From NCBI GenBank assembly GCA_963555705.1, contig OY743184.1:29544639-29608638 (forward strand): a DNA stretch of 64,000 nt, given 5' to 3'. This DNA comes from Ligustrum vulgare (Eukaryota > Streptophyta > Magnoliopsida > Lamiales > Oleaceae). The notes under the pieces are model-generated. The model had not been told where the DNA came from and made no database searches. It saw only the letters and a list, made by a program, of their open reading frames with translations. How positions within the stretch are numbered: the first letter of the stretch is position 1; each line of letters opens with the position of its first letter. The translations under genes were made by a program, and so were the position numbers. Below are positions 1 through 64,000 of this stretch, piece by piece.

Positions 1-2812
1 CTAGAAAATTCACAAAATTGTCTGTTGTGTTGAAATTGTGTAACTTGAAAGCAAATAGTAGGTGGAGTGATAAGAGTTTCACGGCATTACTGGAACTCTT
101 ACGAGAGATGCTTCCGGAGGATAACGAGCTTCCTAGTTCAATTTACGAAGCAAAGAAATTGTTGTGTCCAATGGGAATGGAGATCGAGAGGATACATGCA
201 TGTCCAAATGATTGTATATTGTATCGAAATGAGTATAAGGACTTGCGTCTGTGTCCAAAGTGTGGGGCATCACGGTATAAGCGAAAGAACATGAATACTA
301 ATTCTGAGGATAAGAAAAGCCCTCCGGAAAAGGTGTTGTGGTACCTACCCGTAGTACCAAGATTTAAACGTTTGTTTTCCAATGCAAAGGATGCGAAGAA
401 CATGCGGTGGCACGCTGATGGGAGGAAACAAGATGGAAAACTAAGACACGTGGCCGATTCTCCTCAATGGAGGAACATTAATAGGTTGTTTCCTGATTTT
501 GGGGGTGAAGATAGGAATCTTAGGCTTGGACTATGTACAGATGGAATGAACCCGCACGGTAACATGAGTAGTTGACATAGCACTTGGCCGGTTCTTCTAA
601 CAATTTACAATCTTCCTCCTTGGTTATGTATGAAGCGCAAGTATATCATGTTGTCTTTGTTAATATCAGGGCCTAAACAACCGGGGAATGACATAGATGT
701 TTATCTTGCCCCACTAATTGAAGATTTAAGGCTGATGTGGGATGAAGGTGTATCGGTGTTTGATGCACATAGCCAAATGAATTTCACCTTACGTGCTATG
801 ATATTTTGCACCGTAAATGATTTTCCCGCATATGGTAACTTGACAGGTTATACGAACAAAGGACCTAAAGCATGTCCCATTTGTGAAGAAGACACGATTG
901 ATCTTTGGTTGAAAAACTGTAAGAAAAATGTCTTTATGAGTCATAGAAGATTTCTCCCCGCTGATCACCCTTATCGAAAGAAGAAGAAGGCATTCAATGG
1001 AAAAATTGAGGATCGAGCAGCTCGCTTGCCGTTAACAGGAGGTGAGGTATATGAACGAGTTAAAAATATTGATGTTTTGTTTGGAAAACCTTTTAAGCCT
1101 CCTTAAAAGAGTCTTTGGAAGAAGAGGTCCATATTCTGGGATCTACCTTATTGGCAACATTTATCAGTAAGGCATTTTCTTGATGTAATTCACGTGGAGA
1201 AAAATATTTGTGATAGCATCATTGGGACATTGTTGAACGTTCAAGGGAAGACAAAAGATGGTATCAAAGTCGGAAGAACATGGTAGAAATGGGGATACAG
1301 GATCAATTAGCACCGCAAGAGTTGGAAAAACGTACTTATTTACCTCCAACTTGCTATACTTTGTCCAGAAAAGAGAAAACATGTTTTTGTGAGTGCCTGC
1401 ATGCTATTAAGGTTCCATCTGGATACTCATCAAACATCAAAAGTCTTGTGTCGATGAAGGACTTGAAATTGGTTGGTATGAAGTCTCATGATTGTCATGT
1501 GTTAATGTAACACTTGTTACCAGTTGCAATTTGAGGCATACTTCCAAAACATGTCAGACAAGTCATAATAAAACTTTGTTTTTTCTTCAATGCAATTTGC
1601 AGTAAAGTTGTTGACCCAGAGGCGTTAGATGATTTGCAGGCCGATATTGTTATCACTCTATGTCAATTTGAAATGTATTTCCCGCCATCATTTTTAGACG
1701 TTATGGTGGACTTACTTGTTCACTTGGTAAGAGAAATTAAGGTACGTGGTCCGGTGTTCTTGCGATATATGTATCCATTTGAGAGATACATGGGTATTTT
1801 GAAAGGATATGTCAGAAATCGATTTCGACCCGAAGGCAGTATCATTGAAGGTTATGCCGCTGAGGAAGCTATTGAATTTTGTACTGACTACCTTGATGAC
1901 GTTGAGACTATTGGTGTTCCTAAATCTCGTCACGAGGGAAGACTCGAAGGTAAATGGACGATTGGATGCAAATCAATTGTCCCTAGTGTTGAATTGCGAG
2001 ATAAAGCACACCTCCTAGTATTACAACACCTTTCTCAAGTTCATCCGTATTTGGACGAGCACATGTCCATCCTAAGGCAGCAGAATCCTTCTAAAGGTGA
2101 AAGGTGGGTAACTAATCAACACAATCGTTTATTTGCAAAATGGTTCAAAGATAGAGTCATGAAAGAGTTGTCACAAACGTCGAATACCATTGTTGAAACG
2201 GTAAAGTGGTTAGCGTATGGTCCTAGCACGATTGTGAGATCTTATGAAGCATATGACATTAATGGGTATACGTTTTACACTAAACGTCAAGATGATAAGA
2301 GTGCGGTACAAAACAGTGGAGTGACACAAGTAGCACTATCAAGAGATTTTTCAAGTGCTAAAGATACAATGCCAATAGATGCCTCGATGTCCTATTATGG
2401 TGTCATTGAAGAAATTTGGGAACTTGATTACAGGGAGTTCAAGTTTCCTCTCTTCCAATGTAAATGGGTTGATAATCGACGGGGTGTTCGGGTGGATGAA
2501 TTAGGTTTCACTTTGGTGGATTTTGGACGGTTGGGTTATCTTGACGAGCCATTCATACTTGCATCACAAGCCAAACAGGTATTTTATGTTCTTGATCCTG
2601 CCGACACTAAGTGGTCAGTGGTCCTTCAAGGCAAGAGACGCATTGTTGGCATTGGTGATGTAGTAGATGAAGAAGATTATGATCACTTTGATGAAACTCC
2701 TCCATTTTCTATTGGTATACAAGGGAGTGCAACTTTAGAGGAAGATAACATTGAATCCACTTACATGCGTTGGGATCATGAAGAAGGATTATGGATTGAC
2801 CGTCGTTCGTGA
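1..2812 (+). pseudogene. TNP2-like CACTA transposase, degenerate
   Basis: Translating across breaks gives the continuous TNP2 layout: the N-terminal region with the CPNDC and LCPKCG cysteine motifs (about 18-320), the central transposase domain (about 480-1500), then a DUF4218-like block (about 1634-2000) and a DUF4216-like block (about 2390-2640), ending at a natural stop at 2812. The start is upstream of the window. In-frame stops occur at 573-575, 1104-1106, 1508-1510 and 1532-1534, and one base is gained or lost near 1270-1280. The two stops near 1508-1534 fit C-to-T changes of CAA and CGA, as expected from decay of methylated cytosines. The family role is cutting element ends, but this copy cannot make full-length protein. 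Confidence 0.92.
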
Positions 2813-3023
2813 TTATTCATTGTGTGAGTTCATTTATACATTCTCGCATGCATATAACTCTCTTTTGTTCTTTATATATGCTCTATACGTTGTTCATATT
2901 AATTGTGTGAGTTCATTTACATATTCTTGCATATAACTTTCTTGTATTTTTTATATATGCTCTATACGTTGTTAATATTCATTTATTTATATGTGCAGGT
3001 ACGTAGACAATTTTCCCAATATA

Positions 3024-6000
3024 ATGGCCGAGTCTTCACATTCTTCAGATGATCATAGTACTTCCCAAAAAAAAAAAAAGGACAAGAGGGCCAACTATGT
3101 GCAAAAACATGAAGAAAGCGGGCCAACAAGTGAATATTATTGAGTTCGATGACAAACATAGGTCGATTGGACCAGGCACGAAGAAATTCAAACATTTTGT
3201 CGGATCTTTAGCCCGCATTCATGTTGACATAAACATCAGTGATTGGCACAAAGTCGATCAAGGCCTTAAGGACATGATGTGGGAATAGATAAAGGTACTA
3301 TCACTTGATACATGGTAAATAATTGAAAAGTGAATGTAATTTCTTTATAACACCACATGTTATCATTGTCTTTCAGAGGGAATTCAACATTCTCGATGAC
3401 CGTCCAAAAAAAAGTGTTATGCGGGTTGCGGGGATGAGATGGAAAGATTTCAAGACAAGGCTGGTTCATAATTTCATTACACATGACCACCCAAAATATA
3501 CATCTCCTACGCAGCTTTATGATTTCTTGACCGAAGAGCAATGGGAGTTGCTTAAAAAAGAACGACAGACGGAAACATTTAAGGTATATTTAAATGTACG
3601 CATGTGTCTTGTTGAGTGAAAACTAAAAACCTGTGATTTATTTCAGGAGAAAAGTAAGAAGGCGAGGGATAGTCAAATGCGGAACGAGCATCCTCATTAT
3701 TTGGGCTCAGCCGGATATGCGGGGATGAAGCCACATTGGCTAGTAAGTGACCCACTATCTTCTAGCTCTTCATGTGACATGATTAGCTCCTCAATTGTAA
3801 GCGAGGATCGCAGCCTAGATTGAGTTCGAGCTAGATCGAAGAAGAAAGAAGATGGAACGTATTACATCCCCAACGAGAAAACGAAGGGGGTGTTTGATAA
3901 AATTGTAAGTATATCTTATCGATTTCTCATATATTCAATTGAAACTTACTTCAATTCTTATATTCAATTTTCATTTTTTTTAACAGGTAGAAAAAGCTGA
4001 GCAAGCCACGCAGGGGACATTTGTGTCGAGTAGACAATATGATATTCTGAGTGAAGCCCTTGGTAAAGAGGATCACTCTGGTAGGGTGAGGGAATATGGC
4101 GTGTATGTCACCACGCGGGGTGTTTACGGCCGACCCGATGATTACCTTAGACGATCGTGTGGGGTCGTGTCAGTAGACGACATTAAAGATATCATCAGGA
4201 AGGAGATGGAGGATAGCATCACAAAGCGGGTCAGGCATCAAACCATGTCGGAGATGCAAAGTAAATTTGACAGTATGCAGAGCGCGTACCATAGTATGCA
4301 GAGTAAATATGATGCCATCCTCCAGCGCTTGGGCCTCAATGTTGATGCCGAGGTGGAGGTAACTGCACAGCCCCGACCACCAACTCGAAGTAGTTGCCAC
4401 TCTGTGAATCCAGACCCATTTGATGGTCTTCAGGTACTTACCCATAAAGTATTTAGTTTTTTTAGTATTGCTTTTTTTTTTTTTAAATGGAAAGGCCTGA
4501 CATATATGTTGAAAAATAAAAGCCGATTCCCTGTCGTCTCGTCGTATTTGTTGATGGTGACAAGCAAATAGTAGCCAGCGGGATGGTTTATACATCTGGA
4601 CCCGAAACTGTGGTGCATCATCAACCACTCTGGCTTGATCAAGTGAAGGTGTCCGTTGACCATGTTATAGATGGTGCAGAAGCGTTCTATCTTCCAGCGC
4701 CATCTCAGCACCACACCACGGTGGGGGAAGCTATTGGAAGTTTTTTCCAATGGCCTAAGGAGTTGGTGATTTCTGGAGAGGTAATAAAATCGAGTTATAT
4801 AAAATTTTATGTCAATATTTATTTCTTTTAAATTTGTATCAGACGTGTTATAATGACAAAAATTGTCTTATTGCAGGAAGAGACCCCCAAAAAGATCGTA
4901 AAAAAATCTAATAAAGGGAAAAGGCCTCAGAGTTTTGAATTGTCATCTACCCAGCGACCTGCGATAGTCAACGATGAGACTTTACTACGTCTGGGTGATA
5001 AATGCAAAATGTTAAACACCCTGGTCCTTCAATTGCCTGTTGGTGATGACTTCTATCAGGTGCCCGTAGATGCCTCCGTCTTCAATTGTACGTTTGAGGA
5101 TGGTATTTTTGTTACAGTCGCAGACATTACCGATCTGCTTAAAATGCAATGGTTGGATACATCTATCCTACAAATATTTGCATTGTAAGACTTCTGATCA
5201 CAAATTACAACTTCAATTTAAATCATTGTTCGATCTCTATTTATTGGTGTCATTATTATTAGGTACCTTCATGAGTTATGTCAGGATTGCGGTTTTTATT
5301 CAATTGGATTCATGTCTCTGTCACACATTGTGTCGGTTTCGGTAAGAACAAATGCCAATGGTGTTGTAAATTATATGGACGAGACCATGAGGGCAATGCA
5401 AACAAAGAAATTCATTCTAGCACCGTATTTTCAGGAGTAAGACCATTCTCTCTTGTTAACAGTTAATTTTTTTTTTTTTTTTTTTTTTTTGTAATTTGAA
5501 TCGCACATGTTTGAATTTGTATTTACATGTTCATAATACGTAGGAACCACTGGATGTTGCTAGTGATTTCTCCTCAGAAGAGTACGGTGTACTTATTGGA
5601 TTCAGCTAGTGCATTTAAGCGTGACTTAGATATCAAGCCACTATTGAATACGTAAGTTATGATAATTTTCATGAAATAATTGTGGAGTTGTGGTGAAATT
5701 GATTGTGGAGTTGTGGTTTCACTTTGATGAATATATGTTGTGATTGTTGAGAAGTTGTGATAGATTCAAAAGCAACGCGTCTATTTACAGATTGGATAAG
5801 TTCAATTTATATGGGAGACTCTGCCAAAATTTTTATAGAAATCTTAGTTTTTGTATTTATTTATTTTGTAATTGGTTCGAATAATTTAATTCAATTTTAG
5901 GGCTTTCAAACTATATTGGACACAAGGAGGCATTAGGACAAAAGCCTTGGACACAAGGAGGCATTAGGACAAGAGCCAATACAACATGGCTAAAAATAAA

Positions 6001-6372
6001 GGTATGAAAACACATATTTAAAATATATTACAGATCTTTGAATTATTTTCATATTCTATTTAATGTGATTATTAATGTTAGTTTTCAATGCGAAAATTTC
6101 AGTGTCCTCAACAGCCCAGAGGTTCTGAGTGTGGCTACTACGTCATGAAAAATATGTATGAGATAGTCACTGAACACTTTCAGCGTCCGTCGTTGGAAAA
6201 ATGTATAAGTTATTGAACATGATAATTTTTAATTATGCCTTCATATTTTATTACAAAATAACTGATAATTCATTTTGATTATTTGTAGGCATTTAAAGAG
6301 TATTACTCAACGGAGGAAATTGCTGAAATTCAAAACTTATGGGCTAAATACTTCGTCGATAGGTGTGTGTAA
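3024..6372 (+). pseudogene. CACTA second gene: Transposase_24 region plus Ulp1-like cysteine protease
   Basis: This is a multi-exon gene separated by AT-rich introns. Recognisable coding blocks lie near 3080-3290, 3377-3583, 3647-3745, 3988-4434, 4560-4780, 4877-5188, 5263-5437, 5545-5652, 6102-6201 and 6289-6372. The first blocks match the Plant transposase (Ptta/En/Spm, Transposase_24) family. The last blocks form a Ulp1/C48-like protease: His in NHWMLLV (5548-5550), Asp in LLDSA (5599-5601) and Cys in GSECGYYVM (6130-6132), so the triad is kept. The ATG at 3024 is out of frame with the RGPT block after a 13-A run at 3067-3079, suggesting slippage there. A 31-bp tandem duplication lies at about 5915-5977. 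Exon limits are inferred by eye. Confidence 0.75.
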
Positions 6373-6529
6373 ATCGACGTGTATTCAAACTTCTATTTAC
6401 TCAATTACATGTGACATTAACAATCTTGTAATTATAATTATTTCTCATTTATTTAACATTATTTTAATTATGTCGATTATATACATATTTGGTGATGTGC
6501 ATGTGGAAAATGTTTAGTCAACGTTTAGG

Positions 6530-6760
6530 TGATTGCGGGTCATGACCTGCAGTGATCTGGATCATTGCAGGTGACGTCCAGGTCATTACAGGTGACATCT
6601 AGGTCATTGCAGGCCATGACCCGCAGTGGCCTGGGTCATTGCAGGTCATGACCTGCAGTGGCCTGGGTCATTGCAGGTGACGTCCAGGCCAATGCAGGCC
6701 ATGACCTGGGTCATTGCATGCGACGTCCAGGTCATTGCATGTCATGTCTAGGTCATTGTA
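6530..6760. repeat. CACTA subterminal repeat array (GGTCATTGCAGG type)
   Basis: About ten imperfect copies of a GGTCATTGCAGG unit alternate with GTGACGTCCA and CATGACCTGCAG blocks, many of them partly palindromic. The position just inside the right terminus matches the subterminal regions that TNPA-like proteins bind in CACTA elements. Binding here is inferred. Confidence 0.8.
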
Positions 6761-6805
6761 TTTTACTCTATAGGCAAATGAATTACGTGGCAAAAAAAAA
6801 AACTG

Positions 6806-6974
6806 AAAACGCGTCGGTTTTAAGGAAAATCGACACCTAAAAAAAAAAAAAAATTTTTCAACTTTACGCGTCGGTTTATAAACAACCGACCCGTAAAGTC
6901 TTCACTTTACGCGTCTGCTTCAAACGCGTCGCCTAAAAAACCGACGCCTATTCTCTTAAATAACCGACGCGAAA
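6806..6974. repeat. Second subterminal repeat class (GCGTCGGTT, both orientations)
   Basis: The motif ACGCGTCGGTTT and its inverse AACCGACGC occur at least six times between the first array and the terminus. Facing copies flank a poly-A/T spacer, so the stretch could fold back on itself. It differs in sequence from the GGTCATTGCAGG array. Confidence 0.75.
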
Positions 6975-6993
6975 GACTGTTTCTGTACTAGTG
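6975..6993 (-). repeat. CACTA terminal inverted repeat (right end)
   Basis: Read on the minus strand the end begins CACTAGTACAGAAACAGTC, the expected CACTA start. The partner repeat is outside the window. Confidence 0.85.
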
Positions 6994-8072
6994 AGGCATC
7001 ATCATTATGACTGTAACAACCCAAAGATTTCGTACCCTAGATAATTTATTTACAAAGTTAGAATCAAGTTTTTTTCTTAGAGAAGAGACAATTTCACGTG
7101 TTATATGACGAGTTAATATAGAATTTATAAGGAAATGAGAGAAATTGACGTTATTGGTAACTTTGGAGACTAAATAGGCATAAAAGAAAGTTGTATATAA
7201 TGTTTGAACTCAATCGGATGGAATTTCATAGATAAGGACTAAGCTGGAAATTTTATAAAGTCCTATTAATTACAATTTTGCCATTATGATGAACATGACT
7301 TTGGGATCATTTTGTGGATTATATAATGATCTTTGGCCATTGCAAGTTATACCATTTTATAGTTCATGATGAGATCTAAGTATTGGTATCAAGTTTGATC
7401 AAAATTAAGGTCGACAAGTGTTTCAAAAATGGAGCTAAAGTTGCATTAGAAGAATAATTGGAATGCTGAAAATCTTCAAAATAATTTTAAGTGGTAATCG
7501 AGTAGCCATGTTTGAGAGGATGGTACTAACAACATGGTAATTTTATGTCTCTGCATGTTACACTACCTTGCAGTCCAACATGAGATGTACGCATTGGTAT
7601 CTAATTTGAGTACAATTGAGGTCGGGAAGTACTTCAAATATCAATTTGAAATTGCATACTTGAAATGATAAAAGTGCTGAGAAAATCAAAAAATTTAGCT
7701 GTGAAAACCCAGTCGAGTAGCCATTTTTGAACGAACTGTAGGGGCGATATAATGATCTGTTTTCTTTGCACGTGTAACCGTTGCGAAGCTTGAAGTGTGA
7801 AATTTACAACGGTATAAAGATTGGACAAAATGGAGTTCAACTTGACCTTCAAATACTAACCCGAAGGTGGCTCCTTGAAAAGGGAAAATAATACAAGTGA
7901 GGGACACTTGTCATCACACCATAAGGGTGTGTTCGACTTATGAACTTATTTTGGTTATAAGTAATTATTTATCATAAGTTATAGGGCTTGGGTTTTGAAT
8001 CCCTATTTCAATTCTTAAGGTAAGAAGTAATCTCTCCTTCATGTTTAACGGTTAAATTTGGGTTTTGAATTG

Positions 8073-9820
8073 TGATAAGTGTGCTTTACACACTTATTTA
8101 GTTCCTAAATTAACAATTTAATTGACAAATTGAGCAAATATCTACTTATAAATTGTGTTTATCTTGTACAATTAGGTACAAACTCAATTGGAAAGAAAAT
8201 AAACAAGATCATAGAGCAATTGAGCTTAAAGAGGAGCAAATTTGAAGTTCAAAGACCAAATTGAAAGAAATCAAAAGTTTGAGGACTCAATTGCAACATC
8301 CCAAAAAGTTGAGGACCAAGGTCTAATACTCAAATTCAAGGATAAAACCACAAGAGAAAGCAAAATGATTGCTTAATTTATGAATTTGAGTGAAAATGGA
8401 TCAATCGCATACAAAAACATGAAATTGGAGACCAAAGTGCACAAGTGCCAAATGTTGAGGACTTGGGCTGCAAAATAAAATTTGAGGAACTTGGAAACAT
8501 TTTAAAATCTGTTTTATCACTTTTCCACAGATTTTTGTGCTTGGACACATCAATTAAGAGAAAAATAGAGTTTGGGGACTATTTTGCTCAACTTTAAAAA
8601 CCTCAAGGACCAAGGATGCAATTTTCGGAACTTCCACTTGATAAAACCTGAATTGGACAGCAGCTAGGTCATTCTGTCTTCTTCTTCCTGTTTTTCCAGC
8701 TGCTGCGTTTTTTCTTGTTCTTTTCTTTCTTCTTTTTCTTTTCTTTTTTTCTTTTCTTTTCTTTGTCTTTTCTTTTTCTTCTGTGCTGGAAATCTGCTGT
8801 GCTGGAGAGTTGCTGTTGCTGGTGTTGCTGCTGGTGCTGGAGAAGGCTGCTAGAGTTGCTGGAAATCTGCTGTGCTGGAGAAGGCTGCTGGTGCTGGAGA
8901 AGGCTGCTGGAGTTGCTGGAAATCTGCTGTGCTGGAGAAGGCTGCTGGTCCTGGACTGCAATGGAGAATGCTGCCATGGCTGGACTGATTTGCACAAAGC
9001 TGGAAGATAAGGGACTGATTTGCACTTCAAGCGATAGTTGGAGGACCTTGATGCAATTTCCATAATTTTCTAATTCTGGGTTTATTTTACTGCTTTATGT
9101 TATTTTTAATTTTCGCACGCATGTTTAGCTAAATTTAACGTGTTGGGATTTATGGTAGTAATTTAACCTAACTTTGATTAATTTTAATATTTGCTATTTG
9201 ATGATTAAATGCTTATTTCATGTGTGTTTGTTATTGAGATTATTACATGTGTTTGATTGATCATCAAATATATGTTATGTGAAGTGTATGATAATCGAGA
9301 GATATTGTGCATTTTAGACCAAATAATAAATGCTCTACGTTCTTGTTAAGGATAGAGATATACATTAAACCCTAGATGATCCATTGAGCTATTTTCACAA
9401 AGAGTTAATGCAATTGATTGTGTTTTAATCGACATAGAGATATAGTAGGTATTTGATTAGGGGTAATTTCACTCGAGAGAGGTAATTAGCTAAACTTGGA
9501 AAATCGGATCTAACATTGTAAATGAGTAATTTGTTAATTTGCATGTTGAGAAATTAATTAGGCGACGGTTAAATGAAACCATGAATCCCAACCACATTTT
9601 CCCCCAAGATTTTCAAGTATTTTTATATTTCCATCTTTAGTAGACTCTTAGTTATTTTTCAAAATCCATCTTTAATTGTGTGTTTTATTTGTTAATATTA
9701 AATTAACTAGAGTATAATAGAGTATACATTCCTCGTGGGATCGACAACCCCAACTCAAAAAGTCCACTTTATTACTTGTACACGACCCGTGCCCTTGCGG
9801 TACACTATTTTGAGCGAACA
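8073..9820 (+). mobile_element. Solo LTR of a second family, nested in the Tekay-like LTR
   Basis: It begins TGATAAGTGTGC and ends GAGCGAACA (TG...CA). Identical AATTG copies at 8068-8072 and 9821-9825 are the 5-bp target duplication. The 3' part, with CGTGGGATCGACAACCCC and CCTTGCGGTACAC, resembles the ends of Athila/Tat-type LTRs. No internal region is present, so this is a solo LTR left by recombination between LTRs. Confidence 0.88.
8783..8960. repeat. GCTG-rich 57-bp minisatellite inside the solo LTR
   Basis: Two nearly identical 57-bp units (from about 8832 and 8889) contain GCTGGAAATCTGCTGTGCTG and GGAGAAGGCTGCTG, flanked by partial units. A pyrimidine-rich tract lies upstream (8677-8780). 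The reading frames through it are Gln/Ser- or Leu/Cys-rich repeats and are not credible genes. Confidence 0.75.
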
Positions 9821-11629
9821 AATTGATTTACGAAGTTTAAAGTTAGTAAGGTTGAAGATTATTGAAACAATTGATTCTAAGAATGATTTAACGCCATTTC
9901 TTTTTCATTTTTCGGTGGAGACACAAGAGAGGAACTAAGGGCAGATTCTAGCCGAAAATGGAGGGGGAGAAGGAGAAGGAAAAAGAGGGGAAAAGAGAAG
10001 AGGAAGGAAATTCTGTTGTACCGAGGATACTAGTAGCATCGACAAAGGCAAAACGAGAGGCTTCTAGTAGCCTTTCCCAGTTCCGATCAGATTGTTCCAA
10101 AGTGAGAAACCCTCATTTTTGGATGGATTCTCTAGGTAAAACTTGGATTAAGAAGTAAGATTTTAGTCTATTGAAGTTACTCTAACACTTGGTTATATAA
10201 TTGTAGCTGTTATGACTCAAAATCATCATTTATATGTTAGAGGTGAGTGAAACTTGATTTGTATAATATTATGTTAAGTTTTTCATATTGTACTGAAGTA
10301 TTATCTCTAAATTTCAGATTCTAATATGTTTCTTATTGATTATGATTGATTTGATAAATTATGTTTATGATTGAAAGTTAGGAACACAATTGTCTTCTAA
10401 GTGTTTGATGAAATGTTGAATAAAGAAACAATGACTTTGTTGAGTTATGTCGATATTGTGCTATATTTTAGATGTTGGGAATTATGTTTAAGGATGATAA
10501 TAACCATTGGATATATTTTTGAATATGATTATAAGTGGAGAAATGTTTGGATGAAAGTTAGGAAGTAATAGAAGTTGAACTTGGCGAAAAGTTGAAGTGC
10601 TGATTTTGAAACTTAAATGAAGGTAACTACATGTTTATATGGGAGTCATTGATATTATTAATCTGGTTTTTGAACGGGGATATTTAATTTTAATGTTGAT
10701 GGCTTTATGTGAAAGTTATGAGTAAAGAAGATGTGTTTTAAAGACTTATTTCAAAGTTTGGTTGAAACTAAGTTGTTGTCCCTATGATAAATGAGCTTAA
10801 AACACCACTTTAAATTAGAGTTATTCATACCTTAAAGCTGATTTAAATTGGGATGTTGATTTAGGCTTGATGGTGAACTCTTGAGATAGTTTATGTTATT
10901 TATGGTTGGTTGTGATGATGTATAATGATTGAATCAATAATATGCCAAGACTAAGGTTAGAATTGCAAGTACTCTCTAGGTGTTTGATGAAATGTGTAAA
11001 TGAAGTATGCCTTAGTATAAGACAGCTTTTTATTTTTTACGTGCAATTTTAAATTTCACGTAATATTCATGTGAATGTTATTATAAATTATAAATTTATA
11101 ATCTTTAATGTCTATAATTTTAATTTTTTTGCAGTGGAAGGACTTGGACCCCGTTTTGATCAATGTGCCAATTAAAAAGTTTATAAATTGTTACGTGCAG
11201 TTATATGTCTAAGTGTTTATTTTAATTGCTAAGGATGCTTATTTCAATTTATTTAAATTTGTAAATGGCCAAAATACATTAAGTTGAATTTGGGAGAAAG
11301 TTTAGTGACAATTGGAGGGTAAGTAAAACTTATGGGCTTCATTAGACAAAGGAGGAGACTTGAGGGAATAATTTGCAAAATTTCAAAAGATTAAATCTTA
11401 ATTCTAACCTAAACCTACTCAGACTCGTCTCTCTCCCTCTCGCCTCACTCCCCTCGCTGTCTCGCTCTCTCCTTTCCTCTCACGGCGACGTCGCTGCTGC
11501 CGCCGCCTCCCTCACCTTCGCCGACCATCAGTCACCAACCCCAACACGGTAGCACTCTCTTCCTTCCTCCGCGCTGCACACACAAAACTGGACACAATGA
11601 CACACGCACACACTTTCACCCACACACGA

Positions 11630-11697
<68 letters not shown>
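11630..11697. repeat. Compound (TA)n(TG)n microsatellite
   Basis: About seven TA repeats run directly into more than 20 TG repeats within the Tekay-like LTR. A CT-rich and GC-rich block (11420-11550) precedes it. Confidence 0.95.
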
Positions 11698-11700
<3 letters not shown>

Positions 11701-13585
11701 GAAGCTTTTAGATTATTTTTTTCAGATTGGGTTTTAGTGGAATTTCGAATTTTAATCTGTTGAACTCAGATTTTGGGTGATATATAAATTAGTGTATGTA
11801 TATATGTATATATAGATATGTAATTTCCAAAATGGATTTTCAGATTTCAAATATATGAGTATGGTCTTGCACATTATATGAAGCAATTTCAGATTTGGGC
11901 TTAATTAGATTTTTCAATTTTAAATTTTTTTTATTTGATAATTTTAGAATTTGGGAAAGTGGAATAAACGTGAATAAATTTCTGAAATTTTTTTAAAGTA
12001 TGTACATATAAATTTTTGATTTTTGAAATTTATGAAAATTGTAATTTAGTTAACTGTTTGGGTAAAGTTTGGATATATGTTGATTTTTTAAAATTTGTGA
12101 AATTGTTGGAACTTTAAGGGAGTGATTTTATAACATTAGGTTAAGCTATGTAAAATTGAGTTTTAGTTTAAATTAAAGATAGAAAGAGGGAATGTGCATT
12201 GAAATTGATTATTTGTTTCGAATATGATGTTTAATGTATTGGTCATAGCGTAAGGCCACATTTTGATTTAAAAGTTATACCTTATTAATGAATGAGAATA
12301 ATTAGGATTTTTGGGCACATTGACGTCACGAGCATCTGAGACTCTTCTACTTGCAAGTCAAGATAACGGTAAATACTAAAGACATCAAGTAAGTAAACTT
12401 CCTCTATTTTTATAGAAGTTAAATGTAAATGTGAAATGTGTAAATGACTGTCTTGCAACTTACTTGATTTGATGAATTTCGTTTACTTTATGAAAGTATA
12501 TGTTATTATGAAGAATGTTCAAGCATGCAAGTTATCATATCACTACATCATCAAGCATGTATTGGCATCGAAATTAGGAAGTCAAATATTTTTAAATGAA
12601 AGAAATGTGTCAAGGTGCAAGCTTGTTCAAAAGTTATGTATCCCAAGTTTTTAAGAAAGAATTGGTGTATTTCTAAGTCACGAAAGAAGTGAGTGGGAAA
12701 TGGGGCGCGGGGGGCCGACGTATCCGAATTAAGTCGATTTGCGACTGAATGTTCGACCTCTTTGAGTTGAACTGTTAAACCGCTATGCGGTAGGAAAGTG
12801 AATGTTAAACCGCTTTGCGGTGGAAATGTGGATATTAATCTGGTTCCAAATAAGAATTGCTCACTGCTCTCCGATTGACTAGAAGGTACACCAAGTGAGC
12901 TCACGATGGAAATGTTAAGTGAAAGTCTGAAAAGTTTGAAAGTTCTGGAAAGTAAAGTAAAAGGGGATACATATTTCGATTTTAAAGCATTTCATGTCAT
13001 AAGCATGCATTACATGCATAAAGTTTACTTACTGAGCTTTAGCTCACCCCAATCCCTCCCCAACATTTCAGATGATGAAAGTTAGAAGATCTGAGGAGAG
13101 CATTTCGCGGCTGACTCAGACAGCATTCATAATTCAATTTCTTTTAGGAATGAATCAAGGGCTTTCACAAATTATTTTATTGGTTATTCTTTTAATTGAT
13201 AAATTCTTTTGATTAGTTTGTCAGTTTTAGTTAAAATAAGTTATGGTATTTCCCTGTGATTAGTTTATATCATGTTTCATGAGTTTAAAATGTTTTACTT
13301 CAAGGTATTATTGTTGATGAGTTTGGGAATTGATGTTGAAATTGTGGTATGATGTTGAATGTTGGATTTGAATGAGTTGAGAATTTGTATATATAATATG
13401 GGTACGATGTCCCTCTAAAGGTTGGTTATGTCCAAGTTATAGAGGAGACTCTGTCGAAATTTTTATAAAATTTTTAATAGGAAAATGAAAATGCTGAAAT
13501 TTTAAATGATTTGTTTCTGCATTTAAGTAAAGAGATGTTAACACGTCTAGGTTTAAGATTTTTGAACTTGGGGTGTTACATTTTG

Positions 13586-13597
13586 TAGTATCAGAGC
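13586..13597 (+). other. Primer-binding site of the Tekay-like element
   Basis: TAGTATCAGAGC follows the LTR end by 5 bases. It differs by one base from TGGTATCAGAGC, the complement of the initiator tRNA-Met 3' end used by most plant Ty3/gypsy elements. Confidence 0.85.
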
Positions 13598-13814
13598 TAA
13601 GAGTTTTAAAAGCGATTCTGTAGACTTTAAAAATATTTACTTGAAAATATTCGAGTACTGAGTCACACCTCAAGTGCATCTCTCTCGATCATCTGGTAAG
13701 TTAATGTTTGCTTAAATTATCGAATGTGCTTTGATGTTCCTAATATCGAAATTTCTTACATATTGATATGTAATATTATTTTGAACAAGATGTTTCATTC
13801 TCTCCTATTTAGAA

Positions 13815-14942
13815 ATGGTTCGCACTAGACGTAACAACCCTCAAGGGGAAACTTCCCAAGCTCAGAATGAAGGCACGAATAATAATAACCCTTAAGGGGG
13901 GACTTCTCAAGCTCAGGACAGAGGGGTGGACGATAACACCATTCAAGGGGGAACTACTCAAACTCTGGATAGAGGGACAAATAATAACACTGCCCCTTCA
14001 AGCACCCTTGTGGTTGTAGAAGCCTTCATGCAAGCATTGGCTACGTTGGGTCAAGCCAATCAACTGAAGGGTAACGAGACAAGAGGCCATGGGAGGATCT
14101 CAGAGTTTAAGAGGTTGTCTCCTCCATCATTTGCTGGAACTGTTGACCCCCTTGAAGCTGAAAAGTGGTTAACTGAAATGCAAAAGGCTTTCAGGGTTAT
14201 GGGATGTACCGAAGAGGAAAAGGTAAATTTTGCTGCGTACATGCTTCAAGGCAGTGCGTACAATTGGTGGATGATGGTTCAACGCCAATACGAGAACAAT
14301 ACTGACCCTTTCACTTGGGAGATGTTTACTACGGCTTTCAATGAGAAATACTTTTCCAAGAGTCTCCGCCAGCAAAAGGAAGGGGAATTTCTGAAATTAG
14401 AACAAGGGAATAAGTTAGTGGCAGAGTATGAAGCAGAATTTGCCAGTTTGGCTAAGTTTGCCCCAAACTTAGTGGATACTGAAGAGAGAAGGGCTAGGCG
14501 TTTTGAGGAAGGACTTAAGCCTCAAATCAAACAAGCTGTAATCCCTTTCGAGCTTACTACTTATCGAGAGGTTATCAACAAATCCTTTCTGGTGGAAAGG
14601 GCTCTAATCATACATAGAGAAGATGATAGAATCCAATCTTCTAATCACAAGTTCAAGGATGGAAATTTTAAGAGATGGAATAACAATAAACAAAAAAGGA
14701 AGAATGACCAGGGAAGTAATAAGAGTCATCAGTCTAACAAACAACAGAGAAGGACCTATTCGAAGTGTGGCAATGAACACTTAGGTGAGTGCGTCTTGGA
14801 CAAGGGAGTGCGCTTCAAGTGTGGGAAGTATGGACATTTTGCAAATGATTGTCAAGGTTGTTTTAATTGTGGAAAGCCAAGGCATCTAACAAAGGATTGT
14901 AGAGAGAAAGCGAAGACTATCCAGGCACGAGTCTATATCTAA
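13815..14942 (+). pseudogene. Tekay-like gag, truncated at the gag/protease junction
   Basis: The frame opens at ATG 13815 but has a TAA at 13893-13895, inside three imperfect repeats of a PQGGTSQAQDRG-like unit; a CAA-to-TAA change would explain it. The rest is open. A Retrotrans_gag domain covers about codons 100-230, with the WW(M) and ERRARRFEEGL motifs. Two CCHC knuckles follow. The second (CFNCGKPRHLTKDC) is intact; the first has Arg where its first Cys should be. The frame ends at ARVYI, exactly where gag-pol should run on into protease, so the element breaks about there. The product would have been the particle protein. Confidence 0.88.
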
Positions 14943-14993
14943 TTGTATACATTTAGGTTGGAGTTTGACCTAAATTCCCCAAAAATGAAACCA

Positions 14994-15120
14994 GGCCCAA
15001 CAACTAATTAAGATGGCTACCCAGGCCCAGCAGATGATTTACCCTTACTTTTAGACGCTTCCCTTATTACATTTTTTCCCAAATATATTGTCATATTGAG
15101 AACCCTAGAATTAGGGTTTA
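14994..15120 (+). promoter_or_regulatory. Promoter of the CGR1-like gene: GGCCCA motifs and telo-box pair
   Basis: GGCCCA (site II type, TGGGCC inverted) occurs at 14994-14999 and 15024-15029. AACCCTA (telo-box) lies at 15101-15107 and its inverse TTAGGGTTTA at 15111-15120, just before the start codon at 15127. This combination is known from plant ribosomal-protein and ribosome-biogenesis promoters and fits the downstream gene. The whole motif set lies within 135 bp of the start codon and begins about 50 bp after the truncated gag. Confidence 0.8.
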
Positions 15121-15126
15121 CTTCCA

Positions 15127-15729
15127 ATGGCGTGCACGATCGATTTTAGGTCCCTAGACGAGGGATTCGGCGGAAAGACCTTCAAGCGCAAGAGAGCCGA
15201 GCAAGAAGCCGAAAAGCTGAAAGTACTGAATCCATCGTTAGAGGACGATAGCATGGACGTCGACAACGGGAATCCACCGCCGAAGAGGCAGGCTGTTCCT
15301 TCTTCCGACGATCCTAACAAGCCGGCGCCTTTTTCCTTGGGTAAGCCGACATACGACGGGGTGATAGCAGGCAAGGTGTCCGGCCGCAAGTGGAAGCAGG
15401 CAAGGACTCGGCGGTCATCTGCGGTGCAGGTGAGCAGAAAAGGGACAACTTTTGAGCAGAGGACGAAGGAGAAGGAGATAAAGAAAGCATATAAAGAGAG
15501 GATTAACGAGCTGAAGGAGGAAATACGACAGAACAAACAGGAGAAGCGGAAACAGAAGGAGGAGCGTGAGAAGAGAAAGCAGGAGAACATACTTCGGTCG
15601 GGGACTAAGCTTCAGAAAATTACGAATCCGAAGACTCTGAAGAAGATTGCCAAATCCAAGCAACGCAAGCTTCTCAAGGTCGTACCTGATGATGTGCTTA
15701 GTGGGGGTAAGAAAACTAATAAGCAGTAA
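15127..15729 (+). CDS. CGR1/CCDC86-type rRNA-processing protein
   Basis: This is an intronless 200-codon host gene. Residues 1-90 are mixed and acidic, with a basic FKRKRAEQEAEK stretch and PPPKR. Residues about 100-195 are a highly charged Lys/Glu/Arg coiled coil (RINELKEEIRQNKQEKRKQKEEREKRKQ) ending in LRSGTKLQKITNPKTLKK, the signature of the Cgr1 family. Known relatives act in the nucleolus in pre-60S rRNA processing. Length fits the family, and the ATG is preceded by a ribosome-biogenesis type promoter. The gene has no breaks and is probably functional. The basic tail should serve as a nucleolar signal (inference). Confidence 0.9.
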   Translation: MACTIDFRSLDEGFGGKTFKRKRAEQEAEKLKVLNPSLEDDSMDVDNGNPPPKRQAVPSSDDPNKPAPFSLGKPTYDGVIAGKVSGRKWKQARTRRSSAVQVSRKGTTFEQRTKEKEIKKAYKERINELKEEIRQNKQEKRKQKEEREKRKQENILRSGTKLQKITNPKTLKKIAKSKQRKLLKVVPDDVLSGGKKTNKQ

Positions 15730-16081
15730 TTATATTTATGGATTTTCACAATGTCTTTTAATTTGAGAACCTTACAATATTTGATGATTTTGTTCACTGT
15801 ATGACTGATATGAGAATTTTTCCTCCTGAGTGTTGGCTGCAAAATGAAATTAAATTTGGTGAAGTGAGATATAATGTTTTTATTATGCCTTACTGAACAT
15901 TATAATTGAATCATCTACTTGGTTGATAATGGGATTTAGTCACTCCACCTCTACTGCTTAAATAATCTTGAGATCCTTCTCGCTCAGTAGTGACATGTCT
16001 AATATTTGCTTGGCCTGCTTTATTTATTCACTTATTTGTATAAAAAAAACACAGTCAGTCAATGCTTTCCCGTATTCCTAT
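15730..16081. other. 3' flank of the CGR1-like gene
   Basis: AT-rich sequence with no coding or repeat structure that I can recognise. It presumably contains the 3' untranslated region; I saw no clear AATAAA signal. Confidence 0.5.
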
Positions 16082-16084
16082 TAA

Positions 16085-16258
16085 GCCCCTGTTTGATCCA
16101 TTATTTGAAAATCAAGTTTTTTCAACATTCAATTTCATCCAACCATTTTAGTTAAACACGCAATATTTGATTTTTCAAACAAATTTTAACCACACATTTT
16201 TTCAAAAATATTATTCAAAATCACATTATTTTCCAAATAATGGAGGTCAAACAGGAGC
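16085..16258. mobile_element. Tourist-like MITE (PIF/Harbinger)
   Basis: A 174-bp element with terminal repeats GCCCCTGTTTGA and (inverted) GCTCCTGTTTGA, flanked by TAA at 16082-16084 and 16259-16261. TAA/TTA duplications are typical of PIF/Harbinger MITEs. There is no coding capacity. It lies about 350 bp downstream of the CGR1-like gene. Confidence 0.8.
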
Positions 16259-16261
16259 TAA

Positions 16262-17417
16262 GTTTCTTCTTGACATGCTGCTGCTGCTGTTGTTCTATGG
16301 ATGGAGAATTTGGGAATGAAATTTCACTCTATAAATGACCTTTTAGTAATTAGTTTTAAAATCCTGGGGCTTAAGGAAAGAATGAGCAAGTGAGCAATTA
16401 TCGATCCCCTCCCGCCAAAGGGCCAGAACCAGCTGTTCGGTTCTTTTAAAATTTTAAACGGTTCCATTTTCAGGTTCAGAATCAAAACCAAAATCGAGAG
16501 AACAAAATACTATATTTTTACAAATAATCTTTTTTTCAAATATAAATTTTAAAAAATAAAAATAAAATCTTAATGCATGTTATTTGATCCATTAGTCATT
16601 ATTAATTATTCAACCACTATCGATTCATTAAACATTACAATAACTATAAACAAAATAATAAAAAATAAAAAATCATAGATCAAAAATCATTTTTTTTTTC
16701 ATTGGTTTTGTCGTTCAACTTTAATCCTTGACACTCCTGTTTTCAAGGATTAGCTGGAGTTGTGCGATTGTTCCCTGTAAAGATGGAGTACTAGGAGCAA
16801 AAATTAAAGAATTTTTACAATGAGTATATACACGTGAATTGGGAGATACGTTACTAATTGAAAGAGAGTTAATATTTTGATGATAATGACAAATATGACT
16901 GTTATGTTCGTATCTTAATCAAGGTCGAGGTCGATGATTTTACCGTCTTTCGACTCTTATTAGTAGGAATTTATCATAGCTTCATCGCTTAAGTTTGAAA
17001 GTTTTAGTTTAGAAAATCAATTACCAGCAGGAATCTTGCATAGAAGCAGGAGAAGCTTTGGCATAAATTTCTAACGCTTAACACAATGAATAAAATACTA
17101 TAATTAAAAAAAAGATAATTCCTCACATACAAAATGAATTACAAAATAGATAATATACTCCTCATACTGAAATGACACACGTGTAGGTGGGTTCCCCTCT
17201 ATGCGAGAGGTGGGTCATTCATTTTGTGCGTGTAGCATGATCCTTAAAATAAATTAACCTGTTACACAGAAGATAATTATGTTGTTAACCAGCTAAATAT
17301 ATTTTCTATATTTTTAATATGCTAATTTACTTCTATGTGCATTGCATTTGAGCTGTGACACAAAAAATGATATCAAATTGTAGAGTCTAAAATTTAAAAC
17401 ATTAAAAATCCATTGTA
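16262..17417. other. AT-rich intergenic sequence
   Basis: No gene seen. A GGTTC-rich stretch (16430-16500) resembles parts of hAT-type elements such as the one at 43284-44720. A small imperfect hairpin, GGTGGGTTCCCC...GAGAGGTGGGTC, lies at about 17188-17218. Confidence 0.45.
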
Positions 17418-17422
17418 GGATC

Positions 17423-18311
17423 TGATGTGATCCGTTATAGGGATCACCAAGAACACGCGGAATTAAATGTCGGAAAGCTCTAAAATCCAAGATAGTAGAC
17501 GGTAACAATGCAACCCCGACCTCACGACGCAAAAACTATGGGTATATTAAACCCAAAATTCGTTACGATGCGGAGATAAGAACCACAAAGGGGGAACGCC
17601 ACAAAGGTTGTCAAATCCTTTGATAAGTTTAATTTGTTCGACGAGAACACGAAGAAAATATAAGGGAATATCTCACCTTCAATATCATTAATCTCAAGAA
17701 TAAAAGTTGTGTCTTTACAATGCTGAATAAAGCCATATATATAGGCTAACAAAATAAAGAAACCTAAATAAACTAGAATTGCAAAATAAACTAAACGCCT
17801 AACATTGTCTTAAAATTCGGAACCTAAGTTACGGCCGTGACTTATGAGTTTACGGTCGTAAGCAAGCTACGGATTAAAATTGAAAACATTTGTTACGGTC
17901 GTGACAATACCCTTTACGGTCGTAATCAACATTCTGAATTAAAAGCTACCAAACTCTTTACGGCCGTGAAGATGTGGGTTACGGCCGTAAGTCATCTTCT
18001 GCATAATTTCGCCATTGTAGTGTTACGACCGTAATTTTGGCTTTACGGTCGTGATTTCAGTCTTTACGGCCGTGATTCAGCTGCTGCCCAATTTCTTGTT
18101 CTTCCTTGATCCAAATGCATTGCAATAACTTTGGCTCCTCTTCCACATTCTTATGCAACGTAAATGAAGTCTTTGCACTAGAGCACTGTCCATCCACGCT
18201 TGCATGAATCCTTGCATTGCCTGCTTGATTCTTTTGGCTCTTTGTCTCGTTATGGGTCTTACGGGCACGTGCAACGGGTCAACGCTCGTCGAGCCACTCC
18301 GGAACTCATCA
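17423..18311 (-). repeat. Element A 3' LTR
   Basis: 889 bp. On the minus strand it runs TGATGAGTTCC... to ...GGATCACATCA. It contains the last codons of the polyprotein, the palindrome array and a TATA motif at 17734-17745 (CCTATATATATG on the minus strand). Compared with the 5' LTR it lacks one base near 18187, which shifts the polyprotein tail. Confidence 0.93.
17829..18075 (-). promoter_or_regulatory. Paired palindrome array in element A 3' LTR
   Basis: Nine copies of TTACGGYCGTRA have core GGCC/GGTC starts at 17833, 17854, 17897, 17918, 17962, 17983, 18027, 18047 and 18068. Successive gaps are 21, 43, 21, 44, 21, 44, 20 and 21 bp. On the element's own strand the array lies just upstream of the TATA motif at 17734-17745. 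A regulatory role is inferred. Confidence 0.75.
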
Positions 18312-21300
18312 TCCCCTCCCTGTTGAAAAGGATTCGTCCTCGAATCATCACCTGCATCAAACAAAGAAAGATCAGCAACATTAAAAGAAGCAGACACATT
18401 ATACTCACCTGGAAGATCGAGCTTATATGCATTCTCATTTATCTTTTCAAGGATCTGAAAAGGTCCATCGCGTCTTGGCTGCAACTTAGATTTTCTTTGG
18501 GTTGGGAATCGCTCCTTTCGCAAGTGCACCCACACCCAATCACCCGGCTCGAACGTCACTTGCCTCCTACCTTTGTTGGCATGAGTCGCATAACGCTCAT
18601 TTTTCTTTTCAAATTGCCCTTTCACCTTCTCATGAAGTTCTTTCACAAACTTAGCCTTTTTCGCCCTGTCCAAACTGCTCCGTTCATCTGCAGGTAAAGG
18701 AATTAAATCAAGAGGACTTAGCGGGTTGAAACCATAAACAATTTCAAAAGGTGAACATGAAGTAGTAGAATGCACAGATCGATTATAAGCAAATTCCACA
18801 AATGGCAAATATTCCTCACAACTTTTTAGATTCTTATTTATTATAGTGCGCAAAAGTTGGATTAATGTCCTATTAACTACCTCGGTTTGACCATCAGTTT
18901 GCGGGTGACATGCAGTAGAAAATAACAATTTAGTACCCATTTTCCTCCACAAGACTTTCCAAAAGTAGCTTAGGAACTTAACATCCCTATCAGACACAAT
19001 ACTCCTAAGTACCTCATGGAGTCTTATAACTTCCCTAAAGAATAGGTCCGCTATGTTAGTTGCGTCATCAGTTTTATTACAAGGAATAAAATGCGCCATT
19101 TTGCTAAACCTGTCTACCATCACAAATATCGAGTCTTTACCTTTTTTTTGTCCTAGGCAGACCTAACACAAAATCCATAGATATATCTACCCAAGGTTCA
19201 TTAGGTACGGGCAAAGGTGTATACAAACCTTGTGGTAAGACTCTAGACTTAGATTGTTTACAAGTTATGCATCTTTCACAAATATGGTGAACATCCCTTT
19301 TCATTTTAGGCCAATAAAAATACTCTTGTAAAGTTTCTAATGTCTTAAAAACACCAAAGTGCCCCATTAACCCCCCACCATGAGCCTCACGCACAAGCAA
19401 TTCACGCATAGAACAATTAGGCACACAAAGTTTACTTTCCCTAAACAAATAGCCATCATGCCTATAAAATTTATCAATTGCACATTTTTCACATGAAGCA
19501 TAAATGGTAGAAAAATTAGGGTCATTAGCATACATACATTTAATATATTCGAACCCAAGCAACTTCGCATTTAAAGAAGTTAAGAGAACATACCTGCGAG
19601 AAAGGGCATCTGATACCACATTCTCCTTACCTTGCTTATAGCGAATGACATATGGAAAGGTCTCAATGAATTCCATCCAACGGGCGTGTCTTTTGTTTAG
19701 CTTACCTTGTCCCTTGAGGTATTTCAGTGACTCGTGGTCAGTGTGTATAACGAATTCCTTTGGCCACAGATAGTGCTGTCATGTTTTCAAGGCACGAACA
19801 AGAGCATAAAGCTCCTTGTCGTAGGTAGGATAATTCAAGACTGCCCCACTCAGCTTTTCACTGAAAAATGCAATCGGTCTTTTTTCCTGCATAAGAACAG
19901 CTCCAATACCTATTCCTGATGCATCACATTCAATCTCAAAGGTTTGGTTAAAGTTAGGTAAAGCTAAAACCGGTGCAGAACATAACCTATCCTTAAGCAT
20001 TTTAAAAGCATTTTCTTGTGCTTCCCCCCAATGGAATCCTACACTTTTCTTGACTATTTCTGTTAGTGGTGCTGCAAGTGTGCTAAAATCTTTAACAAAC
20101 CTCCTATAAAACCCAGCCAACCCGTGGAAGCTCCTAACTTCCGTAATACTTTTGGGAGTTGGCCATTTTTTAATAGCACGAATTTTCTCCTCATCTACCT
20201 CAACACCTTAGAACTAACGACAAAACCAAGAAAAATTACATTTTTCATGCAAAAAGTACAGTTTTTAAAATTAGCATATAGTTTATCAGTTTTCAAAACT
20301 TCCAAAACAGATCTTAAATGTTCAATGTGATCACCTAAGTTCTTACTACATACCAGAATGTCATCAAAGTATACCACGACAAATTTATCAATGTAAGCAC
20401 GCAAGACATGATTCATTAATCTCATAAAAGTGCTAGGTGCATTTGAGAGGCCGAACGGCATAACCATCCATTCATATAAACCATATTTGGTTTTGAAGGC
20501 GGTTTTCCATTCATCACCTTCTTTCATACGAATTTGGTGATAACCACTCTTAAGGTCTATTTTACTAAAAATACTAGCACCATAAAATTCATCAAGCATG
20601 TCATCAAGTCTAGGTATGGGATGGCGATACTTTACCGTAATATTGTTGACTGCCCTACAGTCCACGCACATCCTCCAAGTCCCATCCTTTTTGGGTACCA
20701 ACAGAACTGGTACTGCACATGGGCTCATGCTTTCCCGAACATAGCCCTTTTTCAACAGCTCTTCAACCTGCTTTTGTAGCTCCTTGGTCTCTTCTGGATT
20801 GCTCCTATAAGCTGGCCTGTTTGGAATGATCGCTCCTGGCACGAAGTCAATCTGGTGTTCAATCCCTCGAATTGGCGACAGCCCACTCGGAATCTCCTCG
20901 GGAAATAAATCTGCAAATTCCTGCAAAAGAGACACAGCTAAACTGGGGAGGGAGTGGTTAGTTTCATCGAGCACAAGGAGAGATTCCTTGTACATTAGTA
21001 AAATCACAGGTTTATTTGTAGAAATAGCTTTGATGATATCACTCTGTTTTGCGTAGAAGCTTACCTTTGTTTTCTCTCTTTTACTGGCACTCTTAGCACC
21101 CTCTCCTTTTTCTGGGATCGTGGTCCCAACTCTCGATTTTTCACACAACTCTCCTTTTTCCGGGATCGTGGTCCCGACCCTCTTTCTCTCTTCCTCACTT
21201 TTTAATTTCAGTTGGTCTTCATAGACCTGTTGAGGTGACAAAGGCATTAGTTTGACATTTTTCCCATCCTTAGTGAAGGTATACCTATTTTTAAATCCAT

Positions 21301-22972
21301 CATGAATAACCTTCCTATCGAATTGCCATGGCCTGCCCAACAAGATGTGCCCCGCATGCATGGGTACCATATCACAAACCACGCTATCTTCATACTTCCC
21401 AATCGCCAAATCAACTACCACCTGTTTATTTACCTTAATCTCGCCCGATTCATTTAACCACTGTAGCTTATATGGCCTAGGGTGTTTTAGCATAGGTAGG
21501 TACAATTTCTCTACTAGAGTAGTGCTAGCAACGTTCGCACAACTACCCCCATCTATTATCAAACTACACACCTTGTTATTCACAAAGCACCTAGTATGAA
21601 ATATATTTTCTCGCTGCTCACCCGACTCTTCCACCTTAACTTGAGTACTAAGGGCTCTCCTAGTGACAAGTGATTTAGCTACTGCATAGTCCGCATCATG
21701 ATTTTCACTAACATCCTCTAGAGGTGGCATATCCTTATACTCATCCTCCACTTCTCCCCCTTTCTCATCCTCCGAACTTAATACCCCATCACGCAAAACT
21801 AATATTCGTTTATTTGGACATTGTGAAGAAATATGTCCTAAACCCGAACATTTAAAACAACGAATATCCCTAGTCCTAGGAGTTTGAGAATCAGAAGCAA
21901 TTTTACCTTTGTTGGGTGGCTCTACTTTTCCCTTTGGTGCCTCAAATTTATTTTTCTACACAATCCCTTCATTTTTAGAAGTCCCATTCCATGTAGACCT
22001 TCCAAAAGAATTGGAACTGGTAGAGAATTTGGAAGTTCCCTTCCTTTTTAATTGTCGCTCCACTTTCATGGCCATGTGAAGCATCTCCTCCAAATCGATA
22101 TAATGCTTCAATTCAATAACATTAGCAATATCTCGATTTAAACCATTTAAAAATCTAGCCATGGTAGCCTCGGGGTCTTCCTCTATATTTGCCCTAATCA
22201 TGGCAACCTCCATCTCCCTATGGTAATCCTCCACACTCTTACTACCTTGGGAAAGGGTTTGTAATTTTTGGTAGAGATCCCTATAGTAATGTCCAGGCAC
22301 GAATCGTTTTCTCATAAGGGCCTTCAACTCATCCCAAGTTTCAATAGGCCTCTCCCCATTTCTCCTTTTACTAGTTACCAATTGATCCCACCATACTATA
22401 GCATAATCAGTAAATTCTACGACTGTCAATTTAACCTTTTTAGATTCAGAATAATTATGACAATCGAAAATCAATTCTACCCTCTTTTCCCATTCAAAAT
22501 AAACGTCCGGATTACTTTTACCTTGAAACGAGGGAATGGACATTTTTATATTACCAATATGTCCATCTGCATCATCCCTACGATCACGCCTATATCCCCT
22601 ATCACGTCTTTCTCCCCGATCTCGTCTCCTACCAACACTAGTAATAGATAAATCACCACTATCCTCATCACTATCAACAATCTCAACACGTTCAGTCTTA
22701 GCTCTAAATTGTGGGTTGAAGTCATACCTTAGTGGTCTCCGTAAATTAGGAAAATTGCGCGGTTGTTCCTGACGTGGTTGAACATTTCCCGCACCTCGTG
22801 TCTCCCCCGGATTATTGGCCCTTTCCACATTCACGCCGGATTGTGGACCAAATCTTGCTTCCAACTTGGCATCCAACCTTGCTTCAAATTTTGCAAAACG
22901 TTCCTCCACCATTGCAAGCATTTTGAAATCTTGAAGATCCTTTTCCGTTGACGAAACTCCCTTCTGTGACAT
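18077..22972 (-). pseudogene. Element A gag-pol polyprotein (gag, PR, RT, RNase H, INT)
   Basis: The ATG is at 22972. Gag spans about 22972-21780, with one CCHC knuckle (CFKCSGLGHISSQC). Protease has IIDGGSCANV. RT includes YFDDILV and covers about 20900-20200, RNase H about 20120-19690, and integrase about 19640-18700 with its HHCC finger and D, D, E motifs. The tail runs through the polypurine tract into the LTR. Breaks are a TAG at 21956-21958 (CAG in element B), a one-base loss near 20207 (shared with B), a TGA at 19779-19781 (shared with B), an extra A in a run at 19142-19149, and a base loss near 18187. The protein would have served packaging, reverse transcription and integration, but this copy cannot encode it intact. 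Confidence 0.9.
18312..18322 (-). other. Element A polypurine tract
   Basis: Read on the minus strand, CAGGGAGGGGA directly abuts the 3' LTR start TGATGAG. It is also coding (the QQGG part of the polyprotein), because the reading frame continues into the LTR. Confidence 0.88.
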
Positions 22973-23590
22973 GGTTAGTAATAAAGAAAAGAGAAAAAAA
23001 AAATAAAATAAAGATCCTCACGTGTTTTATCGCTCGTGTATCACTCAATTTGGCTTTTTCCCTCTATTAATCTCACCACACTGCCTTTTTCCTCTCTTCC
23101 CTTTTTTTCCCACGTTCTCAAAGAACCCACCAAACTAGTCACGGATTTGGTCCTTGTGGAATAAACTCCAAAGTGTAAATAAGGAAAGTTGATGGAAAAT
23201 ATTGGAATTAGGAAATTTAAGAAAGAAATTATGGAAACAAGAATTCTATTGCAAGAAGAATTTTATGGAAACAAGAACAAAGAATTTTATGGAAATAAGG
23301 ATTTGTTGGAAAGATTTGTCCAAAATTATTTTCTTGATTTCTTGTCCAAATCAACAACTATCTTTTTTTCTTCTTTTTTTTTTTTTTTGTTTTTTTTGTT
23401 TTTTTTATATCCTATTCAACAAGAATAATCAAGAACAAGAAAAACAGAAATTGGCAAATCTTGAATTTTCTGGAGAAATTTCAAGAAACACGAATTGGAA
23501 TGGAATTTTTTTTTTTTTTTTTTTTGAATGATTAATAACTGGAAATAAAAGAAAAAGAACTGGAATACTAAATAATTGGATTTAGAGACA

Positions 23591-23603
23591 GGCTCTGATA
23601 CCA
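23591..23603 (-). other. Element A primer-binding site
   Basis: TGGTATCAGAGCC on the minus strand, two bases from the 5' LTR. It is a perfect match to the initiator tRNA-Met-type site. Confidence 0.92.
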
Positions 23604-23605
23604 GA

Positions 23606-24491
23606 TGATGTGATCCGTTATGGGGATCATCAAGAACACGCGGAATTAAACGCCGGAAAGCTCTAAAATCCAAGATAGTAGACGGTAACAATGCAACCCC
23701 GACCTCACGACGCAAGAACTATGGGTATATTAAACCCAAAATCCGTTACGATGCGGAGATAAGAACCACAAAGGGGAAACGCTACAAAGGTTGTCAAATC
23801 CTTTGATAAGTTTAATTTGTTCGACGAGAACACGAAGAAAATATAAGGGAATATCTCACCTTCAATATCATTAATCTCAAGAATAAAAGTTGTGTCTTTA
23901 CAATGCTGAATAAAGCCATATATATAGGCTAACAAAATAAAGAAACCTAAATAAACTAGAATTGCAAAATAAACTAAACGCCTAACATTGTCTTAAAATT
24001 CGGAACCTAAGTTACGGCCGTGACTTATGAGTTTACGGTCGTAAGCAAGCTACGGATTAAAATTGAAAACATTTGTTACGGCCGTGACAATACCCTTTAC
24101 GGCCGTAATCAACATTCTGAATTAAAAGCTACCAAACTCTTTACGGCCGTGAAGATGTGGGTTACGGCCGTAAGTCCTCTTCTGCATAATTTCGCCATTG
24201 TAGTGTTACGGTCGTAATTTTGGCTTTACGGCCGTGAATCCGTTACGGCCGTGACTCAGCTGCTGCCCAATTTCTTGTTCTTCCTTGATCCAAATGCATT
24301 GCAATAACTTTGGCTCCTCTTCCACATTTTTATGCAACGTAAATGAAGTCTTTGCACTAGAGCACTCGTCCATCCACGCTTGCATGAATCCTTGCATCGC
24401 CTGCTTGATTCTTTTGGCTCTTTGTTTCGTTATGGGTCCTACGGGCACGTGCAACGGGTCAACGCTCGTCGAGCCACTCCGGAACTCATCA
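23606..24491 (-). repeat. Element A 5' LTR
   Basis: 886 bp, closely similar to the left LTR. It keeps the TATA motif (23917-23928) and nine palindromes with core starts at 24016, 24037, 24080, 24101, 24145, 24166, 24210, 24230 and 24247. It also carries an untranslated copy of the polyprotein tail (24206-24454 frame). Confidence 0.93.
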
Positions 24492-24496
24492 GGATC

Positions 24497-25448
24497 TCTT
24501 GCTATGGCCTGTTCTCAAATAATTAGATCTAAATAAACCGTTAAAGATTCTGTATTTCCCTAACTAAATAAGGTTTGAAGTGAATTGTTAGTTTAAGCAA
24601 ATTCAAGTTTAAAAGAAAATTTTAATTACTTGAGATCTAAAAACTCACCAAATGTAAATATTAACATATTATCAAAATTGCCGTAGAAATTTAGTAAGGC
24701 CCCATTTCGATTGAAGATCAAAAAAACCATATTAAGAACCTCAGTTCATTCAAGAAACAACTAGTTTCACACCCGTGTGATATATGAACATATTTCATTG
24801 ACATAGTATAATGTACTGATATGAAATAATGTGAAAAAATTAAAAAATAGTAACAATAATGAGTGCCAATTTAAATGATTATAAAACTTTTGTTATCAAT
24901 AGTATTACAAATTCAGATTCGATTGACAATTGAAATGCATAAATAATCATTTTGATATATTCTTTAGAGATTGAGACGATTATGAGAGCCAAAAAAACCA
25001 CGTGGTACAAGGCAGATCAGTTGCCCTATCTAAGAATGAAGTGGTGATTCTTGCACCACCATTTCACTTCAAATACATTTTATTATTTACTCACTTTTAG
25101 CATTAAATTATGGAAACTATTGGCCTGTTCATACTAAATATATTTATATACACATCTATACTTGATTTGTAATGATGCATAATCACTCGAACCACGATGT
25201 TGATAATTGTCATTTGAACCCAGACATCAAACTACGGAGCTTTAAAAGTCAGTTATTATCATATTGCTTTTAGTTAGGATTTTACTTTTTGTTTGTTGAA
25301 TCAAATTTTGACTTGTGGAAGCAAAATACATGTTTTAAGTGATGAAATCAAAGTAAAAAAATACAATCAGGAACGGAGCCCATTCAGGCCCAGCCATGGA
25401 CTTTGCAATTTCAGCCCATGGTCCAGGCCTTTAAAAAAAAAAAAAAAA
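24497..25448. other. AT-rich intergenic sequence
   Basis: No gene or clear element. It ends in a long poly-A run (25433-25450) that is part of the flank of the next element. Confidence 0.45.
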
Positions 25449-25457
25449 AATTTATAT

Positions 25458-26290
25458 GGGGTGTTTGCACAAATACCTTACTTTTTGTATCATAATTGAA
25501 ATTTACTACATTTAAAAAAAATTGAAAAATACTTTAATTATTTATTTATTTTTTTGAAAAAATATTGTTTTGATCAAGTATCATAATATGATACTTATGA
25601 TACTTTCAAATTTTTTGTATCATAACTTGAAACTTTATCAAATTTTAATGATACTTTGGACGAAATTGTAGTATCACAACTTGAAACTTTACACTTTGAT
25701 TATGATACTTTGTCTCCAATACGACGGTGAAGGATTCCACCGACGACACTACCAACCCCACCACCCACCTCATCGACGCTGCTACTCCAAATCCAACCTC
25801 CACCATTATCATCACTTCCACCAGCACATCACCACGATGTCACCACAACCCTTCTCTACCACAGCCGGCAACCACCGCACTGTACACAAACGTCATCACC
25901 CTCACTCAACACCACCACCACCACACCACTTGCACTACAAGCGCCAATCATTCAGAGACGAGAATGCTTAAAATCGGACAGTAGCAATAGTTACAGTCTT
26001 ACAGAAGATTGCGGGAGGAAAGCCTAATTCTTCGTCATCTTCCCTCGCCTTCACAGTAGCAGTCTTCGTCCCCTCTCCGACGATGGTACAGAAGATTTAT
26101 TTGATGAAGTGGTGGTGGTGGTTCGGTGCAGGATAGTGTCTTGTGGTTGTGCGGTTAGGCTGGCGGATGAAGGTGACACAACAACGGCGATCTGACTTTG
26201 AGGAAGAAGACAACGTAATTTTTAATTTTTTTCCTTCAAATAGTATTTTGTCAATTAAGCCAAAAAATGAAGTACAGGTGCAATTAACCC
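25458..26290. mobile_element. MULE-like non-autonomous element
   Basis: Identical 9-bp repeats AATTTATAT at 25449-25457 and 26291-26299 are the size of a Mutator-type target duplication. The ends, GGGGTGTTTGCACAAATACC and (inverted) GGGTTAATTGCACCTGTACT, are imperfect terminal repeats. There is no transposase. The interior is markedly more GC-rich (25720-26200, CACC- and GACGA-rich) than its ends and could be captured sequence, but I recognise no gene in it. Confidence 0.65.
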
Positions 26291-26299
26291 AATTTATAT

Positions 26300-27365
26300 T
26301 TTAATTGGCCCAAATCAATGTCCCTCGAACAGTTTGCACCAGCCACCACTTAACCACTCTTCTACCAGACGACATAAATGATAAACCATACACTGATAGT
26401 GAGTCACGCCTTCCCTTCGACGGCCGTCCGTCGTCCTTCAATCAAATCGCTCGTCGGCTTCCGACTTCAAGTCTTCAACCGAAGTACCGAACCGCCGGTA
26501 CCAACCAACGGCAGGCTGGAAGCTTCAAGCTACTGAAATGTAATCTTCATCTCTCTCCAATAAATTTTGTAAGCACTGCTACTGCTATTGAAATGTAATC
26601 TGTAAATGCTTCAAGACGTGAGCCAATAAATTCTTGAAATTGTTTCTTTAGAAATTAGAAGACCCATTTGGACCTAGTAACCGCTAATCCGTAATAGTAC
26701 AAATTTCAAAAGCAATCTGAGAAATGAAAAAAATAATGTAAAAGTGGAACTTACAGTAAATGATGATTATATTTGCTCTTGTAACATGCAAGAAACCCAT
26801 GTTGTGTTTCAAAATTTGTTATAAATTAAGTTTGGGGATTTTTGGTCTGATTGATTTGATTAGTTTTGTTTGACATTTTGTTAAATATTTGTAGTTTGAG
26901 GAGTTGATTCAATTTGGGAATTGTGGTTTATGGTTTGTGAATTTAGAAGTTAATTTTATTTTTATTTTTTCTCAGTAATTTTTTCAGGGGCAGCTTGTTA
27001 AATATTTGTAGTTTGAGGAGTTGATTCATTTCGTGAATTGTGAAGTTAATTTTTATTTTTTCTCAGATTTTTTTTTTCCCCTTTACCCCCTCCCTCGCCT
27101 CGAGTAATTTTCCCCCGTGCTGAAAGAATTTCAGCTCCGACCATTTACAATGGTACAATGCATATAAGAGCTTGAAAAATAAAGAATTGAAACAAAAAGT
27201 GTTCTAGAAAAACTGATAGCGCGTATTTGCTCAGTAGTATTGCATATAAAAAATTACTAACTTTTTCAAGCACTGTGGAGTTGAAACCACAGGCTCTATA
27301 AGCCAAGACTGACACTGGGCTCATTCCCAATTTCTCTTCTTCAAGCCACGTTTTTGCTTCCATAA
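26300..27365. other. Intergenic sequence with a local direct duplication
   Basis: No gene seen. TTGTTAAATATTTGTAGTTT and the following 80 bases occur twice in direct orientation (about 26879-26985 and 26996-27073). Confidence 0.5.
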
Positions 27366-27374
27366 TAGTTCTAT

Positions 27375-28699
27375 GGATAATTGGCGCAAAAGGTACCTAC
27401 TTTTGGACATTCTTGTGTATTTCATCTCAAGGTTTGATTTTTTGACATTTTCACCCTCACCTTTACATTTCTTTACCAAAAACATCATTGTCGTTTGATT
27501 CCATCCAAAGAACCGTTAGTTGACTCAAAAATTACATATTGACCACTTTAATGAAGGACAAAAATGTCATTTTGTATTGGGTAATTGGCGCAATTGGTCC
27601 CTACCACTTCTTGTAGAATTCATCCCCCACGTTTGTTTTTTTTGGCAAATTCACCCTTACCTTCACCATTTCTTGCTAAAAACGTTCTTACCATCTAATT
27701 TCATCCAAAAATTCATTAGTTGACCCAAAAATCACATATTAACTATTTTTTTTTATTATTTTATTGACTATTTTAATGAAGGGCAAATAAGTGATTTCCT
27801 ATTATTTAATTTAAAATGATGTAAAAGAAAGAATAAAATAAAAATAAAAAAGAACAAAAAAAATTTGTTACTGTTCATCTTCTTCCCAACCCCATTCTCA
27901 CTCGTTTAGTTCAATTAAACTTTCTTTATTTTTTTCCAATTACTGTAATCGATATGGTAGAAAACAACAATTTCTGTGCATTTAATTTATTGGTGGAGAT
28001 GGTGGAAATTTAGGATTTCACATGATTAGATCTGAAATTGACGCAAAGAAAATGCAAGGGTTTGAGAGAGACGATTAGGGTTCCAATCTGAATCATTTCC
28101 TGCCATAACACCAATAAGATGCCCCGAGTGCAATTACAGCAATTGGAAAAAAATAAAGAGGATTTAATTGAACTGAACAAGTGGGAATGGGGTTGGAAGG
28201 AAGATGATCAGTAACAAATATATATATTTTTTTATTTGTTTTTATTTTATTCTTTCTTTTATATCATTTTAAATTAAATAATAGAAAATGACTTGTTTGC
28301 TCTTCATTAAAATAGTCAAGAAGATTATCAAAAAAATAGTTAATAGGTGATTTTTGGGTCAACTAACATATTTTTAGATGAAATTAGATGGTAAGGACGT
28401 TTTAAGCAAGAAAATGTGAAGGTAAGGGTAAATTTGCCCCAAAAAAAAATATGTTGAGACGAATTCCACATGAAATGTAAAAGGTAGGGATCAATTGCGC
28501 CAATTACTCAATACAAAATGACATTTTTGTCCTTCATTAAAGTAGTCAATATGTAATTTTTGAGTCAACTAACGGTTTTTTGGATGAAATCAAACTGCAG
28601 GGACGTTTTCGACAAAGAAATGTGAAGGTGAAAATGTCAAAAAATAAAACATTAAGATGAATTGCACAAGAATGTAGGAATTTTTTGCGTCAATTACCC
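27375..28699. mobile_element. Long-TIR MULE-like (foldback) element with a nested inner copy
   Basis: The ends are GGATAATTGGCGCAA and (inverted) GGGTAATTGACGCAA. Nearly identical 9-bp flanks, TAGTTCTAT (27366-27374) and TAATTCTAT (28700-28708), fit a Mutator-type duplication with one mismatch. The arms are long inverted repeats of nearly 600 bp. Each arm holds two related units, because an inner GGGTAATTGGCGCAATTGG...CCAATTACTC element (about 27579-28511) repeats the outer ends. There is no transposase. The transcript would form a long hairpin. Confidence 0.75.
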
Positions 28700-28777
28700 T
28701 AATTCTATTGTAGAAATCATCATTTTTTGAGCATGAAAGAAAAACTCTATCAGTAATCTAAAGAGCCTGAAATTAGA

Positions 28778-29190
28778 TTACTTGGAAAATTCTTGAGAAG
28801 AAATACCACTGAGAACTGTTTCCTCAAGTGACACACTGAGTAGACTTGTCTCCCCAGCTTTACAATCCACCATAGGGGAGTTGGTCATTTTTATAAATCT
28901 ATCACACTCTTCCCTGATAAAGTTATAATAGGAAGCGTTAGACAGTAGATGCTGTGTTGCAATAAAATCCTTTAGCGATGACGCTATAGTTGAAAAAAAT
29001 ACTTTCCTATCATCAGTTACAATAACATCCCGACTCTCGAGTTTGGCATTTTGCAACCATTGTGGCAGAGACAGTCGAGTGACTTTTGGTTTAGCTTCAA
29101 AAAATGACTTCTCAATGGCTACGAGTTTTGCAACCTCCTTTCCATAGTTCTCCGAACATTTTGGGCAAACGGTTGTTTAGTATCCAAGTT
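28778..29190 (-). pseudogene. Fragment resembling an SMXL/SMAX1-like (Clp-type) protein
   Basis: A minus-strand frame reads CPKCSENYGKEVAKLVAIEK followed 15 residues later by LSLPQWLQNAK. This matches the zinc-like CxxC and LPQWLQNAK block seen in SMAX1-LIKE/DWARF53 proteins, the D14/KAI2 pathway targets. Upstream it meets a stop at about 29185. Downstream of the block the sequence (to the stop at 28778) is not recognisable. This looks like a short gene fragment, perhaps moved by the adjacent MULE-like element. It has no sign of function. Confidence 0.5.
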
Positions 29191-29194
29191 CTTT

Positions 29195-29750
29195 GACAGA
29201 TGCTTTATCAAAACCGACTAATGAATTAGAACGCTTTTAGCGAAGACAGATTCTATAGGAGCGCTCAAAATTCTCTCAGTTGTGAGCCTAAGAGGAAAAA
29301 ATAAATTTAGAAAAATGATATGATAGATAATACATAACTATAGGAAAAGGAAAACATTTTTCCAAAATCTTAGCATAAGCAGTAGAGTAGTAAGTTAAAA
29401 ATCTATCTGTGATTATATTACATGAATGAACAATTGATAGCTTGATCAATGATAATTTGACAAGGTAAAATAAACATCCTAGTACATTACACAAACATGA
29501 ATGTGCTCCAACATGATCCACAATTAAAATAAAGATAAAGAAGATAGATAAAATACTTCTTAAGAACATGAATCACATGATCACAGACTTTTAAGCACCA
29601 TTAGGAATAGATTAAATGCAAGAATATAGCTTGGAAACATCCCTAACAGAGGCGATCAAGAAGCAATGGGCAATGTCTACAAATCCCAATCATTTTCCAT
29701 TGTAGTATGATAAACTTGGCACCTCAAATAATTGCATCGAACATGACTGG
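29195..29750. other. Intergenic sequence, no gene seen
   Basis: AT-rich. The only frame of note (29288-29569, minus) is hydrophobic and low in complexity and lacks any family signature. Confidence 0.4.
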
Positions 29751-29755
29751 TGTTG

Positions 29756-30640
29756 TGACAACCCGGTTTATACTAATCAAAAGGTTAAGGAATTATTTAG
29801 TTAAAGTCAAATAGTCAAGTCAAATAAGAACTTAAGTTGAAAAATTGATATTCATGGGACTTAAATTATAATTACCAATACTTGAGGACTAAAGATAACA
29901 TAATAAAGGAATTTAAGGATTTAGTTAGTCTTATTGAATATTTAAGGACCAAATCTTATTTTACATGAAGGTATGGGGATTTATTTTGTAATTACATTGT
30001 ATATATGTCAAATGAAATGGATTGGAGTCCATTTTTCTTATGCTTCGGTGGAGAGGACCAGAGAGGGTTTGAGAAGGACCGAGAAGAAGCAAAACTGTAG
30101 GAAAGAAATGAGAGGAAAAAAAGGAAAGAAGAAACAAGGGGCTCGATCTTGTGGTGGCCAACTTCGAATTTAGGAGGTAAGCAAGAAATTACTTCTTCTA
30201 GATTAGGACTAATTTGAGGATTTTTGAACTATCTGCTTAAATTCGAAGTTTAGCAAGTATTAAACATTATTGTCATGTATTTGAGGTATTAAATAAGTAT
30301 ATAATGGAAGATTGAAGTTGTAATGGAGGATATATGAAATGGGTTTGTACATTAATGTTTCAATCTTTGATTTACTATTCTTATATAGTACTTTCAATTA
30401 ATTTTAGGGGAATTAGTTGGGGTAGACCTCACAAATAAAACATTTGTTTATTTGGCCTTTGACCAAAAGTAAGAAAATAATGTAAATAGAAAAACATATT
30501 AAAATGTCAAAAGACATTTTTACTCATAATTATTTAACTTAAAATTTCCTTTTTTTCCCCGAAAATCTAAGGTTGGGAGGAATTGAACTCTGCACCTATT
30601 ATTAAAAAGTTTGAGAATCAAACCACTTGAGCTAACAACA
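29756..30640 (+). mobile_element. Probable Ty3/gypsy LTR fragment
   Basis: TGACAACCCGGTT at 29756 is a typical LTR start of the Tekay type, and the purine-rich GGAGAGGACCAGAGAGG block at about 30050 resembles the equivalent part of the 7012 LTR. No matching end or target duplication was found. Confidence 0.4.
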
Positions 30641-30657
30641 TTTTACATAATAAATCT

Positions 30658-31318
30658 GATGTGATCCAATACAGTAGACCAAATGCCAAGTCTAGCCATC
30701 GAAAATACGACAGTAATTTACATGCAAAATGGAGCAAGTTCCATGTTGGGGTCGAGCCAAGAAGAGGGATGGATCAAGCCGAATCAAGAAATCGAAATTC
30801 AAATAACAGGAGCACTATTACGACCGTAACTCATGACTCTCACGGTCGTAACTTGTTCTCGGGTTAAAATGAAGATTTTCAGCAAATCCTTACTTACGTC
30901 TGTAAGTCCTGTCGTCATGGCAGTAAGTCATAAACAGAAGGTCATTTATGGCCGTAAATAAGTTCTTCACCGTCGTAACCCTATTTTTCTGATTTTCGCA
31001 TTTTTTGTTATTTTCTCGTTTTTAATTATTTATTTATATAATTTGAGCCCTAATTGCGGTTAGGGCTAGCTTTAGGTCAATTTTACCTTATATTATCATT
31101 TTTCATTCATTGTAAAGACACTTTGAGTTTATTGATATTGTTGAGAGAGGATACTCTTATTGAAAATGTTAAGTTATTCCATTTTGTTTAGAACTTATCA
31201 AAGATTAAATATTTTTAGCTTTTACCTCAAACTTATCAAGGAATTAGGCAATCCTTGTGGCGTTCAACAATTCAAGTTCTTTCCTTCGTATCATCAATTT
31301 CTTGTGTCATGAGGTTTG
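30658..31318 (+). mobile_element. Family C LTR, left part (interrupted by element B)
   Basis: This is a diverged relative of the CRM-like LTRs. It has palindromes with core starts at 30822, 30844, 30898, 30919, 30950 and 30971, three pairs of 22, 21 and 21 bp, and then a TATA-like TTATTTATATAATT at about 31028. The sequence resumes after element B at 41351. The left limit is approximate. Confidence 0.7.
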
Positions 31319-33884
31319 TGATGAGTTCCGGAGTGGCTCGACGAGCGTTGACCCGTTGCACGTGCCCGTAGGACCCATAACGAGACAAAGAGCCAAAAGA
31401 ATCAAGCAAGCAATGCAAGGATTTATGCAAGCGTGGATGGACGAGTGCTCTAGTGCAAAGACTTCATTTACGTTGCATAAGAATGTGGAAGAGGAGCCAA
31501 AGTTATTGCAATGCATTTGGATCAAGGAAGAACAAGAAATTGGGCAGCAGCTGAGTCATGGCCGTAAAGACTGAAATCACGGCCGTGACGGATTCACGGT
31601 CGTAAAGCCAAAATTACGGCCGTAACACTACAATGGCGAAATTATGTAGAAGAGGACTTACGGCCGTAACCCACATCTTCACGGTCGTAAAGAGTTTGGT
31701 AACTTTTAATTCAGAATGTTGATTATGGCCGTAAAGGGTATTGTCACGGCCGTAACAAATGTTTTCAATTTTAATCCGTAGCTTGCTTAAGGCCGTAAAC
31801 TCATAAGTCACGGCCGTAACTTAGGTTCCGAATTTTAAGACAATGTTAGGCGTTTAGTTTATTTTGCAATTCTAGTTTATTTAGGTTTCTTTTTTTTGTT
31901 AGCAGATATGTGGCTTTATTCAGCATTGTAAAGACACAACTTTTATTCTTGAGATTAATGATATTGAAGGTGAGATATTCCCTTTGTGGTTCTTATCTCC
32001 GCATCGTAACGGGTTTTGGGTTTAATATACCCATAGTTCTTGCGTCGTGAGGTCGGGGTTGCATTGTTACCGTCTATATAGCGACCCAGAATTTTTATGC
32101 AATAAATAATTATTTTAAATATTTAGAAAATTGTATCGCTACTATTTCACCTATTATTTTGAAGTTAACGCCGCGACGGATTCGTCTAGCCAAGTCAAGA
32201 AATATCGAATTTGTTCGATTTTAAATTAAAATCCGAATTTCTAAAATTATGTTATTTTAATTATTTATTCAAAGTATTATTTTCAAAATCATTTTGAATT
32301 CCAAATTTATTAAAATATCCCAACAATATTCCTTATTAAATTATTTTAAGTCCAAAATATGTAATTCAATTTTTATCTCAAAATTCATCCATTCTCAGAT
32401 TTATTTTCAGTCCAAAATATATCTGTTTTAAATACATTTCTTAATCAAAGTTAGTCCAATTCTTATCATAATCAAAATTTTATTTCACACGTTTTGCTTT
32501 CTCTTTATACTCCTTTTCATCACATTATACAAGCATCATCATTATCATCACCACCCCTCCAAATCATGATATTCTCCACCATATTATTTTACAAAAAACC
32601 ATCTTTCCAGCAAGAAAGATGCTTCTCTTTATACATATCAGACCAATTATCATGAATTCAAGAAATCATCTCCTCCACCACCAGCAGCTCTAATGACAAG
32701 CAACAATACTTCAATCCCAATCTGCAACCATTTCAGCTCCACTGTCTACAATTCAAATTCACATCATCATCTTCATCACCACCACCACCACAGGAATTTC
32801 ATCACTGCCCAATTTCCTCAACTCCGTTCTAATCCAGTCATACCTCCAAAACCGTTGCCATATCAAATCACCACAGCTACTGCGTTTAAACACTCCAACT
32901 ACCATCAAACCAACCAGCAATCTGCCATCATCACCACCATATTCGTATCTTGCATCTAAACCATCTAGCTACCACTATCAAGCAGCCATTTGAATCCAAA
33001 CCTCCATCTCCAATCCACATTTTCATCACGATCAGAAACCAACCAAAATCATTCATCATCAGTTGGCACCCTGCAGCTTTTTCAACGCCAATTGAATCAT
33101 GAACAAGCAACCATCATCTGAATCAAATTTCCATTTGTCTGAAACTCAACCAATCATCATTAGCAGCATCACCACCTCCCATTTCGTTTATCACCATTTT
33201 GATCTCCAAATCAAACAATCTTAATCATCATCATCAATCAACACCAATCTGTATTAGATCACTCATGGCCAGCTTTCATTTTCAACAGCCAACCTCCATC
33301 ACGCCTCAACTTCAAACCGGCCAATCACCACCCAAACCACAGCAACACCACCAAGCACACTTTTTCCCTGCCTCTGCAATTCACCACTGCAACCAACCAA
33401 ATCAACTGCAATCCCACTTCCAGCAACCATTCCAGCCGCCTGCAGCTCACAGCTGGACCACCAATTAACCTCTACCTACAACACTACCACCAGCCTACTA
33501 CCCAGAATCATCACCACCTAACCTCCGATCCAAAACATCAAACCCAACTCCAAATCGCAACCCAAAATCAAAACCCCAAAAACCCAAGAAATAGAGTACC
33601 AAATACCTACCTTAAACCATCGCTGAATTTCCGCCGGAGTATCATCGCGAACCCTAGCTTCGAATCCAGCCCCGGTTCGCACACAAACTCTCACCCAATA
33701 CTCTCAAAACCTTTAACCGCCACTCACCGCCACCTTGCTACCGGTGTTGCGCCGGCGAGTCACCGGCTGAAGGGCGGATTTGGCTTGAATCGTCGCCTCC
33801 GCCTCTCTGTGTGGTCTCTCTCTCTCTCTTCGATCTGAATGAGAAGAGAAGATATATTTGATATTATATTTAACTTTCAGAAAT

Positions 33885-34175
33885 TACAGCTTAGTCCCTG
33901 AAGTTTTAAAAGCCTTTCAATTCAGTCCCTATGTTTTAAAAAGGTTTTATTTCAGTCCTTTCAGCTTTTAAACTTATCATTTCAGTCCCTGCTAATTTAC
34001 TTTATTTGATTTTAAGCTCAAGTTTCAAAAGTATTCATTTGAGTCTCTCAACTATCAAAAGTATTCAATTTAATCCCTCAACTTTCAAAGTATCTATTTT
34101 AGTCCCTGAACTTTCAAAAGTATTCATTTTAGTCCCTCAACTTTCAAAACATCAATTTTAGTCCTCAAATTATAA
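33885..34175. repeat. TTTAGTCCCT minisatellite in the family D solo LTR
   Basis: About eight degenerate units of roughly 30 bp share CATTTTAGTCCCTCAACTTT. The equivalent block in the other copy is 58790-59095. Confidence 0.8.
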
Positions 34176-34607
34176 TTTATCATTTTGAACTATATATTCG
34201 ATAGACTAAAGTGACTTATTGGCTAAGACGAAGCGTACGGAGAATTTAAAGAAATTGAAGTCATTCCCGCTCAACTTTGCACTCGTCGGATTTGAGGTAG
34301 ACTCGCACTTATTAATTGATTTAAATTATGATTTCATATGAATGTCATGTGACTTGTGAAAGTCAATTTTTAAGAAAAACAAGTATGTTTTTATGAAAGG
34401 TAAATATACCTTATGTTGTTATGAAAAGTAAGTATGTTTTTATGAAAAGAAAATATACTTTATGTTTTTACGAAAAGTAAGTATACCCTATGCTTCACGA
34501 AAATGTTTTTTTGGATCATTGCTATGAAATCAATCTACCAAGATTGTTTTGGGTCCCATATGATAAGTTATGATATGTTAAGGGGACCGGAGTTTTAGTA
34601 GCGCTAC

Positions 34608-34900
34608 ACATAAGAATTCTTGCCACCTAAGTTCGGTAACATTCTTGTGTCTCCATAAGTTTATGAGGATTTACCACCTAAGTTCGGTAAAATTCCTGTC
34701 TTTCCATATGTTTATGAGGATTTACCACCTAAGTTCGGTAAAATTCCTGTCGCATATGTTTATGAGGATTTCGATCCTATCTTATGTTATGATGCAATTG
34801 ATCCCTATGAATTTCAGAAAATTATGCTTGGTATACTTACTACATAAGAATTCTTACCACCTAAGTTCGGTAAAATTCTTATATTTATGAGGATTTCAAT
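34608..34900. repeat. ACCTAAGTTCGGTA minisatellite in the family D solo LTR
   Basis: Four units of about 45-50 bp contain CCACCTAAGTTCGGTAAAAT and TTTATGAGGATT. The second LTR copy has at least five (59408-59830), so copy number varies. Confidence 0.82.
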
Positions 34901-35501
34901 CCTATCTTATGTTATGCTTTCAAAAGAAATTATGCTTGGCATAATTAAAATGTTTTATAAGTATATGGTTTTCAAAGAACTGTTTTCAAAGAGATGTTTT
35001 CAAAGAGCATATGATTTGCAAAATATGTCCCGTGCTGTAATGCACAATATGAGTTTTATCAAGAGCAGTTTTATAAAGAAGCTCTATCAATGCCCGTTTT
35101 ATAAAGAGCCGGGATTTATGTGTTTAATCATCTTATAAATTAAATTAATTTGCGATGAGTCTACTGAGTATTTCCCCCATGAAATACTCACCCTACTTTT
35201 TAACAGTTTTGCAGATTTCGGAGACGGTGGCGAGCGATGAATAATGGTTCGATTTACTATTTCAAATGGTTTCATAAATGTTTTTAATTTTAGCGGCCAT
35301 TACATTATATTTAATGTTGCCAAAAATGAATTTCAATTATTTCTTCCGCAAAAATATTATTCGAAAAATTTAGACAGAAAATGACGTAGTGAATCGGGTA
35401 TACGGAACTCGGGGCGCTACAGTCTACTATCTTGGATTTTAGAACTTTCCGGCGTTTAATTCCGCGTGTTCTTGGTGATCCCCATAACGGATCACATCAT
35501 C

Positions 35502-35514
35502 TGGTATCAGAGCC
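35502..35514 (+). other. Element B primer-binding site
   Basis: TGGTATCAGAGCC, two bases after the LTR end. It is identical to the site in element A. Confidence 0.92.
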
Positions 35515-36122
35515 TGTCTCTAAATCCAATTATTTAGTATTCCAGTTCTTTTTCTTTTATTTCCAGTTATTAATCATTCAAAAAAAAAATATTTCCATTC
35601 CAATTCGTGTTTCTTGAAATTTCTCCAGAAAATTCAAGATTTGCCAATTTCTGTTTTTCTTGTTCTTGATTATTCTTATTGAATAGGATACAAAAACAAA
35701 AAACAAAATAACAAAAAAAAAGAAGAAAAAAAGATAGTTGTTGATTTGGACAAGAAATCAAGAAAATAATTTTGGGCAAATCTTTCCAACAAATCCTTAT
35801 TTCCATAAAATTCTTTATTCTTGTTTCCATAAAACTCTTCTTGCAATAGAATTCTTGTTTCCATAATTTCTTTCTTAAATTTCCTAATTCCAATATTTTC
35901 CATCAACTTTCCTTATTTACACTTTGGGGTTTATTCCACAAGGACCAAATCCGTGACTAGTTTGGTGGGTTCTTTGAGAACGTGGGAAAAAAAGGGAATA
36001 GAGAGGAAAAAGACAGAGTGGTGAGATTAATAGAGGGAAAAAGCCAAATTGAGTGATACACGAGCGATAAAACACGTGAGGATCTTTATTTAATTTTTTT
36101 TCTCTTTTCTTTATTACTAACC

Positions 36123-39100
36123 ATGTCACAGAAGGAAGTTTCGTCAACGGAAAAGGATCTTCAAGATTTCAAAATGCTTGCAATGGTGGAGGAACGTTTT
36201 GCAAAATTTGAGGCAAGGTTGGATGCCAAGTTGGAAGCAAAATTTGGTCCACAATCCGGCGTGAATGAGGAAAGGGCTAATAATCCGGGGGAGACACGAG
36301 GTGCGGGAAATGTTCAACCACGTCAGGAACAACCGCGCAATTTTCCTAATTTATGGAGACCACTAAGGTATGACTTCAACCCACAATTTAGAGCTAGGAC
36401 TGAACGTGTTGAGGTTGTTGATAGTGATGAGGATAGTGGTGATTTATCTATTACTAGTGTTGGTAAGAGACGAGACCGGGGAGAAAGACGTGATAGGGGA
36501 TATAGGCGTGATCGTAGGGATGATGTAGTTGGACATATTGGTAATATAAAAATGTCCATTCCCTCGTTTCAAGGTAAAAGTAATCCGGACGTTTATTTTG
36601 AATGGGAAAAGAGGGTAGAATTGATTTTCGATTGTCATAATTATTCTAAATCTAAAAAGGTTAAATTGGCAGTCGTAGAATTTACTGATTATGCTATAGT
36701 ATGGTGGGATCAATTGGTAACTAGTAAAAGGAGAAATGGGGAGAGGCCTATTGAAACTTGGGATGAGTTGAAGGCCCTTATGAGAAAACGATTCGTGCCT
36801 GGACATTACTATAGGGATCTCTACCAAAAATTACAAACCCTTTCCCAAGGTAGTAAGAGTGTGGAGGATTACCATAGGGAGATGGAGGTTGCCATGATTA
36901 GGGCAAATATAGAGGAAGACCCCGAGGCTACCATGGCTAGATTTTTAAATGGTTTAAATCGAGATATTGCTAATGTTATTGAATTGAAGCATTATATCGA
37001 TTTGGAGGAGATGCTTCACATGGCCATGAAAGTGGAGCGACAATTAAAAAGGAAGGGAACTTCCAAATTCTCTACCAGTTCCAATTCTTTTGGAAGGTCT
37101 ACATGGAGTGGGACTTCTAAAAATGAAGGGATTGTGCAGAAAAATAAATTTGAGGCACTAAAGGGAAAAGTAGAGCCACCAAACAAAGGTAAAATTGCTT
37201 CTGATTCTCAAACTCCTAGGACTAGGGATATTCGTTGTTTTAAATGTTCGGGTTTAGGACATATTTCTTCACAATGTCCAAATAAACGAATATTAGTTTT
37301 GCGTGATGGGGTATTAAGTTCGGAGGATGAGAAAGGGGGGGAAGTGGAGGATGAGTATAAGGATATGCCACCTCTAGAGGATGTTAGTGAAAATGATGAT
37401 GCGGACTATGCAGTAGCTAAATCACTTGTCACTAGGAGAGCCCTTAGTACTCAAGTTAAGGTGGAAGAGTCGGGTGAGCAGCGAGAAAATATATTTCATA
37501 CTAGGTGCTTTGTGAATAACAAGGTGTGTAGTTTGATAATAGATGGGGGTAGTTGTGCGAACGTTGCTAGCACTACTCTAGTAGAGAAATTGTGCCTACC
37601 TATGCTAAAACACCCTAGGCCATATAAGCTACAGTGGTTAAATGAATCGGGCGAGATTAAGGTAAATAAACAGGTGGTAGTTGATTTGGCGATTGGGAAG
37701 TATGAAGATAGCGTGGTTTGTGATGTGGTACCCATGCATGCGGGGCACATCTTGTTGGGCAGGCCATGGCAATTCGATAGGAAGGTTATTCATGATGGAT
37801 TTAAAAATAGGTATACCTTCACTAAGGATGGGAAAAATGTCAAACTAATGCATTTGTCACCTCAACAGGTCTATGAAGACCAACTGAAATTAAAAAGTGA
37901 GGAAGAGAGAAAGAGGATCGGGACCACGATCCCGGAAAAAGGAGAGTTGTGTGAAAAGCCGAGAGTTGGGACCACGATCCCAGAAAAAGGAGAGGGTGTG
38001 AAGAGTGCCAGTAAAAGAGAGAAAACAAAGGTAAGCTTCTACGCAAAACAGAGTGATATCACCAAAGTTATTTCTACAAATAAACCTGTGATTTTACTAA
38101 TGTACAAGGAATCTCTCCTTGTGCTCGATGAAGCTAACCACTCCCTCCCCAGTTTAGCTGTGTCTCTTTTGCAGGAATTTGCAGATTTATTTCCCGAGGA
38201 GATTCCGAGTGGGCTGCCGCCAATTCGAGGGATTGAACACCAGATTGACTTCGTGCCAGGAGCGGTCATTCCAAACAGGCCAGCTTATAGGAGCAATCCA
38301 GAAGAGACCAAGGAGCTACAAAAGCAGGTTGAAGAGCTGCTGAAAAAGGGCTATGTTCGGGAAAGCATGAGCACATGTGCAGTACCAGTTCTGTTGGTAC
38401 CCAAAAAGGATGGGACTTGGAGGATGTGCGTGGACTGTAGGGCAGTCAACAATATTATGGTAAAGTATCGCCATCCCATACCTAGACTTGATGACATGCT
38501 TGATGAACTTTATGGTGCTAGTATTTTTAGTAAAATAGACCTTAAGAGTGGTTATCACCAAATTCGTATGAAAGAAATCACGAATGGAAAACCGCCTTCA
38601 AAACCAAATATGGTTTATATGAATGGATGGTTATGCCGTTCGGCCTCTCAAATGCACCTAGCACTTTTATGAGATTAATGAATCATGTCTTGCGTGCTTA
38701 CATTGGTAAATTTGTCGTGGTATACTTTGATGACATTCTGGTATGTAGTAAGAACTTAGGTGATCACATTGAACATTTAAGATCTGTTTTGGAAGTTTTG
38801 AAAACTGATAAACTATATGCTAATTTTAAAAAGTGTACTTTTTGCATGAAAAAGGTAATTTTTCTTGGTTTTGTCGTTAGTTCTAAGGTGTTGAGGTAGA
38901 TGAGGAGAAAATTCGTGCTATTAAAGAATGGCCAACTCCCAAAAGTATTACGGAGGTTAGGAGCTTCCACGGGTTGGCTGGGTTTTATAGGAGGTTTGTT
39001 AAAGATTTTAGCACACTTGCAGCACCACTAACAGAAATAGTCAAGAAAAGTGTAGGATTCCATTGGGGGGAAGCACAAGAAAATGCTTTTAAAATGCTTA

Positions 39101-40703
39101 AGGATAGGTTATGTTCTGCACCGGTTTTAGCTTTACCTAACTTTAACCAAACCTTTGAGATTGAATGTGATGCATCAGGAATAGGTATTGGAGCTGTTCT
39201 TATGCAGGAAAAAAGACCGATTGCATTTTTCAGTGAAAAGCTGAGTGGGGCAGTCTTGAATTATCCTACCTACGACAAGGAGCTTTATGCTCTTATTCGT
39301 GCCTTGGAAACATGACAGCACTATCTGTGGCCAAAGGAATTCATTATACACACTGACCACGAGTCACTGAAACACCTCAAGGGACAAGGTAAGCTAAACA
39401 AAAGACACGCCCGTTGGATGGAATTCATTGAGACCTTTCCATATGTCATTCGCTATAAGCAAGGTAAGGAGAATGTGGTAGCAGATGCCCTTTCTCGCAG
39501 GTATGTTCTCTTAACTTCTTTAAATGCGAAGTTGCTTGGGTTCGAATATATTAAAGGTATGTATGCTAATGACCCTAATTTTTCTACCATTTATGCTTCA
39601 TGTGAAAAAGGTGCAATTGATAAATTTTATAGGCCTGATGGCTATTTGTTTAGGGAAAGTAAACTTTGTGTGCCTAATTGTTCTATGCGTGAATTGCTTG
39701 TGCGTGAGGCTCATGGTGGGGGGTTAATGGGGCACTTTGGTGTTTTTAAGACATTAGAAACTTTACAAGAGCATTTTTATTGGCCTAAAATGAAAAGGGA
39801 TGTTCACCATATTTGTGAAAGATGCATAACTTGTAAACAATCTAAGTCTAGAGTCTTACCACAAGGTTTGTATACACCTTTGCCCGTACCTAATGAACCT
39901 TGGGTAGATATATCTATGAATTTTGTGTTAGGTCTGCCTAGGACAAAAAAAGGTAAAGACTCGATATTTGTGGTGGTAGACAGGTTTAGCAAAATGGCGC
40001 ATTTTATTCCTTGTAATAAAACTGATGACGCAACTAACATAGCGGACCTATTCTTTAGGGAAGTTATAAGACTCCATGGGGTACCTAGGAGTATTGTGTC
40101 TGATAGGGATGTTAAGTTCCTAAGCTACTTTTGGAAAGTCTTGTAGGGGAAAATGGGTACTAGATTGTTATTTTCTACTGCATGTCACCCGCAAACTGAT
40201 AGTCAAACCGAGGTAGTTAAAAGGTGTGGGTGCACTTGCGAAAGGAGCGATTCCCAACCCAAAGAAAATCTAAGTTGCAGCCAAGAGGCGATGGACCTTT
40301 TCAGATCCTTGAAAAGATAAATGAGAATGCATATAAGCTCGATCTTCCAGGTGAGTATAATGTGTCTGCTTCTTTTAATGTTGCTGATCTTTCTTTGTTT
40401 GATGCAAGTGATGATTCGAGGACGAATCATTTTCAACAGGGAGGGGATGATGAGTTCCTGAGTGGCTCGACGAGCATTGACCCGTTGCACGTGCCCGTAG
40501 GACCCATAACGAGACAAAGAGCCAAAAGAATCAAGCAGGCAATGCAAGGATTCATGCAAACGTGGATGGACAAGTGCTCTAGTGCAAAGACTTCATTTAC
40601 GTTGCATAAGAATGTGGAAGAGGAGCCAAAGTTATTGCAATGCATTTGGATCAAGGAAGAACAAGAAATTGGGCAGCAGCTGAGTCACGGCCGTAAAGAC
40701 TGA
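36123..40703 (+). pseudogene. Element B gag-pol polyprotein, broken
   Basis: The ATG at 36123 opens a frame of 849 codons through gag (CCHC knuckle at about 37233-37277), protease (IIDGGSCANV) and the first part of RT. A one-base loss near 38573 shifts frame; RT resumes at 38627 with YFDDILV. The shared one-base loss near 38886 and the shared TGA at 39313-39315 (Trp expected) follow. Integrase has its HHCC finger, but the first catalytic Asp is Asn (39919-39921), TAG replaces Trp at 40144-40146, and about 350 bp after GAGGTAGTTAA (near 40218) is missing. The tail crosses the polypurine tract into the LTR and stops at 40703 after SHGRKD. Confidence 0.9.
40437..40447 (+). other. Element B polypurine tract
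   Basis: CAGGGAGGGGA immediately precedes the 3' LTR start TGATGAG. It is identical to element A and is also coding. Confidence 0.88.
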
Positions 40704-41350
40704 AATCACGGCCGTAACGGATTCACGGCCGTAAAGCCAAAATTACGGCCGTAACACTACAATGGAGAAATTATGCAGAAGAGGACTTACGGCCGTAACC
40801 CACATCTTCACGGCCGTAAAGAGTTTGGTAGCTTTTAATTCAGAATGTTGATTACGGCCGTAAATGGTATTGTCACGGCCCTAACAAATGTTTTCAATTT
40901 TAATCCGTAGCTTGCTTACGGCCGTAAACTCATAAGTCACGGCCGTAACTTAGGTTCCGAATTTTAAGACAATGTTAGGCGTTTAGTTTATTTTGCAATT
41001 CTAGTTTATTTAGGTTTCTTTTTTTTGTTAGCAGATATGTGGCTTTATTCAGCATTGTAAAGACAACTTTTATTCTTGAGATTAATGATATTGAAGGTGA
41101 GATATTCCCTTATATTTTCTTCGTGTTCTCGTCGAACAAATTAAACTTATCAAAGGATTTGAAAACCTTTGTGGCGTTCCCCCTTTGTGGTTCTTATCTC
41201 CGCATCGTAACGGGTTTTGGGTTTAATATACCCATAGTTCTTGCGTCGTGAGGTCGGGGTTGCATTGTTACCGTCTACTATCTTGGATTTTAGAGCTTTC
41301 CGGCGTTTAATTCCGCGTGTTCTTGGTGATCCCCATAACGGATCACATCA
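40448..41350 (+). repeat. Element B 3' LTR
   Basis: 903 bp, intact. It begins with the polyprotein tail, then the palindrome array (cores from 40689 to 40944), then the altered TATA region GCAGATATGTGG at 41031-41042, and ends GGATCACATCA. Confidence 0.93.
40685..40948 (+). promoter_or_regulatory. Paired palindrome array in element B 3' LTR
   Basis: Ten copies of TTACGGCCGTAA or TCACGGCCGTAA have GGCC cores starting at 40689, 40710, 40727, 40747, 40791, 40812, 40856, 40877, 40920 and 40941. Gaps are 21, 17, 20, 44, 21, 44, 21, 43 and 21. The 5' LTR of the same element has the same series. The first copy overlaps the last codons of the polyprotein. The array ends about 90 bp upstream of the TATA position. 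Confidence 0.78.
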
Positions 41351-41492
41351 GTTTGGGTTAAAATCCTATCGTCTAATTTAAATATTGTTTCTTGTGTTTA
41401 ATCTGAATTAAATCTTTCCTAAGTTTTTATTTTCGTTATTCAGCGTTTTCGTCGAGATTCACGAGTGGGATCGCGTTATCTAGTATCAGAGC
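41351..41492 (+). mobile_element. Family C LTR, right part, with primer-binding site
   Basis: This is the continuation of the LTR interrupted by element B. It ends near 41480 and is followed by TAGTATCAGAGC (41481-41492), one base from a tRNA-Met-type primer site. The internal region is lost soon after. Confidence 0.65.
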
Positions 41493-41645
41493 TTGAATCT
41501 AAATCAGATTCTTGCATTTTCTTATTTTTCTTGATTCTTGTGTTCTTCGTGCCAGCAAACCTTTTCAGCTAAGGACATCCCGATTAACAAGCGAGCCTTT
41601 AATAGCATAAGTCAACACTTCCTCATCACTACTACTAGCCCCAGT

Positions 41646-42190
41646 ATCCTGTAACGACGAAAACGGAAATAAAAACCTAGGAAAGATCTAAATCAGATTA
41701 AATATAAGAAACAATAATTAAATTAAACGATAGGATTCCAATCCAAACCTCACGACGCAAGAAATTGACGATGCAAATGAAAGAACTAGAATTGTTGAAC
41801 GCCACAAGGATTGCCAATTCCTTGATAAGTTTAGGGTGAACGCCACAAAGATTTAATTTTTGATAAGTTCTAAACAAAAGAAAATAACTCAACCTTTTCA
41901 ACAAGAGAATATTCTCTCAACAATATCAATAAACTCAAATTGTCTTTACAATGAATGAAAAATGATAATATAAGGTAAAACTGACCCAAAGCTAATCCTA
42001 GCCTCAATTTAGGCTCAAATTATAGAAATAAATAATTAAAAACGGAAAAATAACAAATTACGTGAAAATCCGGAAAAATAGGGTTACGGTCGTGAAGAAC
42101 TAATTTATGGCCCTAATGAACTTCTGTTTAAGACTTACGGCCGTGACGACAGGACTTACAGCCGTAAGGATTTGCTGAAAATCTTCGTTT
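41646..42190 (-). mobile_element. Family C LTR fragment in inverted orientation
   Basis: On the minus strand this matches the 30870-31318 plus 41351-41440 LTR, including the TATTGTCTTTACAATGAATG-equivalent block. It has palindrome cores at 42088, 42109, 42139 and 42160 (pairs of 21 and 21 bp). It is truncated at both ends. Confidence 0.7.
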
Positions 42191-42229
42191 GATTCAGGAG
42201 GTACGGTGAAATATCAAGAACAATACCAT

Positions 42230-42660
42230 GATTTGGGACGAATCATCCTGAAGGAGGAGGGAATGGTATGAATCATGGTGGGCTTGACGAAAAGAACTTC
42301 AAATCAAGTGAATCAAAACTTTAAGGACATGTTCAAAGGGCTTCAATTCAATAATGTCATGTGGGAAGAAGATTGGAGGCAAAATTATGGTCAAAGAAAA
42401 TTTGGGATGAAATTGGCAATAAAAAACCCGTAGAGATTGTGATCCAGATTTTTAATCAGAGATTGAAGCTTAGTTTTAGTATAGAATACGTCCAGATTTG
42501 GGAATAGCTATTTCTAGAATAATTGTAGATCTTTGAGTCTTCTTTTCAACATACTTTGAATCAGCATGTCGGTAAAGAAAGTTATGACCAAAATACCAAG
42601 AGAGCGTTCTGCTGAGGAAAGTGAAGAAATTATGCAGTCGGGCTATTACAGCCGTAATAA
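42230..42660 (+). mobile_element. Family C pol tail and LTR start fragment
   Basis: GGGACGAATCATCCTGAAGG and the following purine-rich GGAGGAGGGA mirror the pol tail and polypurine tract of elements A and B. A short open tail (...NHGGLDEKNF...) continues to a stop near 42330, as in those elements. One palindrome, TTACAGCCGTAA, remains at 42646-42657. Confidence 0.55.
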
Positions 42661-42664
42661 TTTG

Positions 42665-43275
42665 TGAGTCGTGACCAAATAATTTGATAATATGTGATTG
42701 AGAAATAAGTCACGACTAATTAATTTGATAAAATGTGACATCTAATGTGATTGTGACCATAATTTGTGTGTTATTATTGTGACCTTATATTCTATAATAC
42801 TGTGACTTTAATATATTTAATTAATAAACTTTATTTTATTATTTAAATTTAATTAATTTCTAATTAAGATTTGATTTTTGAAATTTTAAACCATTTTTTC
42901 TTACATTTAAAATTATATCTTCTAACCACCTTAATCGTATATTGTTCCCTAGTTAAAATTAAGGGCATGAACCTATGTATAAATGTAGTTATATTATCAC
43001 AATAATTTTCACTTTTACACATCATAACTGAAATTAAATTACGTAATTTTTTCTCGCTGTAGTAATTATTTTCCCAACCTTTCTCTCTCTCTCTCAAAAT
43101 ATCATGTTTTCATGCTTTCAATGCGAAAAAATATTTTGAAAAAATAAGTTATTTTACGTTAAGAGAAACAAGTGCTAAAATGAGTAAGGATCGAGAATCT
43201 CAATTGCAACTATAATGTGATGCAAGAAATAAAAGCTTTTTGTAAATATAATTGCCCTATTTTTGGGAAGACACC
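42665..43275. other. AT-rich intergenic sequence
   Basis: No gene seen. It contains short repeats of GTGAC/TTTGATAA and a CTCTCTCTCTC run at about 43083. Confidence 0.4.
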
Positions 43276-43283
43276 ACGAAAAT

Positions 43284-44720
43284 TAGGGGTGGACAAAAAA
43301 AATCAGAATCGATATGGCCGAATCAGAACCGTATGTTACATCTCTACCTCATTGTAACATTTAACTTCACACTTGAAATAAAATTTTTAGTAAATGAAAA
43401 TAGAATGAGACTAACTTGTTAATAAGCGAATTAATTAAATATTTAAATACAAATATAAAACAATTAATAATAATGCATTTAAAAATCATAATTCATTCCA
43501 CAAGTTAACTATACAAATTTATCTTGTTTCTTATATTTTGGTTTATGAATATCTTATGTTTCATGGAGAATCTTAGCCCTTGTTCTCTTTGCTGTTTTGA
43601 GGTCGTTTTCTGTTTTTATTTTCGAAAACGCTAAAAACGCGTTCTCTTTACCATTTTCGAAAATGCATTTTGGAAAACAAAAAAAAAAAAATTGTATACA
43701 AAACGGAAAACGCCCGAAACATCGTTTTGGACGTTTTGTGTGTATTTCGACAAAAAATGTCCAAAACGCGGAAAACGCGTTTTGGGAATTTTTTTTTTTT
43801 TTATAGAATTATCTTAACTTAGAACTAAACTTAATATATATTTTTTATTTTTTTAATTTTTTTATTATTTTTTTTAGAATTATCCTAGGTTGGAACTAAG
43901 TCTAAATAAAGAATTTTTTTTTTTTTTTTCTAGAATTATCCTAACTTGGAACTTAGTTTAAATAAAGTTTTATTGAATTCAATATCAACATTACAAAAAA
44001 AAAAATGAGAATTCTTGTTGTTATATTTCAAAAAATTCAATGATAAATGGACTTTGGTGGTTTTGAAAGAACTTGCATTTTCTGGATTTTAATAGAAGTA
44101 GAGATTTCTCAAGTCCCGAACCTGACCAAGCTGTGTTAATATAGACTCTTAATGCTCACATTAGTGTGTTGCATGTAACCATATTTTTAGTGTATTGTGA
44201 AAGGAAATTTGAGTTGGAGTTAGTAGTATTCTGCAAGCAAATTAATTAAAAATAGTTTAAATAGTGTTCTGCAAAATTTCAAACAGAACGTGTTTTCCAG
44301 CTTTTCATTTTCAAAAACAGTTTTCAGAAATGACAAACCAAACGCGTTTTCAGCAAATTTGAAAACAAAAATGAAAACACAAAACACAAAACATTTTCGA
44401 AAATGAAAATACAAAATAAAATACAAACAGAACGCCACCTTATACTTTCTTCGAGGTGAATGGATTTTCGAAATCATTGATCTTGGTATATTCAGTAGAA
44501 GTTTATTTCAGATTATTGGCTCCCTTCTTGATGCCTGATACTCCTCGATAAGACCCTTGAAAAAAAATTATTATTGTAGAACCGAATTATAACCTAAACC
44601 GAATGGTTTGGTTCTTGCGATTCAACGAAATCAAATGGTTCCATTTTACAAGAATTAAAAAATATGATTCAGTTCCGATTCTTGAGATACCCGAATCAAA
44701 CCACCTAATGCCCACCCCTA
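43284..44720. mobile_element. Non-autonomous hAT element
   Basis: The ends TAGGGGTGGACA and (inverted) TAGGGGTGGGCA are flanked by identical 8-bp repeats ACGAAAAT at 43276-43283 and 44721-44728, the hAT duplication size. Its 1437 bp have no transposase. Subterminal blocks rich in CGATTC/GGTTCCG-type sequence occur at both ends. The interior (43580-44450) is full of GAAAACG and CGTTTTC stretches that partly pair. Confidence 0.85.
43803..43975. repeat. Three-copy TAGAATTATCCTAACTTGGA repeat inside the hAT element
   Basis: Three imperfect direct copies start at about 43803, 43876 and 43932. Each is preceded by a T-tract of 9 to 18 bases. Confidence 0.75.
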
Positions 44721-44728
44721 ACGAAAAT

Positions 44729-45820
44729 TGTTAATTACACCATATTATAAATACACATTACTTAAATGGTTTTTTTTTTTTTTTTTTTGTAATTACACTT
44801 CATCTATTGTAATATACACTCAACTCATTTAATTGAAAAAGAAGAAAAAAAATATTAGAAGCAAGCGACTTATCAATTCATTGATCTAATGTAGTCTTCT
44901 CCAAATCCTCCCCACCCGTTGTCTTCCAAGTTCCAACCCCACTCCTCCACAGTACCAAAATTCAGAGTATCAATGGACAAACCAGCACAACCCCACCCTC
45001 ACCCCTTTTGTCTTCTCCAAACCAAATCAAACCACGACAACTCCATCCCACCCCCACGCCAACCCCCAACCTCGCGCTCAATCCCAAAATTCAAAGTCTA
45101 ACCGAAGGCCATGGAATAATGCTTCCAAATTTTTACAATAACACATAAAACTTCATTCACCTTTTAAGCTGAGTTTTTTACAAAAATTCTTTAATTTATG
45201 CCCTAAAATGCTTTAGTTCAATTCTCCACTCATCAATCTTACCCCTTAATACAGAGTTTGAGCGTTGAATTAATTTATAAATATTTGGTGTAAAATAAAT
45301 ATTTGGTTTAGAGTTTGAGGCATAGAATGAAGCTTTTTCCATTTAAGGATTTTATTTTGGTGCAAGTAAATATTTGGTTTAGAGTTTTACTTTTTATTTA
45401 TGGAGTATTGTGAATATAATACGCAGTGTTTTTATTTAAACGTGTGCATGTGTGTGTGTGTGTGTGTGTGTGTAAATTAAAGGGTTGTTTCTGTCATTTT
45501 ATTTGTTAACCTTCAAGTAAATAAAAAATAATTTGAAATGTGGTGTGAATAAAAATTTTCCCCTTTCTAATAAACTATTTCGTACCTAAGTTACTTTAAT
45601 ATACATTAATTAATTAATACATAACCTGTTGATGAAGCCAGAAACCAGACACGATCCACAGTACATGGCTGAAGAATTTATGAAGTAGAAGGTCACGAGG
45701 GCAAACGACTAGTTATTTATTCCACCTCCACCCACACAACCAAGCAGCAGTTTCAAGGGGAAATGTACCAAGAGCTACGGATAACTAACTACCGAGAGGA
45801 AAAGACAACAATCCGTAAAG
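44729..45820. other. Intergenic region downstream of the RNF10-like gene
   Basis: No gene supported. It contains a (TG)n run at about 45448-45473 and a CCACCC-rich stretch (44905-45070). Its last part should include the 3' untranslated region of the minus-strand gene that ends at 45825. Confidence 0.5.
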
Positions 45821-45824
45821 TTTC

Positions 45825-48800
45825 TCAATATCGTCGACCCCCTGCTGTAGATAGGAGGACACGACTTGATTTCTTTCCCTTTTTCCCCGATTCATTCACC
45901 TTCGGCATATGCAGGTCTTCAACAGGTTTTGCTCTAGATGTAACATCAGCAAATGATGGGGAACCATCATTTCTCAGTCCTACAAGAATCAATCAACAAG
46001 TTAAGTTAAAACATAAAAACACCAATTCTTTTAAAGTCTTCTACAATATAAATAATAACATACCTGTTGCATCAGAATCAATCTTGGGAAGATCTTGGGT
46101 TTCCTCAGTTTTCAAAGCTGGAGAATCATGTCCAGCAGCAAAACCTAGCCTCGCAACATTTGAAAACGATTTCCTTTCCCCAATTGTTGGAGGGCTTGAC
46201 GATGTCATGGGAGGACTCGCCAAAGCTTTTCGAGGACAAAAATAATGAAACGAACGATTAGTTCATACTCACGTGGATTGAATGCACAGAAAATGTAAAC
46301 AAGCATTAATCACTTGCAAGCCAAATGAAAAGGGTAATAAGATTTGGTATAAAATACCACAAAGTAACATGGAAAGAGCTCAACAAAATACACGTAGGAG
46401 AAATATCAGCAGCGATAATATCATCTAATGCTGAGATGTCCACATAATAGAGAAGATAAATTGATAATCGAGCACCGATGCATTCCAGGATCAACATTTT
46501 TTTAACAGAACATAAATCTTCTGGTTCAAGGTATTTTTAGGTTCAGTTGTCGCCAATCAGTTTACAACCGAATGCACTAGAGTACACACACCAACATTTA
46601 CCAGTAAAAAGATTGTTTTTGCATATGGGGCATATTTCTTGGGGAAAAAACTTAGCTCAAATGGCTTATATTGATGATACCAACAAAACCAATTGTTAAA
46701 TCCATTTGATAAAAATAAAACATAATAAATTGAAGATACTTGATTTATCACTATATCTCAAAAAGCTACATTGTAATATTACTTCCGCACAAATCTTAAA
46801 AATCACGAGAATGCTTTTGTTTCTTGGATTCAAAATAAAGTTGTAATAGTTATTCAGATTATCTTCAGGTAAGAAAAATCACCTTCAAAGTCCTCCATGG
46901 AAAAGCTGGGGGGTACATCATAAGAGGACTGTGCTACGTAATATGGCGTTGGCAAAAACTGAGTGGCAGCACTTTCGGCCTTCATTTTGTTCTTGCTTTC
47001 CTGGATTGAAAAGATGAAGTTGCATACAAGAAATGGCTTAAGCAATTATGCATAACATATGTACATCTGAAGAATATTGGAAGTAAACTCAACGATTCCA
47101 TACAAAAATGCGTTGTTAGTAGATTATGTTCTTTAAAGAGTACTTTAGTATGTGCACATGCAGAGAGATGAAGAGTATATCAATTCTATTGTATTCTACT
47201 AATCTCATCTCAGCCTCCATCTTGGCTATATTCTAAATCATAGAAACCTTTTTACTCTAGATCATAATTGAGGTCAACTTTTTCTGTAGTAAGAGATTAT
47301 ATAGAGAAAGGGCAAAGAGAATAAAGAGATGATCTAGAAGGGCCCTACTTTGCAGCATCAAGATGATCTTTCCTCTATATGGTCAAACAGTAAGTATGTG
47401 GTTGGTTCCATTAGTTCATTTGCTAACAATTCGATATATGTAAAAGGTAGTAAGTGAAACTAATTCCTTAAGAACAAAAATCAGATTAGAGTTCCAATAA
47501 ACTGGTTGATTGCTCAAGACCCTCTTGTTCCAACCAAGAGAAGAAAAAGAAAATGCAAAAAGGAAGTTTGCAAGACAATTGTCACAGCATGACATGTAGT
47601 CCAACAAGTACACAAGACATACTCAAAATCATGCAATTATTACATGGCTCAGCATCAAGCGCAGTATAATTTCCTTTTAGATAAAGTAAATAGTGAAATG
47701 ACAACCCACAAAAGATTATACCGTTTTAGCAATTCGCTTCCTTTGCTTCTCCCTACCCTTGATTTCATCCATGAATGGAGAGAGCGCTTCAGCAGGCAAC
47801 ATTTCACAGAGATCAATTTCACAAAGCTGTAAAGAGATATAAGTAAGTGAAGAAAACACAGACGAGGCTTCTCCTTGTGCATTTTACGCATAGTCAAATC
47901 ATATTTTTAGTAATAACCTGAAATGTTGTTGTTAAAGTAAAATGGCTTAAGAACCGATAACGCCTCCTCATGGCCTCTGATTGTGTTACTGTTTCCAACT
48001 GTAGTATCTTTCCTGTGATTCTGAAATTATAATTCTCCTTAATATCCATCAAACTAGATAAAATAAAAATATCTTCTTCATTATTAGTTACCGAAACACT
48101 TCAAAAGTTCTATCACGAAACTGCATACAACTTAATATTATTGAAGTGGGCGCATCATTTTATCAAAACTCAGAACAACATATTAAAACAAACAATACAC
48201 AAGTACATCAATATTTCCATGTATCCAAAATTAGATAATAATGATATTAGCTCTAAGCTAATTGGCAGTTTATTTTTTTCATTTAACTTTTATCTTTTAA
48301 CTTTATATTGGGGTTGGGTTTGGTTGGGCCTTGGAGCGTCTCCAGCTCATAGTCACATATATTGGCTGAGTAACAATCTTACTAAGCCCATGTTTACCCC
48401 CATCTCTTGAGTAGATTCTGTAAAAAGAGATTTTTTTTATAATGTATGGTTAAAAAGTAGGAAAATTTTTGGCTTTATGTAAATAATTATTTAATTGGGA
48501 GAATATGTAGGTTGAAAATGAGTTTCGGGAAAAAATGAGTTTGATATAATGGGACTCGAGTAGGGGCTAGAAAACCAACAATTTTATCCACCGAAGTGGG
48601 GAATATGTATCGTCTTCCCTCACACACTCCCTTGTTTGTGACTCAAAATTGTCTCGCCCAACTGACATTGTGATATGATCCGGACCAGACATCGAAAGGC
48701 GAAGTCGAGCCATCGGCAATATGACAATGATCTACGTACAAAACGGAGTAAGTTCCGCGTTTTTCGACGAGATTCCCCGACCGGGATCCCATCACATTGT

Positions 48801-49709
48801 CTAGGGGATAATTGCGAATGGTGTGAAGAAAAGCCCAAGAAATAAGAAATCAAGCTCGATACCATATTAAAGCCTTTGATAAGCTCATGTTAAACCCAAA
48901 AGCAATGGATTTGAATGGAGCAACTCATATCCATGTTAAATAGTAGAAGAAATTCAGTCAGGAAGGTGAATAGAACAACATATATCTTTGATAATGATTT
49001 TTTCATAATCACTGACAATGTATAATGATATCAGTGCGTAACATAATATCATGTCTTTGATCAATTATGACGATGCTAAGAAATCATGGTCTATCAATCC
49101 TTTATGTGGTTAGTAATAACTTGATATAATTCTAAAACATACAATCATAATGGAACAGAAAAATGCGCTTCACAACTTTGAGATTGTAACAGAAAATGTA
49201 TCTTTGGTAGGTAAGAGGTTTTAATTTGCTGTGCACTTTTTAGTTAGAAAAATAAAAAATAAAAAAACAGAAGCAGAGATTTAATTTCTCTCCAACCTGT
49301 TTGGAAGCTTTTTAGAGCTCCCGTAGTGGTGTAGAAGACACTTCATATTTAATGGATGAAGGATAATGTGCTGACCATCAACAGCCTGGAATTTGAATGC
49401 AGAAAACAATAAAACAATTACAATTGCTTCTTTAGAGGGAAGGCAGACTAGGATTGAAAGTACATATTGATTGGCATAATTTCAATGAGCATATTGAATT
49501 CTAAGGCTCCGTTCAGTAATGGATTAAAACAAAAAATTTAAAGGGCACAATATCTCATACCACTTTTTAACCACACAAATTTTCTCACTCCAATTTTCAA
49601 CTACACATCTTACTTAGAAAATCCAAATAAATCAAATTATAATTCTAATTCTTTGATTTGACCCCAGCCGAACAGAGGCTAAGTTTGACAGCTTACTTAC
49701 TTTCCCATG

Positions 49710-49746
<37 letters not shown>

Positions 49747-52729
49747 ACAGTTGCTACCTGGTAGAAATGGTAAGAATCAACATCTTTTATGTCCTTGAAG
49801 CCATCAGGATGCATGTGTACCCTCTTATTTTCATCAAACGAAGATGACGATCCATCATGATCTAATGATATATTAACATTTGGAACTTGAGCCAAAAGGA
49901 ACTGTCCATCCGCTCTATCTGGAGTTGATCTTTGCAAACATTTTGGGTTATCATTAACTCCGGTAGAAGTTGTTCCCCACACATCAGTAGCTTCTGGAGT
50001 TGGCGCAGATCCATGTGAACAAGCTTGAGCCTTCTTGTTGTTGGAAACGCGATGCTCATTCCAGTAGTTCTTTCTTTGCTCCAATTGTTTCATTGCAGCA
50101 CAGACATACGGAAGTTTCTGGATATCATCAGCTAGACCTGAATATGCCCTGGCTAACCAGCTATCTAGATCTGACATTGCCTCTCTAACAGATAAGTCCA
50201 CATCCGAAGTCAAGGAGAATTTCGAGAAAGAATCTTGAATCTCCGCATCAAAATGAATTCCTTCATTCTTTTTAAGAGACAAAGTAAATGAATCTTTTTG
50301 GCGAGTTAATAGAGCAAATTCTATTTCATCACCAATTTTGTGTTGCTCAACATTCTCAATGCGGACAGTGTATAAATCTTTTGACGATATCATTGTAAAG
50401 CATAGAGGGCACTTTTTCCAATGTTCAACTTTATGATCATCTTCATCCATTGAAAAATATTGCAAAATGCACGAGAAACAAAAGATATGACCACATGAGG
50501 TTATCTGTGAGCATAACGGATCTTCCAAACATATCGGACAGTGGACAGGAGAGGATGTTGAATACTTCAAGTAAATGATATCCTCCCAGCATAACATTTT
50601 GTCCGGATCCATAGACTCAAGCTCATAGTTTCCAGAATCTAGCAATACAAACTTGTAATTTGCTTGAAGGAACAGATCCTTGTTGTAAGGTTTTCTCTTG
50701 TGTTGTCTTCTGGCAGGAGGAGCCCTGGTCTGTGGACGAGAAACAGGTATAGGATCATAATGAAAATTCAATAAGTGATTGCCACTAACCATCTGAGCTT
50801 TCCTTCCTGTTAAATTTGTTCTTCCCTGAGAACTGGTAGATGGAGTACTCTGACGGCTGCATAAACCAACAGGGGTGGCAGAAGATTTCTCTTGCCTATC
50901 AGTAGATCCTACCCCAGCTTCTTGGTGTGAGCATGTACCACTGTTTTCCTGAGATTTATTATCATTTTGGCTCTCACACTCATTCAGCTGATGAGAGTGA
51001 GAAAAATAATGAAAAGGAGCAATCAAGCTTAATACATTTAAACCAAAATAAAATAAAATAACATTATATAAATTGTCCAAAAATAAGGAGTTAATTGTCC
51101 CAATAATCACCGAACTTATGATTGATCGCTGAACTTTAAAGTATCAAGTTTTAGTCACTAAACTTATCAAAATGTTGAACGTTAGACAATCATAGCTTTT
51201 GCGATAGAATTGATGACATGACAGACGAAATACACACGTTGCATTAAATCAAATTGCCACATCAGAAACTTTTAAAGACGTCTTCATTTGGTCGCTAAAC
51301 TTTTAAAAATATTTTCAATTGGTCACTAAACTTTTAATGACGTCTTCGATTGCTCACTGAACTTCAAGGTGGTGGAGTTATAATCACTAAACTTGTAAAA
51401 ATGACGTTGACTGAGCTAAAAAATTTAGAAATTTTCTTTCAAATTATAAGTTGCATACAACAAATAAATTATTTTCATATTTGATCTATAATATACATTG
51501 CAACAAAAAAATAATGCAACACACAAACATGTCTCACATTCACCAAAAAAAAAAAAAAAAAAATTCCGTAGATCTACATTAACGACAAACCTACAAAATA
51601 TAGTTTTTTCCTATATTTTTTGTTGCACAGATATATTTGACATGTTGACTTGTTGTCATTATTTTTTTGTTGTTAGTGTAGATTATACATCAAATATGAA
51701 AATAATTGATTTGTTGTATGCAACAATAATTGAAAGTGCATTTTTAAATATTCAGACCGCTCAACATCATTGTACAAGTTAAGTGATCAAAATTCGATCA
51801 CCTTAAAGTTTAGTGAACAATCAAAAACATTTTTAAAACTTTAGTCAGCGATCGAAGACTTTTTAAAAGTTTAATGACTAGTCGAAGACGTTTTTAATAG
51901 TTTAGGGACCAATCGAAGACCTTTTTAAAATTTTCAATTTGATGTGTCGTGATTAGTCTGTTAAAGGTCATGTGGTTCCACGTGTGTATTCTGTCCACCA
52001 TGTCATCAAATCTGTTGAGAGTTTCGTCGGAGAAAGTTACGTCAGTGACTAATGTACAATATTTTACTAAATTTAGTAATTAAAACTCGCCACTTTAAGC
52101 TTCATTGATCAATAGAAGACATAAACATAAGTTAAGTGACTAATGAGGCACATAACTCGAATGTAAGACAATAAAAAGCAGAGCAAAATTACCTCTCTGG
52201 AAGATCCATCAGAATATCCTGCAGCTGGAGCCACTTGCCCTGAAAAAGTGAACCGCAAATACAGTAAGCATTTCATACTGAAATTAACAAAAACCAAAAA
52301 AAAAAAAATCATCTTATTTATCAACTTAAATGACTCTGCAAAAGGGAAAATATTGCAATAGATAATGGAGAGTTAAACATTAACCAGGCAAAGCGCAGTA
52401 ATAGAGTTGTCAAATAAACTCCGAATGGAGCAGCCAAAAATTGGCTAATTTGATCGAATCTAGAGAAGGAGTTCAGGGTTTTATTTTCACTCAACATATT
52501 GAACACAAAAACAACCAAAAAAGTTGAAGTGAATTGAATTACAAAAGAAACAAGCAGAAGTATAATACAAACCCTTGAAATCGTCAGAAATTCGGAGAGA
52601 CTCAATGGAGGCATGGAAAGTTTGCTGCAGGAGATTAGATCCGCCATGATGTTGATGAGGAGATTCAGATGAAGGCTGAGTAGATGAAGATGACGTTGAA
52701 TCTAGATTTTTTGAGGGGGAGATGGACAT
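45825..52729 (-). CDS. RNF10-type RING-finger E3 ubiquitin ligase, nine exons
   Basis: GT/AG-bounded exons that keep frame: 52729-52573, 52239-52193, 50987-49758, 49385-49297, 48020-47918, 47826-47722, 47000-46883, 46225-46064 and 45979-45825, totalling 2166 coding bases (721 residues). Residues 218-264 form a RING of C3HC4 type (CPICLEDP, CGHIFCFSC, KKCPLC). Downstream, VDGQHIILHPLNMKCLLHHYGS and RRRYRFLSHF match the conserved RNF10 region; the C-terminus is Ser/Lys-rich. Animal relatives ubiquitinate small ribosomal subunit proteins; the plant role is inferred from family only. All joins preserve codons and no breaks were found, so the gene is probably functional. Introns host several small elements. 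The start was chosen as the first ATG of the first open exon. Confidence 0.9.
48667..48790 (+). mobile_element. Possible retroelement fragment in an RNF10-like intron
   Basis: GATATGATCCGGACCAGACA and the next 90 bases resemble the start of the family C segment at 30658 (GATCC, GCCATCG, AGTAAGTTCC in the same order). It is short, diverged and without clear ends. Confidence 0.35.
49505..49679. mobile_element. Tourist-like MITE in an RNF10-like intron
   Basis: A 175-bp element with ends GGCTCCGTTC and (inverted) GCCTCTGTTCGG, flanked by TAA at 49502-49504 and 49680-49682. It shares TTTTAACCACACA and overall size with the MITE at 16085-16258. It lies in the intron between the RING exon and exon 4. 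Confidence 0.72.
49711..49742. repeat. (CA)n microsatellite
   Basis: About 16 CA repeats in the intron just after the RING exon. A frame that runs through the splice site into this tract (VCVCVCV) is an artefact of intron reading. Confidence 0.95.
51092..52150. repeat. 1-kb imperfect inverted repeat in RNF10-like intron 2
   Basis: The left arm (from about 51092, AATAATCACCGAACTTATG) and right arm (to about 52150, CATAAGTTAAGTGACTAATG) pair over most of their length. Internal repeats of the TCACTAAACTT type occur in both arms, and a second pairing block lies near the centre (TGTTGTATGCAAC-type, 51430-51730). It fits a foldback or long-TIR element without coding capacity. Its target duplication was not found. 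Confidence 0.72.
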
Positions 52730-52918
52730 GAAACTGAAATTCAGTTAGCGGTAGGATGGATTGGATTTTTCGCCTTTGTTTCTTTGAGGGTTTTTTGGCT
52801 AAAATGTAATCTTCGCCAAATATATATCTTTTACTCTTTTTCCCATCTGTCGAGGAATCCGCATAACTGTTCACTGATTCTCTTTTCTAAATTTCCCCAA
52901 AGTAACCCTCCTTATAAA

Positions 52919-53475
52919 TAGGGTGGAGATTAACACATACAATCCGTTAAAATCGTCCAATTCAATTCAATTCAATTCGATCGATTTAAGTTGATTTTTG
53001 ATGAAAATTGAGTTGGGTTAAATTCTACAAAAAAAATTTGGTCTGATTGAACTGAATTGTGGGTTGGATGAAAAACCCGATCCAACCCAACCCAACAAAT
53101 TTTTTTAAAAAATAGAACAATTTAAATTTCCAGAATTTCAAGCACATTTTATAATTTAGATAAAATTCAAATATGGTTTGAACATATTTTAATTTTATTA
53201 GAAAGTATTCAATTTATTATATTTGAATTTATTGTATTGTACATAATTGATTTGAGTTAATAGTTGATTTATGGGCTTAATTTTTTAAATTTCAAAATTT
53301 TTTGCTAATTGGACCAAAGCTCAAATCACCCAACTCAACCCGACCGAAACTTGATTGGGTTGGGTTGGTTTTGAACTCATGCTTGGGTTGAGTTGGGTTA
53401 ATTTTTTATCAACCCAACCATAGTGGGTTGGGTTCGGGTTGGGCAAAAAACCAACCCAACCCACTCCCACCCGTA
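52919..53475. mobile_element. hAT-type MITE upstream of the RNF10-like gene
   Basis: Identical CTTATAAA copies at 52911-52918 and 53476-53483 flank a 557-bp element with ends TAGGGTGGAG and (inverted) TACGGGTGGGAG. The interior is rich in AACCCAACCC/GGGTTGGG blocks. It begins 190 bp upstream of the RNF10-like start codon. Confidence 0.78.
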
Positions 53476-53483
53476 CTTATAAA

Positions 53484-54545
53484 AATGAAAAATGGTATTT
53501 GGTAAAGATGGTCCTTAACCTATTCTCTTGTGCGATTTCAGCTCCTAATGTTTTTTTCTTGGCGTGAACATCCTCAACTTGTGGTTAATTTGCAAAGTCT
53601 GTCATTCCCTATAAATAAAAAAATAAAAAAAATAAAAAAGACATTTTTCTTGAACCATGTATCCTCCATGAGTAGCGGAAATCAACAATCTCATTGAAAT
53701 AACAATGACTATTCAGAAAAATTTGAAAGTTCAGTATTCATCGGAAAATAAAGGTGTTGAAATTAATTAGTGTCACTATTGAGATTTTAACAACCTCTCG
53801 CCATACATATATGTTTAATAAAGAAAAAAAAACATTTTAGAATTACTTCATACTATTATACTGCTTTCTCACGATGAGATCCGACCGTAAGATATAACTT
53901 CAAATGAAGAAAGATTTTGGAAGTATAGTTAAGCCTTTGATAATTCGACATTTTTTCGCATTTTCTAAGTTTGGATTTGGAGATAGTTTGAAGGATTTTG
54001 CTACTTGAACAACTAGTTGTTCAAACAACCACTCACATGGAGTGTGGGACACACAAGAATTTTTCTAGTTTGAATTGGGAAAATGTAACTTTCATTCATT
54101 TTGCTGCTATTTGTTTCTTTTCCAGTTTTCAAATCGGATGTGTTTCTTTGTGTGTGCCACCCTCCCCTAAACACTGTTTTCACTACCTTGGCTCAAATAT
54201 ATCCTAGTGTTCATGATGAACTAATAAACTGAAAATGCAATTAAACTTCAACGATGTAAAACAAACGTGTATACAAACATAGAATTACGTGTAAAGCAAT
54301 AAATAAAGAGTGCTGGTGGACTTTTGTTTCTAGAATTCACCAGCACAATAAGGTTTCAACACTGCTCCTTCACTTTGAATGTGTCTTTATTTTCATGAGT
54401 GGTTTCAACTTATCTAAATGGATAAACCCCTATAACCAGGTATGACCCAGTCATCATGACCTTAATTTGCCCAAAAATAGTTTGAGGCGGGAATTATACG
54501 ATAACACTAGTTGGCCAACCTCAAACTTCTTTCTTTGAATATGCA
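53484..54545. other. AT-rich intergenic sequence
   Basis: No gene seen. The last part (54390-54545) may be 3' flanking sequence of the integrase relic that follows on the minus strand. Confidence 0.4.
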
Positions 54546-54552
54546 TGTCATG

Positions 54553-55140
54553 TCACTTTTTTGTGTGTTCCTTGTACAGTTTTGAGCTCTCATATATATC
54601 TAGTCGAAATTCATCCATCTCATTAAGTTGGAGTAGCCACTTTTCACCTACTGCTTGTGAATCAAAATTCAGCTTCTTAACAGCCCAAATAACCTTGTGC
54701 TCCAATTCAACCGGTAGATGACATGCTTTCCCAAATATAAGGTGATATGGAGACATCTCTATAGGTTTTAGTCATTGTTTAGTATGCCCATAGAGAATCA
54801 TCTAGTTTCTTAGACTAATCTCTCCTTGTTGAGCTCACAATTCATCTCCAAGATTCTTTTAAGTTGCAGATTTGAAACTTCCACTTGCCCACTAGTTTGG
54901 GGATAATATGGGGTGAAAATCTTGTGTTTTACTCCATATTTCGCCAATAGTCTCTTAAACTGCCTGTTGCAAAAGTGTTTTCCCTATCACTAATTATAGC
55001 TTTTGGAGTGTAATATTGTGTGAAAATAATTTTTTTCAAAAATTCAATTACCACTCTGCCTTCATTTGTAGGCAATGCAACTGCTTCTGTCCATTTGGAC
55101 ACATAATCAACTTCTATAAGGATGTACTAATTAAAGTGAG
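54553..55140 (-). pseudogene. Athila-type Ty3/gypsy integrase relic
   Basis: On the minus strand the sequence reads, with stops and shifts, [16 protein letters not shown], then FLKKIIF and an IISD motif, then [20 protein letters not shown] and [15 protein letters not shown]. These are landmark blocks of Athila/Tat integrases in the right order. The HHCC finger, RT and LTRs are absent, so it is a small, old fragment. Confidence 0.82.
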
Positions 55141-55159
55141 AAGGAATGAATGGATACAT

Positions 55160-55646
55160 GGAATATGTTCCCCATGATAACCCAAGATAAACTAACCAAG
55201 GGGGGGTGAATTGGTTTTACAAAACTTTTTCGATAAATACTCTTAATTAAATACAATTAACCAATTATGAACAATAAATTATTAGGAGCACTAAACTTAT
55301 CAAGGTAAAAGGATAGGGATAAAAGAACTTAGACAATTTACCAAATACTACAATAAAAGGATTTTGCACAATATGAAATAAGAAATAAATACAAGTGCAA
55401 TGAACGTAAGTAAAATGGATAAGAGAGTGCAAACGATGATTTAAGGAGGAATCAACCAACGTAATCTACGTCCTCTGTTACCGAGGTCTCTGTCACGAGC
55501 AATGTCAAATCCACTATATTGATAACTCACAACAAGGAGTATCGAATCCTTAAGTGACTTTACAACAAAGATCACCTATCCTTTACAATCGAGTTTTCAC
55601 AAGGATCTCGAAACCATAAACAAAATACAAATGAGAATTTTACAAT
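55160..55646. repeat. Unclassified dispersed-repeat-like sequence
   Basis: It starts near CCCCATGATAACCC and contains AAGGGGGGGTGAATTGG, a phrase common in plant retroelement LTRs or TRIMs. No ends could be fixed. It stops sharply at 55647, where the long duplicated segment begins. Confidence 0.35.
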
Positions 55647-57053
55647 TGAAAGAAAGCAGCAAAATATTTTAAAAGATTTACCTTATATCATTGCTGAACT
55701 GCCAGAAGCCTCATTTTGTAAAACAGACTGGCAAACAGGATCTTTCGATATTATATTTTGGAGACTATAACGATTTTTGTCCTCGTTAAACTGAGCGTAT
55801 AAGGAGAGAAGTTCACGTTGTACATAACCACTTGGGTGCGTCTCAAGAGTCAGTCGAATATCATCCAAAGACTCCTTACTCAGTCCACCCTTTATGAATT
55901 CGATTTTATCATCCCGATTAGTAGAAGAATATCCTACTGATTTGCAACGAGTATCACAATTCCAACGAGCACATTTGTAGCAACCACCCAGCCTTTTTGC
56001 TCTTCGTTTCTTTGCGAACGTGCTTTTGCCTAAACCAGGCATATGTTTTGGAAATGTTGATGGTAATTCACCAGATAGTCGAACCTTTGCTTCTATCAAC
56101 CAGCGAACATCTTCTGGAATACCATGAGTCATCAGCAACCTCAATCTTTCGAGCCTTATTCTATAGATCTTTCTCAGATCATTCATAGGAAGACTGGAAT
56201 AATACTTGCGGATGTTTGTAAGGATGATATCCATTGTTTGATGATTCAACCTCTTCCCATCACGAACTATTTAAAAGCATTAAGGATCTGAGTGAATCCG
56301 CGTGATGTTGTGTCCAGCAAGAAAGAGCAGGATTATTTTAATGGAAAAGAGGGAACAAGAAGTTTATGCGCCGTTTACTTTATCGATAAAGGAGATTTGA
56401 TTGGAGATTTGGAATATTTTCTTGGATTATGGGTACTGATATTTTGTTTTAATAATAATAATCATGGTATAGTGTGATAATACGTGGAAAGTAAAATGAG
56501 TACCGTATTGAATCAGAATTCATACGTATATACAAGTGAAAGAAATACTTTGCAGGAAATGTGGTGACATTTAAGTATAGAATCTTAGTTTTGGGAGATA
56601 TTTGTTTACTGAATTTTGGGTTACAAATATTGGAAAGATAAGTTAATGATATTATGTTGATATGTTTGGGTATATTACGTAGAGAGAATATTCAGGTAAT
56701 TCTTTGATTATTTTGGGAATTTTCGATGATAAGAAAGGAAATTTTTTTATGATATGATATATCAGTAAAGATTTGTTGAAATTTTAGAGATATATACGAA
56801 TATTTGAGGTCACATGATACGATGATAAGTGACAAGTTACATGAATACTACAAGATATGATGAAATATCACATACGATTGGGAAAATTTCATTTTGATTC
56901 AGAAGAATTTATGAGTAGACACATATGTCTATTATTGATAAGAAAGACCATGTCTTAAGAAAACAAAGTGATGCATTTAGTCAAAGTCCAGTGGGTTAAA
57001 AAAAAAAAAAAAAAAAAATGGTTGGGTTAAATATGGTAGCGATGATGCTACAT
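55647..57053. repeat. Long direct repeat, copy 1
   Basis: Nearly identical to 62594-64000 at an offset of 6947 bp. The one difference I found is a poly-A run of 21 versus 20 bases (56998-57018 and 63945-63964). Copy 2 is cut by the window end. Copy 1 carries the 183-codon ORF but not the LOG gene. Confidence 0.93.
55683..56234 (-). CDS. Basic Cys-rich protein, virus-NABP-like, copy 1
   Basis: A 183-residue open frame from ATG at 56234, identical in sequence to the copy at 62630-63181. Residues 70-81 are a Lys/Arg-rich run (KSTFAKKRRAKR). Directly after come four Cys at 85, 88, 93 and 97 (CYKC...C...C). An LLMTHGIPEDV segment lies around residue 40. A basic run followed by a Cys cluster, after a helical N-terminus, resembles the small nucleic-acid-binding proteins encoded near the 3' end of Betaflexiviridae genomes (Pfam PF01623 type). 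That link is by pattern only. No signal peptide or membrane segment is seen. Copy 1 lies at the 5' edge of the truncated left repeat. Confidence 0.6.
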   Translation of the reverse strand: MDIILTNIRKYYSSLPMNDLRKIYRIRLERLRLLMTHGIPEDVRWLIEAKVRLSGELPSTFPKHMPGLGKSTFAKKRRAKRLGGCYKCARWNCDTRCKSVGYSSTNRDDKIEFIKGGLSKESLDDIRLTLETHPSGYVQRELLSLYAQFNEDKNRYSLQNIISKDPVCQSVLQNEASGSSAMI

Positions 57054-57104
57054 AAGAGAAAGAAGAAGAGATTCTGATTAAGTATTCAGAATTCATAAGA
57101 TCAA

Positions 57105-57148
57105 GTAAGTTTAATTTCGAGGACGAAATTATTTTAAGGAGGTAAGAT
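57105..57148 (+). other. Family D pol tail relic and polypurine tract
   Basis: AATTTCGAGGACGAAATT reads NFEDEI, the typical last residues of Tekay-type polyproteins, and TTTTAAGGAGGTAAGA forms the purine tract just before the LTR. This marks the sequence to the left as the 3' end of an element's internal region. Confidence 0.7.
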
Positions 57149-58789
57149 TATAGCGATCCAGAATTTTTCCGCAATTAATAATTATTTTAATATTTAGAAA
57201 ATTGTGTCGCTATTATTTTGAAATTAACGCCGCGACGAATTCGTCTAGCCAAGTCAAGAAATATCGAATTTGTTCGATTTTAAATTAAAATCCGAATTTC
57301 TAAAATTATGTTATTTTAATTATTTATTCAAAGTATTATATTCAAAATCTTTCTAAAATCCAAATTTGCCCACATGTCTTCTTCTTTACACCAAGACAAC
57401 AATTCTTTACACAATAACATCATCATTTTTGTACAAATAATTTTACACCTAATTCTACACTATCATATTCTATAGTATCAAATCAATACATATTCTTCCC
57501 CATCACAACTCACGTCCCCTACATTTTTTCTTCCTTCTTTATCATTCTTTCCACCTCAATATACCATCATCAAAGCATCTTCATCATTATCATTCATACA
57601 CCCACAAATTCCCTTCAATCACACAAAGTATTTCCAACTCATCTTGACCCAATTTCATCATCAAATCCACATTAAACAATTGTGATATTTTCCACCCTCT
57701 CACATTACCTAATTCTTCACTATTTTTCTTAATTAGCCAGCAAAACATATCATTATTATAAATTCTGATATCCTGCACCACCATTTCAGTCGACCAAGTT
57801 CGAGAAGAATAAACAATCACCACAATGATCTGCTTTCAATCCCTTTTTCCCAATTCAATACCAATAATAGATATCAATCTGAAACCAATTTGAAATCAAC
57901 CAAAACTGAATCATCATCGTATTGGCATCAACCTGCAGCTCCATCACCTAAGAAATTTGTATCATCATTTTCACTGCCCATTCTTGCTCACTGCACAAAA
58001 CCAAGAACCACCACAATGCAATCCACTGCCGCTGAACCACTGCAAAGCCACCATCTCCATCAAACAGCAACCATCATCCACCAACGCTGCTATTGTCAAT
58101 ACCAATCCACCACCGGTATCATCATCAGCATCACCCTGCCCTTGTTGAACTCCAAAACCAACTCATGGCCAATTCAACAACAAGTTTCACAATCTGTTTC
58201 AATCACAAATTTGCTGCCATCTCCAATTCCCCCTGTCCACTGTCATCAATAGAACATTACAAATCAAAAATCAATATAACCTCAACCAGCCACCACCTCC
58301 GTTAATCAATCCCCATCATCAACCATCCAACACTACTCTATATCCATCACCGGAATACATCCACTGCAAACCACCGATCGCACACTGCCCTTCAGTTGGA
58401 CACCCAACCGAATCCCAAACCTAGTCCCAAATCAATCATCCAAAAATAAAAACCCAAACCAAGAAATAGATGAAGCCCAGTTACTTACCTCACCTCAGAC
58501 CACCTCTTCGCCGGAAAATCACGACCTAAACCGCGAACCCTAGCTTCGGTTTCACACGGTTTTCGCACCTAAACTCGTACCAAACCTCTCAAAAATTGGA
58601 ACCCCCATCCTTGCCGTCGCTCACCGTAATCTACGCCTGCCTTTCGCCGGTGTTTTCGCCGTCGCAGCCCTTCGTCTTCTTCGATCGCGTTTTGAGAGAG
58701 ATTGAGTGAAGAGAGAGTAAGGTCGAGAGAAAGTATAGTGAGAGAGAGAAATGAGGAGCTGATTTATTTATTTAATTTCAGAATCTGCA

Positions 58790-59095
58790 GTTTAGTCCCT
58801 GAAGTTTTAAAGCCTTTCAATTCAGTCCCTATGTTTTAAAATGTCTTAATTCAGCCCTTTCAATTCTTTTTAAAGTTATCCATTTCAGCCCCAAAGTTTT
58901 AAATGAGTTTTAATCAGCCCTTTCATTTTCAAAATCTATTATTTCAGTCACTGTTGATTTACTTTTAAGCCCAAGTTTTAAAAGTATTCATTTTAGTCCC
59001 TTAACTTTCAAAATATTCATTTTAGTCCCTGAACTTTGAAAATATTCATTTTAGTCCCTCAACTTTCAAAACATCAATTTAGTCCTCAAATTATA
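58790..59095. repeat. TTTAGTCCCT minisatellite, second LTR copy
   Basis: Degenerate units of about 30 bp match 33885-34175 with a slightly different unit order. Confidence 0.78.
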
Positions 59096-59407
59096 ATTTA
59101 TCATTTTGAACTATATATTCGATATACTAAAGTGACTTATTGGCTAAGACGAAGCGTACGGAGAATTTAAAGAAATTGAAGTCATTCCCGCTCAACTTTG
59201 CACTCGTCGGATTTGAGGTAGACTCGCACTTATTAATTGATTTAAATTATGATTTCATATAAATGTCATGTGACTTGTGAAAGTCAATTTTTAAGAAAAA
59301 CAAGTATGTTTTTATGAAAGGTAAATATACCTTATGTTTTTATGAAAAGTAAGTATACCCTATGTTTTTACGATAATGTTTTATATGTTTTGGATCATTG
59401 CTATGCA

Positions 59408-59830
59408 CATAAGAATTCTTACCACCTAAGTTCGGTAGAATTCTGTGTCTCCATAAGTTTATGAGGATTTACCACCTAAGTTCGGTAAAATTCCTGTCTT
59501 TCCATATGTTTATGAGGATTTACCACCTAAGTTCGGTAAAATTCCTGTCGCGTATGTTTATGAGGATTTCGATCCTATCTTATGTTATGATGGAAATGAT
59601 CCCTATGAATTTCATGAATTATGTTTTGGTATACTTAATGTTATTATGATTTTACTACATAAGAATTCTTGCCACCTAAGTTCGGTAAAATTCTTATATT
59701 TATGAGGATTTCGATCTTATCCTATGTTATGATGAAAACTTACTGTTATTATGATTTTACTGCATAAGAATTCTTGCCACCTAAGTTCGGTAAAGTTCTT
59801 GTGTCTATTTATGTTTATGAGGATTTCAAT
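59408..59830. repeat. ACCTAAGTTCGGTA minisatellite, second LTR copy
   Basis: At least five units contain CCACCTAAGTTCGGTAAAAT and TTTATGAGGATT, against four in the solo LTR. Confidence 0.8.
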
Positions 59831-60475
59831 CATATCTTATGTTATGCTTTCAAAAGAAATTATGCTTGGCATAATTAAAATATTTTTATAAGTATATGGT
59901 TTTCAAAGAGCTGTTTTCAAAGAGCCTATGATTTGCAAAATATGTCCCGTGCTGTAATGCACAATATGAGTTTTATCAAGAGCAGTTTTATAAAGAAGCT
60001 CTATCAATGCCCGTTTTATAAAGAGCCGGGATTTATGTGTTTAATCATCTTATAAATTAAATTAATATGCGATGAGTCTACTGAGTATTTCCCCCATGAA
60101 ATACTCACCCTACTTTTTAACAGTTTTGCAGATTTCGGAGACGGTGGCGAGCGATGAATGATGGTGGCAATAATCGTTAAACGGTTGAAAGTTTGACGTT
60201 AATGATTTCCGTATTTTTCCAAACAATCGAATAATTTAGAGAAGTTCATTTATTTGAGAAATTATGACATTGTCAATTTCTTTACAAAATTAATGGTTCG
60301 ATTTACTATTTCAAATGGTTTCATAAATGTTTCAATTTTATCGGTCATTACAGTATATTTAATGTTGCCAAAAATGAATTTCAATTATTTCTTCCGCAAA
60401 AAAAATATTATTCGAAAAATTTAGACAGAAAATGACGTAGTGAATCGGGTATACGGAACTCGGGGCGCTACAAGT

Positions 60476-60487
60476 TGGTATCAGAGC
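60476..60487 (+). other. Primer-binding site of the family D element
   Basis: TGGTATCAGAGC, a perfect tRNA-Met-type site, three bases after the LTR end. Confidence 0.92.
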
Positions 60488-61316
60488 TAGTCTGCGTTTC
60501 TGTAGACTGGTAAAATTTTAAAAAAAAAAAAGAATTTTCAAGAAATATTTTCCATTATAAAATTTTATTGATGAAGATTGCCACTGCCATCATTCGTTCC
60601 ACCAACTCCGAGGTAAAGAAGTTTATGATGTTTAAAGTTATTTCAGTATTTCGAATACTCATTTTACTAATTTATGAGAAAGAATGAAGAGTATTTCGGA
60701 TACTTATGATTTATGAGAAATAAGAATGTATTTCTTCGAAAATAATGATGTTGTTATGCTTTGTCATAACTTATATGCTTTAATGTATGATTATGATAAA
60801 AAATTTTTAAGAAAGAAAACGAGTGTTGAGCATAATGGGAATAATATGATTTTATTGAGAATTAAGTAATGGATATTATGTTGAGTAAGTGAATTATTTC
60901 CTCTATTTTGAAGAGAAATTTATTATGAAGTTTGGCCTTGTGAATATTTTGGGAATATGATTTATGGCATATATTTATAAGTATGAGTTATCTTTTGAGC
61001 CATTAAGGTATCGAAGGAAGTGATATTGTGATATTGAAAAAAATAATTTGAAATTGTTATGTTGAGGAATTATGAATTGAATTATGGGATATTTTTGATG
61101 ATATTGAAGTGTTGGAATTATTTTCAATATTTTTAGATCGTTGTGATCAAATGTGGAGTTATATGTTATTGTTAGTTATGAAATATACTTATGGTTTGAG
61201 ATAAGTTCAAATTACAAGGGAAACTCTGCCTAGAATTTTTATCGTTTGGAATTAAGAGCATGATATGATAAGCATCTACTAAAGGAATTAAGGTTAGACA
61301 TGCAAGTTCATTTACA
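60488..61316. other. Non-coding internal region of the family D element
   Basis: Very AT-rich, with no gag or pol similarity that I can find where gag is expected. GGGAAACTCTGCCTAGAATT at about 61218 resembles GGAGACTCTG stretches of the Tekay-like LTR (13444), so this may be old LTR-derived sequence. Confidence 0.5.
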
Positions 61317-61457
61317 TCACAAACGAGATTTAGTAGATGATAGCAGAGATTTTATTATTTTCTCATAAGGAGAACACACAAGAGTCACAATGGAAAGGAA
61401 ATACATGAAACACACAAAAGCAAACGAGAGAAGCATGGGATAATCCTCAAAATGAGA

Positions 61458-61668
61458 GATGTGTTTCCGGAGTAGCCGTATCCTACCACCTCTGATCTTT
61501 TGAGGAAATAAAGAAACCTTCAAAGAGGTGTGTTTCGAGAGTAAGAATACTCCGTAATCTACCACCTGGAACCTTTGAGGTACACACAATATTTAAACAT
61601 TAAGGAAATCCTAGTAAATGGAGGGGTGTCTCGAGAGTGAGAATACTCCGTACTCTACCCCCACCTAT
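61458..61668 (-). repeat. Three spaced copies of a 43-bp motif downstream of LOG
   Basis: On the minus strand, related units lie at 61626-61668, 61530-61571 and 61458-61493. They share AGGTGGTAG, TACGGAGTATTCT and CTCTCGA. Each could fold at ACGGAGTATTCTCACTC-like sequence. They sit in what would be the 3' region of the LOG transcript. The unit nearest LOG begins 9 bp after its stop. Role unknown. Confidence 0.65.
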
Positions 61669-61676
61669 TCTAAGAT

Positions 61677-62330
61677 TCACAGAGTTAAGTTTACATTAAC
61701 CGGACTCCATTTTCGCTTGATTCCCCTTCCTTGCGACCAATCTATCTTAACCCCTGCTGGATCTTGTATTGAGATATATGACTGCAGCTTATCCAGTAGT
61801 TCATCAATAGTAGGAGCAGAAATAAGAAGCCTTCTGGAAAATGGAGAGATGAATCCCTGTTCCACAGCATAATCAAGAAAGGTTAACAAACCATCAAAGA
61901 AATTGTTAACATTCAGAAGCCCAATAGGCTTAGTATGGAGATCTAGTTGAGCCCATGAGGTAATGTTAAAGATTTCTTCTAAGGTACCAAAACCTCCGGG
62001 CAGGGCTATAAAGGCATCAGAACCATATAGCATACAAGTTATGCGTTCATGGATGGATAAGGTTTGAACTTCATGCCCTCGTGTTTTGCCTGCAACATCT
62101 ACCAAAGGGACAGGTATGACACCGATTACTTTTGATTTCTCTGCAAGAGCAGATTGGGAAACACAACCCATTAGACCACTGCTACCACCCCCATATACAA
62201 GAGTGATACCTTTTTCCCCCAGTTTCTTTCCAAGATCTACAGCCGCTTCTAGATAACCGAAGCCTTTCCCCACTTTTGATCCACAAAATACACAAATAGT
62301 TTTGATTTGTCGAAGTTTTGGTGCTTCCAT
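61677..62330 (-). CDS. LOG-like: LOG-type cytokinin riboside 5'-monophosphate phosphoribohydrolase, intronless
   Basis: A 217-residue intact frame, ATG at 62330 and TGA at 61677-61679. The LOG fold is evident: VFCGS (14-18), YGGGSSGLMG (46-55), the catalytic Arg in HERIT (Arg96) and PGGFGTLEE (111-119), with the same 23-residue Arg-Glu spacing as in known LOG enzymes. These release active free-base cytokinin from nucleotide forms in the cytosol. Plant LOG genes normally have several introns; this has none, pointing to a copy made through RNA. It lies antisense inside an LTR element, with a TATA-like box about 75 bp upstream. No poly-A tail or target repeats of its own were seen. The C-terminal tail (KRKWSPVNVNLTL) is unusual and basic. 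Activity is inferred from intact motifs. Confidence 0.88.
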   Translation of the reverse strand: MEAPKLRQIKTICVFCGSKVGKGFGYLEAAVDLGKKLGEKGITLVYGGGSSGLMGCVSQSALAEKSKVIGVIPVPLVDVAGKTRGHEVQTLSIHERITCMLYGSDAFIALPGGFGTLEEIFNITSWAQLDLHTKPIGLLNVNNFFDGLLTFLDYAVEQGFISPFSRRLLISAPTIDELLDKLQSYISIQDPAGVKIDWSQGRGIKRKWSPVNVNLTL

Positions 62331-62402
62331 CTTTGATAGTATAGAAGAGAAAACTTACGAAGAAGATGTGATTTTGGGATGCCTGAACTATGAAATATGT
62401 TT

Positions 62403-62414
62403 GGCTATTTAAAG
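62403..62414 (-). promoter_or_regulatory. TATA-like box upstream of LOG
   Basis: CTTTAAATAGCC on the minus strand, 73 to 84 bp upstream of the start codon. The upstream interval to the 183-codon ORF is about 220 bp, AT-rich, with a CTTTTGACAAAATC-type direct repeat. Confidence 0.5.
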
Positions 62415-62629
62415 CCGGAAAAATTTACTGTTTTTGATTGATTCTGAAAAAGTAAAGATTTACTTTTGACAAAATCAACCCACTTTTGAATATTTTTATC
62501 GTATCGAGGCTGTCACCTTTCGGCGATTAAATATTTTATTTCCAGCTTTATCAAACCTCGAGAAAGGAAAATATATTTTATTTTCAAAACGCGTGAAAGA
62601 AAGCAGCAAAATATTTTAAAAGATTTACC

Positions 62630-63181
62630 TTATATCATTGCTGAACTGCCAGAAGCCTCATTTTGTAAAACAGACTGGCAAACAGGATCTTTCGATATTA
62701 TATTTTGGAGACTATAACGATTTTTGTCCTCGTTAAACTGAGCGTATAAGGAGAGAAGTTCACGTTGTACATAACCACTTGGGTGCGTCTCAAGAGTCAG
62801 TCGAATATCATCCAAAGACTCCTTACTCAGTCCACCCTTTATGAATTCGATTTTATCATCCCGATTAGTAGAAGAATATCCTACTGATTTGCAACGAGTA
62901 TCACAATTCCAACGAGCACATTTGTAGCAACCACCCAGCCTTTTTGCTCTTCGTTTCTTTGCGAACGTGCTTTTGCCTAAACCAGGCATATGTTTTGGAA
63001 ATGTTGATGGTAATTCACCAGATAGTCGAACCTTTGCTTCTATCAACCAGCGAACATCTTCTGGAATACCATGAGTCATCAGCAACCTCAATCTTTCGAG
63101 CCTTATTCTATAGATCTTTCTCAGATCATTCATAGGAAGACTGGAATAATACTTGCGGATGTTTGTAAGGATGATATCCAT
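62630..63181 (-). CDS. Basic Cys-rich protein, virus-NABP-like, copy 2
   Basis: The same 183-residue protein as copy 1, here in its fuller context: it stands 299 bp upstream of the LOG gene on the same strand, so the two form a divergent-free, same-direction pair inside the LTR element and antisense to it. The start is the ATG at 63181; an earlier TTG in frame is not a likely start. A TATA-like box (63214-63224) lies about 35 bp upstream. Basic run at residues 70-81 and Cys at 85, 88, 93 and 97 as in copy 1. A viral origin is plausible but rests on pattern alone; a plant zinc-binding protein of unknown family is the alternative. Confidence 0.6.
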   Translation of the reverse strand: MDIILTNIRKYYSSLPMNDLRKIYRIRLERLRLLMTHGIPEDVRWLIEAKVRLSGELPSTFPKHMPGLGKSTFAKKRRAKRLGGCYKCARWNCDTRCKSVGYSSTNRDDKIEFIKGGLSKESLDDIRLTLETHPSGYVQRELLSLYAQFNEDKNRYSLQNIISKDPVCQSVLQNEASGSSAMI

Positions 63182-63213
63182 TGTTTGATGATTCAACCTC
63201 TTCCCATCACGAA

Positions 63214-63224
63214 CTATTTAAAAG
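63214..63224 (-). promoter_or_regulatory. TATA-like box upstream of the 183-codon ORF (copy 2)
   Basis: CTTTTAAATAG on the minus strand, 33 to 43 bp before the ATG. It is close in sequence to CTTTAAATAG upstream of LOG. The equivalent in copy 1 is at 56267-56277. Confidence 0.45.
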
Positions 63225-64000
63225 CATTAAGGATCTGAGTGAATCCGCGTGATGTTGTGTCCAGCAAGAAAGAGCAGGATTATTTTAATGGAAAAGAGGG
63301 AACAAGAAGTTTATGCGCCGTTTACTTTATCGATAAAGGAGATTTGATTGGAGATTTGGAATATTTTCTTGGATTATGGGTACTGATATTTTGTTTTAAT
63401 AATAATAATCATGGTATAGTGTGATAATACGTGGAAAGTAAAATGAGTACCGTATTGAATCAGAATTCATACGTATATACAAGTGAAAGAAATACTTTGC
63501 AGGAAATGTGGTGACATTTAAGTATAGAATCTTAGTTTTGGGAGATATTTGTTTACTGAATTTTGGGTTACAAATATTGGAAAGATAAGTTAATGATATT
63601 ATGTTGATATGTTTGGGTATATTACGTAGAGAGAATATTCAGGTAATTCTTTGATTATTTTGGGAATTTTCGATGATAAGAAAGGAAATTTTTTTATGAT
63701 ATGATATATCAGTAAAGATTTGTTGAAATTTTAGAGATATATACGAATATTTGAGGTCACATGATACGATGATAAGTGACAAGTTACATGAATACTACAA
63801 GATATGATGAAATATCACATACGATTGGGAAAATTTCATTTTGATTCAGAAGAATTTATGAGTAGACACATATGTCTATTATTGATAAGAAAGACCATGT
63901 CTTAAGAAAACAAAGTGATGCATTTAGTCAAAGTCCAGTGGGTTAAAAAAAAAAAAAAAAAAAATGGTTGGGTTAAATATGGTAGCGATGATGCTACATA

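Follow-up and report, generated by a model that had tools for sequence, protein, structure and literature searches.

Why would a long terminal repeat (LTR) element in which no gag-pol was found carry two intact genes in antisense, one encoding a LOG-like protein and the other a protein resembling viral nucleic acid-binding proteins (NABPs)? This question is raised by the window, the 64,000-nucleotide stretch of DNA analyzed here. Non-autonomous elements are expected to lack selected genes, but here two genes have been kept intact during a recent burst. We conclude that natural selection keeps both genes intact in this gag-pol-less family through the burst, which is our main new point, and that the remodeled tail of the LOG-like protein is the second. 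The window contains the following features.

32077..35421, + strand: related solo LTR, 3345 bp, with the TSD GTCTA at 32072-32076 and 35422-35426
55647..57148, + strand: tandem duplicate of the internal region, truncated on the left, in which NABP again has an intact ORF (55686-56234, - strand)
57136-57148, + strand: PPT-like AAGGAGGTAAGAT, adjoining the LTR start
57149..60472, + strand: 5' LTR, 3324 bp, of the element with the NABP-LOG pair
60473..64000 in the window, ending at 64094, + strand: internal region, no gag-pol found
60476..60487, + strand: primer-binding site (PBS) TGGTATCAGAGC, 3 nt past the LTR
61677..62330, - strand: intact, intronless gene for a LOG-like protein of 217 aa that has catalytic Arg96 and PGGxGTxxE
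61680..61718, - strand: C-terminal tail codons, KRKWSPVNVNLTL, a basic stretch and a degenerate EAR-like end
62405..62414, - strand: putative TATA-like box upstream of LOG, CTTTAAATAG, retained in 29/29 copies
62630..63181, - strand: NABP-like gene, intact, 183 aa from the ATG
62891..62959, - strand: basic motif KKRRAKR plus C-X2-C-X4-C-X3-C (Cys 85, 88, 93 and 97)
63214..63224, - strand: putative TATA-like box upstream of NABP, CTTTTAAATAG, retained in 29/29 copies

The 3324-bp LTR at 57149-60472 (+) has the ends TATAGCG...CGCTACA. Its 3' partner, which an earlier sequence-only reading had predicted as the next LTR, starts at 64095, beyond the window edge, and matches 57149-60472 perfectly (100%) over its first 1921 bp, after which it is broken. 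The PBS that the same reading placed at 60476 was confirmed as TGGTATCAGAGC, which we take to be of the tRNA-Met type, and AGTTGGTATCAGAGCT occupies the PBS in 8/8 other copies having both LTRs. The ends of the LTR were fixed by means of the related solo LTR with its flanking GTCTA and empty site; the solo LTR interrupts the LTR of another element, and the empty target is readable at 17480-17520. Aligned over 2809 columns, the solo LTR and the LTR at 57149-60472 share 79.7% identity. In its left half (32001-34000), the solo LTR displays a very strong GC skew of -0.47, i.e. a C-rich strand. The PPT region of the element presumably resembles that of Tekay/Del chromoviruses. Besides the gene pair, the internal region holds no ORF >90 aa, and neither a gypsy integrase ORF nor a protease/integrase piece from Citrus gave a significant tblastn match to this region. 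The segment at 55647-57148, which the sequence-only reading did not note, duplicates the right-hand portion of the internal region; between 55647-57054 and 62594-64000, the only difference is one base in an A-run. Thus, NABP occurs twice in the window and LOG once.

Is the element a member of a mobile family? A search of the genome (1.385 Gb, 51 contigs) for other copies, as the sequence-only reading had suggested, revealed many dispersed copies rather than a single locus with no LTR copies elsewhere. The candidate totals (8796, 9447 and 3934) come from a loose first pass and do not represent numbers of copies. The best 150 of the 8796 NABP candidates are all full length, 97-100% identical and free of stops; the best 150 of the 9447 LOG candidates are all identical at 217/217 residues, free of stops and located on contigs C1-C4, a restriction presumably due to the limit of 150; and for the non-coding 5' internal region, all 40 matches scored show 95-100% identity. 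Nine dispersed copies, chosen by NABP and fetched in two stretches each, all contain NABP and LOG in the same order and orientation, with identities of 98.6-100% for LOG and 99.5-100% for NABP. Both LTRs are present in eight of the nine (2910-3615 bp; identity 0.9970-1.0000, or 0-9 differences), and the 5' LTR of the ninth was not seen in the stretch taken. The PBS and PPT lie next to the LTRs in all eight two-LTR copies (with one variant base) and in the window. A perfect 5-bp TSD flanks seven of the eight; in the other, another PBS follows, indicating a tandem unit. The family is a recent burst of real insertions, as the LTR identity of 99.7-100% within elements dates the burst to recent times, and the dispersed copies with LTRs, TSDs and both genes bear out the earlier proposal of an LTR element without gag-pol that carries the pair as cargo. 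Because the sampled copies came from lists of best matches, they are young and intact, and old copies that have decayed are under-represented. Many copies are arranged in tandem, with a spacing of about 6.1-7.2 kb that equals the combined length of an LTR and an internal region. Two arrays of five NABP copies each, regularly spaced at about 6.5 kb (G000:C22:15290865-15317298) and about 6.7 kb (G000:C9:10258304-10285519), give the impression that units of LTR plus internal region were multiplied in a head-to-tail manner.

To avoid choosing copies by the genes themselves, 20 further copies were chosen by non-coding DNA from the 40 scored 5' internal matches. LOG is full length and open in 19 of these 20 copies (one partial), and NABP in 18 (one partial, one absent). 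The mean dN/dS (NG86; 17 distinct sequences each) is 0.084 for LOG (dN 0.0030, dS 0.036) and 0.185 for NABP (dN 0.0094, dS 0.051), small values that among recent copies reflect few source lineages. The LOG ratio is 0.090 in the NABP-chosen copies. Another copy set, partly biased by choice, yielded 0.072 for LOG (13 distinct) and 0.111 for NABP (10 distinct), the latter being biased since NABP itself had served to select most of that set. Across the window and eight elements, the mean pairwise identity is 83.9% for the LTRs, 96.8% for the 5' internal part, 94.8% for the spacer, 98.7% for LOG and 99.3% for NABP. These observations suggest that the two selected genes help the element to succeed in its host.

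The similar CTTT(T)AAATAG boxes reported earlier upstream of both genes are present and are retained in 29/29 copies, but as single strings they could be chance occurrences, with expectations of 0.38 and 0.11 per window. An average string of equal length is retained in 78% of cases between the genes and in 54% before NABP, whereas both boxes are retained throughout. Strings conserved as well as the boxes make up 5% of the 11-mers upstream of NABP and 19% of the spacer 10-mers.

What kind of protein does the 183-codon gene encode? Its resemblance to flexi-like virus proteins, pointed out in the sequence-only reading, is real at the profile level. The ORF matches PF05515 (Viral_NABP) at 1.5e-7 (32.0 bits vs a Pfam cut-off of 23; residues 17-120) and PF01623 (Carla_C4) at 6.3e-6 (26.5 bits vs a cut-off of 20.9). 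The control sequences, consisting of the reversed sequence and the shuffles made (4/6), gave no NABP match, and one shuffle matched an unrelated family (E 0.047). A search for relatives yielded 345 homologues among 400 candidates; the organisms named among the 120 listed are Orobanche, Populus, Xanthoceras and Acer, and 36/37 aligned members match PF05515 and 34/37 match PF01623 (E 0.01). A distant relative on contig L001 reaches the PF05515 cut-off (34.2 bits) but not that of PF01623 (19.8 bits), and its comparison with the window NABP gives dN 0.285 and dS 1.354 (NG86) or dN 0.273 and dS 0.833 (LWL85). IMG/VR scans with the single NABP sequence and with the NABP alignment, as well as a phage collection scan, found no relatives; a PHROGs scan gave no match, and a PDB search returned five rows with a best E of only 0.38. 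The fold model is poor (pLDDT 58), and a viral fold search with it produced 0 matches below E 0.001; its top row, a silencing suppressor of Grapevine Kizil Sapak virus (E 0.096, 34% over 83 columns), is a hint only. In the relevant passages of PMC3689765 and PMC12172455, viral cysteine-rich proteins (CRPs) are described as silencing suppressors, and those of carlaviruses and allexiviruses, like the NABP here with its above-cut-off Pfam match, have a basic motif ahead of a Cys cluster. Compared with the CRPs in these passages, however, the NABP is longer, has a different Cys spacing and sits in a plant retroelement beside LOG. Its C-X2-C-X4-C-X3-C differs from the zinc-finger-like C-X2-C-X9-C-X4-C of the carlavirus PVH CRP. 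Moreover, a carlavirus CRP is encoded by a viral genome, whereas this NABP lies in a 1.385-Gb plant genome and has no IMG/VR relative.

The LOG-like gene is, as originally claimed, an intact antisense gene with catalytic motifs: its 217-aa ORF matches PF03641 at 1.3e-33 and contains Arg96 and PGGxGTxxE. Its best PDB match is At2g37210 (1.6e-57), and the structure model (pLDDT 86.6) predicts a LOG fold with confidence and a disordered stretch in the last 17 residues. The protein appears to share its fold, as well as the catalytic Arg and PGGxGTxxE, with the canonical plant LOGs At2g37210 (PDB 2a33) and At5g11950 (PDB 1ydh), but it differs from canonical plant LOG in forming a separate tree group, lacking the Lys after the Arg, having an extra tail and being intronless; canonical plant LOG genes contain introns. 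In 19/19 open LOG copies of the genome, the Arg, GGFGTLEE and the tail KRKWSPVNVNLTL, which is disordered in the structure model, are invariant. LxLxL is the EAR motif, which binds TOPLESS, and the VNVNLTL end of the genome's copies (19/19) departs from its strict form. We compared listed LOG relatives (the best-scoring rows, 118 after dropping P0122 and P0123, of which only part has been shown to lie in elements) with a canonical set of the 63 best-scoring rows that remained after removing 12 of P0273-P0347 (8 metagenomic, 2 Xanthoceras and 2 fused). The catalytic Arg is present in 111/118 listed relatives. The Lys that follows it in 63/63 canonical LOGs is found in 6/118 listed relatives and replaced in 112/118. 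LxLxL occurs within the last 12 residues in 92/118 listed relatives, against 4.6/118 expected by chance (last 25 residues shuffled), in 0/63 canonical LOGs and in 23/33 NABP-fused models. Basic stretches (3 of 6 residues) are found in the last 25 residues of 106/118 listed relatives vs 6/63 canonical LOGs. Cytokinin production by the element's LOG is possible. An IMG/VR scan with the LOG alignment found no relatives, and a PHROGs scan with LOG returned one DprA-like family. The CpG observed/expected ratio is 0.36 in LOG (61677-62330) vs 0.84 in NABP. A warning follows for plant genome annotation: models that bear the name LOG may belong to transposons.

How old is the pair? A search with the joined NABP and LOG ORFs gave 858 matches, of which 120 were listed, and 37 of the listed models were examined, including every listed row with PF01623. 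Both parts are present in 33/37, and NABP precedes LOG in 31/33; the 33 come from three Orobanche species, Citrus x changshan-huyou and Acer yangbiense. These models probably arose when gene predictors joined neighboring genes, and would thus show adjacency. The catalytic residues are kept in 2 of the 33 fused models, at least one is lost in 23, and 8 do not cover them. The tail is kept in 15 of the 23 catalysis-losing models, in Orobanche and Citrus only, which perhaps reflects two events. Both models with intact catalytic residues lack a strict LxLxL, and no fused model therefore has both. In Citrus model P0276, a piece resembling integrase (64% over 56 aa with the L001 ORF) is followed by NABP and then by LOG. 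On contig L001, the NABP ORF lies 192 nt after an ORF with integrase domains on the same strand, which we assign, by assumption, to an Athila-like lineage, and no LOG was found in the last kilobase. L001 (1-3330) looks like retroelement DNA of a plant but is assigned to a Candidatus Nomurabacteria MAG, and is thus probably contamination. Among metagenomic contigs, the sizes 8723 and 4511 each recur for an NABP and a LOG, which is suggestive only. Reevesia contributes 38 of the 120 listed LOG relatives, on 16 chromosome labels. In this genome, relatives of the L001 integrase are plentiful (91 scored of 31051 candidates, 71-73%). In three Athila-like elements sampled from the 91 scored, neither NABP nor LOG occurs in the roughly 3.6 kb that follow the integrase, and no autonomous partner was found among them; hence, the pair is seen in this genome in the non-autonomous family only.

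In a LOG tree of 76 rows, some of them long, 43 rows (the window, the list, the fused LOGs and two Xanthoceras rows) are split from the canonical and bacterial rows by a branch with 100/98 support, and 29 canonical rows, including both Arabidopsis LOGs, group at 99/95. The window falls within a 38-row group (99/94), closest to P0121 and then to Diospyros and Orobanche rows (100/100, 8 rows). Five rows fall between this 38-row group and the bacteria: P0161, P0212 and Acer P0262, which come from the list or the fused models, and the two Xanthoceras rows, which had been classed as canonical. In a label test, the list group required 5 changes, in part owing to the separate label given to fused rows. 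The tree fits one old origin of these LOGs. NABP and LOG distances correlate, with a Mantel r of 0.784 (p 0.0006) on 7 thinned pairs that leave out P0249, whose LOG piece spanned its NABP, and an r of 0.896 (p 0.015) on 5 pairs when two pairs that were assumed because their contigs have the same length are also left out. On sequence comparison, the NABP-LOG pairing is old and not freshly taken from RNA.

What, then, could the pair do for the element? We consider it somewhat probable that the pair is cargo kept by selection in a non-autonomous LTR family that underwent heavy and recent amplification, with a partner supplying the copying machinery. Under this proposal, the element would obtain copying machinery from a partner element and itself supply two accessory proteins, possibly transcribed on the minus strand from the CTTT(T)AAATAG boxes. 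NABP may act in the nucleus on nucleic acid and, by analogy with flexivirus cysteine-rich proteins, blunt silencing, and LOG may act via its enzyme site and/or its basic EAR-like tail. Copies with a broken pair would spread less well, and the benefit would thus fall at least partly to the element itself. A bolder scenario, which we regard as unlikely, is that the gag-pol-less element lives by defence-breaking genes, namely, a silencing-blunting NABP and a nuclear protein derived from LOG whose tail binds a co-repressor, while the partner replicates it. If true, this would be a two-part transposon alliance in which replication is borrowed from the partner and repaid by disarming the host. It is possible, although doubtful, that LOG instead serves as an enzyme whose cytokinin drives cell division and thereby aids the element, with NABP adding proliferation like carlavirus p12, a reading that overlaps with the selected-cargo explanation. 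The invariance of the catalytic residues in 19/19 open copies, the retention of Arg, GGxGT and Glu in 104/118 listed relatives, the confidently predicted LOG fold and the hyperplasia that CVB p12 causes according to part of PMC12172455 are consistent with an enzymatic role. However, the canonical Lys after the catalytic Arg (63/63) is replaced in 112/118 listed relatives, and catalytic residues are lost in 23/33 NABP-fused models elsewhere, 15 of which keep the tail.

Selection itself would be illusory if the pair were a functionless passenger swept along by few source copies, with low dN/dS resulting from recombination or conversion. Such a passenger would suit a recent burst with LTRs 99.7-100% identical within elements, and recombination could explain why the LTRs differ between elements (83.9%) and the internal part does not (94.8-99.3%). 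Conversion, however, does not selectively remove non-synonymous changes, and in the non-coding-chosen copies dS is 0.036-0.051 and dN 0.003-0.009; we thus find this account improbable. The joint uptake of the pair from a viral or other RNA, which the sequence-only reading had raised, draws on the viral-type NABP domain and the intronless LOG. As a recent event it is very improbable, given that the same ordered pair occurs in distant eudicots, NABP stands beside a gypsy integrase in L001, LOG groups apart from canonical plant LOGs in the tree, and the IMG/VR scans (NABP, NABP alignment and LOG alignment) found no relative. Independent of all these readings, flexiviruses may have taken their NABP domain from plant retroelements, a conceivable but rather doubtful reversal that the large size of the plant NABP family favors and the naming of the Pfam families for viral proteins does not.

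Steinbauerova et al. reportedly described Athila-like elements with LOGL4 similarity in 2011. Athila-like Ty3/gypsy elements are defined by their own gag-pol, whereas none was found in the window element. Section 12 of PMC9289625, citing Steinbauerova et al. 2011 for YgdH/LOG in gypsy elements, reports that Ty3/gypsy consensus sequences from two Citrus species, and also from Populus when unfiltered, contain YgdH/LOG domains. As in our element, the LOG homologue is an extra ORF there, but an NABP partner, a tail, an antisense non-autonomous carrier and a selection test are not mentioned in that section. The cargo proposal of the sequence-only reading stands. In the open-licence literature, judged by titles and abstract openings, we found no paper on the NABP-LOG cassette; LOG in Ty3/gypsy elements is already known, and the NABP partner was not found. 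Antisense accessory ORFs, as here, occur in maize Grande (gene23, with its own promoter reported), RIRE2 and Retand according to PMC7264820, but the elements presented there have gag-pol and their ORFs are described as bearing no clear resemblance to any known protein; the main text of PMC7264820 makes no mention of log, lysine decarboxylase or carla. Extra ORFs of plant elements are also treated in part of PMC6317226. The internal region of a large retrotransposon derivative (LARD) is, by contrast with that of our element, non-coding, and two intact selected genes make the element LARD-like only. Like a LARD, the element has an internal region in which no gag-pol was found. It shares the non-autonomous nature, size of >4 kb, LTRs, PBS and PPT given for LARDs in the pertinent part of PMC6696364, but unlike them carries two intact genes under purifying selection. 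Both genes belong to families with known biochemistry, and their role can thus be tested. The pair would bear on how plant transposons escape silencing and ties an RNA-virus protein family to plant retroelements.

Elsewhere in the window, two Ty3/gypsy elements, at 17422-24491 and 31319-41351, are 98% identical over 4.8 kb on opposite strands; the former has gag and RT, and the LTR of the latter is split by the solo LTR. An Rfam scan of 55000-64000 gave no match. A degenerate integrase fragment at 54457-55210, left of the truncated NABP copy, is closer to the L001 integrase (pieces of 51% and 34%) than the window's other gypsy elements are (26-28%). Transposon remains at 3-2809 (Transposase_21, DUF4218 and DUF4216) are presumably of the CACTA type. 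A long imperfect palindrome occupies 51266-51903 (74% over 656 columns), and a 477-codon open frame with a RING finger at 49713-51143 is perhaps a host gene exon.
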